From NCBI RefSeq assembly GCF_001661915.1, contig NZ_LYWY01000027.1, positions 1 to 46,969 of the forward strand: 46,969 nucleotides of DNA. Direction: 5' to 3'. This document shows positions 1 through 46,969 of this stretch, piece by piece (the first letter of the stretch is position 1; each line of letters starts with the position of its first letter). The DNA comes from Croceicoccus pelagius. GTDB taxonomy: Bacteria; Pseudomonadota; Alphaproteobacteria; Sphingomonadales; Sphingomonadaceae. A program made the translations under genes and the position numbers. The notes beneath the pieces were generated by a model. That model was not told where the DNA came from. It worked only from the letters and a program-made list of their open reading frames with translations, and did no database searches.

Positions 1-13
1 AACAAGAGGGAGA

Positions 14-2521
14 ATGACGCCAATGACAAACCAATCGTTCAATTTCCGGAAGGTCGTCCTGCGCACCAGCGCCTCGGCGATCGTCGGATCAATCGGGCTC
101 GCACCGATGGCGGCGCATGCGCAGGACGCCGCAACAAGTGAGCCTCAGGCTGAGGAGCAACAGACCGGCGGCCTCGAAGAGATCATCGTGACTGCGCGCA
201 AGCGGGCCGAGAACCTGCAGGAAACGCCGGTCGCGATCACCGCGTTGACCGGCGGAATGCTCGAGGAACGCCAGGTCACCAACGTGGCCGAAGTCGCAAA
301 ATTCGCGCCGAACGTAAACATCTCGCCGGTCGCCAATCTCTCGGGTTCCAGCGCCACGATCACCTCGTTCATCCGCGGCGTGGGCCAGACCGATTTCAAT
401 ATCACCGTCGACCCGGGCGTGGGCGTCTATGTCGATGGCGTCTATGTCGCCCGCTCGGTTGGCGCGCTGCTCGACATGGCCGACATTGCGAGCGTCCAGG
501 TCCTGCGCGGGCCGCAGGGCACACTGTTCGGCAAGAACACCATCGGCGGCGCGATCGTCGTCAATTCCGTCGAACCGCAGTACGATTTCGACATGAAGCT
601 CGAAGCGGCGACCGGCCGGTTCAACCGCGCCGATTTCAAGGGCATAATCAACGTGCCGCTGAGCGACACTCTCGCAATGCGCGCGGTTGCTTCCTATGAA
701 ACCCGCGACGGCTACCAGAAGCGTTTGTTCGACGGCGGCCGCCAGGGCAACAAGGACAGCTTCGGCGGACGCATTGCGTTCAAGTGGGAGCCGACCGACA
801 AGCTGACCGTCAACCTGAGCGGCGATATCAATATCCGGCGCGAAGAAATGGCTGCGTCGACGCTGGTCGACCTTTTCGAATCGCCCAACCTGCTGCAGGT
901 TGTCGACTTGAATGGCCGAACCGTGGTTTTCCCCAGTTCGACTTATGCCTGGAACAAGTTGCAGGGCGGCGCAGGTTTCTGCGGTGCGGACGGGGAGCTA
1001 GCACCGGTCAACGATCCGCGCTGCGCCACCACGCAGTGGATCACCGGCGATATCGATTCAACCTGGTCCGGGGCCAAGAACCAGTCGGATTTCGACCTGT
1101 GGGGCACGAACCTGACGCTGGATTATGATTTCGGCGACATCGCCCTGAAGTCGATCAGCTCATATCGCGATCAGAAGGCCACGATCCAGTTCGACTTCGA
1201 CGGAACGCCACATCCCTACCTCACCCTGACAAACAATATCGACCTGTGGCAGGCCTCGCAGGAACTGCAGTTGACCGGCAGTGTCCTGAATGATCGGGTG
1301 AAGTTCGTTCTGGGCGGCTATTATCTGAAGGAAAAGGGCCAGGACAAGAACAACCTGCTGTTCGGCTTCGCTGACTTCTTCAGCGGCGGCAAGATCGACA
1401 ACGACAGCTATGCTGCCTATCTGCAGGCAACGATCGAGGTGACCGATCGCCTTTCGATCACGCCGGGCATCCGCTATACCGACGAGACCAAGCGGTTCGA
1501 TCCTTCGTTCCAGACCATCAATGTTGATTACACTGCTCCGCTTGGGCAGGCCGGCATAATCCCTTACCCCGAAGGCGTGTTCATCGCCTTCAGCCAGTGC
1601 GTGACCGGCCAGCCAGAGCCCTTGCTGGTGACCGATCCGGCGAGCCCGCTGTTCGGCTTCCCGCTGCCTGGAGGCTGCGAACCAGCCGCCACTAACCCTG
1701 GTGGAAACCACACCATGCCGGCGGTCCAGGTTGCCGCCAAGGCCAAGGAATGGACTCCGGCGATTTCGGCTGACTACAAGATCACCGACGATATCCTTGT
1801 CTATGCCTCCTATTCCAAGGGTTTCAAGAACGGCGGCTTCACGCAGCGAATCTTCCCGGCTGAACAGGTTGCGCCGTCGTTCAGGCCCGAATTCGTGGAA
1901 TCATACGAACTCGGCCTCAAGACCGAGCTGCTGGATCGCCGTCTGCGCCTGAACTTCGCCGCGTTCATGTCAAACTACGATGACATCCAGGTCGTCGTCA
2001 GCGAAGGCATCGCCCCCCGGGCACGAAACGCCGGTTCCGGCCGCATCAAAGGCTTCGAAGTCGAAGGCGAGGCGAGTCCGACCGATTGGCTAAGCCTGAC
2101 CTTCGGCGTTGGCTATCTTGATGCCTATTACCGCTCCATTGATCCGTTGGCGTTCCCCGTGAACCTGGACTCGAAGTTCGCCTTCGTGCCGGAATGGACC
2201 GGATCGGCCTCGTTCAACGCCGACGTCTATGAAGGCGACATGGGCAGGTTGGCGCTGCGCGGAGACTGGTCGTACCAGAGCGAAACCTTCAAGGATGCGA
2301 TCAACAGCCCGCAACTGCGCCAGCCTGGCTACAGCGTCTTCGGCGCCAGTGCTTCGTTCACCGAGAAGAGCGAGCACTTCACCGTGACCGCTGGTGTGAC
2401 CAACCTGACCGACGAACGCTATATCCAGGGCGGTTACGTCGATCCGTTCGTCGCCGGGACAGCGTTGGCAACCTATTCACGCCCGCGTGAATGGTTCCTC
2501 AAGCTCGCCTATAAGTACTGA
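14..2521 (+). CDS. TonB-dependent outer-membrane receptor
   Basis: Outer-membrane beta-barrel receptor expected to import a substrate using TonB energy. The 835-residue protein begins with a Sec signal peptide (likely cleaved after AHA, residue 36), followed by a TonB-box-like segment (EEIIVTARKR) and a plug domain with typical motifs (QETPVAITAL, VLRGPQGTLFGKNTIGG), then a long barrel ending in an aromatic residue (LKLAYKY). An AGAGGGAG ribosome site lies just upstream of the ATG. It is the first gene of the phenolic cluster, so uptake of the aromatic substrate is a reasonable inference; siderophore uptake is less likely because no iron genes are nearby. The promoter lies outside the window. 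Family call is firm, ligand unknown. Confidence 0.93.
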   Translation: MTPMTNQSFNFRKVVLRTSASAIVGSIGLAPMAAHAQDAATSEPQAEEQQTGGLEEIIVTARKRAENLQETPVAITALTGGMLEERQVTNVAEVAKFAPNVNISPVANLSGSSATITSFIRGVGQTDFNITVDPGVGVYVDGVYVARSVGALLDMADIASVQVLRGPQGTLFGKNTIGGAIVVNSVEPQYDFDMKLEAATGRFNRADFKGIINVPLSDTLAMRAVASYETRDGYQKRLFDGGRQGNKDSFGGRIAFKWEPTDKLTVNLSGDINIRREEMAASTLVDLFESPNLLQVVDLNGRTVVFPSSTYAWNKLQGGAGFCGADGELAPVNDPRCATTQWITGDIDSTWSGAKNQSDFDLWGTNLTLDYDFGDIALKSISSYRDQKATIQFDFDGTPHPYLTLTNNIDLWQASQELQLTGSVLNDRVKFVLGGYYLKEKGQDKNNLLFGFADFFSGGKIDNDSYAAYLQATIEVTDRLSITPGIRYTDETKRFDPSFQTINVDYTAPLGQAGIIPYPEGVFIAFSQCVTGQPEPLLVTDPASPLFGFPLPGGCEPAATNPGGNHTMPAVQVAAKAKEWTPAISADYKITDDILVYASYSKGFKNGGFTQRIFPAEQVAPSFRPEFVESYELGLKTELLDRRLRLNFAAFMSNYDDIQVVVSEGIAPRARNAGSGRIKGFEVEGEASPTDWLSLTFGVGYLDAYYRSIDPLAFPVNLDSKFAFVPEWTGSASFNADVYEGDMGRLALRGDWSYQSETFKDAINSPQLRQPGYSVFGASASFTEKSEHFTVTAGVTNLTDERYIQGGYVDPFVAGTALATYSRPREWFLKLAYKY

Positions 2522-2535
2522 CACTTACCACCCCC

Positions 2536-2560
2536 GGGGGCGGCGGTCCGCCGCCGCCCT
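2536..2560 (+). terminator. GC-rich hairpin after the TonB receptor
   Basis: A 9-bp perfect stem (GGGCGGCGG at 2538-2546 pairing with CCGCCGCCC at 2551-2559, loop TCCG) starts 17 nt after the receptor stop codon. No T-run follows, so it may be a Rho-assisted terminator or an mRNA-stabilising hairpin rather than a classical intrinsic terminator. Confidence 0.5.
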
Positions 2561-2654
2561 CACCCTTCTGGTGGCACCGACCAAGAGCCTGCGAGACACC
2601 TCGCCGCCCAAATTTGGTATTGGCAACTTGTCTTGCGGCTAAAGGAGCAATGTC

Positions 2655-4127
2655 TTGGGCGTTACGATCCCCCCGCTCGAGCGCAGCGATTTCCTGACCG
2701 GCCAACCGCTTGTCGACGGCGCCGAGATCTGTGCCGACTCTACCTACGCGGTCACTAACCCGGCAACCGGCAAAACGCTGGCGAATGTCGTCAAGCTGGG
2801 CGCTGCCCAGACGCGCCGGGCAATTGAAAGCAATGCCCGCGCTTTCATCGATTGGCGCAAGCGGCCCGCTCAGGAACGCGCGCGCCTGCTGCATGACTGG
2901 CTGGCGCTGGTCCGGCTCCATCGCCACGATCTTGGTTTGCTGATGACCGCCGAACAGGGCAAACCGCTGGCCGAAGCGCTGGGCGAGGTCGATTACGCCG
3001 CAAGCTTCATCCAGTGGTTCGCCGAAGAGGCGCGCCGTGTCTATGGCGAGGTCATTCCGGCCAGCGCTGACCGGCGGATCGTCGTGATCCGTCAGCCAGT
3101 CGGCGTGGTGGGCGCCATTACGCCGTGGAACTTTCCCGCCGCGATGATCACCCGCAAGGTCGCGCCTGCACTGGCGGCGGGCTGCACCGTGACCCTCAAA
3201 CCGTCCGAACTCACCCCCATGACCGCTTTCGCTCTGGCGAAGCTCGCCCTCGAAGCGGGCATTCCGCCCGGCGTGTTCAACGTGGTCTGCGGGGATGCGC
3301 CCGCAATCGGATCAGTCCTGACCAGCCATCCCGATGTTACGAAGTTCACCTTCACCGGTTCGACCGCGATTGGCAAGTTGTTGACCGCACAATGCGCTAC
3401 CACGCTCAAGCGGGTTTCGATGGAACTGGGCGGCAATGCCCCGCTGCTGGTGTTCGACGATGCCGATCTCGATCAGGCTGTCGAGGGGGCGATTGCCTCG
3501 AAATTCCGTAACACCGGACAGACCTGCGTTTGCGCCAACCGGATCCTCGTGCAGAGCGGCATTCATGACCGCTTCGTCGAGGCGCTGGCCGCCAGGGTGT
3601 CCGCGTTCCGGGTCGGCAACGGCCTTGAAGGCGCAACCGACCAGGGACCGTTAATCACCGCATCAGCCTTGGCCAAGGTTCAGGGGCATGTCGCCGATGC
3701 CGCGGCGCATGGTGCCCAGCTGGTCACCGGCGGCAAGAGACACGAGGCCGGAGAACTGTTCTTCCAACCAACCGTTCTGACCGGAGCGAGCCCGGCGATG
3801 CGACTGGCGGACGAGGAGACCTTCGGGCCGGTTGCCCCGGTGTTCCGTTTCGAAACCGAGGCCGAAGCGCTGGCGCTTGCCAACGCCACGCACTCGGGGC
3901 TGGCGGCTTATGCCTTCACCCGCGACATTGACCGCGCCTGGCGGGTTTCCGAAGGCCTTGAGACCGGGATGGTCGGCTTGAACAGCGGCATCGTCTCGAC
4001 CGAGACCGCCCCGTTTGGCGGCATCAAGGAATCGGGACTGGGCCGAGAAGGTTCGCGACACGGTATTGAAGAATTCCTGGAGATGAAGACTATCAGTACT
4101 GGGGTCCGGCCCGAGAGTCCGGTGTAA
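2655..4127 (+). CDS. Aldehyde dehydrogenase, GabD-like (succinate-semialdehyde dehydrogenase type)
   Basis: NAD(P)-dependent oxidation of an aldehyde to its acid. The 490-residue protein has the ALDH landmarks: ITPWNFP, FTGSTAIGKLL, the catalytic Glu in MELGGNAP, the catalytic Cys in GQTCVCANR, and the C-terminal pattern FGGIKESGLGREGS typical of GabD. The start is TTG, 7 nt after AGGAG; a nearby ATG at 2650 is out of frame. GabD enzymes oxidise succinic semialdehyde, which is what the HpaI-like aldolase at 25.4 kb would release, so it may serve that pathway; its position also allows a role on a phenolic aldehyde. Family certain, substrate inferred. Confidence 0.85.
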   Translation: MGVTIPPLERSDFLTGQPLVDGAEICADSTYAVTNPATGKTLANVVKLGAAQTRRAIESNARAFIDWRKRPAQERARLLHDWLALVRLHRHDLGLLMTAEQGKPLAEALGEVDYAASFIQWFAEEARRVYGEVIPASADRRIVVIRQPVGVVGAITPWNFPAAMITRKVAPALAAGCTVTLKPSELTPMTAFALAKLALEAGIPPGVFNVVCGDAPAIGSVLTSHPDVTKFTFTGSTAIGKLLTAQCATTLKRVSMELGGNAPLLVFDDADLDQAVEGAIASKFRNTGQTCVCANRILVQSGIHDRFVEALAARVSAFRVGNGLEGATDQGPLITASALAKVQGHVADAAAHGAQLVTGGKRHEAGELFFQPTVLTGASPAMRLADEETFGPVAPVFRFETEAEALALANATHSGLAAYAFTRDIDRAWRVSEGLETGMVGLNSGIVSTETAPFGGIKESGLGREGSRHGIEEFLEMKTISTGVRPESPV

Positions 4128-4165
4128 GCGGAATGCGGTCCCAAGGAGTCAAGATTGTTGTTGCT

Positions 4166-4182
4166 CAATGCGGAATGCATTG
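4166..4182. promoter_or_regulatory. Palindrome upstream of the UbiX gene (candidate operator)
   Basis: CAATGC-GGAAT-GCATTG is a perfect 6-bp inverted repeat with a 5-nt spacer, in the 157-bp gap between the GabD-like gene and the UbiX-like gene. It overlaps a CATTGT core that recurs before the HpaH-like gene (24.54 kb). No regulator gene is adjacent, so the role is only inferred from position and symmetry. Confidence 0.35.
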
Positions 4183-4284
4183 TATGATGTCGACAAAAGA
4201 TCGGGAGATGGAATTCAGCATGCCCTTCGAGGCTAGGCCTTACGCGACCTTGACCGCCCAAAACGCGCAGGAAAGTCTCCTGCC

Positions 4285-4899
4285 TTGAAGCGCATGGTCG
4301 TGGGGATTACCGGCGCAACCGGCTCGGTCTATGGTCTTCGCCTGCTTGAGCTGCTGCGCGAGACGGGCGGTTGGGAAACCCATCTGGTGATGTCTCCGGC
4401 GGCGCTGCTCAACATTCGCGAGGAACTGCCCGAAGGCAAGGCTCGGCTCGAAGCGCTGGCCGATGTGGTGCACAACGTCCGCAACGTCGGCGCCTCGATC
4501 GCCAGCGGTTCGTTCGTGTGCGAAGGCATGGCGATCGCGCCATGTTCGATGCGCACGCTGGGCGCGGTGGCGCACGCCCTGTCCGACAACCTCATCACCC
4601 GCGCGGCCGACGTGATGCTGAAGGAACGGCGCCGCCTGGTGATGATCACCCGCGAAGCGCCGCTCAACCTGGCGCACCTGCGCAACATGACGGCCTGCAC
4701 CGAAATGGGGGCGGTGATCTTCCCCCCGGTGCCGGCCTTCTATGCGCGGCCGAGCTCGCTGGCCGACGTGGTCGATCACAGCTGCATGCGGGTACTGGAT
4801 CTGTTCGGGCTTCATGCGAAGTCGGAGAAACGCTGGCAAGGCCTTAGCAAAGAGGCGGCAAGCCTTGTTTCGGGTGCTGGGCAAATGGAAGGGAATTGA
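4285..4899 (+). CDS. UbiX/VdcB-type flavin prenyltransferase
   Basis: Makes prenylated FMN, the cofactor required by UbiD-family decarboxylases, from FMN and dimethylallyl phosphate. The 204-residue length fits the family. It starts MKRMVVGITGATGS, the family's N-terminal flavin-binding loop, and carries the conserved ARPSSLADVVDHSCMRVLDL-like C-terminus. I chose TTG at 4285 because family members begin MKRxxVGI; ATG at 4294 is the alternative. The UbiD partner is four genes downstream, and the set UbiX/UbiD/small subunit corresponds to the VdcBCD type of hydroxyarylic-acid decarboxylase. Followed at once by the Tat protein gene. Confidence 0.9.
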   Translation: MKRMVVGITGATGSVYGLRLLELLRETGGWETHLVMSPAALLNIREELPEGKARLEALADVVHNVRNVGASIASGSFVCEGMAIAPCSMRTLGAVAHALSDNLITRAADVMLKERRRLVMITREAPLNLAHLRNMTACTEMGAVIFPPVPAFYARPSSLADVVDHSCMRVLDLFGLHAKSEKRWQGLSKEAASLVSGAGQMEGN

Positions 4900-4901
4900 G
4901 A

Positions 4902-5471
4902 ATGGCGTGGGATGTCAGCCGTCGCACGGTCATGAGCGGTGGCGCCGTGGGTGCTGTCGTTGCCGGTCTGGGAATCGGCCGCAGCGCTTTGGCGCAGCGG
5001 CCGCGCAAGATCATCGTCATCGAGGAGACGGAAGTTCCCGAAAGCAGGCTCTTTGCCCAAACTTTCGTCAACTCGGGGCGAGCCGCAAGAGTGATCCGGA
5101 TCGACCGCTCGCTCAACGGCCTGCTGCATGAACTTGAAGCGATTGAAGGCGTGCTGGTCGGCCTTACTTCCGATCCCGCGGCGATGATCGCCGAGCAGAT
5201 CCTGGTGGCCGGCGGCGCCCGCCCGCTACTGCAGTGGACCCATCAATACCGCAAGCTGCGCTGGGAACACCAGACTGTTGGCGCGCCGAAGCTGCTTGCG
5301 CGGGCCAGCGTCGGCTGGCCCAGCGTTCTTGCCCACCACATGCAGGATGCGCTCGTCGGCGATCGCCAGGATGCCGAACTGCGGTGCCAGTCAGGACATT
5401 GCGGCCTCGATGGCAAGAGCCCCGGCATGCTCGTTTCATGGGCATTCGAAGCGGGAGTACAACACTCGTGA
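4902..5471 (+). CDS. Small Tat-signal protein of unknown function, coupled to the PCMH-type flavoprotein
   Basis: No family recognised with confidence. The 189-residue product begins with a clear twin-arginine signal (SRRTVMSGG, arginines 7-8, hydrophobic stretch, likely cleavage after ALA at residue 31), so it is probably exported folded to the periplasm. The mature part contains KIIVIEETEVPESRLFAQ and an EGVLVGLTSD stretch, suggesting an alpha/beta fold. ATG at 4902 is 2 nt after the UbiX stop. Its TGA overlaps the GTG start of the flavoprotein gene (GTGA, 5468-5471), implying translational coupling. In Pseudomonas p-cresol operons an unassigned gene, pchX, sits just before pchF; this may be its positional counterpart, but I cannot show homology. 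Role in export or assembly is a hypothesis. Confidence 0.75.
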   Translation: MAWDVSRRTVMSGGAVGAVVAGLGIGRSALAQRPRKIIVIEETEVPESRLFAQTFVNSGRAARVIRIDRSLNGLLHELEAIEGVLVGLTSDPAAMIAEQILVAGGARPLLQWTHQYRKLRWEHQTVGAPKLLARASVGWPSVLAHHMQDALVGDRQDAELRCQSGHCGLDGKSPGMLVSWAFEAGVQHS

Positions 5472-7027
5472 GCACGCGCATGCCCCAAGGCGTCGATGCC
5501 CCGACCTTTCGCAAGGCACTTGACGAACTGGCCGCGATCGTCGGCAAAGAATGGGTCTTTGTCGATGAGCTTCCGCTGTCGACCTACCGCGATGCCTATT
5601 CACCGCTAGCCGATGGCGAGTTGCTGCCCTCGGCTGCTGTGGCACCGGCCAACATGGAACAGATTCAGCAGGCGCTGAAGGTATTCAACGCTTACCAGCT
5701 GCCGATCTGGACATTCGGCAACGGCCGCAATTTCGCCTATGGCGGCCCGGCCCCGCGCCAGTCCGGTTATGTCATGTTCGACCTCAAGCGGATGAACCGC
5801 ATTCTCGAAGTCAACGAGAAATACGGCTATGCGCTGGTCGAACCAGGCGTTTCCTATTATCAGCTTCACCGCCATTTGCGCCAGATCGGCAGCAAGCTTT
5901 GGGTTGATCCGGCGGCTCCGGGCTGGGGTGGCGTGATGGGCAACGCGCTCGAACACGGTGCCGGCTACACGCCTTATGGCGATCACTTCATCATGCAATG
6001 TGGCATGGAAGTGGTTCTGGCCGATGGCCAGGTCGTCCGCACCGGCCAGGGCGCAATCGAGGGATCGCCGCACTGGCAATCCACCAAGCATGCAGCGGGC
6101 CCGCATTTCGACGGCATGTTCACCCAGTCCAACTTCGGCGTAGTGACCAAGATGGGCATCTGGCTGATGCCTGAACCGCCGGGCTACAAGCCGTTCATGA
6201 TCACCTACGAGCGCGAGGAAGACCTTGCTGCGATCTTCGACGCGGTGCTGCCGCTGAAGATCAACCAGGTGATCCCCAACGCCGCTGTGGCGGTCGACCT
6301 CCTGTGGGAAGTCTCCGCCAAGACCACGCGCCGCCATTATTTCGACGGCAAGGGCCCTATCCCGGACTCGATCCGCAAGAAGATCGCTTCGGACCATGAC
6401 CTGGGCATGTGGAACTTCTATGCCGCGCTGTACGGCCCGCCTCCGATCATCGAGAACAACTGGAAGCTCGTCGAGGAAGCGATGATGAGCATTCCCGGCG
6501 CAAAACTGTACCTCAGCCGCGAGAACGATCCCGCCTGGGATTATCGAATTCAGCTCATGCGCGGCGAGCCGAACATGACCGAGTTCAGCATCATGAACTG
6601 GATCGGCGGCGGCGGGCATATCAACTTCTCGCCGATCTCGGCACCCGACGGCAAGGAAGCGCTGAGCCAGTACAACCTGATCAAGCAACGCTGCCATGAT
6701 TACGGTTTCGACTACATCGGCGAGTTTCTCGTGGGGTGGCGCGACATGCACCACATCCTGATGATCATGTACGACCGCGCCGACGAGGTCATGCGCAAGG
6801 GAGCCTACGATCTGTTCGCCAAGCTGGTCGACGAAGCGGCGGATGCTGGCTTTGGCGAGTATCGAACGCACCTCGCCTTCATGGACCAGATCGCCAAGAC
6901 CTATAAGCACAACGATGGGGCGCTGTGGGATTTGCACCATCGCCTCAAGGATGTGCTCGACCCCAACGGCATCCTTTCCCCGGGCAAGCAGGGGATCTGG
7001 CCCAAGGCGATGCGCAACCAGGGGTGA
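5468..7027 (+). CDS. pchF: PCMH/vanillyl-alcohol-oxidase-type flavoprotein (PchF-like)
   Basis: FAD enzyme of the 4-cresol methylhydroxylase / vanillyl alcohol oxidase family, which oxidises the alkyl carbon para to a phenolic OH and passes electrons to a cytochrome c subunit. At 519 residues it matches PchF. The FAD diphosphate loop GNGRNFAYGG is at residues 84-93, PGWGGVMGNALEHGAGYTPYG follows in two conserved blocks, and the phenolate-binding pair Tyr465-Arg466 lies in GEYRTH. The C-terminus DPNGILSPGKQGIWPK is characteristic. GTG at 5468 is preferred because it overlaps the Tat gene stop; ATG at 5480 is possible. It has no signal peptide of its own. Substrate could be p-cresol, a 4-alkylphenol or an eugenol-like compound. 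Confidence 0.9.
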   Translation: MSTRMPQGVDAPTFRKALDELAAIVGKEWVFVDELPLSTYRDAYSPLADGELLPSAAVAPANMEQIQQALKVFNAYQLPIWTFGNGRNFAYGGPAPRQSGYVMFDLKRMNRILEVNEKYGYALVEPGVSYYQLHRHLRQIGSKLWVDPAAPGWGGVMGNALEHGAGYTPYGDHFIMQCGMEVVLADGQVVRTGQGAIEGSPHWQSTKHAAGPHFDGMFTQSNFGVVTKMGIWLMPEPPGYKPFMITYEREEDLAAIFDAVLPLKINQVIPNAAVAVDLLWEVSAKTTRRHYFDGKGPIPDSIRKKIASDHDLGMWNFYAALYGPPPIIENNWKLVEEAMMSIPGAKLYLSRENDPAWDYRIQLMRGEPNMTEFSIMNWIGGGGHINFSPISAPDGKEALSQYNLIKQRCHDYGFDYIGEFLVGWRDMHHILMIMYDRADEVMRKGAYDLFAKLVDEAADAGFGEYRTHLAFMDQIAKTYKHNDGALWDLHHRLKDVLDPNGILSPGKQGIWPKAMRNQG

Positions 7028-7069
7028 GCGTACGACCGCCTGCAAGACGAATACAAGGATCGAGAGACC

Positions 7070-8515
7070 ATGACCCAACTTGAACACTGGATTGGCGGAG
7101 GCGCCGTTGCCGCATCGAACGGTGCCTACTTCGACGACCTCAATCCGGTCGACGATTCGGTCTATTCGCGGGTGCCGGCCGGCACCGCCGATGACGTGAA
7201 CCGCGCGGTCGAAACCGCCTATCAGGCTTATCTGAAACATCGCGATCTGCCCGCACCGGTGCGCGAAGCATGGATCGCGAAAGCCGCCGAAATCATGGAG
7301 CGCGATACCGCCAAATTCGCCGACGTGCTGGTCGACGAAATCGGTTCGCCGATCGCCAAGGCCGGGTTCGAAACCCGCTTCGCGGTCAGCTTCCTGCGCG
7401 CGGCGATCGGCGTGCCGCGCCGGATTCGGGGGGAAACGATCCCTTCGGACACCCTTGGGCGGTTCAGCATGAGCCTGCGCCAGCCGGTCGGTGTGGTCGC
7501 CGGGATTACCCCGTTCAACGTGCCGCTGATCAAGGGGATCAAACAGTCAGCCATGGCCCTGGCCACAGGCAACGCCTTCGTGCTGCTACCCTCGGAATCC
7601 GCGCCAATGATCGCCGATCTGCTCGCTAAATTGTGGAAGGAGGCCGGCGTTCCCGACGGCTTGTTCAACGTGGTCTACGGCAATGGCGCGGAGATCGGCG
7701 ACGTGCTGACCGGCCATCCCAAGGTCGCATCGATAACCTTCACCGGGTCCTCGCGCGTCGGCAAGCACATTGCCGAAATCGCGGCCCGCAACCTCAAGAA
7801 GTACACGTTGGAGCTGGGCGGCAAGAGCCCGCTGGTGATCTGCGCCGATGCCGATCTGGACAAGGCGGTCAACGCCGCGCTGTTCAGCATCTTCATGTAC
7901 CAGGGCCAGGTCTGCATGGGGGCTTCGCGGATCTATGTGGAACGGTCGATCTTCGACCAGTTCGCTGAAGCTTTCGCCGCCGCGACAGGCCGCGCCAAGA
8001 GCGGCGAACTGCGCGAGCCGACCACCATGCTGGGGCCGATCATTTCGGAGCGCCAGCGCGACCGCGTCCGCCGCCACATCGACGATGCCCGCGCCAAGGG
8101 CGCCGAGGTACTTGCCGGCGGCGAATGGGACGGGAACTGCTGTTCCGCCACGGTGCTGCGTGGAGTCACGTCGGAAATGACGGTCTTCGAAGAAGAGACC
8201 TTCGGGCCGGTGACCTCGCTTTATCCGTTCGACACGCTCGAGGAGGCGCTCGAACTCGCCAACAACACCGAATACGGCCTCAGCGCCTCGATCTTCACCC
8301 GCGATCTCGACAAGGCGCTGGCCTTTGCCCAGCGGGCCGAAGCGGGGATGGTCCACATCAACGCGCCGACCCTGCACGACGAGCCGCACGTTCCGTTCGG
8401 CGGGACCAAGGCATCGGGTTTTGGCCGCGAAGGGACCGAAGCCGATCTCGAAATCATGACCGAATGGAAATGGGTCACGATGCAGTCGGCGACTGCGGGC
8501 GCGGGCGGACACTGA
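7070..8515 (+). CDS. Aromatic aldehyde dehydrogenase (vanillin/4-hydroxybenzaldehyde type)
   Basis: Oxidises an aromatic aldehyde to the carboxylate with NAD(P)+. The 481-residue protein has GVVAGITPFNVPL, FTGSSRVGK, catalytic Glu in LELGGKSP and catalytic Cys in YQGQVCMGASR; the QVCMGASR pattern and PFNVPL are typical of the vanillin/benzaldehyde/salicylaldehyde dehydrogenase branch rather than GabD. It lies between the PCMH-type flavoprotein that would make a hydroxybenzaldehyde and the UbiD decarboxylase that would use the hydroxybenzoate, which fits a PchA-like step. GAGAG precedes the ATG. Exact substrate unknown. Confidence 0.88.
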   Translation: MTQLEHWIGGGAVAASNGAYFDDLNPVDDSVYSRVPAGTADDVNRAVETAYQAYLKHRDLPAPVREAWIAKAAEIMERDTAKFADVLVDEIGSPIAKAGFETRFAVSFLRAAIGVPRRIRGETIPSDTLGRFSMSLRQPVGVVAGITPFNVPLIKGIKQSAMALATGNAFVLLPSESAPMIADLLAKLWKEAGVPDGLFNVVYGNGAEIGDVLTGHPKVASITFTGSSRVGKHIAEIAARNLKKYTLELGGKSPLVICADADLDKAVNAALFSIFMYQGQVCMGASRIYVERSIFDQFAEAFAAATGRAKSGELREPTTMLGPIISERQRDRVRRHIDDARAKGAEVLAGGEWDGNCCSATVLRGVTSEMTVFEEETFGPVTSLYPFDTLEEALELANNTEYGLSASIFTRDLDKALAFAQRAEAGMVHINAPTLHDEPHVPFGGTKASGFGREGTEADLEIMTEWKWVTMQSATAGAGGH

Positions 8516-8534
8516 CAGGCGGGATGCAACGGCA

Positions 8535-9989
8535 ATGAACGATCTTCCCAACCGCGCCCGGTCGATCTCCTCGCTGCGCGATTTCCTCGAACTGCTCGAG
8601 GATTCGGGCCAGGCCATCACCTGGAGCGATCCGGTGATGCCCGAACCCGGCGTGCGCAACATTGCGGTTGCCGCCTCGCGCGATGCCAACGGCGCGCCGG
8701 CGATCGTGTTCGACAACATCACCGGCTATCCCGGCAAGCGCCTGGCGGTGGGCGTTCATGGTTCGTGGGACAACATCGCCCTGCTGCTGGGCCGACCCAA
8801 AGGTACCACCATCCGCGAGCTGTTCTTCGAGATCGCCGGCCGCTGGGGCGATCAGGAAGCGCAGATCAGCTCTGTTCCCGAAGCCCAGGCCCCGGTGCAC
8901 GAATGCCGGATCGAACAGGACATCAACCTTTACGATGTCCTCCCGGTCTATCGGATCAACGAATATGATGGCGGGTTCTACATCGGCAAGGCCTCGGTCG
9001 CCTCGCGCGATCCGCTCGATCCAGACAATTTCGGCAAGCAGAATGTCGGCATCTATCGCCTGCAGATCCAGGGGCCGGACAGTTTCACCCTGATGACGAT
9101 CCCCTCCCACGACATGGGACGTCAGATCATGGCGGCCGAACGGGAAGGCGTTCCGCTCAAGATTGCGGTCATGCTGGGCAATCATCCCGGCCTTGCGGTG
9201 TTTGCTGCCACCCCGATCGGCTACGAGGAATCGGAATATTCCTATGCCTCGGCGATGATGGGCGCGCCGATGCGGCTGACCAAATCGGGCAACGGGATCG
9301 ACATCCTGGCCGACAGCGAAATCGTGATCGAGGCCGAGCTGCAACTGGGAGAACGCGAGCTGGAAGGGCCGTTCGGCGAATTTCCCGGTTCCTACAGCGG
9401 CGTGCGCAAGGCGCCGATCTTCAAGGTCACAGCGGTGTCCCACCGGCGCGATCCAATCTTCGAGAACATCTACATCGGGCGCGGCTGGACCGAGCACGAT
9501 ACCCTGATCGGCCTGCACACCTCCGCCCCGATCTATGCCCAGCTGCGCGAGAGCTTCCCCGAAGTCACCGCGGTCAACGCGCTTTACCAGCACGGACTGA
9601 CCGGGATCATCTCGGTCAAGAACCGCATGGCCGGCTTTGCCAAGACGGTCGCGCTGCGCGCGCTGAGCACGCCGCACGGCGTGATGTACCTCAAGAACCT
9701 GATCATGGTCGATGCCGATGTCGATCCGTTCGATCTCAACCAGGTGATGTGGGCGCTTTCGACCCGCACCCGTGCAGACGATATCATCGTGCTGCCCAAC
9801 ATGCCTGCCGTTCCGATCGATCCTTCGGCAGTGATCCCAGGCAAGGGGCACCGCCTTATCATCGACGCGACCAGCTATCTCCCGCCCGATCCGGTGGGTG
9901 AAGCGCACCTTGTCACCCCGCCAACCGGGGACGAGATCGACGCCCTGAGCAAGCGGATCCGCGAAATGCAGCTGGGAGCCCTGTCATGA
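8535..9989 (+). CDS. UbiD-family hydroxyarylic-acid decarboxylase (VdcC-like)
   Basis: Prenyl-FMN-dependent reversible decarboxylase. The 484-residue length fits. The catalytic Glu-Arg-Glu set of the family is recognisable as Arg175 (GIYRLQ), Glu277 and Glu282 (ELEGPFGEFPGSYSG region), and prFMN/metal-binding segments around NVGIYR and SHDMG are present. The stop overlaps the next ATG by 4 nt (ATGA), coupling it to the VdcD-like small subunit. With the UbiX homologue this resembles vanillate/4-hydroxybenzoate decarboxylases, so a likely reaction is hydroxybenzoate to phenol or vanillate to guaiacol. Direction and substrate are inferred. Confidence 0.92.
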   Translation: MNDLPNRARSISSLRDFLELLEDSGQAITWSDPVMPEPGVRNIAVAASRDANGAPAIVFDNITGYPGKRLAVGVHGSWDNIALLLGRPKGTTIRELFFEIAGRWGDQEAQISSVPEAQAPVHECRIEQDINLYDVLPVYRINEYDGGFYIGKASVASRDPLDPDNFGKQNVGIYRLQIQGPDSFTLMTIPSHDMGRQIMAAEREGVPLKIAVMLGNHPGLAVFAATPIGYEESEYSYASAMMGAPMRLTKSGNGIDILADSEIVIEAELQLGERELEGPFGEFPGSYSGVRKAPIFKVTAVSHRRDPIFENIYIGRGWTEHDTLIGLHTSAPIYAQLRESFPEVTAVNALYQHGLTGIISVKNRMAGFAKTVALRALSTPHGVMYLKNLIMVDADVDPFDLNQVMWALSTRTRADDIIVLPNMPAVPIDPSAVIPGKGHRLIIDATSYLPPDPVGEAHLVTPPTGDEIDALSKRIREMQLGALS

Positions 9990-10210
9990 CCACCACCGTC
10001 TGCGGGCGCTGCAAATCGAGCGGCGCTGTCACCGATCATCAGGGCAGGCAGGACGGCGAGGTCGTGTGGACGATCCTGCGCTGCCCGACCTGCAACTTTT
10101 CCTGGCGCGACAGCGAACCGGCCCGCGCGATCGACCCTGCTGCGCGCTCGGCCGATTTTGCCGTCGATGCCGGCGATCTCCAACGTTATCCCAAGATTCT
10201 CCAGCAATAA
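9986..10210 (+). CDS. VdcD/ShdD-like small subunit of hydroxyarylic-acid decarboxylase
   Basis: A 74-residue protein with two CxxC pairs (Cys6/Cys9 and Cys33/Cys36) forming a zinc-ribbon-like fold, followed by NFSWRDSEP, matching the small D component found with VdcC/BsdC/ShdC-type decarboxylases. The D component is characteristic of the aromatic hydroxy-acid branch of UbiD systems, so it strengthens the view that the neighbouring UbiD acts on a hydroxybenzoate and not in ubiquinone synthesis. Translation is coupled to the upstream gene by a 4-nt overlap. Its biochemical role in the family is poorly understood. Confidence 0.85.
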   Translation: MTTTVCGRCKSSGAVTDHQGRQDGEVVWTILRCPTCNFSWRDSEPARAIDPAARSADFAVDAGDLQRYPKILQQ

Positions 10211-10223
10211 GGCTCCCAACGCC

Positions 10224-11690
10224 ATGATCGATCAAGCCCGCCAGACGGCCACGCTCGGCACCCTCACCCAGGCACTGGGCAAGGAGACCGTCGATACCAG
10301 CCCGCAGACCCTGGCCCGCTATGCTGCCCCGGGGATGGTACCGGCAGGCGTGGTGCTTCCGGCCGATGAAGCCCAGCTCGCCAGGGTGCTGGAAGCCGCG
10401 CGCACCAGCGGCGGTGTGGTCCAGACGGTCTGCAACGGCGCCTACGGACTTGAAAAAGCCGTACAGGACAAGGTGATCGTGCTTGACCTGCAGAAGATGA
10501 ACAAGGTCCTCGAGGTCAATGACGAACTGGCCACCTGCCTGGTCGAACCGGGCGTCACCTTCCGCCAGCTCGATGCCCACATCAAGGAAAAGGGGATTAA
10601 GCTGTGGGTCGACTTTCCCGGCAATCCCGATGAAAGCGTGGCCGCCAGTTTCATCAACCGGCGCCCCGGCTACACCCCCTATTCCGATCACTTCCTGATG
10701 CAGTGCGGGCTCGAGGTGATGCTGGCTGATGGCAAGATGGTGCGAACCGGCATGGGTGCCATGCCCAAGAGCACCTGCTGGCAGCTGTTCAAGTTCGGCT
10801 ATGGCCCGTGGGTTGATGGGCTGTTCACCCAGTCCGATTTCGGGGTAGTGACCAAGGTCGGGATGTGGATGATGCCGCAGCCTCCGGCGCACCAGACCTT
10901 CATGGTCGCGGTTCCCAAAGAGGACGATCTTGGCCCATTGCTGGATGTGCTCGGGCCACTCAAGCTCAACATGGTGGTGGCCAATGGCGTCGCGGTGGGC
11001 AATGCGCTTCACGAAGCGGCCCTGCTCGGCAAGCGCCGCGCCGACTTTGAAGGCCAGGGGCCGATGGCGGCGAGCGCGGTCAAAGCCGCGGGCGAATCAC
11101 TCGGCCTTGGCTACTGGAACCTCTATGGCTCGCTCTATGGGTTGCCAGACAACGTCGCGATCCTGTGGGACATGGTCAAGGGCGCGTTTTCGTCGATCAG
11201 CGGCGCCAGGGTCATCGTCGATGGCAAGGGCGTGGATCCCAAGCTGTGGGCATGGCGGATGGGCTCGATGACCGGCGTCGTGACCGATCCCCCGGCCAGG
11301 ACCGCGGGCTGGAGCGGCGACATGGCGCTTACGGTCAACCCGGTCAGCCCTGTGGATGGCGAGGAAGCCGTCAAGCTTTATGAACTGTCGCGCGATATCT
11401 GTGCCAAGAACGGCTTCGACTTCGTTGGCGAAACCACCGCGATCTGGCGTTCGGCCAACCATCGCCAAGTACTGTCCCATGCCGCCGGGAAGGGCGAGGA
11501 TGCGGCACGGGCCAAGACTTGCGCCGAAGCCCTGATCGCCGCGCAGGCCGAGGCCGGCTTCGGCCAGATCCTGACCGACCCCGGGCTGGGGGCGGCGGTT
11601 GCCAAGACCTATGAAAAGGGTGGCCGCTCGGCCCTGCATGCGCGGGTCAAGCAGGCGCTCGATCCCAACTCGATCTTTGCCTCGGTCTGA
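10224..11690 (+). CDS. Second PCMH-like flavoprotein, missing FAD-loop and phenolate-binding residues
   Basis: Paralogue of the flavoprotein at 5.5 kb (shared blocks: LDLQKMNKVLEVN, LVEPGV, GYTPYSDHFLMQCGLEV, MFTQS/LFTQSDFGVVTK, VKQALDPNSIF). At 488 residues it is about 30 shorter. The FAD diphosphate loop GNGRNFAYGG of the first copy is replaced by CNGAYG from residue 70, the following Gly-rich block becomes PGNPDESVAASFINRR, and the phenolate-binding Tyr-Arg pair is Ile449-Leu450 (FGQILTD instead of FGEYRTH). The GKQGIWP tail is also gone. The frame is open and codon use normal, so it is not an obvious pseudogene. It could be a structural partner subunit, a pseudoenzyme, or an enzyme with a different substrate. 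Confidence 0.82.
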   Translation: MIDQARQTATLGTLTQALGKETVDTSPQTLARYAAPGMVPAGVVLPADEAQLARVLEAARTSGGVVQTVCNGAYGLEKAVQDKVIVLDLQKMNKVLEVNDELATCLVEPGVTFRQLDAHIKEKGIKLWVDFPGNPDESVAASFINRRPGYTPYSDHFLMQCGLEVMLADGKMVRTGMGAMPKSTCWQLFKFGYGPWVDGLFTQSDFGVVTKVGMWMMPQPPAHQTFMVAVPKEDDLGPLLDVLGPLKLNMVVANGVAVGNALHEAALLGKRRADFEGQGPMAASAVKAAGESLGLGYWNLYGSLYGLPDNVAILWDMVKGAFSSISGARVIVDGKGVDPKLWAWRMGSMTGVVTDPPARTAGWSGDMALTVNPVSPVDGEEAVKLYELSRDICAKNGFDFVGETTAIWRSANHRQVLSHAAGKGEDAARAKTCAEALIAAQAEAGFGQILTDPGLGAAVAKTYEKGGRSALHARVKQALDPNSIFASV

Positions 11691-11721
11691 GCCGATGCGT
11701 CGCCATGCCTGCGGAGGTACA

Positions 11722-12087
11722 ATGAACAAGCTCCTCGTCCTTTCGCTCCTCGCCACTCTTGGCGCCTGTTCGTCCAAGCAAGGCGAAGTGGTCGCGGATG
11801 GCGCGGAGAATTATGAGCGTTACTGCGCAGGTTGCCACAACCCCGGCCCGGGCCACGGTGGCACCATGCTGCTGGCCGAAAAAGGTGCTCCGGTGCCTTC
11901 GCTCATCGGTCGCAAGGACTTAGATTACGATTACCTACATTCGGTCGTTCGCCAGGGCCTGATCGAAATGCCGCCGTTCCGCCCGACCGAATTGTCGGAC
12001 ACGGAAATCAAGCAGATCTACGATCACATCATGGCGCAGAAGCTTCCCCCCGCGAAGGCTCAACCCGCCAAAAACAAAACACCGTAA
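11722..12087 (+). CDS. Class I cytochrome c lipoprotein (PchC-like electron acceptor)
   Basis: A 121-residue c-type cytochrome. The signal peptide ends in a lipobox (LGAC, lipidated Cys16), the haem motif CAGCH is at residues 35-39, and Met83 in EMPPF is the likely sixth ligand. It is therefore membrane-anchored on the periplasmic side. Position right after the PCMH-like flavoproteins fits the cytochrome subunit of a flavocytochrome, accepting electrons from the reduced FAD. GGAGG lies 6 nt before ATG. A Lys/Pro/Ala-rich tail follows the haem domain. Classic PchC is soluble, so the lipid anchor is a difference worth noting. Confidence 0.9.
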   Translation: MNKLLVLSLLATLGACSSKQGEVVADGAENYERYCAGCHNPGPGHGGTMLLAEKGAPVPSLIGRKDLDYDYLHSVVRQGLIEMPPFRPTELSDTEIKQIYDHIMAQKLPPAKAQPAKNKTP

Positions 12088-12127
12088 ACTTAAATCAAAA
12101 TGGGCGAGAAAGATCAACAGGGTTCCT

Positions 12128-12492
12128 ATGGCTGAACTTGGTGCGACGCCAAAGGAGTATGCGGATAGCCAGTCGCCATATTGAGGACGCACCTTGTGTT
12201 GGATAGTCGTCGTTATCTATGGCTACGACGCGCAATTTATCGCTTGATTGCACTGGTGTTCGGTTCCGCTTCGCTGCTCGACAAAAGCGCTTTTGGCCCA
12301 GTTTTCCTCGCTGGCCCGGTTGGCCTTATGCTCGGCAGGGTAGCCTTCGGGGGAATTTCAGCTCGCTACAACCGCATGCGGGTATTTGCGTGGATTGTTT
12401 CACTTTCGGGATTTGTCCAACTCACAAGGTTCGCGGTAACGCTTGAAGAACTCCTCGCCATTACTGCATCTGAACCGAATGATATCATATGA
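12128..12492 (+). pseudogene. Remnant of an aromatic-acid:H+ symporter (MFS, AAHS family)
   Basis: The first roughly 100 residues of a PcaK/BenK-type transporter can be read in pieces. From ATG 12128 the frame reads MAELGATPKEYA, meets TGA at 12182, then continues in frame with LCWIVVVIYGYDAQFIA (TM1 with the family's DGxD-like motif) to a stop at 12245. The other frame then resumes with LLDKSAFGPVFLAGPVGLML and GRVAFGGISARYNRMRVFA (TM2-TM3 and the loop equivalent to DRFGRK), ending near EELLAI at about 12468. The rest of the gene is gone and glutaryl-CoA dehydrogenase follows directly. One stop, one frameshift and a large truncation make it non-functional. It fits as the former uptake gene of the upstream phenolic cluster. 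Confidence 0.72.
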
Positions 12493-12504
12493 CGAGTGGA
12501 ATTT

Positions 12505-13689
12505 ATGATCGAGATGGCACGGTTTGATTGGAGCGATCCCTTCAACTTTGACGATCAACTGACTGAAGAAGAACGAATGGTGCGTGATGCGGCTCATGGC
12601 TTCGCGCAAGGCGAACTTCAGCCCCGGGTCATCAATGCCTTCCGCGAAGAGCTGGATGCAGCAGAGTTGTTTCCACTCATGGGACAAGCCGGCTTGCTTG
12701 GAGCGACGATCCCACAGTCTTATGGCGGTGCTGGAGCTGGCTATGTCTCCTACGGTCTGATCGCGCGCGAGATTGAGCGCGTGGATTCGGGCTATCGTTC
12801 AATGGCATCGGTGCAAAGCTCGCTCGTCATGTATCCGATTTTTGCTTTCGGCTCGGAGGAACAGCGGTTTAAATATCTGCCTGGCCTAGCCGCAGGCTCG
12901 CTGATCGGCTGCTTCGGCCTGACAGAACCTGATGCGGGATCTGATCCTGCGGGCATGCGCACAATCGCGAAGAGGATTGATGGTGGCTATGTCCTTTCCG
13001 GCATCAAAACATGGATTTCGAATGCTCCTTTCGCCGACGTCTTTGTCGTCTGGGCAAAGAGCGAAGCACATGATGGGGCCATTTGCGGCTTCGTGCTTGA
13101 AAAGGGCCTGAAGGGGCTTTCCGCTCCCAAGATCAAGGGCAAGCTCAGCCTGCGCGCCTCGACCACCGGCATGATCGTGATGGATGAGGTTGAGGTTGAC
13201 GAAGAAGCCTTGCTCCCCGGGGTCCAGGGTCTCAAGGGCCCCTTCGATTGCCTAAACCGCGCACGCTATGGGATCAGTTGGGGAGCGCTCGGCGCAGCAG
13301 AATATTGCATGCACGCAGCCCGCCAATATGGGCTTGATCGGCACCAGTTTGGAAAGCCGCTTGCCTCCAACCAACTCTATCAAAAGAAGCTCGCCGATAT
13401 GCAAACAGACATTGCGCTAGGGTTGCAAGCCTCATTGCGTGTCGGCCGCCTAATGGATGAAGGCAGGTTCGCGCCGGAGATGGTCTCTCTCGTCAAGCGT
13501 AACAATGTCGGAAAATCGCTTGATATTGCGCGCCATGCCCGAGACATGCACGGCGGTAATGGCATCAGCGATGAATATCAAGTCATGCGGCACATGGTGA
13601 ATCTGGAAACCGTCAACACCTATGAAGGCACGCACGATGTGCACGCGCTCATCCTTGGTCGAGCACTCACTGGCATTGCCGCATTCTAG
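12505..13689 (+). CDS. gcdH: Glutaryl-CoA dehydrogenase
   Basis: FAD-dependent oxidative decarboxylation of glutaryl-CoA to crotonyl-CoA. The 394-residue protein carries the GCDH signature [14 protein letters not shown] (Arg98, which binds the distal carboxylate), [12 protein letters not shown] for FAD, and the catalytic Glu at about residue 374 in [10 protein letters not shown], with [15 protein letters not shown] before it. ATG 12505 is chosen; GTG 12496 and ATG 12514 are in frame. It is the only plus-strand gene of this stretch, converging on the acyl-CoA operon. A glutarate-type CoA-transferase at 26.2 kb could supply its substrate. By eye the gene is less GC-rich than its neighbours, hinting at separate origin. 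Confidence 0.92.
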
Positions 13690-13783
13690 GGCAGGCCACC
13701 TTCCTTCTTCAGTGTTGCGCTGCCTGGTCGCAGCAACAATCGTTGTGTCGAGTGAGCGGAAACGACGGAGCGTGGTGGCCGCC

Positions 13784-14968
13784 TCAATAGCTTCGCGGTA
13801 GTTTCAGGACATGCTCTGCGATGAATGACAATATGAGATTGGTCGAAACAGGTGCCACCTGATAAAGGCGGGCCTCTCGAAATTTCCGTTCGATGTCGTA
13901 TTCCTCAGCAAAGCCATATCCGCCATATGTCTGGATGCAGGCGTTGCCCGCTTCGACTGCTACGTCCGCGGCAAGCATTTTTGCCATGTTCGCCTCGGGT
14001 CCATGTTCAAGCCCCGCTTCGTAAAGGCGCGCGGCCTCATGGACCATGAGCTCGGCAGCGCGCATATTTGCGTGGGCTCGCGCGATCGGGAAAGAGACGC
14101 CCTGATTCATGCCAATGGGGCGATCGAAAACCACCCGTTGATTGGCATAAGCAATGGATTTTCGGGTAAACCATTTTGCATCACCGACGCATTCGGCAGC
14201 AATAAGAACTCTTTCCGCATTCATGCCCGAAAGGATGCAATGAAAGCCCTTGCCTTCTTTGCCTAAGAGATTGGCGACCGGGATGCGCATCCTGTCGAAG
14301 AAAAGTTCCGTCGTGGCATGGTTCATCATGGTGCGGATAGGCCGGATCGTTAGCGAACCCGCGGTGCGAGCCTGATTCATATCGACGATGAATATGGAAA
14401 GACCGTCGGTTTTCTTCGTCACTTGATCGCGCGGCGAAGTCCGCGCTAGCAGCAGCATGAGATCGCTGTGTTCGGCGCGACTGGTCCAGATTTTCTGGCC
14501 GCTCACCACAAAATAGTCCCCATCGCGAACTGCCGTCGTCCTTAACGCAGTGGTATCGGAGCCGCTTCCCGGCTCGGTTACGCCGAAAGCCTGCAAGCGC
14601 AGTGCGCCGCTTGCGATCGCGGGAAGATAAAGGCGCTTTTGCTCATCCGATCCATGTCTGAGGATGATGGCCATGTTATACATCTGGGCATGGCATGCCG
14701 CTCCGTTGCAACCCATCGCTTGAATCGTCTCAAGGATGGCAACTGCAGCCGAAAGGCCCAGACCTGATCCGCCATATTCCTCGGGTATGAGCACCGAAAG
14801 ATAGCCAGCGCTCGTCAACGCATCCACAAAGGAGGTCGGATATTCGCGATCAGCGTCGAGCTTGCGCCAATATTCACCCGGGAACTTTTCACACAGCCGG
14901 CGCACGCCGTCGCGGATTTCGTGAAAGTGTTGAGATTCGAAAGGACTAAGAAACTGCATCGCCCTCAT
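13784..14968 (-). CDS. Acyl-CoA dehydrogenase with IVD/LCAD-type catalytic base
   Basis: FAD-dependent alpha,beta-dehydrogenation of an acyl-CoA. The 394-residue protein has GVTEPGSGSDT, WTSRAEHSD and the IQTYGGYGFAEEYDIER motif. The usual C-terminal catalytic Glu (YEGT) is absent: the aligned segment reads LYQVAPVSTN. Instead Glu252 in GMNAERVLIA occupies the position of the base of isovaleryl-CoA and long-chain acyl-CoA dehydrogenases, so the enzyme should be active. Such a base suits branched or bulky substrates. Last gene of the minus-strand operon; its start (14968, or ATG 14959) overlaps the end of the hydratase gene. Substrate unknown. Confidence 0.88.
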   Translation of the reverse strand: MRAMQFLSPFESQHFHEIRDGVRRLCEKFPGEYWRKLDADREYPTSFVDALTSAGYLSVLIPEEYGGSGLGLSAAVAILETIQAMGCNGAACHAQMYNMAIILRHGSDEQKRLYLPAIASGALRLQAFGVTEPGSGSDTTALRTTAVRDGDYFVVSGQKIWTSRAEHSDLMLLLARTSPRDQVTKKTDGLSIFIVDMNQARTAGSLTIRPIRTMMNHATTELFFDRMRIPVANLLGKEGKGFHCILSGMNAERVLIAAECVGDAKWFTRKSIAYANQRVVFDRPIGMNQGVSFPIARAHANMRAAELMVHEAARLYEAGLEHGPEANMAKMLAADVAVEAGNACIQTYGGYGFAEEYDIERKFREARLYQVAPVSTNLILSFIAEHVLKLPRSY

Positions 14969-15821
14969 CCTGAGAGATTGTGAAAAACCCTTGATCTGCA
15001 ACGATGACGTCGCGCTCGAGCACCGATGCCCGAAAAGCGCCATTATTCCAGATTTCGGTTCTGATGGTTTCACCAGGGAACACCGGCGCGGCGAAACGCA
15101 GTTGCACTGCGCGCAGGCGCTCGGCCTGGTAGCCAAGTCGCCCGCGGAGGATGGCGTGAACGATGATGCCCATCGTGCCCAAGCCGTGCAATATCGGCAT
15201 CCTGTACCCGGCGCGCGCCGCGATTGCGGGATCGCTGTGCAGCGGGTTGAGATCTCCATTGAGACGATAGATCAGGGCCTGTTCGGGACCGGTCGTCAGG
15301 TCAATGACAAGACCGGCATTGCCTTCCGCCAAGGGTACCGGCGAACTTCGCGGTGCTTCGCCTTCCCCTCCGAACCCGCCGCCGCCGCGAATGAAGATCG
15401 TACGTTCAAGACAGGCAAAGCAGGTGCCGCGATCATCGCGGATATTGGTTTCGGTGAATATCAACGCGGCCTTGCCCGCGCCTTTGTCGACAATGTGGGT
15501 GACGCGGGTTGTGCTTTCGACTTCGCCAGTTGCCGGAACCGGGCCAAGCAGTACCATGGATTGGCCGGCATGCAGGACGGAAACCGGATCTACACCAGAA
15601 TCAGGGTGCCCCAGCCAGAACCCGGGACTCGCGAGAACGAGCGCCATGCCGGGCATGGCAACCGGTCCACGAAGGGGATCCACGAATGGCAGCTGCGCGA
15701 GGTCGGTAGGATCTCGCCCCATCCCGATCGATAAGGCGTAAAATGCAGCATCGCGTGGAGTGACGGTCTGACGAACCGCAGGAATACGAAAGTTGAGCAA
15801 TTTTTGCGGATCGATTGTCAC
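14946..15821 (-). CDS. R-specific enoyl-CoA hydratase 2 (MaoC / MFE-2 hydratase type)
   Basis: Hydrates a trans-2-enoyl-CoA to the (3R)-hydroxyacyl-CoA. A double hot-dog protein of 291 residues with the hydratase-2 signature around LNGDLNPLHSD and PILHGLGTMG (catalytic Asp and His). The start is GTG at 15821 (VTIDPQKLLNFRIP...), 23 nt after the previous gene; longer in-frame extensions run into that gene and have no homology. It pairs logically with the MFE-2-like (3R)-hydroxyacyl-CoA dehydrogenase at 22 kb; no crotonase-type hydratase is present in the operon. Confidence 0.87.
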   Translation of the reverse strand: MTIDPQKLLNFRIPAVRQTVTPRDAAFYALSIGMGRDPTDLAQLPFVDPLRGPVAMPGMALVLASPGFWLGHPDSGVDPVSVLHAGQSMVLLGPVPATGEVESTTRVTHIVDKGAGKAALIFTETNIRDDRGTCFACLERTIFIRGGGGFGGEGEAPRSSPVPLAEGNAGLVIDLTTGPEQALIYRLNGDLNPLHSDPAIAARAGYRMPILHGLGTMGIIVHAILRGRLGYQAERLRAVQLRFAAPVFPGETIRTEIWNNGAFRASVLERDVIVADQGFFTISQDEGDAVS

Positions 15822-15843
15822 TTTCAATTTCCCTGGAAGGTGG

Positions 15844-16704
15844 TCAAAGGGTGGCGCTGGCAACCATGATCGGACGGCCATCGCGCGCATGGGCGACGAA
15901 CTGAACACTATTGCCGTTCGCGCGAAGCGCCAAATGCAGTTCCTCGCCGCAGATCGCGGCAGACACCGCTCGGCAATCGAAGCACCGAAGCGCATTGTCG
16001 CCGAAGTGCTGCTGGGCGAGTTCCAGCAGCAGTGTCGCCGTCAACGGACCGTGAACGACGAGGCCGCGATACCCCTCGATTTCGCAGGTGTAGGCCCGAT
16101 CATAATGAATCCGGTGACTGTTGAAGGTCAGCGCCGAAAATCGGAACAGCAAGGTTTCGGAGGGGACCAGCGCGCGGTGCGCAACCCATCGGGATCCGTC
16201 GAAGATCATGTCAGACGGCCTTGGCAGCTCTGCGGTGCCCAAAGGCATGGGATCCCGATAAACGATCGCTTGGGTTTCGCGAACGGAGAGTTCGCCTTCG
16301 CAGCGGGTTTCTTGTGCTATCTCGACGAAAACAAGCTTGCCGGTCGCCCCTTGCTTTTCGGCGATGGAATTGATCCGCGATCTGCGCTGCACCTTCTGAC
16401 CGATGAGCAACGGCGAAAGAAATTCGATCTTGCTCGATGCCCACATCCGGCGCGACTGAGGAAGTGGTGGCATGAAGCTGCTTTCGCCGCCGCGCACCGG
16501 ATGGCCATCCACGCTCAATGCCGCTGTTGGCGCGTCTGGCAGGCAAAGGCACCAATGATAGCCTTGCGGCACGCTGCCATCTGCCGGCGCAACGCGGTCG
16601 AAAGTCGCCAGCCACCGTCTTGCGGCAGCGAGTTCCAGATAGTCGTGACGCAATTCTTCACGACCGATCCAGCTTTGCCATTGTTCGTCTGGCTGGGTGG
16701 TCAT
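15844..16704 (-). CDS. HTD2-family hydratase resembling mesaconyl-C4-CoA hydratase
   Basis: MaoC/FAS1-type dehydratase family of 286 residues. Family features are DGHPVRGGESSFMPPLP-like block (about 65-81), RRMWASSKIEFLSPL, KLVFVEIAQET and the NSHRIHYDRAY motif with catalytic His/Asp near the C-terminal hot-dog. Members annotated as mesaconyl-C4-CoA hydratase turn mesaconyl-C4-CoA into citramalyl-CoA in the 3-hydroxypropionate bicycle. Its neighbours here resemble the two enzymes that would precede that step. ATG overlaps the stop of the upstream gene (ATGA). Assignment to this reaction is inferred from family and context; another enoyl-CoA substrate is possible. Confidence 0.78.
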   Translation of the reverse strand: MTTQPDEQWQSWIGREELRHDYLELAAARRWLATFDRVAPADGSVPQGYHWCLCLPDAPTAALSVDGHPVRGGESSFMPPLPQSRRMWASSKIEFLSPLLIGQKVQRRSRINSIAEKQGATGKLVFVEIAQETRCEGELSVRETQAIVYRDPMPLGTAELPRPSDMIFDGSRWVAHRALVPSETLLFRFSALTFNSHRIHYDRAYTCEIEGYRGLVVHGPLTATLLLELAQQHFGDNALRCFDCRAVSAAICGEELHLALRANGNSVQFVAHARDGRPIMVASATL

Positions 16705-18293
16705 AAATCATCTCCGGTCAGGCCGCGGGCAATCACCTGAGCCTGAATTTCCGCAGCGCCCTCGAAAATGTTGAGGATGCGCGCATCGCAAAGGATGCGA
16801 CTGATCTCGTATTCAAGGGCATAACCATTGGCGCCGTGGATCTGCAGCGCAGCGTCGGCGTTCGACCAGGCGGCGCGAGCGGCAAGCAACTTTGCCATGC
16901 CGGCCTCAATATCGCAGCGCTTTTCCGAATCCCTGGCTCGCGCGGCAGCATAGCAGAGTTCACGCGCCATCACAAAATCGACAAGGCTCATCGCCAGCTT
17001 GTCCGACACGCGCGGAAACCCGACGATGGCCCTGCCGAATTGCTTGCGAACCAAGGCATAGTCGAGGCCCAGTTCGAGGGCCCGCCGCGCGACGCCGACT
17101 GCCCGCGCGGCGGTCTGGATGCGTGCGCCCTCGAAGGTACGCATGAGCTGCTTGAACCCTTTCCCCTCCTCGCCGCCCAGCAGGGCGTCTGCCGGCGCGG
17201 TCATGGCATCGAACTGCAGGGCATATTCGCGCATCCCGCGATAACCGGGGACCTCGATCTCGCTTCCGGTCATGCCAGGGGCTGGGAAACCGTCATCGCT
17301 CGTGCCCCGAGGCTTGGGCACCAGCAACATCGACAGCCCGGCGTAACCCCTGGCTTCAGGTAATGTTCGCACGAGCATCGTCATCAGATCTGATCGGCTG
17401 GCATGGGTAATCCAGTTTTTCGCCCCGTTGATGACCCAGTGATCGCCGTCGTGCCGTGCGCGGGTTTGAATGGAGCCAAGATCCGATCCGGTGTCGGGTT
17501 CGGTGAAGGCTGCTGACGGCAAAACCTCGCCGCTCGCGATCCTGGGTAGCCACCAGGCCTTTTGCGCTTCGGTGCCGTTCAAGCCGATCAGTTCGCCGGC
17601 GATTTCGGACCGCGTGCCAAGCGAACCCGCGCCAATCCAGCCGCGCGACAATTCCTCGGTTATGATGCACATCATTAGCTTGCCAAGGCCAAGACCCCCA
17701 TAGATTTCGGGTATGCAGACTCCGAATGTACCGAGATCGGCCATGGCCTGAATCACTGCCTCGGGGATAAGGTCATTCGCCAGATGCCATCCGTGCGCCT
17801 GGGGCACGATGACAGCATTGGTGAAGCGACGGTATTGCTCGCGGATCGTGTCGGCTTCGGCATCATCGAGCGACTCGCTTGGCCATTGCCCCTGAGCCAG
17901 GGCTGCGGCCACTTCGCCTCTGGTTGCCGCATAGTCCACGTCGAGCAGGTCCGCGCACCGGTCGAAAAGCGTGCGGGCAGCGCTGCCAAGTCCGAGGTCG
18001 CCGGGGCGGAAGATTTCGTTCTGGCCCATCGGCAGGCCGCCACCGATCTGGCCAATGCATTCAGCGAAGGCCAGAATGGCGATCCTGGCGTCAAGATCAT
18101 TCTTGCTGCCCCTGGCCTCGGACCATTCGAGCACCGCTTCCATCGCAGCCACAAGCGTGGCCACCCAGGCATAGCCGTGCGCGGCCCGCTGCTCCTCATC
18201 AATCCTTCCGGACACCAAGCGCGCGCCCAACGCTGCCTTGACCGAGGCGCGATAGTCTCTCGCGGCGTTCAGGGCCTGGCGCAGATCAGCCAC
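16701..18293 (-). CDS. mcd: (2S)-methylsuccinyl-CoA dehydrogenase-like acyl-CoA dehydrogenase
   Basis: A long acyl-CoA dehydrogenase (530 residues) with an N-terminal helical extension of roughly 130-150 residues, as in methylsuccinyl-CoA dehydrogenase (Mcd) of the ethylmalonyl-CoA pathway. Mcd-like stretches include PQAHGWHLANDLIPE, YGGLGLGKLMMCIITEELS, SLGTRSEIAGELI, FTEPDTGSDLGSI, NWITHASRSDLMT and the C-terminal LNIFEGAAEIQAQVIARGL, which carries the catalytic Glu. The reaction would be methylsuccinyl-CoA to mesaconyl-C1-CoA. GTG 18293 starts 2 nt after the thiolase stop; sequence further upstream lies inside that gene. No other ethylmalonyl-CoA pathway mutases or reductase are visible, so it may serve a catabolic branched dicarboxylate instead. 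Confidence 0.82.
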   Translation of the reverse strand: MADLRQALNAARDYRASVKAALGARLVSGRIDEEQRAAHGYAWVATLVAAMEAVLEWSEARGSKNDLDARIAILAFAECIGQIGGGLPMGQNEIFRPGDLGLGSAARTLFDRCADLLDVDYAATRGEVAAALAQGQWPSESLDDAEADTIREQYRRFTNAVIVPQAHGWHLANDLIPEAVIQAMADLGTFGVCIPEIYGGLGLGKLMMCIITEELSRGWIGAGSLGTRSEIAGELIGLNGTEAQKAWWLPRIASGEVLPSAAFTEPDTGSDLGSIQTRARHDGDHWVINGAKNWITHASRSDLMTMLVRTLPEARGYAGLSMLLVPKPRGTSDDGFPAPGMTGSEIEVPGYRGMREYALQFDAMTAPADALLGGEEGKGFKQLMRTFEGARIQTAARAVGVARRALELGLDYALVRKQFGRAIVGFPRVSDKLAMSLVDFVMARELCYAAARARDSEKRCDIEAGMAKLLAARAAWSNADAALQIHGANGYALEYEISRILCDARILNIFEGAAEIQAQVIARGLTGDDL

Positions 18294-18295
18294 CT

Positions 18296-19510
18296 TCAGG
18301 CCGCGCGCTCGAAGATTGCGGCGATGCCTTGTCCGCCGCCGATGCACATCGTCTCAAGACCGTAGCGGCCTTTCGTGCGCACAAGTTCGCGGGTAAGGTT
18401 GGCAAGAATACGACCACCGGTTGCACCGATCGGGTGGCCAAGCGATATACCCGAACCATTGACATTGAGGATTTCGTTCCGGCCGTCGTCATCCGACCAG
18501 CCCCATCCTTTCAGAACCGCCAGAACTTGCGGTGCGAAGGCTTCGTTCAGCTCAACCAGATCAATATCGCCCCAGCCAAGGCCGCTGCGGGCGAACAAGC
18601 GTTGCACTGCAGGAACGGGACCAATTCCCATGCGACTGGGATCACAGCCCGCCGCGGCCGAGCTATGATAAAAGGCGATCGGTTCCACCCCCAGTTCGTC
18701 GAGTTTGTCTTCGGCCACCACTAGGCAAGCGGCAGCGGCGTCGTTCTGCTGACTGGCGTTGCCAGCGGTTACGACGCCGCCCTCGATCGCCTTCAGCGCG
18801 CCGAGCGAAGCCATCGTCGCGTCGCCGCGATAACCTTCATCGTGTGCGAAGATGACAGGCGCGCCCTTTCTTTGCGGCACCACAACCGGCACGATTTCGT
18901 CGTCGAACATTCCATTCGCCCAGGCGGCCGCGGCCCGCTGGTGGCTGCGCACGGCATAGGCATCTGCCTGTTCCCGGCTGATGTCATAATCCCTGGCAAG
19001 ATTTTCGGCCGTTTCGATCATGCCGGAAATAACACCAAAACGCTCCGTCGGCTGAGACATAAGGCGTCCGCGCGTCAACCTGTCGTGAAGGGTGATATTG
19101 CCGGAACGCTTGCCCCTGCGAAGGTCGGTTGAATAATGTTCGACGTTGGACATTGATTCGACCCCGCCGGCGACAACAACGTCGGACATCCCCGTCTGCA
19201 CCATCATCGCGGCGTTGACGATCGCCTGCAGCCCCGAACCGCAGCGCCGGTCGAGCTGATAGCCGGGGACTTCAAGCGGCAGGTCGGCAGCCAGCCATGA
19301 CCAGTGGCCGATGGCCGGCGCCTCGCCGTTGCCATATCCCTGACTGAACACGACATCGTCAACCCGGGCGGGATCGATCTTCGTGCGCTCGATCAGGGCC
19401 TTGAGGATGACTGCGCCAAGCTCGCCTGCAGTCATCGGCGAAAGAGAGCCGCCAAACTTGCCCACCGCAGTGCGGATCGGCATGACAATGGCTGCGCGAC
19501 GAAGGGTCAT
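18296..19510 (-). CDS. Thiolase (acetyl-CoA acyltransferase)
   Basis: Cleaves a 3-oxoacyl-CoA with CoA to release acetyl-CoA (or propionyl-CoA). The 404-residue protein has the degradative thiolase motifs: nucleophilic Cys in DRRCGSGLQA (about 90), NEAFAPQ, GHPIGATGGR with catalytic His, and the C-terminal acid/base Cys in MCIGGGQG. ATG 19510 overlaps the stop of the CoA-transferase gene (ATGA); the in-frame N-terminal extension further upstream lies inside that gene and is rejected. Closes the R-type beta-oxidation cycle encoded by the operon. A role on a methyl-branched oxoadipyl-type substrate is possible but not shown. Confidence 0.92.
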   Translation of the reverse strand: MTLRRAAIVMPIRTAVGKFGGSLSPMTAGELGAVILKALIERTKIDPARVDDVVFSQGYGNGEAPAIGHWSWLAADLPLEVPGYQLDRRCGSGLQAIVNAAMMVQTGMSDVVVAGGVESMSNVEHYSTDLRRGKRSGNITLHDRLTRGRLMSQPTERFGVISGMIETAENLARDYDISREQADAYAVRSHQRAAAAWANGMFDDEIVPVVVPQRKGAPVIFAHDEGYRGDATMASLGALKAIEGGVVTAGNASQQNDAAAACLVVAEDKLDELGVEPIAFYHSSAAAGCDPSRMGIGPVPAVQRLFARSGLGWGDIDLVELNEAFAPQVLAVLKGWGWSDDDGRNEILNVNGSGISLGHPIGATGGRILANLTRELVRTKGRYGLETMCIGGGQGIAAIFERAA

Positions 19511-20721
19511 TTCGGGTCTCCACTCGCTATGTTGCCCACAATACCTGCGTCGATCAGGCGGCCGATTTCGGCGGCAGGCAGCGAGAGCAGATCCGCCAGG
19601 ACTTCTTCGGTATGCTGGCCATTGTACGGCGCGGGACAAGGCTCCCGACGGTGCATTTGAGGAACGGTGGCGAATGTGCCCGCGGCGGGATAGTCGAAGC
19701 CGCTGGGATTTGGCACCGTCCCGAAAATCGGATTGTTCGCTACCAGCGCTGGATCGTGAACCGCATCAAGCATCCTGCGATAGGGCGAAAAGACGATTCC
19801 CCCCGCATCGAAGGCAGTGGACAGATCGGCGTAATCACGCGAACGGATTGCCCGTTCAAACAAGGGATAGAGCATGTCACGCAAGGTATATCGGAGGCCG
19901 TCATCCTGTTCGAAAGAAACACCGCGCTCTTGTTCGATGGCCGCAACATCTTCGGAAAGGCCCAGCGCTACCAGCAAATTGGCCCACTGGCGATGCGTGG
20001 CAACGACAATCATTATCCGCACCCCGTCGCGCGTGGTGAAGTCGCGACCGAACAAGCCATAAACTGCATTGCCAAGGCGCGGACGATCCCGGCCCGTATA
20101 GAGCATTTCTGCAAGTGCACCGAGGTTGGCGACCGTGCCGATCGCCACGTCTGACAACGGCAGCCGGATCTCGCATCCTTCGCCACTTGTGCTTCGCCAC
20201 TGCATCGCGGCAAGCATGGCGAATGCTCCGTATGCGCCGGAAATGAGATCCCACGCGGGCAGGACATGATTGACCGGATCGGGGCCGGTTCCAGTCAGCA
20301 TAGGGTATCCCACGGCATTGTTTATGGTGTAATCGAGCGCGGGCGAGCCATCGGCCCACCCCATTATCCGCAAGGTGACAAGATCCGGACACCCCTGCGC
20401 GAGGAGGGCATGGGACAGGAAACCATCCACCGGAAAATTGGTGATGAGCTGGCCGGTTGCCCTCACCAGTTCCTGCACAATTTCACGCCCCTCAGGCTTG
20501 CGAAGATCAACCGCGACTGACTTTTTTGCACGATTGAGATTCTCCCAATAGAGCGAGTCGTTCGCCTCCGTCACAGGCCAGCGCCGGTAATCGGGGCCGC
20601 CGCCAGTCTGGTCGACACGTATCACCTGTGCGCCAAATTGCGCGCAATAAAGGCCCGCCGTGGGAGAGGCGACGAATGACGATGCCTCAATGATCGATAG
20701 GCCATCGAGAAAACTATACAT
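19507..20721 (-). CDS. Class III CoA-transferase resembling mesaconyl-CoA C1-C4 CoA transferase (2-methylfumaryl-CoA isomerase)
   Basis: CaiB/BaiF-family protein of 404 residues. It shares with Mct of the 3-hydroxypropionate bicycle several blocks that generic family members lack: GGGPDYRRWPVT (40-51), ITNFPVDGFLS, LDYTINNAVGYPMLTG, NHVLPAWDLI with catalytic Asp158, and RPRLGNAVYGLFGRDF. Mct moves CoA within one molecule, mesaconyl-C1-CoA to mesaconyl-C4-CoA. Downstream genes encode the matching dehydrogenase-like and hydratase-like proteins. Overlaps the thiolase gene by 4 nt. The comparison is from memory of the family, so the subfamily call needs an alignment; an intermolecular CoA-transferase is the alternative. 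Confidence 0.75.
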   Translation of the reverse strand: MYSFLDGLSIIEASSFVASPTAGLYCAQFGAQVIRVDQTGGGPDYRRWPVTEANDSLYWENLNRAKKSVAVDLRKPEGREIVQELVRATGQLITNFPVDGFLSHALLAQGCPDLVTLRIMGWADGSPALDYTINNAVGYPMLTGTGPDPVNHVLPAWDLISGAYGAFAMLAAMQWRSTSGEGCEIRLPLSDVAIGTVANLGALAEMLYTGRDRPRLGNAVYGLFGRDFTTRDGVRIMIVVATHRQWANLLVALGLSEDVAAIEQERGVSFEQDDGLRYTLRDMLYPLFERAIRSRDYADLSTAFDAGGIVFSPYRRMLDAVHDPALVANNPIFGTVPNPSGFDYPAAGTFATVPQMHRREPCPAPYNGQHTEEVLADLLSLPAAEIGRLIDAGIVGNIASGDPK

Positions 20722-20829
20722 GGCGTTTGATCCGGCCCGCAGGCGAATTGGCCACGCGCCAGGGCGGGGCGGAATGAACCCCCTGGCCGCCCATGGTGCA
20801 GCCTGCGGATGAAGTGCAACCCACGAAGG

Positions 20830-21999
20830 TCAATTCGCCGCCGCAAATTCGCGCAGCATGTGCTTAGCGATCTGGAGTTGCAGGATCTGGGTCGTGCCTT
20901 CATAAATCCGATATATGCGCGCATCGCGGAAGAAACGTTCGGCATCGTATTCGGCAAGATAGCCGGCACCGCCGTGGATCTGGACGCAGGCATCAACCAC
21001 CCGGCCGCACATTTCCGTCGCGAAAACCTTGAACGCCGCTGCTTTGCGCAAGATGTTCTCGCCTGCGTCGGCGCGCCGGGTGACATCGTCCATCATGCAT
21101 TCGGCGGCATAGATTTCGATCTCGCTCTGGGCGAGCATCTGCTGGATCAACTGGAAGTTGGCAATCGGCTCGCCGAATGCCTTGCGCTCGGTCGCGTATC
21201 GGATGGCGCTGTCCAGCGCCCGGCGGGCATAAGCGGTCGCTGCGGCGCCCACCGACATCCTGCCGTTGTCGAGGCTCATCATCGCGAATGCAAAGCCCTT
21301 GCCAAGTTCGCCGCCGAGCAAAGCCTCGCTGCCAACGTGGACATCTTCCAGCACGATATCGGCGATATGGCTACCCGACTGGCCCATCTTCCTGTCCGAC
21401 TTGCAGATCGTCACGCCGGGTATGTCAAGAGGGACGATGAATGCCGATATATGGGCGTTCTTGGGCAGATTTTCCGTGGCCGTCCGCGCCATGATCAGTC
21501 CAACCTTCGCAAAGGGCGAGTTGGTAATATATCGCTTGGTGCCATTGAGAAGCCAGCCGTCGGCGGTCGGCACCGCAGTCGTCTGCAGACCCGCCGCATC
21601 TGATCCCGAACCGGGTTCGGTCAGGCCGAAAGCGGCGATTTCACCCGCGGCAATGCGCGGCAGCCATGCAGCCTTCTGCGCTTCTGTTCCACCATTCTTG
21701 AAGGCTGATGCGAACATGCCGACATTGATCGAGATGATCGAGCGGAATGCCGGCATCGCATAACTTAGCGTGTGCATGGTGCGGATATACTGGCTGATGT
21801 TCATGCCGGCGCCGCCATGCTCTTCCGGTATGGTCAATCCAAACAGACCCATGTCGCGCATCGCTTCGAGGACGCTTTCGGGGATGAGGTCGGTTTCAAT
21901 AATTTTGCGCTCGACAGGAATGAGCCGGTCGCGCACGAAGCGTTCAAGCTGTATCAAGAATTGTTCGAAGACTTCTGCATCCATGCCGGCGTTGCTCAT
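20830..21999 (-). CDS. Acyl-CoA dehydrogenase (MCAD/SCAD-type catalytic base)
   Basis: A 389-residue FAD acyl-CoA dehydrogenase with FGLTEPGSGSDAAG, KRYITNSPFA, QIHGGAGYLAEYDAERFFRDARI and the C-terminal catalytic Glu in RIYEGTTQILQL. The helix-G position that carries Glu in the 13.8-kb paralogue is Gly here (SLDNGRMSVG), so the two enzymes use different catalytic bases and probably different substrates. It starts 10 nt after the SDR gene ends; a 108-bp gap without clear signals separates it from the CoA-transferase gene. Confidence 0.9.
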   Translation of the reverse strand: MSNAGMDAEVFEQFLIQLERFVRDRLIPVERKIIETDLIPESVLEAMRDMGLFGLTIPEEHGGAGMNISQYIRTMHTLSYAMPAFRSIISINVGMFASAFKNGGTEAQKAAWLPRIAAGEIAAFGLTEPGSGSDAAGLQTTAVPTADGWLLNGTKRYITNSPFAKVGLIMARTATENLPKNAHISAFIVPLDIPGVTICKSDRKMGQSGSHIADIVLEDVHVGSEALLGGELGKGFAFAMMSLDNGRMSVGAAATAYARRALDSAIRYATERKAFGEPIANFQLIQQMLAQSEIEIYAAECMMDDVTRRADAGENILRKAAAFKVFATEMCGRVVDACVQIHGGAGYLAEYDAERFFRDARIYRIYEGTTQILQLQIAKHMLREFAAAN

Positions 22000-22009
22000 C
22001 GGTTACCTG

Positions 22010-22927
22010 TCAGATTGGATCATAAGGAAAGACATGCGCCGAGACTTCATCGGCGCGCGCGAAGCTGCTGCGAAACGAAGGTACAAGCTCGTGGGCAATT
22101 GCCTCCGGCGTCCAGCCTTCGACCTTGGTCATCGACCGGATCGGCCGGGGCTTGCAAAACAGGGCGATTTCATTCTTGCGAACCGCGAAAATCTGGTTCG
22201 TCACGTCCTTGGACAGGTCGGATGCCAGATAGGCAACCAAAGGCGCGATCTTGTCTGCCGACATGGATTGCAACCGTTGGACACGTTCGTGTTCGGCAGG
22301 GGTTGTCGCGGGAATTGACGAGGTCATGCGGCTCCACGCAAAAGGCGCGATGCAGTTCGAGCGGACGCCAACCCGCGCCATGTCGAGCGCGATAGACTGC
22401 GAAAGCGCGACGACGGCCAACTTTGCCGCCGAATAGTTCGCCTGCCCGATGTTGCCGATCAGACCGCTCGTCGAAGTGAAATGAACGAAACTGCCCGCCT
22501 TCTGTTCACGAAAATAGGGCGTGGCGGCCTGGGAAACGTTGAAGACACCAGTAAGATTGACCGCGATGACGCTGGTCCAGTCCGCGTGACTCATCTTGTG
22601 CCAGATGCTGTCTCGCAGGATGCCTGCATTGTTCACGACCGCATCAATTCGGCCAAATTTCCGTACCGCATCCTCGATAATGCTCTGCGCCTCCGCCGGA
22701 TCTGCAACATTACCGAAGTTGGCCGCCGCTTTGCCCCCGGCAGCGATGATGTCGTTGGCGGTGTTCTGAGCGAATGCGGTATCGCCGCCGTTGCCCGCCT
22801 GCGCCACGCCAGGATCGTTGACGATAATTGCCGCCCCCTGCGCGGCGCAATACAACGCCAGTTGGCGACCTATTCCGCGCCCGGCACCAGTGATCGCGAC
22901 AACTGATCCATCCAGGCACCGATCCAT
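22010..22927 (-). CDS. MFE-2-like short-chain dehydrogenase, probable (3R)-hydroxyacyl-CoA dehydrogenase
   Basis: NAD(P)-dependent SDR of 305 residues: nucleotide-binding TGAGRGIG near the N-terminus and the active-site Ser...Tyr-x3-Lys (STSGLIGNIGQANYSAAK). Length and the C-terminal extension after the SDR core (QIFAVRKNEIALF...) match the dehydrogenase domain of peroxisomal-type multifunctional enzyme 2, which oxidises (3R)-hydroxyacyl-CoAs. That fits the R-specific hydratase 2 in the same operon. ATG 22927 (MDRCLDGSVVAITGAG) is preferred; the longer open frame upstream overlaps the next gene and lacks homology. Confidence 0.85.
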   Translation of the reverse strand: MDRCLDGSVVAITGAGRGIGRQLALYCAAQGAAIIVNDPGVAQAGNGGDTAFAQNTANDIIAAGGKAAANFGNVADPAEAQSIIEDAVRKFGRIDAVVNNAGILRDSIWHKMSHADWTSVIAVNLTGVFNVSQAATPYFREQKAGSFVHFTSTSGLIGNIGQANYSAAKLAVVALSQSIALDMARVGVRSNCIAPFAWSRMTSSIPATTPAEHERVQRLQSMSADKIAPLVAYLASDLSKDVTNQIFAVRKNEIALFCKPRPIRSMTKVEGWTPEAIAHELVPSFRSSFARADEVSAHVFPYDPI

Positions 22928-22970
22928 ATCCCGTTCCTCAAATGCAATTAGCCCGACAGGCAGGACTGGC

Positions 22971-23576
22971 TCAATGCCAGGCCCTGGCAACAAGCTCACC
23001 CAGTTCCTCTGCCACTCCGCCAGATGTGCTCGCCAAGGTACAATAGTTGGCAAAGCTTGCCTGGACTGCTGCTTCGGACGACTCGGCACGGGTCAACTGG
23101 TCCAGGTCCAGCCCAGCGAGCATTTGGGACTGGACCAGACGTTCACCATGCAACTCTGCCGTCTTCAGCGCCGCATAGGCTGCGGCGTTAATTTCCGACT
23201 CAGGCGTACCTTGGCACCACTGCTTCATCCAGCGCCGCACCGAACGGACCGGTTGCACGAAGCGTTCATTCGCAGTTGCTGCCGAGTGCTGCGCGGCCTC
23301 GATGTCCGAAACAGCGAGAATGGTGCTACGCGCCCCTGCCAACCAAAGGCAAAGCAACACCGTGTTGACGTCACACCCATGCTGATCCTGCAAGGCAAGG
23401 CAGGAAGCTGCCACACCCGGCTTGGCATAAATGTGTAAAGAATAGTCCCATAACGCCGCCGCGTGCTGCTCCACCTGAACTGAAGCTCCATCACCCACTG
23501 GCGGCACGACCGGGCCTTGGTCCGACCGTGCCGAAGTAGCCAATCGCGGACCTTGGTGAAAATGCTGACCAGACAT
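22971..23576 (-). CDS. TIGR02444/DUF2390-like protein of unknown function
   Basis: A 201-residue protein whose central part reads [17 protein letters not shown] and [20 protein letters not shown], the recognisable core of the TIGR02444 (DUF2390) family, whose function is not known. The start ATG 23576 (MSGQHFHQG) is 17 nt after the hydrolase stop. The N-terminal 40 residues are low in homology and may be variable. No catalytic motif seen. It sits inside the acyl-CoA operon between the C-C hydrolase and the dehydrogenase, an unusual place for this family. Confidence 0.7.
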
Positions 23577-23593
23577 GCAACGAGGCCAACCGC

Positions 23594-24454
23594 CTAGAAC
23601 GTGCGGGCGCCGAAATGGATTTCCATCATCGGACGCATGACATCCCACCGTTCCAGCTGCGACCAGTGACCCGAACGGTCGAGAACGTAGAGTTCGGCAT
23701 GCTTGAGATGCTGGATCAGGTAGAGGCTGGTGTCGAGCGGCACCACCCGGTCCTGGCGGCCATGGAAGATCAGCACTTCGTGCGGCATTTTGCCCAGCAG
23801 TTCGGGCGGCATGTTGAGCGTCTCAATGCCGTTCTTCATCGAATCGATCATCTTGACCGCGGTCTTCATGATTCCCGGATCGGTGGCGATCTTGTAACGG
23901 TTCTCGACGATTTCCTCCATGCCTTCGAACTTCTCGGCATCGTAGGCGAAGCTGTGCATCACCTGGCGATAGCGAGAGTAACGCGGGTCCGAATAGAACG
24001 AGAGCAGGCGGATCAATTCCGGGGTGCGCGGGCCGGGCGCCCCGATCGAACCCATCAGCACCACCTTGTCGATCGTGTCGGGCTCCTCGCTCATCATCTG
24101 CAGGGTCAGCGCGCCGCCCATCGAATTACCGACAACGTGGGCCTTCTTCACACCGAGCGCCTCAAGCAGGCCAAAGCACTGGTCGACCCGGGTGCCGATC
24201 CAGCCCATCACGCTGTCAGGCCACGGATCGGGAATCACCGACTGGCCGAAACCGATCAGGTCGGGCGCGATCACGAAGAAGTTTTCGGCGAGGTCCGGCA
24301 TCAGGTGATACCAGTTGGATGCGGCATGTGCGCCCGGACCCGCACCGTGAAGCAGCAGAATTGCCGGCTTGGACGGATCGCCCGCCAAGAGGGTGTGCGA
24401 GGTCAAGCCCCGGCCCGTGATCTTTTCTTCCCTGATAACACCTTCAGCAGCCAT
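23594..24454 (-). CDS. Meta-cleavage-product-type alpha/beta hydrolase
   Basis: C-C bond hydrolase family (BphD/XylF/MhpC-like) that splits ring-cleavage products into a 2-hydroxydienoate and a carboxylic acid. The 286-residue protein has the oxyanion loop HGAGPGA, nucleophile Ser in GNSMGG, Asp in GRQDRVVP and His in [11 protein letters not shown] 24454 follows GGGAG at good spacing. It heads the minus-strand acyl-CoA operon and is divergent from the HpaH/HpaI-like operon. A plausible division of labour is that the dienoate goes to HpaH/HpaI and the acid goes to CoA-dependent beta-oxidation. No ring-cleaving dioxygenase is in the window. Confidence 0.88.
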
Positions 24455-24539
24455 GACATTCTCCCATGTGATCCTGACGAAATATCCGCGCGACTCTTCG
24501 CCGGAGTTCACGGTCAAATTTGCCGGAACCTAAGATATC

Positions 24540-24558
24540 GTTTGACATTGTGCAATGG
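24540..24558. promoter_or_regulatory. Candidate operator and -35 element in the hydrolase/HpaH divergent region
   Basis: The segment GTTTGACATTGTGCAATGG contains a TTGACA hexamer (24542-24547) overlapping the inverted repeat CATTG-TG-CAATG (24546-24557). It matches 13 of 19 positions with a segment at 29629-29647 beside the IclR gene. A binding site for that regulator is the simplest reading. No convincing -10 box was picked out. Confidence 0.4.
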
Positions 24559-24592
24559 TTTTTCCCAAAGGATATGCCACGGGAGATTCAAG

Positions 24593-25408
24593 ATGGCAGT
24601 GGAGGTATTCAGCGACCTACTGGTCAACGAGCTGGCGCTTGAACTCGACGGCGCCGAACAGACCCGCGAACGGGTCCGGCCGTTCTCGGCGCGCTATCCT
24701 GCCATGCGGATCGAGGATGCCTACCGCATCAACCAGGCTTGGGTCGATCTCAAGCGAGAGCGCGGCCGGACCGTCTTTGGTCACAAGATCGGCCTGACCT
24801 CGCGCGCGATGCAACAGGCAGCCGGGATCACCGAACCCGATTACGGCACCTTGCTGGATGACATGGTGTTCGAACAGGGCAGCGACGTTCCGGCCGCGCG
24901 GTTCATCACGCCCAAGGTCGAGGTCGAGTTGGCCTTTGTGCTCGGGCGCCGCCTGGAAGGAGCACAGACGACGATTTTCGATGTCCTGAGCGCCACCGAC
25001 TATGTGGTTCCGGCAATCGAAATCATCGACACACGGGTGCATCCCAAGGATGCCGAAACCGGGGCCGCGCGCAAGGTCCTGGACACGATCAGCGACAATG
25101 CCGCCAATGCCGGAATCATTGTCGGCGGTCTGCCGGCGAAACCCGACGGGCTCGACCTGCGCCGCATCGGCGCCCTGCTCAGCCGCAACGGGGTGATCGA
25201 GGAGACCGGCCTTGCGGCAGGGGTGCTCAACCATCCCGCCAACGGCGTCGCGTGGCTGGTACGGCGGCTCGCGCCCTGGGGGCAAGGGCTCGAAGCCGGA
25301 GAAGTCGTGCTCGGCGGATCGTTCACGCGCCCGGTCGAAGCGGCGCCGGGCGATGTCTTCAATGCCGATTTCGGCGAGTTTGGTTCAATCGGGTTCCGGT
25401 TCGTTTAG
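24593..25408 (+). CDS. hpaH: HpaH/HpcG-like 2-oxo-hept-4-ene-1,7-dioate hydratase
   Basis: Hydrates a 2-oxo-4-enoate (or its dienol) to the 4-hydroxy-2-oxo acid in meta-cleavage lower pathways. The 271-residue protein closely follows HpcG of the homoprotocatechuate pathway: [73 protein letters not shown], and [11 protein letters not shown] 24593 follows GGGAG. The next gene encodes the matching aldolase, 9 nt away. True HpaH acts on a C7 dicarboxylate; MhpD/BphH-type substrates are an alternative. Confidence 0.88.
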
Positions 25409-25417
25409 GGGGCGAAA

Positions 25418-26206
25418 ATGCAAACACCCGTCAACCGCTTCAAGGCGGCCTTGCGCGAAGGTCCGGTCCAGCTTGGCTTCTGGTTGGCCCTGGCCCATCC
25501 AGACATTGCCGAAATCTGCGCGGGCCATGGCTATGACTGGCTGCTGATCGATGGCGAACATGGCCCGCAGACCCTGCCCGGCATCGTCGCGCAGCTGCGT
25601 GCGATCGAGGCGACGCCGCCGTGTTCGGCGATCGTCCGGATTGCCGGCCACGATCCGGTAGCAATCAAGCAGGTTCTCGATCTTGGAGCGCAGACTCTGA
25701 TGGTTCCGATGGTCGAAACCGCCGAACAGGCCCAGGCCATCGTAACTGCGTCCCGCTATCCGCCTGCAGGCGAACGCGGCCTCGGTGGCGCCCGTGCCGC
25801 GCGCTGGGGTGGCTATCCTGCCTATGTCGCAGAAGCCAATGCGCAGGTTTGCATCATCGCCCAGATCGAGACCGCGACCGCCGTCGACAATATTGAGGCG
25901 ATCGCCGCAGTGGACGGGATCGACGCGCTGTTTCTTGGACCTGCGGACCTGGCCGCGACCGAAGGTTTGCTGGGCGGAAGCAGCTTCGATGCCCTGTTCA
26001 AGCTGACCGGCGAGGCGCTGGCGCGTATCGTGGCAACCGGCAAACCGGCTGGGATCCTTTCGCGCGACGAGCGGCTCGTCCAGCAGTTCCTCGATGGCGG
26101 TGCCCGCTTCATCGCCAACGGGATCGACAGCTTCACCTTGGCAAAAGGTGCAGGCGACGGGCTTCGCCGCTGGCGCGAACGCATCGCCGCGCTGGGCGGA
26201 GACTGA
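25418..26206 (+). CDS. hpaI: HpaI/HpcH-like class II pyruvate aldolase
   Basis: Metal-dependent aldolase cleaving 4-hydroxy-2-oxoheptanedioate-type substrates to pyruvate and succinic semialdehyde. The 262-residue protein has WLLIDGEHGPQ (catalytic His), VPMVETAEQAQ, SRYPPAGERGLGG, IAQIETATAVDN (metal Glu) and GPADLAATEG. It forms an operon with the HpaH-like gene and is followed after 2 nt by the CoA-transferase gene. The released succinic semialdehyde could be oxidised by the GabD-like enzyme at 2.7 kb. HpaI also belongs to the superfamily of citramalyl-CoA lyase, so a side role there cannot be excluded. Confidence 0.88.
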   Translation: MQTPVNRFKAALREGPVQLGFWLALAHPDIAEICAGHGYDWLLIDGEHGPQTLPGIVAQLRAIEATPPCSAIVRIAGHDPVAIKQVLDLGAQTLMVPMVETAEQAQAIVTASRYPPAGERGLGGARAARWGGYPAYVAEANAQVCIIAQIETATAVDNIEAIAAVDGIDALFLGPADLAATEGLLGGSSFDALFKLTGEALARIVATGKPAGILSRDERLVQQFLDGGARFIANGIDSFTLAKGAGDGLRRWRERIAALGGD

Positions 26207-26208
26207 CC

Positions 26209-27375
26209 ATGGCGAAACCGTCCTGGCGGGCCGCGGTAACCGGCGATCCGTCCAAACCGCTCGATGGGGTGCGGGTGCTTGAGCTCGCCCGCATTCTGGC
26301 CGGCCCCTGGTGCGGGCAATTGCTGGCGGACCTGGGCGCCGAAGTGATCAAGATCGAGCGGCCCGGTGCGGGCGACGACACGCGGCATTGGGGGCCGCCG
26401 TTCGTCACCGCAGAAGACGGTACGAGTCTGGGCGCGGCCTATTTCCATTCGACCAATCGCGGCAAGCGCTCCTTCGCGATCGACATCGCCAGCGCGGAAG
26501 GCCAGGCCATCATCCGCGAGCTGGCGAACGGGGCCGACATCCTGATCGAAAACTACAAGGTCGGCGGGCTGGCTAAATACGGGCTTGACCATGCCGCGCT
26601 GTCCGAACTGAACCCGCGCCTGATTACTTGCTCGATCACCGGGTTCGGGCAGACCGGGCCTTATGCCCACCGCGCGGGCTACGATTTCATCGCCCAGGCC
26701 ATGGGCGGCATGATGTCGATGACCGGCGAACCCGATCGCGAGCCACAGAAGGCTGGCATCGCGGTGGCCGACCTGTTCACGGGCATGTACAGCACTGTGG
26801 CGATTCTCGCCGCGCTCAACCGCCGGGACCGCACCGGCAGCGGCGCCCATATCGACATGGCGCTGCTCGATACCCAGGTGGCGGTCATGGCCAATCAGGC
26901 GATGAACTGGATGACTTCGGGCAAGGTCCCGCGCCGGTTCGGCAACGGTCATGCCAATCTGGCACCCTATCAAGCCTTCCCCACGCTTGACGGGCCCTTG
27001 GTGATTGCGGCGGGCAATGACAGCCAGTTCGCCAGCCTTTGCCGCATCCTCGAATGCTCGCTGCATGACGATCCGCGCTTCACCACCAACCCCGCACGGC
27101 TTGCGAACAGGTCCGAACTTATCGAAACCGTGGAGACGCTTACGGCCCGATGGAACCGGCAGGAACTGTTCAACGCGCTGGAGGACGCGGGCGTACCCGC
27201 CGGACCGATCAACGAGCTCGACGAAGTGTTCGCTGATCCGCATGTCGTTGCAAGGGGTCTGGCGGTAACCCCGGAAGGCTACAAGGGTGTCGCTAGCCCG
27301 ATCGTGATAGACGGTGTGAGAATGGTTTCGGACCGACCGGCACCGGGCATACCTCAGCCCTTCAAGGTCGAATAA
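26209..27375 (+). CDS. Class III CoA-transferase, succinyl-CoA:glutarate type, with short C-terminus
   Basis: CaiB/BaiF-family enzyme of 388 residues. Features resembling the glutarate CoA-transferase branch include LARILAGPWCGQLLADLGAE, ERPGAGDDTRHWGPPF, CSITGFGQTGPY, catalytic Asp188 in AGIAVADLFTGMYS and PRRFGNGHANLAPYQAF. It could activate glutarate or another dicarboxylate using succinyl-CoA; GCDH at 12.5 kb would be a logical user. The sequence stops at IPQPFKVE, lacking the usual final 25-30 residues (the GxHTxEVL helix), and no remnant of them is seen in other frames before the convergent MFS gene 9 bp away. Confidence 0.83.
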   Translation: MAKPSWRAAVTGDPSKPLDGVRVLELARILAGPWCGQLLADLGAEVIKIERPGAGDDTRHWGPPFVTAEDGTSLGAAYFHSTNRGKRSFAIDIASAEGQAIIRELANGADILIENYKVGGLAKYGLDHAALSELNPRLITCSITGFGQTGPYAHRAGYDFIAQAMGGMMSMTGEPDREPQKAGIAVADLFTGMYSTVAILAALNRRDRTGSGAHIDMALLDTQVAVMANQAMNWMTSGKVPRRFGNGHANLAPYQAFPTLDGPLVIAAGNDSQFASLCRILECSLHDDPRFTTNPARLANRSELIETVETLTARWNRQELFNALEDAGVPAGPINELDEVFADPHVVARGLAVTPEGYKGVASPIVIDGVRMVSDRPAPGIPQPFKVE

Positions 27376-27384
27376 GTCCGGCGA

Positions 27385-28617
27385 TCAGCCTTTCGTCCGT
27401 ACCGCCACACTCGCTGCGAACAGTCTGCCCCCCTCGCTGAACAGTACCAGTAGAATAGTCACAGTCGCCACGCCAACGAGCGAATAGGCCAAAGGCAGTG
27501 GCGAACCGTCGTAGGCCTGACCGATCAAGGCACCCAGCCCAGCACCAAGTACCAACCGAAAGAAGGTCTGGACCGAGGCGGCAGCGCCAGCGAGCTTACC
27601 GAACGGCTGCAGTGAAATTGCGGTGAAATTGATGAATACCGTGATCAGCAGGCACATGTTCGCGGACATCAGCAAGACAAATTGCAACAAGGTCTCGCCC
27701 GGGCGCGATGCCAGATAGACCTGGCAGACCGAGACGATGAGGTAGCAGAGGATCGCGGCATGCCCAAGCCGCCGGGTTCCGAAACGGTGTACGATCGCAG
27801 AATTGGCAATGCTGGCCAGCATCATCGAGCCCGCCATCAAGCCAAAGATTACCGAATAGGCCCCGCCGGCCCCGAAATGTTCGCCGATCAATTGCTGCGA
27901 GCTGTTGATGAAGCCGAAGTGAGCGCCGAAAATCAGGGCCATGCCAATGACGTAACCGATCGACCGGCGGTTTGTCAGAACGAGGCGGATGTTACCGAAC
28001 AATTCTCTGGCACCATGGGACTGCCGCCGGGAAAGCGGCAGCGTTTCTTCCATGCGGTAGAAATACCATGCTGACACTCCCATCGACAGCACGCCGATGA
28101 CAATGAAGACGGCACGCCAGCCGAGCGTAGTAAAGATCACATAACCCAAACTTGGGGCAAGGGTCGGGACTGCCATAAACAGCATCGCGACAAAGGCTTG
28201 CAGCTTGGCCATGTCTTCGCCTTGATAGCGGTCGCGAATGATCGCCATAGGAAGGACGGTCAGGGCGGACGAGGCACAGCCAAGCAGCGCGCGGGCCGCC
28301 AGCAGGACGGAAAAGTCAGCCACGAAAGCACAAAGCAGATTGATCAGGGCGAACAGGCCCATGCAAACCAGCAGGACCGGCTTCCTCCCAAGCCGGTCGG
28401 AGATCGTCCCCGGGACGAGCGAAAACAGGCCGGAGCAGATCAGGAAGGTGCCGATGACCCATTGCCGCTGGTTTGAACCGCTTGCCCCCAGATCGTTTGC
28501 CATGACACCTAAGACCGGAAGCAAAGTTGTAAACCCAAGTGACTGCAATGCCTGGATCATCGCCATCATGGCGATGAACTCCCGTTTGCCGATTGGCTCT
28601 TTATGGGTCAGCGACAA
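27385..28617 (-). CDS. MFS transporter, Bcr/CflA-like drug or metabolite exporter
   Basis: Twelve-helix major facilitator of 410 residues. After TM2 the loop reads GTISDRLGRKPVLL, the MFS signature, and residues 95-125 (RALLGCASSALTVLPMAIIRDRY) match the Bcr/CflA branch. The start is TTG at 28617, preceded by GGAAGG at 8 nt. It is downstream of the IclR gene on the same strand (100-bp gap) and convergent with the CoA-transferase gene. It may export a toxic intermediate or import the substrate; direction is not decided by sequence. Confidence 0.85.
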   Translation of the reverse strand: MSLTHKEPIGKREFIAMMAMIQALQSLGFTTLLPVLGVMANDLGASGSNQRQWVIGTFLICSGLFSLVPGTISDRLGRKPVLLVCMGLFALINLLCAFVADFSVLLAARALLGCASSALTVLPMAIIRDRYQGEDMAKLQAFVAMLFMAVPTLAPSLGYVIFTTLGWRAVFIVIGVLSMGVSAWYFYRMEETLPLSRRQSHGARELFGNIRLVLTNRRSIGYVIGMALIFGAHFGFINSSQQLIGEHFGAGGAYSVIFGLMAGSMMLASIANSAIVHRFGTRRLGHAAILCYLIVSVCQVYLASRPGETLLQFVLLMSANMCLLITVFINFTAISLQPFGKLAGAAASVQTFFRLVLGAGLGALIGQAYDGSPLPLAYSLVGVATVTILLVLFSEGGRLFAASVAVRTKG

Positions 28618-28717
28618 TCTTTATACCTTCCGGATGGTCGGGCCTGGCAGCGCCCCCGCCATGAAGCCGGTCCACCAATATGGAGGCCAGTCCACTTCTG
28701 ATGGAAAACCGCAGGAG

Positions 28718-29569
28718 CTATCCTTGCCAGCCGATCGCACGACTCGCTGCTATGGCCGCCGAACGGATCTTTTCGATCTTCGGCTTCGAATAAAAATGCT
28801 TTTCCTGAACTCGCGAGAGAACGCTCATCGTTGCAACAAGCCTGTTCCCGGAACCAAGCACAGGTACACTCAAGGCAGAGAGACCAGGCACAACTGTACC
28901 CTGTGTGGTCGCGTATCCCATCTCGCGCGCTTGGACTATCTGCCTTTCCAGTTCGTCGTCGGAAACCACCAGCCCGCTGGCGCGCTCCTGGGCGATGACG
29001 GGCCGAGTCAAAGCTCGTGAACAATGGGTCAAATACAGGATGCCGGTGGACGAAGCCTGCAAGGGCAAAACAGAGCCGACGTGCAAACTGGTAAACAGGG
29101 GCAGACCGCCATCGATCCAGCGAATCACCGTTGGCCCATAATTGCCCCAGACCGACAGCAACCCAGTCGTTTGCAGTTCTTCCAGCACGCTCGCCAGATT
29201 ATCGCCAGCGATCCGTACCGGCTCCACCCGCGCCAGCGCGGCCATGCCAATACGAACTGAAAACTCACCTAGTGCATAGCGGCCATTCTGGACCTTCTGC
29301 TCGACCACGCCTGTATTGACAAAAGACAGCAGGTAACGGTGTGCCTGGCTGCGTGACAGACCCGATTTCTCGGCAACATCACGCAGATGTGCGCCATCCC
29401 TTGGGCAATCCATCAAGGCCCTGAGGACGCGAACACCAATTTCCACGGACTGGATAGCCTTGCGCGGCGAATCATTCGCGCTCAAATCTTTGGGAGGCAA
29501 GCGCTCGGTAGCCTGATGTTCCATTTCATCACCTTTAGCTGAAAGCTGGCTAGCCTTGCGTGCATTCAT
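28718..29569 (-). CDS. IclR-family transcriptional regulator
   Basis: A 283-residue regulator with an N-terminal winged helix-turn-helix (about residues 38-85: SVEIGVRVLRALMDCP, LRDVAEKSGLSRSQAHRYL) and a C-terminal effector domain (SSTGILYLTH, ALSVPVLGSG). IclR proteins such as PcaR, PobR and MhpR commonly control aromatic operons. It is the only regulator in the window and is divergent from the desaturase/LLM operon; it likely controls that operon and perhaps the HpaH operon through the shared motif at 29629 and 24540. ATG 29569 chosen; ATG 29524 is an alternative. Confidence 0.92.
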   Translation of the reverse strand: MNARKASQLSAKGDEMEHQATERLPPKDLSANDSPRKAIQSVEIGVRVLRALMDCPRDGAHLRDVAEKSGLSRSQAHRYLLSFVNTGVVEQKVQNGRYALGEFSVRIGMAALARVEPVRIAGDNLASVLEELQTTGLLSVWGNYGPTVIRWIDGGLPLFTSLHVGSVLPLQASSTGILYLTHCSRALTRPVIAQERASGLVVSDDELERQIVQAREMGYATTQGTVVPGLSALSVPVLGSGNRLVATMSVLSRVQEKHFYSKPKIEKIRSAAIAASRAIGWQG

Positions 29570-29628
29570 TCGGTACTCCCATTACCAGCATTGCCCGGCC
29601 CGAAGTCCCCTTGCATGACGGGAAAAGA

Positions 29629-29647
29629 GTTGCATATTGTCCAACGA
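29629..29647. promoter_or_regulatory. Candidate IclR operator in the IclR/desaturase divergent region
   Basis: GTTGCATATTGTCCAACGA has GTTG...CAAC dyad ends and shares the pattern GTT-nn-AyATTGT-n-CAA with 24540-24558. It lies in the 193-bp divergent gap, about 60 bp from the regulator start and 115 bp from the desaturase start, a typical place for autoregulation. A GTTGCAT core also occurs, reversed, before the ring-hydroxylating oxygenase gene. Confidence 0.4.
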
Positions 29648-29762
29648 ATAGTGTAGGCGGCAAAATTGTTCAAGAGCATAACCTCGGTCAAATACGACAA
29701 AGAGGCCAAGCGTCAACCCAACTAGGCGCTTCTAAGCCAGTGAGAGGAAAGGAACCCGGGTA

Positions 29763-30692
29763 ATGGCTGCAATCGCGTTTCCCAGATCGTCCGAAGAGCA
29801 TTTCGAACAGCTGCGAAAGGCGCCCGTTCTCGCCCTGCCGACGGCTCTCCTGTTTGTCATTTCCATGGCAGGGATCGCAACGACCTGGTACCTGGCGCTG
29901 AACTCGATGCTTCCGCTTTGGGTCGGCGCAATCGCCAACGGACTGATCACCTATCTGCTCTTCAGCGTGATCCACGACGCCGCGCACAAGTCCTTGTCGA
30001 GTGTTTCCTGGATCAATGAAACGATCGGTGCGATCGGCCTTTTCTTCCTCTTCCCCTACGCCCCGATGGTACTGCTGCGCTGGGTCCACAACAAGCACCA
30101 CACGCATACCAACGGCCCCAAAGACCCCGACCGGTTCGAGCATGAATCGCCCTGGTGGCAGGTTCCATTCCGCTGGACCTTCTTTGACGGTGCCTACATC
30201 TGGTATTTCATCAAGCATGGTCAGAACGTGCGCAAGAAACATGGCACCGAACTGGTCGTATTCTACTCGCTGCTCGCTCTGCTGTTCGTTGCGGCAATTT
30301 ACTTCGGCTTCGGCTGGGAACTGTTCATGCTGTGGTTCGTGCCGTCACGGATCACGCTGTTCATCATCGCCATCGTCTTCGTCATCCTGCCACATCATCC
30401 CGCGATCATCGCGCAAGACGAAGACCCTTACATGGCGACAACCATGCGGTTCGGCTGGGAATGGTTGCTCAACCCGCTGCTGGTTTATCAGAATTACCAC
30501 CTGATCCACCACCTCTGGCCGGAAATCCCGTTCTACCGGATGCACAAGGCCTATTACCTCAAATATGATGAAATCAACGCCAACCGCATCCCGCGCCAGA
30601 AGGCCTTCGCCCTGAAGCCCGAAAACTACGAAGAACACTTCGCCGTTCGCCGGGAACTCGACCAGGCGCAAGGCAAGGCAAGGCCTGCCTAA
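29763..30692 (+). CDS. Membrane fatty-acid desaturase/hydroxylase superfamily protein
   Basis: Integral-membrane di-iron oxygenase of 309 residues. Histidine boxes are HDAAH (about residue 70), HNKHHTHTN (about 117) and NYHLIHHLWP (about 247), with additional His in PHHP; hydrophobic segments lie around 20-75, 80-105 and 175-220. The family includes desaturases, carotenoid hydroxylases and alkyl-group hydroxylases. Beside an IclR regulator and in front of an LLM monooxygenase, it could start attack on an alkyl side chain or alicyclic substrate; lipid desaturation is the conventional alternative. AGGAAAGGA precedes the ATG. Confidence 0.85.
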   Translation: MAAIAFPRSSEEHFEQLRKAPVLALPTALLFVISMAGIATTWYLALNSMLPLWVGAIANGLITYLLFSVIHDAAHKSLSSVSWINETIGAIGLFFLFPYAPMVLLRWVHNKHHTHTNGPKDPDRFEHESPWWQVPFRWTFFDGAYIWYFIKHGQNVRKKHGTELVVFYSLLALLFVAAIYFGFGWELFMLWFVPSRITLFIIAIVFVILPHHPAIIAQDEDPYMATTMRFGWEWLLNPLLVYQNYHLIHHLWPEIPFYRMHKAYYLKYDEINANRIPRQKAFALKPENYEEHFAVRRELDQAQGKARPA

Positions 30693-30699
30693 CGAAATA

Positions 30700-30730
30700 A
30701 CGGCCGGACCGTTCGGTATGGTCCGGCCGT
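30700..30730 (+). terminator. Strong hairpin between desaturase and LLM monooxygenase genes
   Basis: An 11-bp perfect stem (ACGGCCGGACC with GGTCCGGCCGT) and 9-nt loop lies 7 nt after the desaturase stop and 24 nt before the next start codon. There is no T-tract, so it may be a partial terminator or a processing/stability element that sets different expression levels within the operon. Confidence 0.55.
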
Positions 30731-30754
30731 ACCTCCAGACCGGGAAACGCACTG

Positions 30755-32074
30755 ATGGCCAAGCAACTTCACCTCGGCGCGTTCATGCGTCCGGTCAGCA
30801 TTCACACCGGGGCATGGCGTTATCCCGGGGCGATCCGCGACGCGAACTTCAGCCTCAAAGCGATCCAGCGCTTCATCCGCAGCCTGGAAGCTGCCAAGTT
30901 CGATTATTTCTTCATGGCTGATCACCTCGGCGTGCTCAACCTGCCACGCCAGGCGCTGATGCGCAGCCACACTGTGACCTCGTTCGAGCCATTCACGTTG
31001 CTTTCCGCACTGGCCGGGGTGACTGAGCGAATCGGCCTCGTCGCAACGGCCTCGACCACTTACGAAGAGCCGTTCCATGTCGCGCGCCGCTTTGCCTCTC
31101 TCGATCACATCAGCGGCGGGCGGACCGGCTGGAACGTGGTGACCACTTCGAATCCGGACAGCAGCCGCAACTTCGGCCTAGAGACCCAGCCAGATCACGC
31201 CGCGCGCTATCACCGCGCCCGCGAGTTTCATGACGTGGTGACCGGGCTGTGGGACAGTTTCGCCGACGATGCCTTCGTTATGGACGCAGCAAAGGGCATC
31301 TATTTCGACCCCGCCCGGATGCGTGCGCTGAACCACAAGGGCGAGCATTTCTCGGTCACCGGGCCGCTTAACATCGCCCGTCCGGTTCAAGGCTGGCCGG
31401 TCATCTTCCAGGCCGGTGCCTCGGACCCGGGCCGCCAGCTCGCTGCCGAAACCGCCGAAGCCGTATTTGCTGCGGAATCGACGCTGGAAGGCAGCAAAGC
31501 CTATTACGACGACGTCAAAGGGCGGGCGGCGACGGTAGGACGCAATCCCAATCACATCAAGATCATGCCGGCCGTATTCCTGGTTGTTGGAGACACCGTC
31601 GAGGAAGCCCACGCGAAGCGCGCGAAACTGGACAGCCTGGTCCACTACGACAGCGGCATCCATTCACTGTCCGGCATGCTGGGTCACGACGTATCGAGCT
31701 TCGATCCCGATGGCCCCCTGCCCGACATCCCCGAATCCAACGCCAGCAAAAGTTCGCGGCGGTTCATGATCGAACTGGCTCAGGCGGAGAATCTGACGAT
31801 CCGGCAACTCGCCGCCAAGGCCGGCAGCTATGGCGGGCTGGCCTTTGTCGGCACCGCCAAGACCATCGCCGATGAAATGCAGCACTGGCTTGAGCAGGGC
31901 GCCTGCGACGGCTTCACCACCATGTTCCCTTATCTGCCCGAAGGTCTGGAAGACTTCACCGGCAAGGTCGTGCCGGAACTGCAGGCGCGCGGCCTCTTCC
32001 GCACCGAATACGAAGGCGAAACGCTGCGCGACCATCTAGGCCTGCCGCGCCCGGACAACCGCTTCTTCGCCTAA
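30755..32074 (+). CDS. Flavin-dependent LLM monooxygenase, NtaA/SnaA/DszA family
   Basis: Two-component flavin monooxygenase (luciferase-like TIM barrel) using FMNH2 supplied by a separate reductase, which is not in the window. The 439-residue length and segments LGAFMRPVSIHTGAWRYP, FDYFFMADHLGV, ATASTTYEEPFHVARRFASL, DHISGGRTGWNVVTTSNP and QAGASDPGRQLAAETAEAVF are typical. Members cleave C-N, C-S or ring bonds or do Baeyer-Villiger-type oxidations, so the substrate cannot be read from sequence. It lies between the desaturase-like gene and a reductase gene 4 nt downstream. Confidence 0.9.
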   Translation: MAKQLHLGAFMRPVSIHTGAWRYPGAIRDANFSLKAIQRFIRSLEAAKFDYFFMADHLGVLNLPRQALMRSHTVTSFEPFTLLSALAGVTERIGLVATASTTYEEPFHVARRFASLDHISGGRTGWNVVTTSNPDSSRNFGLETQPDHAARYHRAREFHDVVTGLWDSFADDAFVMDAAKGIYFDPARMRALNHKGEHFSVTGPLNIARPVQGWPVIFQAGASDPGRQLAAETAEAVFAAESTLEGSKAYYDDVKGRAATVGRNPNHIKIMPAVFLVVGDTVEEAHAKRAKLDSLVHYDSGIHSLSGMLGHDVSSFDPDGPLPDIPESNASKSSRRFMIELAQAENLTIRQLAAKAGSYGGLAFVGTAKTIADEMQHWLEQGACDGFTTMFPYLPEGLEDFTGKVVPELQARGLFRTEYEGETLRDHLGLPRPDNRFFA

Positions 32075-32078
32075 TGCG

Positions 32079-33011
32079 GTGAGCCGGTTTGTCATCATCG
32101 GCGCCGGGGCAATCGGCAGTTTCCTGAGCACGCGGTTGCACAACGCCGGGCATGAAGTTCTGCTGATCGCCCGAGGAGCGCGGCTCGAGGTCTTGCGAAA
32201 CACGGGCGTGCTGCTGTCCGAAGGCGGGGCCGAGCGGCAAGTGCGTGTGCCGGTGTCCGCAGCATGCGATCCCGCAACGCCGCCGGATCATGCCATCCTG
32301 GCAACCAAGACGTTTCAGATCGAATCCGCGCTTGCCCTGCTCGAACCACTGCGCGGAAGCCGCTTCACGCTGCTGACGGTGCAGAATGGGGTCGAAGCAC
32401 CCGGCATCGCCCAGGCCGCCCTGCCCCGCGCTGTCGTGCTTGGCGCACGCATGCACGGCTTCTTCGAGCTTGAAGACGGGATCGTGCGCCACACCGGCGT
32501 CCCCGCCACGCTGCTGGCCGGCCCGGTCGCCGATCGCGCAACCGACCCGGCTGCCGGACAGGCCTCGGCAATCCTTGCGGGCGACCTTATAGCCGCTGGG
32601 GTCCCCACCACTCTGACAGGCGACATGCGCCCAGCGTTGTGGGACAAGTTCCTGATGGCCGCGACGATCGGCGCGGTGGCCCCGGCGTTCGGCCTGAAGG
32701 TCGGTCAGGTGCTGGGCCATCCCCAGGCCAGCGCGCTTTTGCGCGAGGCCATGGCCGAGGTCGAACGGATCGCAGCGGCGTTGGGCATCGAATTGCCGCC
32801 CGATTGCATATACGAGAAGCTGGACTTCATCGGCCGCTTTCCACCCGACGTCACCAGTTCGCTGCAGCGCGATCTCGAAAGCGGCAGACCTTCGGAATTC
32901 GCTCACCTCACCGGCGCGATTCCTCGTTTCGCCCGGCAGGCAGGGCTGCCCTGCCCTGCGGCAGACGATGTTATTGCGCGGTTGCGCGCCCGTGGACTAC
33001 GCCTTGACTGA
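32079..33011 (+). CDS. Ketopantoate reductase-family (ApbA/PanE) dehydrogenase
   Basis: NAD(P)H-dependent reductase of 2-oxo acids, 310 residues. N-terminal Rossmann motif GAGAIGSF, TVQNGVE for cofactor/substrate, and ALWDKFLMAATIGA with the catalytic Lys; C-terminal helical domain ends normally. The start is GTG, 4 nt after the LLM stop, so translation is probably coupled. A second, divergent homologue is at 34.8 kb, which argues for catabolic roles and not pantothenate synthesis. Its 3' end overlaps the convergent membrane-protein gene by 15 bp. Confidence 0.85.
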   Translation: MSRFVIIGAGAIGSFLSTRLHNAGHEVLLIARGARLEVLRNTGVLLSEGGAERQVRVPVSAACDPATPPDHAILATKTFQIESALALLEPLRGSRFTLLTVQNGVEAPGIAQAALPRAVVLGARMHGFFELEDGIVRHTGVPATLLAGPVADRATDPAAGQASAILAGDLIAAGVPTTLTGDMRPALWDKFLMAATIGAVAPAFGLKVGQVLGHPQASALLREAMAEVERIAAALGIELPPDCIYEKLDFIGRFPPDVTSSLQRDLESGRPSEFAHLTGAIPRFARQAGLPCPAADDVIARLRARGLRLD

Positions 33012-33422
33012 TCCGGCGGTTTCCCGCTCAACCGCGCGCACGGCAAACCAAGCGCCCGCGACAATCACTGCGTGCGCTACCAAGGTCGTCAACCCGACCC
33101 ACAAAGCCTCACCGCTCCAGACAATGCTATAGATGTCCCAGGCCGAACCGACCAACTCGGTCAGCACGATCACCGGGACGAGCGCGCGGTAATGCATCGG
33201 GTCGCGAGCACCCCATAGTGCCACGACGCCGATCGCGGCCAACTGGACGCCGACGATCAGCCATGCGTCGAGCAACAGGCCGAACATCGGCGTCCCCTGC
33301 CCCAGCGCGATCCCAGGGTAGATCAACGGCAGCGCCCCGCCGTAGACCGGAGGCCAGAGCAGCACGAGATTGCAGAGATACCAGATCCCCACGGCGATCA
33401 GGAAAATGCGCAGAACCTTCAT
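32997..33422 (-). CDS. Small four-helix membrane protein, BphX-like
   Basis: A 141-residue integral-membrane protein with about four hydrophobic segments (residues 3-20, 45-70, 80-100, 110-130). The pattern MKVLRIFLIAVG at the start and LLDAWLIVGVQLAAIGVVAL followed by WGARDP resembles BphX-type proteins found without assigned function in biphenyl/meta-cleavage operons. ATG 33422 follows GGAGG. Last gene of the nine-gene minus-strand operon. Assignment to BphX-like is tentative; otherwise a membrane protein of unknown function. Confidence 0.65.
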   Translation of the reverse strand: MKVLRIFLIAVGIWYLCNLVLLWPPVYGGALPLIYPGIALGQGTPMFGLLLDAWLIVGVQLAAIGVVALWGARDPMHYRALVPVIVLTELVGSAWDIYSIVWSGEALWVGLTTLVAHAVIVAGAWFAVRAVERETAGSVKA

Positions 33423-33432
33423 GGCGGCCTCC

Positions 33433-33717
33433 TCAGGCGATCGCGAAGATATCCGATGTGGCGCAGGCGATGCGCGCATCCTTGTGCGGCGCATAGTCTG
33501 GATCGTTCATGAAGGCGTCGATCGCCTCCATCGAAGGAAACCGGATCACCACGACATAGTCAGGTGCGGCTCCCTCGCCCTCATAACGGACGAACTCGTG
33601 CGAACGGCAGACCATTTCCCCGCCGTGCCGTCCGACCAGCGCCGGAACCGCGGCCATATAGTCTGCCACCCAGGCTTCGTCGTGCGACTTGATCGATCCG
33701 ATGAAATAAGCAGCCAT
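33433..33717 (-). CDS. DUF1330 / dimeric alpha-beta barrel protein
   Basis: A 94-residue protein with the DUF1330 pattern: AAYFIGSIKSHD at the start, VPALVGRHGGEMVCRSHE in the middle and VVIRFPSMEAIDAFMNDPDY near the end, the ferredoxin-like fold of small dimeric enzymes or binding proteins. ATG 33717 is preferred over ATG 33738 because AAYF aligns with family starts and AAGGA precedes it. Function unknown; such proteins often accompany catabolic operons. Confidence 0.8.
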   Translation of the reverse strand: MAAYFIGSIKSHDEAWVADYMAAVPALVGRHGGEMVCRSHEFVRYEGEGAAPDYVVVIRFPSMEAIDAFMNDPDYAPHKDARIACATSDIFAIA

Positions 33718-33761
33718 CACTCTGTTTCCTTTCGTCATGGCCAGGATCGCCAGCCTTCAGG

Positions 33762-34829
33762 CTAGAATCCCAGCAACTTGGTGCGGATTGCCTCTGCAAA
33801 TCCGGCGGTTGTCCCGTTTCCGCCAAGATCGGGGGTCTTTTCAATATCAGGAGCAATGAGCGAGGCTTCGAGCGCGCGCATCACCAGCGCGGCGGCTTCG
33901 TCTTCGCCCAAGTGCTCCAACATCATGGCACCCGACCAGATCTGGCCGATCGGATTGGCGATGCCCTGCCCGGCGATGTCCGGGGCAGACCCGTGGACCG
34001 GCTCGAACATCGAAGGGAACCGCCGTTCGGGGTTGAGGTTAGCAGAAGGAGCCACAGCGATGGTGCCAGTGATTCCCGGCCCCAGATCGGAAAGGATATC
34101 ACCAAAAAGGTTCGAACCAACCACCACATTGAACCGTTCGGGCGATATCACAAAGCGTGCGGCGAGAATATCGACATGATACTGATCGGCGGCAACATCG
34201 GGGTATTCGGCGCCGATCGCGGCAAAGCGCTCGTCCCAGAACGGCATCGAATGATAGAGTCCATTGGACTTCGTCGCGCTGGTCACATGCCTGCGCCCGC
34301 TCCGCCGAGCGAAGTCGAAGGCATAGCGCAGGATGCGGTCGGTGCCCCGGCGGGTGAAGATCGCCTGCTGGACGACGATTTCGTTCTCGCCGGTCCCGGT
34401 CCGACCGCCGATCTGGGAATATTCGCCTTCCGAGTTTTCGCGCACCACCCAGAAATCGATGTCGCCAGGAGCCTTGTCGCGCAGGGGCGAAGCGATGCCC
34501 GGCAGCAGCCGCACCGGACGCAGATTGACGTACTGCTCGAACTCGCGCCGGATCGGCAGCAGCAGCCCCCACAGCGAGATATGATCGGGTACCCCGGGAA
34601 AGCCGACCGCGCCGAGGAACACCGCATCATGATCGCGCAACCGGTCTAGCCCGTCATCGGGCATCATCTTGCCGGTTTTGAGGTAGGTCTGGCAGCTCCA
34701 GTCGAAGTGCCGGAATTCGAGCACGAAACCGCACTTGGCCGCTGCCGCCGTCAGCACCTCGATTGCGGCAGGCACCACCTCGCGGCCAATTCCATCTCCC
34801 GGAATGCTGGCGATAGAATAACGCCTCAT
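33762..34829 (-). CDS. Tartrate/D-malate dehydrogenase-type decarboxylating dehydrogenase
   Basis: Member of the isocitrate/isopropylmalate dehydrogenase family, 355 residues. It begins with IPGDGIGREVVP, has the tartrate-dehydrogenase-type segment HISLWGLLLPIRREFEQYV followed by NLRPVRLLPG, metal-binding Asp in NLFGDILSDLGPG and the C-terminal FEPVHGSAPDIAGQGIANP. Expected reaction is NAD-dependent oxidation and decarboxylation of a 2-hydroxy dicarboxylate. ATG 34829 chosen; a TTG at 34835 adds two residues. With the two ketopantoate-reductase-like proteins it suggests handling of hydroxy/oxo acids from ring breakdown. Confidence 0.87.
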   Translation of the reverse strand: MRRYSIASIPGDGIGREVVPAAIEVLTAAAAKCGFVLEFRHFDWSCQTYLKTGKMMPDDGLDRLRDHDAVFLGAVGFPGVPDHISLWGLLLPIRREFEQYVNLRPVRLLPGIASPLRDKAPGDIDFWVVRENSEGEYSQIGGRTGTGENEIVVQQAIFTRRGTDRILRYAFDFARRSGRRHVTSATKSNGLYHSMPFWDERFAAIGAEYPDVAADQYHVDILAARFVISPERFNVVVGSNLFGDILSDLGPGITGTIAVAPSANLNPERRFPSMFEPVHGSAPDIAGQGIANPIGQIWSGAMMLEHLGEDEAAALVMRALEASLIAPDIEKTPDLGGNGTTAGFAEAIRTKLLGF

Positions 34830-34842
34830 GGTCAATCTTTCA

Positions 34843-35856
34843 CTACAGATAGCTGTTCAAAGTCTTGAGCACCCGATAGGCGCTGAGGAAGGCTGGCGCA
34901 GGAACCTGCAGTTGCTCCGCTGCCGCCGCGAGCGGCCCCAGGACCTCGTCAACTTCCATCCGCCGGCCCGCTACGAGATCGTCATGCATCGAGGTGCGGA
35001 CGGGACGGTTTTCCGGCTTGAATCTGGTGCCCATCGCCATGACACCGGACACTGCCTCTTCAAAGCCTTCACGGTCAATCTCGACCAATCTGGATACAGG
35101 CGCGAAATAGTTCTGCGGTTCGTAGCCAAGTGCCTTGTAGATCGCCAGCAGATCCTTGACGACGTGGACATAGTGTTCGGCGCCTTCGCGAACCGCCACA
35201 CCATCCACAAAATCGAGCTTTGGAAGCGCGCCCAGCGTACTGGCGCTCCACGACGATGCTCCACCGACCTGAACCACTTTTTCCCAATGGACATGGACGA
35301 TATCGGGAGTTGAGCGCGAACCCATGCCCGCAGCGTCGAGCGCTTCGGCCATGATCCGCGTGCGCTCGCTCTCCCCGCCTTCCAGCTCGCCGAAATAGGC
35401 GGTGACGGGAACCGCCATGTGATTGAGCGCCTTGCCCGGTTCGAGCAGGGTCGCCCCGTCCATGATCGAGCCGCCGATCACCTTGTCCTTGCCAAACGCG
35501 GCCTGGAGTTTGCCTTCCTTGCCCACGCCGTTCTGCAAAGTCAGCGCGCAAGCGGTGCGATCGACCAACACCTGCGCATCGTCCAGCGCCTGATCGGTAC
35601 CCTTGGCCTTGGTCAGCAGGATGTAATAGTCGATGTCGCCTTCAACCTCCTCGGGCGTTTCGACCGCGAAGAGGTTTTCGCGCTGGACGAATTGCGCCCG
35701 CACACCCGAAATACTCAGGCCATCCCGGCGGATCGCCTCGACATGGGGCTTGCGCGCAATCAGCGTGACCTTGTGGCCGCCGCGCGCCAGGAATCCGCCG
35801 ATGACCGAGCCTAGCCCGCCGGCGCCGTGGAAACAGAAATGCAATTGCTTGGACAT
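34843..35856 (-). CDS. Second ketopantoate reductase-family dehydrogenase
   Basis: A 337-residue NAD(P)-dependent reductase: Rossmann loop GAGGLGSVIGG near residue 10, LLTKAKGTDQAL, LQNGVGKEG, and WEKVVQVGGASSWSAS with the catalytic Lys. The C-terminal part (FKPENRPVRTSMHDDLVAGR, MEVDEVLGPL) is typical. ATG 35856 gives MSKQLHFCFHGAGG; the in-frame ATG at 35889 would overlap the upstream gene end. It is clearly different from the copy at 32.1 kb. Located 13 nt before the tartrate-dehydrogenase-like gene. Confidence 0.85.
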   Translation of the reverse strand: MSKQLHFCFHGAGGLGSVIGGFLARGGHKVTLIARKPHVEAIRRDGLSISGVRAQFVQRENLFAVETPEEVEGDIDYYILLTKAKGTDQALDDAQVLVDRTACALTLQNGVGKEGKLQAAFGKDKVIGGSIMDGATLLEPGKALNHMAVPVTAYFGELEGGESERTRIMAEALDAAGMGSRSTPDIVHVHWEKVVQVGGASSWSASTLGALPKLDFVDGVAVREGAEHYVHVVKDLLAIYKALGYEPQNYFAPVSRLVEIDREGFEEAVSGVMAMGTRFKPENRPVRTSMHDDLVAGRRMEVDEVLGPLAAAAEQLQVPAPAFLSAYRVLKTLNSYL

Positions 35857-35881
35857 GCTTTGGGATTCCCGTTGGTTCGGT

Positions 35882-36844
35882 TCAGGCAATGCCCAGTTCG
35901 ACCAGCTTGGCCCTGATCTGCTCTTTCTTTTCCGGCGTCACATCAGCCACCGGCGGCAGGATCGGGCCAGCCTTGAGGCCAATCGCTTCGTACCAGGCCT
36001 TCACATTGGCAAGTGCGCTGGCATAGGTCGCGGTGCGGGCGATATCCCACAGGAAGTTGTCGTGATAGAATTCGCGGACTTCGCTGAGCTGATCGGAAGC
36101 GGCCCGCGCTTCCTCCCATTTTCCTTCATGCGCCAGGCGGATGTATTCCTTGGCGAAATGGCGCTTCTTGCCGTACAGCATGTAGGACAATTCACCCCAG
36201 CAAACGGTGCCGCCAAGACGCAGATCGTCGAGGAAGAAGTATTCGAATGGCTCCATCGTGTTGAAGCCTTCAGGCATTAGCTGGCGGATCTTGATTGTCT
36301 CGGCACGGCTCATGGCACCTTGTTTGACGCCGATCACGGTTTCGATATCGGCCAGGCGGCGCATCAGGTCCCAGCTCAGCACGGTGCCCGAAACCGGGGT
36401 CCGGTAGAGGCAGACGGCCAGATCGGTGTGGTCGGTCAGGAACTTGAACCAGGAATAGATTTCGTCGTCGCGCTTGAGCTGCACAACCGGGTTGATCACC
36501 TCAGCCCCGTTATACCCGAGCTTCTCGACGAACTGCATCTTCTCGATCGCGGTATAGACGCTTGGATCGAGCACGATGGTCCACAGATCGAGCCGCCCGG
36601 CATTCGCCTCGGCAACGATCTCGTGATAGCGAAACCAGTCTGACGCTGAGACGTTCCAGCATTCGGCGATGAACCCGCCGACGGCCAAGCCATCTACGCC
36701 CATTTCGACATATTTATCGATGTTGTAGCGGATACCGTCCACATCGAACTTGTAATCGGCGGTCATCGGGGTGATCGGACACTGATAGAAGCCCCTTACG
36801 GTCTTTGTTGCCCAGGCCTTGGCATCCTTACGATCATATTCCAT
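35882..36844 (-). CDS. DHDPS/NAL-family class I aldolase or hydratase-aldolase
   Basis: TIM-barrel Schiff-base lyase of 320 residues. VEMGVDGLAVGGFIAEC replaces the GTTGE-type motif; LYRTPVSG contains the conserved Tyr, and IGVKQGAMS supplies the Schiff-base Lys. The family covers dihydrodipicolinate synthase, hydratase-aldolases of naphthalene breakdown (NahE type) and keto-acid aldolases. In this catabolic operon a pyruvate-releasing aldolase or hydratase-aldolase is likely, and the next upstream gene, pyruvate phosphate dikinase, would use pyruvate. Substrate unknown. Confidence 0.83.
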   Translation of the reverse strand: MEYDRKDAKAWATKTVRGFYQCPITPMTADYKFDVDGIRYNIDKYVEMGVDGLAVGGFIAECWNVSASDWFRYHEIVAEANAGRLDLWTIVLDPSVYTAIEKMQFVEKLGYNGAEVINPVVQLKRDDEIYSWFKFLTDHTDLAVCLYRTPVSGTVLSWDLMRRLADIETVIGVKQGAMSRAETIKIRQLMPEGFNTMEPFEYFFLDDLRLGGTVCWGELSYMLYGKKRHFAKEYIRLAHEGKWEEARAASDQLSEVREFYHDNFLWDIARTATYASALANVKAWYEAIGLKAGPILPPVADVTPEKKEQIRAKLVELGIA

Positions 36845-36897
36845 TTTAGGTGCACCTCATCTCGATTTGGTTCAGAATTTCAGCTTGCATCGTCCGT

Positions 36898-39564
36898 TCA
36901 TAGAGGCGCCAGCGCCGCCTGGGCCGCAGCCAGTCGGGCAATCGGCACCCGGAAAGGCGATGCGCTGACATAGTCCAACCCGATCTCCTCACAGAAGGCG
37001 ATCGTGGCCGGATCGCCGCCGTGCTCGCCGCAGATCCCCAGTTTTAGGTCGGGCCGGGTTTCGCGCCCTTTGCGCGATGCCATTTCGATCAGCTTGCCGA
37101 CCCCTTCGATATCGAGGGTGACGAACGGGTCCTTGGCGATAATGCCTTTTTCCACATAAGCACCCAGGAAACGCGCCGCATCGTCGCGGCTGATCCCCAG
37201 CGTAGTCTGGGTCAGATCATTGGTTCCGAACGAGAAGAATTCCCCGCTTGCAGCGATTTCGTCGGCAACCAGGGCTGCCCGCGGCAGCTCGATCATGGTG
37301 CCAACGCTAAAGGCGATCCGCTCGCCTTTTTCGGCGAACACGACTTCAGCGACCCTGTACAGGGTATCCTTCAGTGATTCCAGTTCATGCGGCAATCCGA
37401 CCAGCGGGATCATGATTTCGGGACAGACCGCCATGCCCGCCTCGCCCGCGACTTCGAGCGCAGCCTCGAAAATCGCGCGAGCCTGCATTTCGTATATTTC
37501 GGGATAAACCACGCCCAGTCGGCAGCCTCGATGCCCCAGCATGGGGTTGGTTTCCGTCAATTCGATTGCGCGATGCCGAACCTGCTCCACGTCAATACCC
37601 ATCGCTCGCGAAAGCTCGGTGAGTTCGCTATCCGTATGCGGCAGAAACTCGTGCAGCGGCGGATCGAGGAGGCGGATGGTGACTGGCAAGCCTTCCATGA
37701 TCTCGAAGATCCGGCGGAAGTCGGCGCGCTGTTCGGGCAATAGCTGGTCGAGCGCGGAGCGTCGTTCCTTTTCGCTGTCGGCCAGGATCATCTGCCGCAT
37801 GGCGAGGATCCGGCTTTCATCGAAGAACATGTGCTCGGTTCGGCAAAGCCCGACCCCTTCGGCCCCGAACCGGCGGGCCATTTCGCAATCGAGCGGGGTT
37901 TCCGCGTTGGTCCGAATCTTCAGGCGGCGATGCTTGTCAGCCCATGCCATCACCGTTGCGAAATCGCCCGAAAGATTGGGCAGGATCGTCGGCAGTTCGC
38001 CCAGGAACACTTCGCCGGTCGAACCGTCGATCGTGATGAATGCGCCCTCTTCGAGCCGCTGGCCGCCGATCTCGGCGACCCGCGCGACCGGGTCGATCTT
38101 GAGACTGGCGCTGCCCGCCACGCATGGCCGGCCCATACCCCGCGCGACCACGGCCGCGTGGCTGGTCATGCCGCCGCGCGCCGTCAGGATGCCGGTTGCG
38201 ACGTGCATGCCATGGATGTCGTCAGGCGACGTTTCATGCCTGACGAGGATGACCTTCTCTCCCAATTCGGCCCACCGTGCCGCTGTTTCCGCATCGAATA
38301 CCACACCTCCCGAGGCTGCCCCGGGCGAGGCAGGCAAACCCTTTCCGAGCAGCACCCGCGGGGCATTCGGATCGAGCGAGGGGTGAAGCAACTGGTCGAG
38401 CGAGGCCGGGTCGAGGCGGAGCAGCGCGGTCACTTCGTCGACCAGGCTCTCTTCGACCATGTCGACGGCAATCTTGAGCGCGGCCTTGGCGGTGCGCTTG
38501 CCCGAACGGGTCTGAAGGAGGTAGAGCTTGCCGCGTTCGACTGTGAATTCGATGTCCTGCATGTCGCGATAGTGGCGCTCCAGCAGTTCGAACACCTCAG
38601 CAAGTTGGGTATAGGCCTTCGGCATCGCTTCCTGCATTGAGGGAAGCCGCGCACCTGCGGCTTCGCGGGCAGCCCTGGTCAGATACTGGGGCGTGCGGAT
38701 GCCGGCGACAACATCCTCACCCTGGGCGTTGGCCAGCCATTCGCCGTAGTAAGCCTTCTCGCCGGTTGCAGGGTTGCGGGTAAAGGCGACGCCGGTAGCG
38801 CTAGTCTCGCCAAGATTTCCGAACACCATGGCCTGGACGTTAACCGCCGTGCCCCAATCTCCGGGGATATCGTTCAGGCGCCGGTAGACCTTGGCTCGCG
38901 GTGAGTCCCATGAGCGGAACACCGCCTCGATTGCCGTCCAGAGTTGTTCCTGTACATCCTGAGGAAAGGCCGCGCCGTGATGGGCAAGCACGAGATCCTT
39001 GAAGGTCGCGATCACGCCGCGCAGATCCTCCACTCGAAGATCGATATCCTCATCGACGCCGCGATCTTCCTTGATGCGGTCAAGGGCTGCCTCGAATACA
39101 CCATGCTCGATTTCGAGCACGACACTGGAATACATCTGGATGAAGCGGCGATAACTGTCGAGCGCGAACCGCTCATCCCCGGAGGTCTGGCCCAGGCCGG
39201 TTACGGTCGCATCATTGATGCCAAGGTTCAGGATCGTGTCCATCATCCCCGGCATGGATACCCGCGCGCCCGAACGCACCGAGACCAGCAGGGGATCGCG
39301 AGGATTGCCGAACGTCTTGCCCGTCGCCCGTTCGACCAGCCCCAAAGCAGCCGAAACCTCATCGCGGATGCGATCAAGTGACGCTCTGCCGTGGTCAAGA
39401 TAAGCGAGGCATTCGCCGGTGGCAATAGTGAAGCCCGGCGGGACCGGAAGGCCGATTTGCGCCATTTCTGCAAGATTTGCGCCCTTCCCGCCAAGGACGC
39501 GTTTGTCCAGCACGAGCGCGCCTTCGGGTCCAATGCCCGAACCAAAGGAAAATACGCTCTTCAT
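36898..39564 (-). CDS. ppdK: Pyruvate, phosphate dikinase
   Basis: Interconverts pyruvate + ATP + Pi and PEP + AMP + PPi. At 888 residues it has the normal length and domains: N-terminal ATP-grasp (KGANLAEMAQIGLPVPPGF, SGARVSMPGMMDTILNLG), central phosphohistidine domain (GGMTSHAAVVARGMGRPCV, catalytic His at about 455) and C-terminal PEP/pyruvate barrel ending with LGICGEHGGDPA (catalytic Cys at about 830). ATG 39564 (MKSVFSFGSG) chosen; longer in-frame sequence lies in the upstream gene. Its place inside an aromatic operon suggests it turns pyruvate from ring cleavage into PEP for gluconeogenesis. Confidence 0.96.
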   Translation of the reverse strand: MKSVFSFGSGIGPEGALVLDKRVLGGKGANLAEMAQIGLPVPPGFTIATGECLAYLDHGRASLDRIRDEVSAALGLVERATGKTFGNPRDPLLVSVRSGARVSMPGMMDTILNLGINDATVTGLGQTSGDERFALDSYRRFIQMYSSVVLEIEHGVFEAALDRIKEDRGVDEDIDLRVEDLRGVIATFKDLVLAHHGAAFPQDVQEQLWTAIEAVFRSWDSPRAKVYRRLNDIPGDWGTAVNVQAMVFGNLGETSATGVAFTRNPATGEKAYYGEWLANAQGEDVVAGIRTPQYLTRAAREAAGARLPSMQEAMPKAYTQLAEVFELLERHYRDMQDIEFTVERGKLYLLQTRSGKRTAKAALKIAVDMVEESLVDEVTALLRLDPASLDQLLHPSLDPNAPRVLLGKGLPASPGAASGGVVFDAETAARWAELGEKVILVRHETSPDDIHGMHVATGILTARGGMTSHAAVVARGMGRPCVAGSASLKIDPVARVAEIGGQRLEEGAFITIDGSTGEVFLGELPTILPNLSGDFATVMAWADKHRRLKIRTNAETPLDCEMARRFGAEGVGLCRTEHMFFDESRILAMRQMILADSEKERRSALDQLLPEQRADFRRIFEIMEGLPVTIRLLDPPLHEFLPHTDSELTELSRAMGIDVEQVRHRAIELTETNPMLGHRGCRLGVVYPEIYEMQARAIFEAALEVAGEAGMAVCPEIMIPLVGLPHELESLKDTLYRVAEVVFAEKGERIAFSVGTMIELPRAALVADEIAASGEFFSFGTNDLTQTTLGISRDDAARFLGAYVEKGIIAKDPFVTLDIEGVGKLIEMASRKGRETRPDLKLGICGEHGGDPATIAFCEEIGLDYVSASPFRVPIARLAAAQAALAPL

Positions 39565-39598
39565 TTCAGCTGGAAGTCCTGGTGACCGCCCCGTGGGC

Positions 39599-40696
39599 CT
39601 ACATTTTGAGAATAGCCTTGATCGCCTTGCCGGTCTTTTCGGTATCCTCGACGGCCTGGTTGATCTGGTCGAGATCATAGAAGGTGCAGAGCTTCTCGAA
39701 CGGGAACAGCCCGGCTTCCTGCATCGCAATCAGTTGCGGGATGAAGACCTGCGGGGTGCTCGATCCTTCGACTACGCCGCGCAACTTGCGGCCAAACAGC
39801 ATGTTGTTCATGTCTAGCGAAAATTCGGTGCCCAGCTTCGCCCCGCCGACCACTGCGGTTTCACCCATGTTGTGCGTGCTGTCCACCGCCGAGCGCAGCA
39901 CCGCTGGAATGGCGGTGGTATCCATGGCATAGTCGGCGCCGCCACCGGTCATCGCGACGATCGCTTCCTGAGCGTTGACCGTGTTGGCGTCGATCACATC
40001 GGTGGCGCCCAGTTCGCGCGCCAGTTCCAAGCGGTCTGCGTTGCGGTCAACCGCGATGATCTTGAGGCAGCCCGAGGCCTTGGCGGCCATCACTGCGCTG
40101 AGGCCGACCGACCCGACCCCGAAGATCGCGATCGAGGAGCCAGGTTCGGGACAAAGCGCATTGAGGATGCTGCCCGCCCCGGTCTGGATACCGCAGCCCA
40201 GTGGGCCCAAAAGTTCGATCTGTGCGTCGTCGGCAACCTTGACGCAGTTGTTTTCCGACGCGATCGAATAGGTCGCGAACGAGGATTGCCCGAAGAAGCA
40301 GGCGTTGACCTCTTGGCCGTTGCGGGTAATCGGCGTCGAACCATCCAGGCGGCGGCCCATGAAATTGAGCGGGAACAGGCTCGGACAATAGGCCTGATGC
40401 CCCTTGAGGCACGATGGACAGGTGCCGCAATAGCTGAAGGAGAGCACGACCTTGTCGCCTGGCTTGACAGTGGTGACGCCACGTCCGACCTTTTCGACAA
40501 CGCCCGAACCTTCATGGCCCAGCACCGCCGGCAGCGGCGTCGGGTAATATTGATCGCGAACCGTCAGGTCGGTATGACACATGCCAGCTGCGGCAACCTT
40601 GACCAGCACTTCGCCGTCGCGCGGATCCTCGATAGAGACGTTATCCAGAACGAATTCGCCGCCTTGACGCTCGATAATTGCCGCGTATGCGTCCAT
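39599..40696 (-). CDS. Zinc-dependent aryl-alcohol dehydrogenase (XylB/benzyl alcohol type)
   Basis: MDR-family alcohol dehydrogenase of 365 residues. Catalytic zinc ligands are in GMCHTD and GHEGSG; four Cys ([17 protein letters not shown]) bind the structural zinc; the cofactor loop is [11 protein letters not shown] and VDRNADR indicates NAD. Class III-like segments [10 protein letters not shown] and [10 protein letters not shown] fit benzyl/aryl alcohol dehydrogenases. It probably oxidises an aromatic or alkyl alcohol made by the oxygenases nearby. 42 bp after the oxygenase small-subunit gene. Confidence 0.9.
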
Positions 40697-40738
40697 TCTT
40701 GCTCTCCCGTTTCCTGATTTCCAGTTGATTGAATTTGC

Positions 40739-41263
40739 TTATACAAAGAAATAGAGATTCTTGTCCTGCACGACGCGCGCGTCGATATTCAGCTTTCTGC
40801 TGAATACCTTGAAGCCGCTGTCTGTTTTCCGCAGCTTGTCTTCGCGTCCCAGCGTGTGCACGTAAACTTCGCTCTGTCGGCGATTGCGGTGCACCAGAAC
40901 ATTAGAGAAGACCTCGAATTCAAACGGTGCAATTTCGAATGCTTCGACATTGGTGACGAAATAGCGGATACGTGATGGCGGATCTTCCATCCATACCTGA
41001 CCCGTCAGCAACCGGTCGACCCGCTGCTGCAGCTCGGCATAGTCATCGTTGTAGATTGCGGCATCCCCCGGGGTTGGATCCGGGCGGCGGTCACGTGCGA
41101 ACCGCTGTTCGTAAACTGGCATCCAGTAATGGATATCTTCGGCGATTACAGTATCGAACCATTCGCGATATTGCTGGTTCTGCAACATCCGCACCTCGGC
41201 GGAATAGTGACTGACGATGGCATGATGCAGTTCCATGCCTACGGGCTTGCGTGTTTCGGTCAT
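40739..41263 (-). CDS. Ring-hydroxylating oxygenase, small (beta) subunit
   Basis: Structural beta subunit of a Rieske oxygenase; 174 residues, the usual size. Typical pattern: EVRMLQNQQYREWFDTVIAE, DIHYWMPVYEQR near the N-terminus, DPPSRIRYFVTNVEAFEI in the middle and KLRKTDSGFKVFSRKLNID at the end. ATG 41263 (MTETRKPVGMELHH) is 26 nt after the alpha-subunit stop; longer in-frame sequence falls inside that gene. Forms the hexameric terminal oxygenase with the alpha subunit. Confidence 0.9.
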   Translation of the reverse strand: MTETRKPVGMELHHAIVSHYSAEVRMLQNQQYREWFDTVIAEDIHYWMPVYEQRFARDRRPDPTPGDAAIYNDDYAELQQRVDRLLTGQVWMEDPPSRIRYFVTNVEAFEIAPFEFEVFSNVLVHRNRRQSEVYVHTLGREDKLRKTDSGFKVFSRKLNIDARVVQDKNLYFFV

Positions 41264-41288
41264 CTTGCGGTCCAGATTGCTGTCGGGA

Positions 41289-42668
41289 TCAGTCTTGCGG
41301 CTCGGCTTGCTTCGCCGACAGACGTTCAGGCCAGAAATTACGGTTGGTCCACATTGCATCCCAGGTATCGTCATTGGCCCGGATGGCGGCCCAATCTGGC
41401 GCATCGAGCATTTCTTGCCAGAAACGATAAAAGCCTCGATACGAAGTTTCGCCGATGAAGCTGACCCCGACAATTCCTGGATAGACGGGGTGCGGCCCTT
41501 CGCGGTCCTTGCCCATGCTCGAATTCATCCACCCCTTGCGGGTGATGATACCGTTGTTGTTGTAGGTGGCCGACGACATGTTTTCGCCATCGTCGCTTTC
41601 GAGCGTTCCCGCCGTACCAAATGAACGGATCGCTTCGCGCTGGATCGACCGCTTAGTTTCGGTGTCGGCATTCTTCGGCACCATGGTATAGGTCCAGACC
41701 TCGATTTCATGCGGCCCGCGCGGATGCCAGATCTTGAAGGTGTTGGTTCCGTAGAGGAACGAACAGTTTGGGAAGATCGACGTATTCCAGTGACCGACAT
41801 AAAGCCGTTCGCGCTCCGGCCCGAATTTTTCGCGAATTCCGCCCCGCGTCTCCTCGAGATATTTGACGTACCCGTCGCGCTTGACGTGGATCGCAGTCGC
41901 CGCGTTATCGATCAGGCCAAACCCGTGGCCATGCCGCATGGTGAATTGCAGACCAAGGTCGTCAAACGGCATGTCGGCGCGATTGCCCGATAGGCCAGCC
42001 AGCTCGCCCCCGATCATCTGGAGAGCGGCGGCATGCGTCCAGCCCACGTGATACCCATCGCCGACGAAGTTCTCGGTCGGGACTTTCCAATTGCAGGCGA
42101 GGGTGCTCTTCAACGGCGGCCCGAGCAGTTCCAGACCACCGTCCGGACCATCCCAGATCGTATCGAGGTACCAGCAGAAGTCCCCCAAATAGTCCTCAAG
42201 CGAGGGCGCTTCGGGATCATGGCAGCCGAAGATGAAGCCCTTGTAAGTTTCGACCCGGATCGGCGCGAGCCCCAGCTTGGATTTGTCGAGATCGCTGTGA
42301 TAGCACCGCTCTTCCATCGGAACATCGACGAGCGAACCATCCTGACCGAAAACCCAACCATGATAATTGCACACGAACGCCTTGGCGCTGCCGCTGTCGG
42401 CATGACAGATCTGGTTGCCGCGGTGAGTGCAGGAATTGATGAACGCCTTCAGTGAACCGTCCGGCTGCCGCGACAAGATGACACGGTCTTCTGCCATGTA
42501 CGTAGTAATGAAGTCGCCCGGTTTGGGAACTAGCGAATCATGTCCGAGCATGAGCCAGCATCGCGAGAATATCCGCTCCAGCTCCAGCTGATAGACATCT
42601 TGATCCCAGAACACCCGGCGAGACTGGCTCGCACCGATGTTGTCGACGAGTGCCGACGATCCTTTCAT
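41289..42668 (-). CDS. Ring-hydroxylating oxygenase, large (alpha) subunit
   Basis: Catalytic subunit of a Rieske non-haem iron oxygenase, 459 residues. The Rieske centre is CTH-x17-CNYH (CTHRGNQIC ... FVCNYHGWVF, about residues 80-105), and the mononuclear iron site begins GDGYHVGWTH (two His, preceded by Asp). ATG 42668 is preceded by GGGAG; the longer ATG 42686 is less well placed. First gene of the nine-gene operon, divergent from the EamA transporter. No ferredoxin or reductase gene and no classical cis-diol dehydrogenase is visible nearby, so electron supply must come from elsewhere. Substrate class is not decided. Confidence 0.93.
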   Translation of the reverse strand: MKGSSALVDNIGASQSRRVFWDQDVYQLELERIFSRCWLMLGHDSLVPKPGDFITTYMAEDRVILSRQPDGSLKAFINSCTHRGNQICHADSGSAKAFVCNYHGWVFGQDGSLVDVPMEERCYHSDLDKSKLGLAPIRVETYKGFIFGCHDPEAPSLEDYLGDFCWYLDTIWDGPDGGLELLGPPLKSTLACNWKVPTENFVGDGYHVGWTHAAALQMIGGELAGLSGNRADMPFDDLGLQFTMRHGHGFGLIDNAATAIHVKRDGYVKYLEETRGGIREKFGPERERLYVGHWNTSIFPNCSFLYGTNTFKIWHPRGPHEIEVWTYTMVPKNADTETKRSIQREAIRSFGTAGTLESDDGENMSSATYNNNGIITRKGWMNSSMGKDREGPHPVYPGIVGVSFIGETSYRGFYRFWQEMLDAPDWAAIRANDDTWDAMWTNRNFWPERLSAKQAEPQD

Positions 42669-42700
42669 AACATCGCTCCCATGCATTTTTGTCTGAGTAC

Positions 42701-42728
42701 TGCATAGTCGATTCGCACTATACATGCA
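42701..42728. promoter_or_regulatory. Imperfect dyad in the oxygenase/EamA divergent promoter region
   Basis: In the 136-bp gap, ATAGTCGA (42704-42711) and TCG-C-ACTAT (42713-42721) form an almost perfect inverted repeat, flanked on both sides by TGCA. Further TGCAA/TGCA repeats follow to 42766. It is a candidate regulator site for one or both divergent operons; assignment to the IclR protein is a guess based on the shared GTTGCAT core (reverse strand, 42724-42730). Confidence 0.35.
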
Positions 42729-42804
42729 ACGCGATGCACCATATGCAATGCACTTGTGGGATGCAAGCCGTATCTTTCGGTCCCCGGTGCCGGGTGAGAG
42801 TGCA

Positions 42805-43734
42805 ATGTCGACAGTCGATCACGTCCGACGTTTCAGGCACGGAATTGTGTCCAGTTTTTGGCACACTCCGACGCTGCTGCTGTGCCTGGCAAGTTTCTTT
42901 TGGGCATTGAACCCGATTGTCGGTCGGGCGATTCGAGACGACCTGACCCCAGTGACGATAGGCTTCTGGCGATGGCTTATCGCCGCGGCATGTGTCCTGC
43001 CATTCGCCTGGCCGCATCTTCGCGATGACCTTCCGGCTATTCGCCGGTCCTGGCCCTTCCTGGGATTGCTGGGGTTCTTTGGTGTCGGGGTCTTTTCCTT
43101 GCTCGTCTACAGTAGTCTCCAGCTGACTACGGCAACAAACAATCTGCTGCTCCAATCCACCATGCCGATCATGACGCTGGTCATGCCGGCAGTGATTTTC
43201 CGCGAACGCGTGGCCTTGCTCCATTTTGCCTGCGCCGGACTGTCGATCTTGGGCGTCGCATGGTTCATGACCAAGGGGCAATTGGCGAACCTGCGCCTCG
43301 AGGCGCTCAACACTGGCGATCTGCTAGCGTTGGCCGCGGTGTTTCTCTACGCCGCCTATGCGACGTCCTTGCGCAAGGCACCCCAGCTGCATCACCTGAG
43401 CCTGCTGGTGGTGTTGTTTGCGGCGGGTATCGTCTCGCTTGCCATCCCCTACGCATTGCACCTGTTGCTCGAAGGCCCGTCCGCTCTCTCGCTAACCTCG
43501 GCAAGTGCGCTGGTGTTCATTGGCATCTTTCCTTCACTCGTTTCCTATGCCTTGTTCAACCGGGCGGTTGCCCTCATTGGATCGATGCGGGCCGGCATCT
43601 ACATGAACCTTCCGGCGGTGTTTGGCGTATTGATGGCTGTACCGCTCCTGGGAGAGAGGTTTGAGCAATATCATGTACTTGGATCGCTGATCATAATCGC
43701 GTCGATCCTGTTGTCGAGGAAAGTCAAAAAATGA
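42805..43734 (+). CDS. EamA/DMT-superfamily transporter
   Basis: Ten-helix drug/metabolite transporter of 309 residues with two EamA repeats (LASFFWALNPIVGRAIRDDL starts the first; LAAVFLYAAYATSLRKAP starts the second; final ILLSRKVKK on the cytoplasmic side). ATG 42805 (MSTVDHVRRF) chosen; upstream in-frame ATGs would put the start inside the promoter region. Its TGA overlaps the ATG of the following synthetase gene (ATGA at 43731-43734). It may export or import a metabolite of the pathway; not determinable from sequence. Confidence 0.87.
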   Translation: MSTVDHVRRFRHGIVSSFWHTPTLLLCLASFFWALNPIVGRAIRDDLTPVTIGFWRWLIAAACVLPFAWPHLRDDLPAIRRSWPFLGLLGFFGVGVFSLLVYSSLQLTTATNNLLLQSTMPIMTLVMPAVIFRERVALLHFACAGLSILGVAWFMTKGQLANLRLEALNTGDLLALAAVFLYAAYATSLRKAPQLHHLSLLVVLFAAGIVSLAIPYALHLLLEGPSALSLTSASALVFIGIFPSLVSYALFNRAVALIGSMRAGIYMNLPAVFGVLMAVPLLGERFEQYHVLGSLIIIASILLSRKVKK

Positions 43735-45676
43735 GTTCAACCGGAAACCCATCGTCGCAGGGCGCAATACGCCGCCTTGAGAGGGCACAGCAACAATACG
43801 CCGCCTTGAGAGGGCACAGCAAGAAGCCAGCGAGAACGCAGCCGAATTCTGGGGGCGGGCAGCCCAAGCCATCGACTGGTTCACGCCCCCGAATGTGGCA
43901 TTTGATGATATTGAGGGATGGTTCCCGGACGGCAAGCTGAACACCTGCCATAATTGTCTCGACCGGCATGCGGCAGCAGGTCGCGGCGGATCCACTGCGC
44001 TGATTTACGACAGCCCGGTCACCAAGACGATCAAGCGGTACAGCTATTCCGAACTTCTCGAACAAACGGGTCGGGTGGCAGCAATGCTCAAGAACCTGGG
44101 AGTGGCGCAAGGAGATCGGGTGGTCATCTACATGCCGATGGTCCCGGAGACCGTCTTTGCCATGCTCGCCTGCGCCCGGCTCGGTGTGGTTCATTCGGTG
44201 GTGTTCGGCGGCTTTTCGCCACTCGAACTCGCCAAACGCATCGACGATGCCACGCCGAAACTTGTCTTGACCGCTTCTTGTGGGATCGAAGGCGGACGAA
44301 CGATCGCTTACAAGCCATTGGTGGACGAGGCGATCGCGCTGACCTCTCACCCGGTCCAGAACGTCGTGCTCCTCCAGCGCGAACAGGTTGCCGCCACGCT
44401 AAACCCGTACCGCGATATCGATTGGATGGAACTTCGTACACGCACCATTGGCGATGAAATACCGCCCTGCGCTCCGGTAGCGGCAACCGATCCGCTGTAT
44501 GTACTCTACACTTCGGGAACAACTGGCCTGCCCAAAGGCGTGGTGCGCGAGAATGGCGGAAATGCTGTGGCGCTGGCCTGGTCCATGGAAAATATCTATG
44601 GTATCGAAGTCGGCGACACGTTCTGGGCGGCTTCCGATGTCGGCTGGGTGGTCGGTCACAGCTATATTGTCTATGGACCCTTGCTCGTCGGAGCGACAAC
44701 CGTCCTGTTCGAAGGCAAGCCGGTCGGAACACCCGACCCCGGGACATTCTGGCGGATCATCGCCCGTCACCACGTGAAGTCGTTCTTCACCGCGCCGACC
44801 GCAATCCGCGCCATCCGCAAGGAAGACCCTGACGGAAGGTTGCTCGGGCAGATCGGCACCGGACGATGCCAGGCAATCTTTCTGGCTGGCGAACGCGCCG
44901 ATCCCGATACGATAGACTGGCTTGAACAGAACAGCGGCCTGCCCGTGATCGACCATTGGTGGCAAACAGAGCTGGGCTGGCCCGCCATCGCCACCTGCAT
45001 TGGCCTGGGTGATCGACGCCGCAAGCGCGGCAGCGCCGGCTTGGCGGTGCCGGGCTATGAGTTCGCGATCCTGGACGATCACGGAAAGCCCGTTGCCGAA
45101 GGCGACAGCGGCAATGTCGTCATTCGTGCGCCGCTAGCGCCTGGGGCCTTCCGGACCCTTTGGAACAACAAGGCGGGCTATGAGAAGAATTTTGCGACTT
45201 TTCCCGGTTTCTATGAAACGGGCGATGCCGGCTATCGCGACCTCGACGGCTTTCTCCACATCATGGGGCGCACCGACGACATCATCAATGTCGCTGGTCA
45301 CCGGCTTTCGACCGGTCAGATGGAACAGATCGTCGCGAGCCAGGACGGCGTTGCCGAATGTGCTGTAATTGGCGCCGATGATCCGATCAAAGGCATGATT
45401 CCGATTGCCTTTGTCTCTGCCCGCACCGGGCACGACGGCGACGAGGCTCTGGCAAGCCGCACAGTTGAAGCCGTGCGCGACGAGCTCGGCGCGCTGGCGG
45501 CTCTGAAGAAAGTCCATGTTGTGCCGCAATTGCCCAAAACCCGTTCCGGCAAGATTCTGCGCAACTTGCTGCGCAAGATCGTCAACAGCGAGCCTTTTGA
45601 AATTCCTCCCACAATTGAGGACACTTCTGTTCCCGCGGCAATTGCCACGTTAGTGGAGGCCAAGTCGGCGAAATGA
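43731..45676 (+). pseudogene. Propionyl-CoA synthetase-like acyl-CoA ligase, frameshifted by a 29-bp duplication
   Basis: AMP-forming acyl-CoA synthetase of the PrpE/Acs branch. From ATG 43731 the frame reads MSSTGNPSSQGAIRRLERAQQ, then a perfect 29-bp tandem duplication (43765-43822) throws it out of frame. Removing one copy restores EASENAAEFWGRAAQAIDWF and joins the main frame, giving 638 residues, the normal PrpE length (1946 minus 29 is divisible by 3). The rest is intact: LYTSGTTGLPKGV, WWQTELGWP, YETGDAGYRD, GRTDDIINVAGHRLSTGQ and the Lys of KTRSGKILRNLLRK. A GTG at 43895 could give a 593-residue protein without a clear ribosome site. Probably inactive, or switchable by slippage. Confidence 0.85.
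43765..43822. repeat. Perfect 29-bp tandem duplication inside the acyl-CoA synthetase gene
   Basis: Two identical adjacent copies, 43765-43793 and 43794-43822, each beginning CAATACGCCG and ending GGCACAGCAA. The length is not a multiple of three, so it shifts the reading frame of the host gene. Such a repeat can be lost by replication slippage. Confidence 0.97.
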
Positions 45677-45701
45677 CTATCGCGGCAGCTCGTTTCGCGA
45701 T

Positions 45702-45863
45702 TCAATGCCCCATTGACATGCCGCCCGATTTCGTCGGTCGCGGGGCGAGCCAGATGAGGGCCGTGGCCATTAAAAGCATGGCGGAGGTTGCCCAAAAAAC
45801 GTGAATGACCGCCAGCGTGGTCGCCTCCATTTCGACCATATTGCTTATCACCTGCCGGAACTG
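45702..45863 (-). pseudogene. C-terminal stub of a DHA2-type (EmrB/QacA-like) MFS transporter cut by the IS element
   Basis: On the minus strand, from the IS boundary to TGA at 45702-45704, one frame reads YSQFRQVISNMVEMEATTLA, then VIHVFWATSAMLLMATALIW and LAPRPTKSGG before the stop. A glutamate-containing amphipathic segment, then a last transmembrane helix and a short basic/proline tail is the normal C-terminus of 14-helix DHA2 exporters. The remaining, larger N-terminal part should lie beyond the right edge of the window, past the IS element. Too short for a confident subfamily, but the frame and hydrophobicity support it. Confidence 0.6.
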
Positions 45864-45890
45864 TGAATAGCCCCGAGTTGTCTAGACGCC
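45864..45890. repeat. Terminal inverted repeat of the IS3 element (orfB side)
   Basis: Starts TGAATAGCCCC and ends GACGCC; matches the reverse complement of 46941-46967 at 22 of 27 positions. The orfB stop codon (45882-45884) lies within it. Confidence 0.85.
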
Positions 45891-46787
45891 CTCGGTGCTC
45901 ATCATCTGCTGCCGTTCGAACTCTACGGGTGACAGCATCCCGTTCCTCACATGCTTGCGTATCGGGTTGTAGAACATCTCGATGTAATCGAACACATCCT
46001 GCCTGGCCTCGTCTCGTGAGCGATAGGTCCGTCGCCGGATGCGTTCACGCTTGAGCAGGTTGAAGAAGCTCTCGACCACCGCGTTGTCATGGCAGTTGCC
46101 ACGCCGGCTCATCGAGTGCTCCAGGTTGTGCGCCTTCAGGAACGAGGCCCAGTCCATGCTGGTAAACTGCGATCCTTGATCCGAGTGGATCAGCACGGTG
46201 TTCTTCGGCTTCCTGCGCCACACCGCCATCAGCAGTGCCTGCAGGACCAGATCGGTGATCTGGCGGTTCTGCATCGACCAGCCCACCACTCGGCGGGAGT
46301 AAAGGTCGATCACCACCGCCAGATAGGCAAAGCCCTCCTGCGTCCTGATGTAGGTGATGTCGGTCACCCATGTCTTGTCGGGTGCCGCGACATCGAACTG
46401 GCGGGCCAGCGTATTGTCGACCACCCTGGATGGCTTGCCACCATAGCTGCCCGGCCTGCGCTTGTAGCCGATCCTCGCTTTAATACCCGCCAGACTGGCG
46501 AGACGCGCCACGCGGTTCGGGCAGCAAGTCTCGCCCTGATCGAGCAGGTCGTCATGCAGCTTGCGATAGCCATAGACCTTGCCGCTGTCTTCCCATGCCT
46601 GCCGGAGCAGCTCGGTCTGCCGAGCATCTTCCTTCGCCCGTCTGCTCAACGGGTTCTTCAACCAGGCGTAGAAGCCGCTGGGCTGGATGCGCAGACACCG
46701 GCACATCGCGCGCACCGGGAACAGCGTGCGATGCTCGGCAACGAACGCGTATCTCACTTTGCATCCCTGGCGGAACGAAGTGGCCAA
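45882..46787 (-). CDS. IS3-family transposase OrfB (DDE integrase domain)
   Basis: Catalytic half of the IS3 transposase, 301 residues. HTH_21-type N-terminal segment (FPVRAMCRCLRIQPSGFYAW, YGYRKLHDDLL) and rve integrase core with the DDE triad: Asp in TWVTDITYI, Asp in IHSDQGSQF, Glu in NAVVESFFNLLKRE. The frame is intact to VEFERQQMMSTEGV. Starts at TTG 46787 if read alone; normally it is expressed by -1 frameshifting from orfA, which the changes in orfA should prevent here. It could still act if OrfA is supplied by another copy. Confidence 0.93.
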   Translation of the reverse strand: MATSFRQGCKVRYAFVAEHRTLFPVRAMCRCLRIQPSGFYAWLKNPLSRRAKEDARQTELLRQAWEDSGKVYGYRKLHDDLLDQGETCCPNRVARLASLAGIKARIGYKRRPGSYGGKPSRVVDNTLARQFDVAAPDKTWVTDITYIRTQEGFAYLAVVIDLYSRRVVGWSMQNRQITDLVLQALLMAVWRRKPKNTVLIHSDQGSQFTSMDWASFLKAHNLEHSMSRRGNCHDNAVVESFFNLLKRERIRRRTYRSRDEARQDVFDYIEMFYNPIRKHVRNGMLSPVEFERQQMMSTEGV

Positions 46788-46908
46788 AGGTCAAATACGC
46801 GGTGGCTTTTTTTAGGATGTCGCGCTCCTCGGTCACCCGGTAGCCGCGCTCGGTGATCTGGGCCACCGCATCACGCTTGAACTCGTCGCTGAAATTAGCT
46901 TTCCCCAT
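46552..46908 (-). pseudogene. IS3 OrfA remnant with internal deletion
   Basis: Starts well (GGAGG, ATG 46908, MGKANFSDEFKRDAVAQITE) but jumps from ITERGYR directly to VTEERDILKKATAY, so most of the helix-turn-helix and the leucine-zipper part (about 50 residues) is missing. After KKATAY the frame runs into sequence that does not belong to OrfA and overlaps orfB; the expected end (ARDAK-stop) appears in the -1 frame instead. Removing 20 bases (46773-46792) would restore both this end and the normal -1 relation to orfB. Only 46792-46908 is genuine OrfA coding sequence. Confidence 0.75.
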
Positions 46909-46940
46909 CGTCGCCTCCTGTCCTCAAATTTAGGAAAGAA

Positions 46941-46967
46941 GGCGTCCACAAATCTAGGGGCTATTCA
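46941..46967. repeat. Terminal inverted repeat of the IS3 element (orfA side)
   Basis: Reads GGCGTCC ... GGGGCTATTCA on the plus strand, the reverse complement partner of 45864-45890. The window ends two bases later (AC). Confidence 0.85.
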
Positions 46968-46969
46968 AC

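Follow-up and report, generated by a model that had tools for sequence, protein, structure and literature searches.

A gene module of Croceicoccus pelagius with a predicted route from methylsuccinyl-CoA to citramalyl-CoA

What use could a sphingomonad without a recognisable crotonyl-CoA carboxylase/reductase (Ccr) have for a methylsuccinyl-CoA dehydrogenase? The question is raised by a stretch of 46,969 nucleotides from Croceicoccus pelagius, analysed here as a whole and referred to as the window, in which genes resembling those for (2S)-methylsuccinyl-CoA dehydrogenase (Mcd), mesaconyl-CoA C1–C4 CoA-transferase (Mct) and mesaconyl-C4-CoA hydratase (Meh) share one operon. With a probability of roughly 70%, we propose that this operon is a self-contained system for the removal of methylsuccinyl-CoA formed when a methyl-branched dicarboxylic acid undergoes beta-oxidation.

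Enzyme families encoded by the operon

The Meh-like, Mcd-like, thiolase and Mct-like genes form one tightly coupled run (15844–20721; Table 1), with 4-base overlaps between the Meh and Mcd genes and between the thiolase and Mct genes, and with 2 bases separating the GTG start of the Mcd gene (18293) from the thiolase gene, which ends at 18296. Promoter and terminator scans returned approximately what would be expected by chance (5 found versus 4.4 expected and 12 versus 13.3, respectively). At the sequence level, the similarity of the Mcd-, Mct- and Meh-like proteins to solved relatives is far above chance.

Table 1. Features of the operon and its surroundings in the window
Feature	Positions	Strand	Basis
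Acyl-CoA dehydrogenase, glutaryl-CoA-dehydrogenase-like by eye; divergent neighbour	12496–13689	+	Pfam domains; GlutCoADH (NCBIfam) 205 bits, under its cut-off of 470, not the top-scoring family
ACAD_A, acyl-CoA dehydrogenase, beta-oxidation	13784–14959	−	Pfam acyl-CoA dehydrogenase domains
MFE-2-type (R)-enoyl-CoA hydratase 2	14946–15821	−	Top PDB matches MaoC-family/enoyl-CoA hydratase 2, 140 to 135 bits
Meh-like, mesaconyl-C4-CoA/itaconyl-CoA hydratase family (FAS1-like dehydratase region)	15844–16704	−	8huc 183 bits, 8khg 182; PF13452 35.9 bits, cut-off 22
Mcd-like, (2S)-methylsuccinyl-C1-CoA dehydrogenase type with N-terminal extension	16701–18293	−	6es9 572 bits; 11 residues named in the accessible part of PMC5798300 kept
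Thiolase, acetyl-CoA C-acetyltransferase type, PRK06205	18296–19510	−	664 bits, cut-off 551 (longer ORF 18296–19639); beta-ketothiolase 5byv 410 bits
Mct-like CoA-transferase	19507–20721	−	8apq 318 bits; tree; catalytic residues
ACAD_B, short-chain-type acyl-CoA dehydrogenase	20830–21999	−	Short-chain acyl-CoA dehydrogenase 2vig 257 bits
SDR, 3-hydroxyacyl-CoA dehydrogenase type, PRK07791-like	22010–22927	−	247 bits, below cut-off 373
C–C hydrolase, meta-cleavage type, HsaD/BphD-like; island context	23594–24454	−	NF045632 152 bits, below cut-off 400
HpaH-type 2-oxo-hept-4-ene-1,7-dioate hydratase; island context	24551–25408 (range as searched)	+	TIGR02312 458 bits, above cut-off 351.5
HpaI-type aldolase (PF03328); island context; profile not citramalyl-CoA-lyase-like	25418–26206	+	TIGR02311 275 bits, below cut-off 369
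CaiB-type CoA-transferase, succinate-glutarate-like; outgroup in the Mct tree	26209–27375	+	NF052585 536 bits, below cut-off 750

The top PDB match of the Mcd-like protein is the Mcd of Paracoccus denitrificans (6es9), far ahead of the runner-up FadE3 (4iv6; 261 bits), and 8ciw, which is also named (2S)-methylsuccinyl-CoA dehydrogenase, ranks below FadE3 (245 bits). The protein, 530 aa long, has the long N-terminal extension, its sequence from residue 28 on aligning with the 6es9 chain from residue 49 on, and the specificity residues named in the accessible text of PMC5798300 are all kept (11/11); the catalytic Glu535, Arg252, Arg376 and Arg421, and the Ala285/Phe287 pocket are present. Among 75 distinct relatives, ten of the 11 residues are invariant and Glu535 occurs in 72, the other three lacking coverage. 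Instead of methylsuccinyl-CoA, the substrate could in principle be a ring-derived dicarboxylate or a 2-alkylsuccinyl-CoA of larger size, consistent with the beta-oxidation set found beside the module in many loci and with the hydrolase/HpaH/HpaI set of the adjacent aromatic island, which hints at a bicyclic or doubly substituted aromatic compound. We consider this quite improbable, because none of the 75 relatives has lost the methyl pocket or any of the three arginines, and specificity for the methyl branch is described for the published Mcd, as far as the available part of PMC5798300 goes.

The Mct-like protein is closest to the two characterised Mct enzymes, 8apq and 7xkg (311 bits for the latter; runner-up, 101 bits), and its TIGR04253 score of 335 bits falls short of the cut-off of 725. 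In a tree of 53 rows, it forms with 8apq and 7xkg a single group (support 100/99) apart from five CaiB-type relatives, an outgroup of 5 rows only, mostly long-branched, of which one (L003) failed to join the other four; the window-type group sits beside, not within, the characterised one. With residue roles taken from the accessible parts of PMC9813914 and PMC9196870, the catalytic Asp165 and the carboxylate-binding Arg47 and Tyr136 are retained, and across 141 distinct relatives Asp165, Arg47, Asn100 and Asp135 are invariant, Tyr136 being found in 126. Position 43, a conserved Leu/Ile in intramolecular enzymes according to the same portion of PMC9813914, is Pro in the window protein, as it is in 92 of the 94 relatives sharing 60%–90% identity, and positions 104 and 314 also deviate, with both arginines lost. 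Because of Pro43, the gene is filed here as Mct-like rather than Mct.

These substitutions could loosen the ‘cork’ described in the accessible text of PMC9813914 and, together with the score below the Mct cut-off, would suit intermolecular CoA transfer as a means of activating a free dicarboxylic acid, with Mcd and Meh acting without a C1–C4 shift. This alternative is unlikely, given the long, supported branch that parts the Mct-like protein from the five CaiB-type proteins, the conservation of the two residues that bind the second carboxylate, Arg47 and Tyr136, and the presence in the island of a transferase resembling succinate-glutarate CoA-transferase (SUGCT). ThnP of anaerobic naphthalene degradation was set aside as a counterpart, being intramolecular but belonging to family I, not family III (PMC11659651, available portion).

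The Meh-like protein resembles, over its residues 8–259, the solved structures 8huc and 8khg, of which 8khg bears the name itaconyl-CoA hydratase (Ich); the PDB matches include no solved chain of a characterised Meh, the likeness being to Ich, and we describe the protein as a member of the Meh/Ich family and a predicted hydratase of mesaconyl-C4-CoA. The initial annotation had recognised three coupled module genes interleaved with a thiolase, including an Mcd with its long extension, and all of these were recovered; grouping of the transferase with ordinary intermolecular family III enzymes, the test set beforehand for its identity, was ruled out by the tree, subject to the five, mostly long-branched outgroup rows.

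Ccr and the distribution of the module

Mcd is the hallmark enzyme of the ethylmalonyl-CoA pathway (PMC5798300, accessible part), which favours the operon being part of that pathway. The window protein shares with that of P. denitrificans the fold family, the extension and the specificity residues. However, the C. pelagius genome, rated 100% complete, contains no Ccr scoring over the cut-off, and has Mct and Meh following Mcd instead. In a sample of 296 genomes of the order, including 213 of the family, Mct was found in 116 family genomes and Mcd in 63, all 63 of which also carry Mct (Fisher 5e-22, relatedness ignored) and none Ccr; Mcd-bearers from other families have Ccr in 8/8 tested. Accordingly, the module is not the ethylmalonyl-CoA pathway; that reading, contradicted as regards Ccr and further at odds with the MFE-2 type of the operon's second hydratase, is scarcely credible and was rejected.

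No Mcd was detected at E 1e-120 in 53 of the 116 Mct-bearing family genomes, which implies that Mct is used without this Mcd or that another dehydrogenase substitutes. The distance between Mcd and Mct is at most 8 kb in 31 of the 37 genomes whose Mcd reaches 65% identity, and in 4 of the 26 with a lower value. Among 80 named loci, Mct, Mcd and Meh occur together in 34, and 34 have a relative of ACAD_A no farther than 8.5 kb from Mct on its strand; relatives of ACAD_B and SDR are present in 49 and 29, respectively. The 3-hydroxypropionate bicycle of Chloroflexus and Roseiflexus parallels the module in the catalytic Asp/Arg/Tyr of Mct and, presumably, in the order from mesaconyl-C1-CoA through the C4 ester to citramalyl-CoA, and outside the order Mct and Meh are joined by a same-strand CitE-like gene in 3 of 15 loci, with laxer limits adding L206. 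The window Mct, by contrast, belongs to a separate group, carries Pro43 and is joined to Mcd and beta-oxidation genes; from gene company alone, it is very improbable that the operon is part of the bicycle.

Candidate lyases for citramalyl-CoA

It had been suggested at the outset that citramalyl-CoA could be split by a lyase, with one of the CitE/Mcl type to be sought in neighbouring DNA. None was found in the window, where the sole PF03328 match is nearest to HpaI aldolase and was ruled out as the missing lyase by its profile; two CitE-like genes (C30 type and C32 type) lie elsewhere in the genome. The underlying logic nevertheless gained support from plasmid pSHV1, in which a lyase is the fourth gene of a Mct–Mcd–Meh–lyase operon and matches RipC/citramalyl-CoA lyase (Ccl) with 266 bits (runner-up, 122), and from genome G248 (L151), where a Ccl-type lyase closes a Mct–Thl–Mcd–Meh–lyase operon. 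The pSHV1 lyase shares just 33%–34% identity with the two CitE-like proteins of C. pelagius. A same-strand lyase within 8.5 kb occurs in 0/80 named loci and 2/34 unnamed loci of the order, and in G231 and G150 a CitE-like gene opens the same-strand run slightly beyond that limit. Co-occurrence fails as evidence of partnership for both types: the C32-type gene is near-universal in the family (112/116 genomes with Mct versus 85/97 without), whereas the C30-type gene is commoner without Mct (31/97 versus 22/116). A CitE/Ccl-type lyase of the C. pelagius genome would presumably participate.

Substrate and relation to known routes

The reactions, lyase and substrate that we infer would run as follows. 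A 3-methyladipate-type acid would be shortened by ACAD_B or ACAD_A, the hydratase, SDR and the thiolase; thiolysis of 4-methyl-3-oxoadipyl-CoA should, on chemical grounds, leave the thioester adjoining the methyl-bearing carbon, that is, methylsuccinyl-C1-CoA. Mcd would oxidise the (2S) form to mesaconyl-C1-CoA, Mct would move the CoA from C1 to C4, Meh would add water to mesaconyl-C4-CoA, yielding (S)-citramalyl-CoA, and a lyase encoded elsewhere in the genome would release acetyl-CoA and pyruvate. This explanation is weakened by the Mct score below the TIGR04253 cut-off, Pro43 and the deviations at positions 104 and 314, the separate Mct group, the ranking of 8ciw below FadE3, the Mct-bearing genomes without Mcd, the rarity of a same-strand lyase near Mct, the lyases that do not track Mct and the low identity of those lyases to the pSHV1 enzyme.

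Of the initial interpretation, the assignment of the enzymes, the logic leading to citramalyl-CoA and the independence from the ethylmalonyl-CoA pathway are supported; methylaromatics are a candidate source of the substrate. The module is found mostly outside this aromatic island: the other 72 of the 80 named loci gave no match to the island hydrolase, HpaH and HpaI genes, so that methylaromatics are not established as its general substrate. Plasmid pNL1 has the island with the module deleted, and the ring-cleavage genes of the window belong to the hydrolase/HpaH/HpaI type rather than to that of 4-methyl-3-oxoadipate. Copies of the module on the herbicide-strain plasmids pSHV1 and pCADAB1, the latter also bearing MCPA genes, do fit methyl-ring cleavage, and a methyl-aromatic origin of the substrate may apply. 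In methylcatechol degradation, thiolysis of methyl-3-oxoadipyl-CoA leaves methylsuccinyl-CoA, and so it probably does in the degradation of methylated herbicides. Similarly, the thiolase of the Mml pathway for 4-methylmuconolactone yields methylsuccinyl-CoA, for which the accessible part of PMC6449761 gives no onward route; the module would supply one.

A further parallel is the pseudomonad itaconate/methylsuccinate cluster (ict, ich, ccl, mcd, msi; PMC12290011), which likewise involves mesaconyl-C4-CoA, an Ich-type hydratase and a citramalyl-CoA lyase. Its (RS)-methylsuccinyl-C4-CoA dehydrogenase, however, takes C4 esters, which makes Mct unnecessary, and the authors regard the C1 ester as a dead end for C. 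necator (PMC12290011). Neither a family I itaconate CoA transferase nor an MmgE/PrpD isomerase is found among the ten proteins profiled from the module and the genes around it. Within the accessible open-licence PMC literature, the ethylmalonyl-CoA and pseudomonad C4-ester routes were the only fates of methylsuccinyl-CoA found, although prior publication is possible; titles and abstract openings in that literature (including PMC8781152) yielded nothing on bacterial degradation of 3-methyladipate.

Tentatively, and with the odds somewhat against it, sphingomonads might possess a widespread, dedicated methylsuccinyl-C1-CoA pathway (Mcd–Mct–Meh–lyase) that finishes 3-methyladipate-type dicarboxylates, such as the leftovers of omega-oxidised phytanate and other isoprenoid chains, and that catabolic plasmids have borrowed for methyl-substituted aromatics, for instance the herbicide MCPA, for which it has been overlooked what becomes of the methyl carbons. 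A small methyl-branched acid may be left over from several pathways for pollutants and natural products. The hosts of the module are culturable and mutable, and copies reside on plasmids of two herbicide strains. If our reading is true, the gene set is a third methylsuccinyl-CoA route assembled from known enzyme types, and it would explain why Mcd is present in 63 of 213 family genomes despite the lack of Ccr in every one of the 63.

The eight-gene run and its Mct- and Mcd-like products

The three genes singled out by the initial annotation, those for proteins resembling mesaconyl-CoA C1-C4 CoA transferase (Mct), (2S)-methylsuccinyl-C1-CoA dehydrogenase (Mcd) and mesaconyl-C4-CoA hydratase (Meh), were all found where it had placed them, within a run of eight genes whose start codons were picked by eye. 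Overlaps of four bases between the thiolase (Thl) and Mct-like genes (19507-19510) and between the Mcd-like and Meh-like genes (16701-16704) point to translational coupling within both pairs.

Genes of the run containing the module, in reading direction
Gene	Position	Strand	Place in run
SDR	22010-22927	minus	first
ACAD_B, short-chain acyl-CoA dehydrogenase	20830-21999	minus	second
Mct-like	19507-20721	minus	third
Thiolase	18296-19510	minus	fourth
Mcd-like	16701-18293	minus	fifth
Meh-like	15844-16704	minus	sixth
MFE-2-type hydratase	14946-15821	minus	seventh
ACAD_A, acyl-CoA dehydrogenase	13784-14959	minus	last

Searches against PDB chains placed the Mct-like protein closest to 8apq (318 bits) and 7xkg (311 bits), the next chain, named succinate--hydroxymethylglutarate CoA-transferase, following at 101 bits. 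In a tree of 58 rows, the Mct-like rows cluster with two characterised Mct (53 rows in all, 100/99), and a long branch separates this cluster from the CaiB-type rows; the protein thus sides with characterised Mct against an outgroup of just five rows, presumed to be intermolecular enzymes from profile searches on two of the five. The characterised Mct fall in a 15-row group, next to which, though outside it, lies the main sphingomonad group (31 rows, 100/100). According to the published accounts, as excerpted, Asp165 of Mct is the nucleophile, Arg47 and Tyr136 hold the free carboxylate, and Leu43 forms a constriction, with Leu or Ile in all intramolecular enzymes (PMC9813914, PMC9196870). Across 141 distinct relatives, Asp165, Arg47, Asn100 and Asp135 are invariant, and position 136 is occupied by Tyr in 126, Phe in 14 and Pro in one. 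The window protein has Pro at position 43, as do all five of its closest relatives and 92 of 94 relatives at 60%-90% identity; at 48%-60% identity (n = 21) there are seven Pro and 14 Leu, and below 48% identity 20 of 21 proteins carry Leu, Met, Ile or Val. Because the window protein lacks Leu or Ile at this position and stays below the NCBIfam cut-off, we label it 'Mct-like'; it is expected to work as Mct does.

The closest solved relative of the Mcd-like protein is Mcd of P. denitrificans (6es9, 572 bits), followed by FadE3 (4iv6, 261 bits). The chain 8ciw, also called (2S)-methylsuccinyl-CoA dehydrogenase, scored just 245 bits, and therefore not all enzymes of that name are close to the Mcd-like protein. 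Alignment to 6es9 revealed all 11 residues of interest named in the excerpted account of Mcd (PMC5798300), namely Glu535, Arg252, Arg376, Arg421, Glu380, Ala285, Phe287, Ser248, Thr418, Trp318 and Tyr375. Among 75 distinct relatives from the fetched loci, ten of these are kept in every protein and Glu535 in 72, the remaining three lacking coverage there.

Gene company and distribution

Relatives of the Mct gene were found at 132 loci, of which 80 were kept. On the same strand and at most 8.5 kb from Mct, these carry Thl (67 loci), Mcd (62), ACAD_B (49), Meh (41), ACAD_A (34), SDR (29) and the MFE-2-type hydratase (15), and Mct, Mcd and Meh occur jointly in 34 of the 80, many of which are shortened by contig ends. 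Some modules (L134, L148, L233) adjoin genes for an HMG-CoA-synthase-like or OB-fold protein and for an acetyl-CoA acetyltransferase.

With thresholds of E 1e-60 for Mct and 1e-120 for Mcd, 296 genomes of Sphingomonadales yielded Mct in 118 and Mcd in 87. In the Sphingomonadaceae (213 genomes: 197 with and 16 without a match to the C32-type lyase treated below), Mct was present in 116 and Mcd in 63, and every one of the 63 Mcd-bearers has Mct (Fisher 4.7e-22, relatedness ignored). A search for crotonyl-CoA carboxylase/reductase (Ccr; TIGR01751, E 1e-90) in 80 of 102 intended genomes rejects the ethylmalonyl-CoA pathway as the setting: Ccr is absent from all 63 Mcd-bearing genomes of the family, whereas it is present, adjoining Mcd, in all eight tested Mcd-bearers of other families. 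It was equally absent from the nine tested Mct-bearers without Mcd. The proposed conversion of methylsuccinyl-CoA to citramalyl-CoA by the Mcd-, Mct- and Meh-like proteins is well supported by sequence and gene company, the subsequent lyase step to acetyl-CoA and pyruvate less so; an aromatic origin of the substrate is possible.

Within the family, Mcd of at least 65% identity lies no more than 8 kb from Mct in 31 of 37 genomes, and more divergent Mcd in 4 of 26; when separated from Mct, it can still adjoin Meh or Thl, as in L219-L223 and on pNL2 of Novosphingobium aromaticivorans DSM 12444, where mcd-meh are SARO_RS19850/19855. At E 1e-120, Mcd is missing from 53 of the 116 Mct-bearing family genomes. 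Of eight such genomes viewed, four (G234, G128, G219, G293) show the order SDR/ACAD_B-Mct-Thl-Meh, three (G088, G281, G108) have ACAD_A in the expected place of Mcd, and in G149 no Meh was seen. Loci L120, L122, L131 and L132 exemplify ACAD_B-Mct-Thl-Meh in genomes without a recognisable Mcd. Among 398 genomes sampled across the phylum, 28 hold an Mct-like gene (E 1e-60): seven in the family, 12 in the rest of Alphaproteobacteria and nine in other classes. Outside the class, Mct-like genes (38%-43% identity) lie near Mcd-like genes (39%-41%) at L201 (8063-12718) and L198 (8468-10938), which may represent a separate or earlier form of this gene pair.

A plasmid-borne catabolic island

The window's own version of the module recurs in eight loci (L038-L045) from Novosphingobium, Sphingobium and a Caenibius MAG, 88%-100% identical over the genes held (L040 holds the module part only); the surrounding island's hydrolase, HpaH and HpaI had no match at E 1e-20 in the other 72 of the 80 loci, whose remaining flanking genes were grouped into clusters and in part annotated. 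Plasmid pNL1 of N. aromaticivorans matches 61% of a 24-kb query from the window at 94.8% identity and encodes UbiX, two FAD-dependent proteins, cytochrome c, hydroxyarylic acid decarboxylase, the hydrolase, HpaH, an HpaI-type aldolase, a CoA transferase, IclR and more; the fetched stretches of the Novosphingobium ES2-1 and Sphingobium yanoikuyae SJTF8 plasmids agree with it in gene order, starting with the first FAD-binding protein. In pNL1, window segments 2996-12191 and 21534-38992 are joined back to back (L224 9192-9194), leaving out 9.34 kb (12192-21533), which cover the divergent dehydrogenase through to the 3' portion of ACAD_B, so that ACAD_B is cut and most of the module gone, with SDR and later genes kept; this is most simply a deletion. 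Window 12041-23595 has no match in the ES2-1 and SJTF8 plasmids. The module is thus an optional component of the island.

Outside the module, window 2655-12087 encodes two FAD-dependent oxidases (a class recognised by eye) with cytochrome c, two aldehyde dehydrogenases, UbiX and a VdcC-type decarboxylase (675 bits, above the cut-off of 650), which suggests a 4-alkylphenol or hydroxybenzoate branch. Window 33762-42725 holds a tartrate dehydrogenase that exceeds its cut-off, a DapA-family protein and an HcaE-like Rieske dioxygenase alpha subunit (400 bits against a cut-off of 830). The genome's 19 glyoxalase-family matches, where extradiol dioxygenases would be, all lie on other contigs.

The predicted lyase step and possible substrates

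The Meh-like protein matches structures of the itaconyl-CoA-hydratase type at 183 bits. The window yielded no CitE/Mcl gene; two CitE-like genes lie elsewhere in the genome, on contig C30 and, adjoining a small MaoC gene, on contig C32. Plasmid pSHV1 of Sphingobium herbicidovorans MH, a degrader of phenoxypropionate herbicides, carries a divergent regulator followed by Mct, Mcd, Meh (68%, 76% and 55% identity) and a lyase (B6S01_RS19935), nearest to the RipC/citramalyl-CoA lyase profile (266 bits, short of the cut-off of 375; next citE, 122) and, among PDB chains, to 3qll. Genome G248 (L151) has the order Mct-Thl-Mcd-Meh-lyase, its lyase being 61% identical to that of pSHV1. Two genomes of one genus, G231 and G150, have a lyase resembling the C30 gene at 55% upstream of the module and on its strand, the G231 run comprising lyase, CaiB, TPP enzyme, lactate-dehydrogenase-like, GlcD-like, SDR, ACAD_B, Mct, Thl, Mcd and Meh. 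At L160 (10415-16639) and L161, the module is preceded by genes for a CitE-like lyase, CaiB, a TPP enzyme (PRK07586, exceeding its cut-off), a lactate-dehydrogenase-like and a GlcD-like protein.

Counting against a link between lyase and module, a same-strand lyase within 8.5 kb of Mct occurred in none of the 80 loci and in two of 34 in a second set from the order (33 genomes, with G150 represented twice; part of the set coincides with the 80), one of the two (L126) being a weak 30% match. The C32-type lyase is near-universal in the family (112/116 genomes with Mct versus 85/97 without), the C30-type is commoner without Mct (31/97 versus 22/116), and three of the 116 Mct-bearers have neither at E 1e-60.

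Plasmid pCADAB1 from strain ERG5, which degrades MCPA, has cadAB, tfd genes, a 3-oxoacid CoA-transferase and pcaF, with Mct, a thiolase remnant and Mcd ~25 kb beyond; neither Meh nor a lyase adjoins Mct-Mcd. The remnant spans ~80 codons between Mct and Mcd (L227 9197-9445), and the plasmid has its own pcaF. The excerpted account takes the MCPA product to 3-oxoadipate and does not follow the methyl group (PMC3877037). By our derivation, MCPA breakdown would yield the C4 ester, and therefore Mct would need to accept methylsuccinyl-CoA as well, a derived prediction that speaks against MCPA as the straightforward explanation. A 3-methyladipate-type acid would be a fitting candidate substrate for operons outside the island; in Refsum patients, 3-methyladipic acid is described as indicating that phytanate undergoes omega- plus beta-oxidation (PMC8781152).

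Thiolysis of 4-methyl-3-oxoadipyl-CoA is described as yielding methylsuccinyl-CoA (PMC6449761), which by structure has its thioester next to the methyl carbon and would be the Mcd substrate. The excerpted PMC12290011 reports that pseudomonads use the C4 ester, and its authors regard the C1 ester as a dead end in C. necator. A block of this kind would be lifted by Mct.
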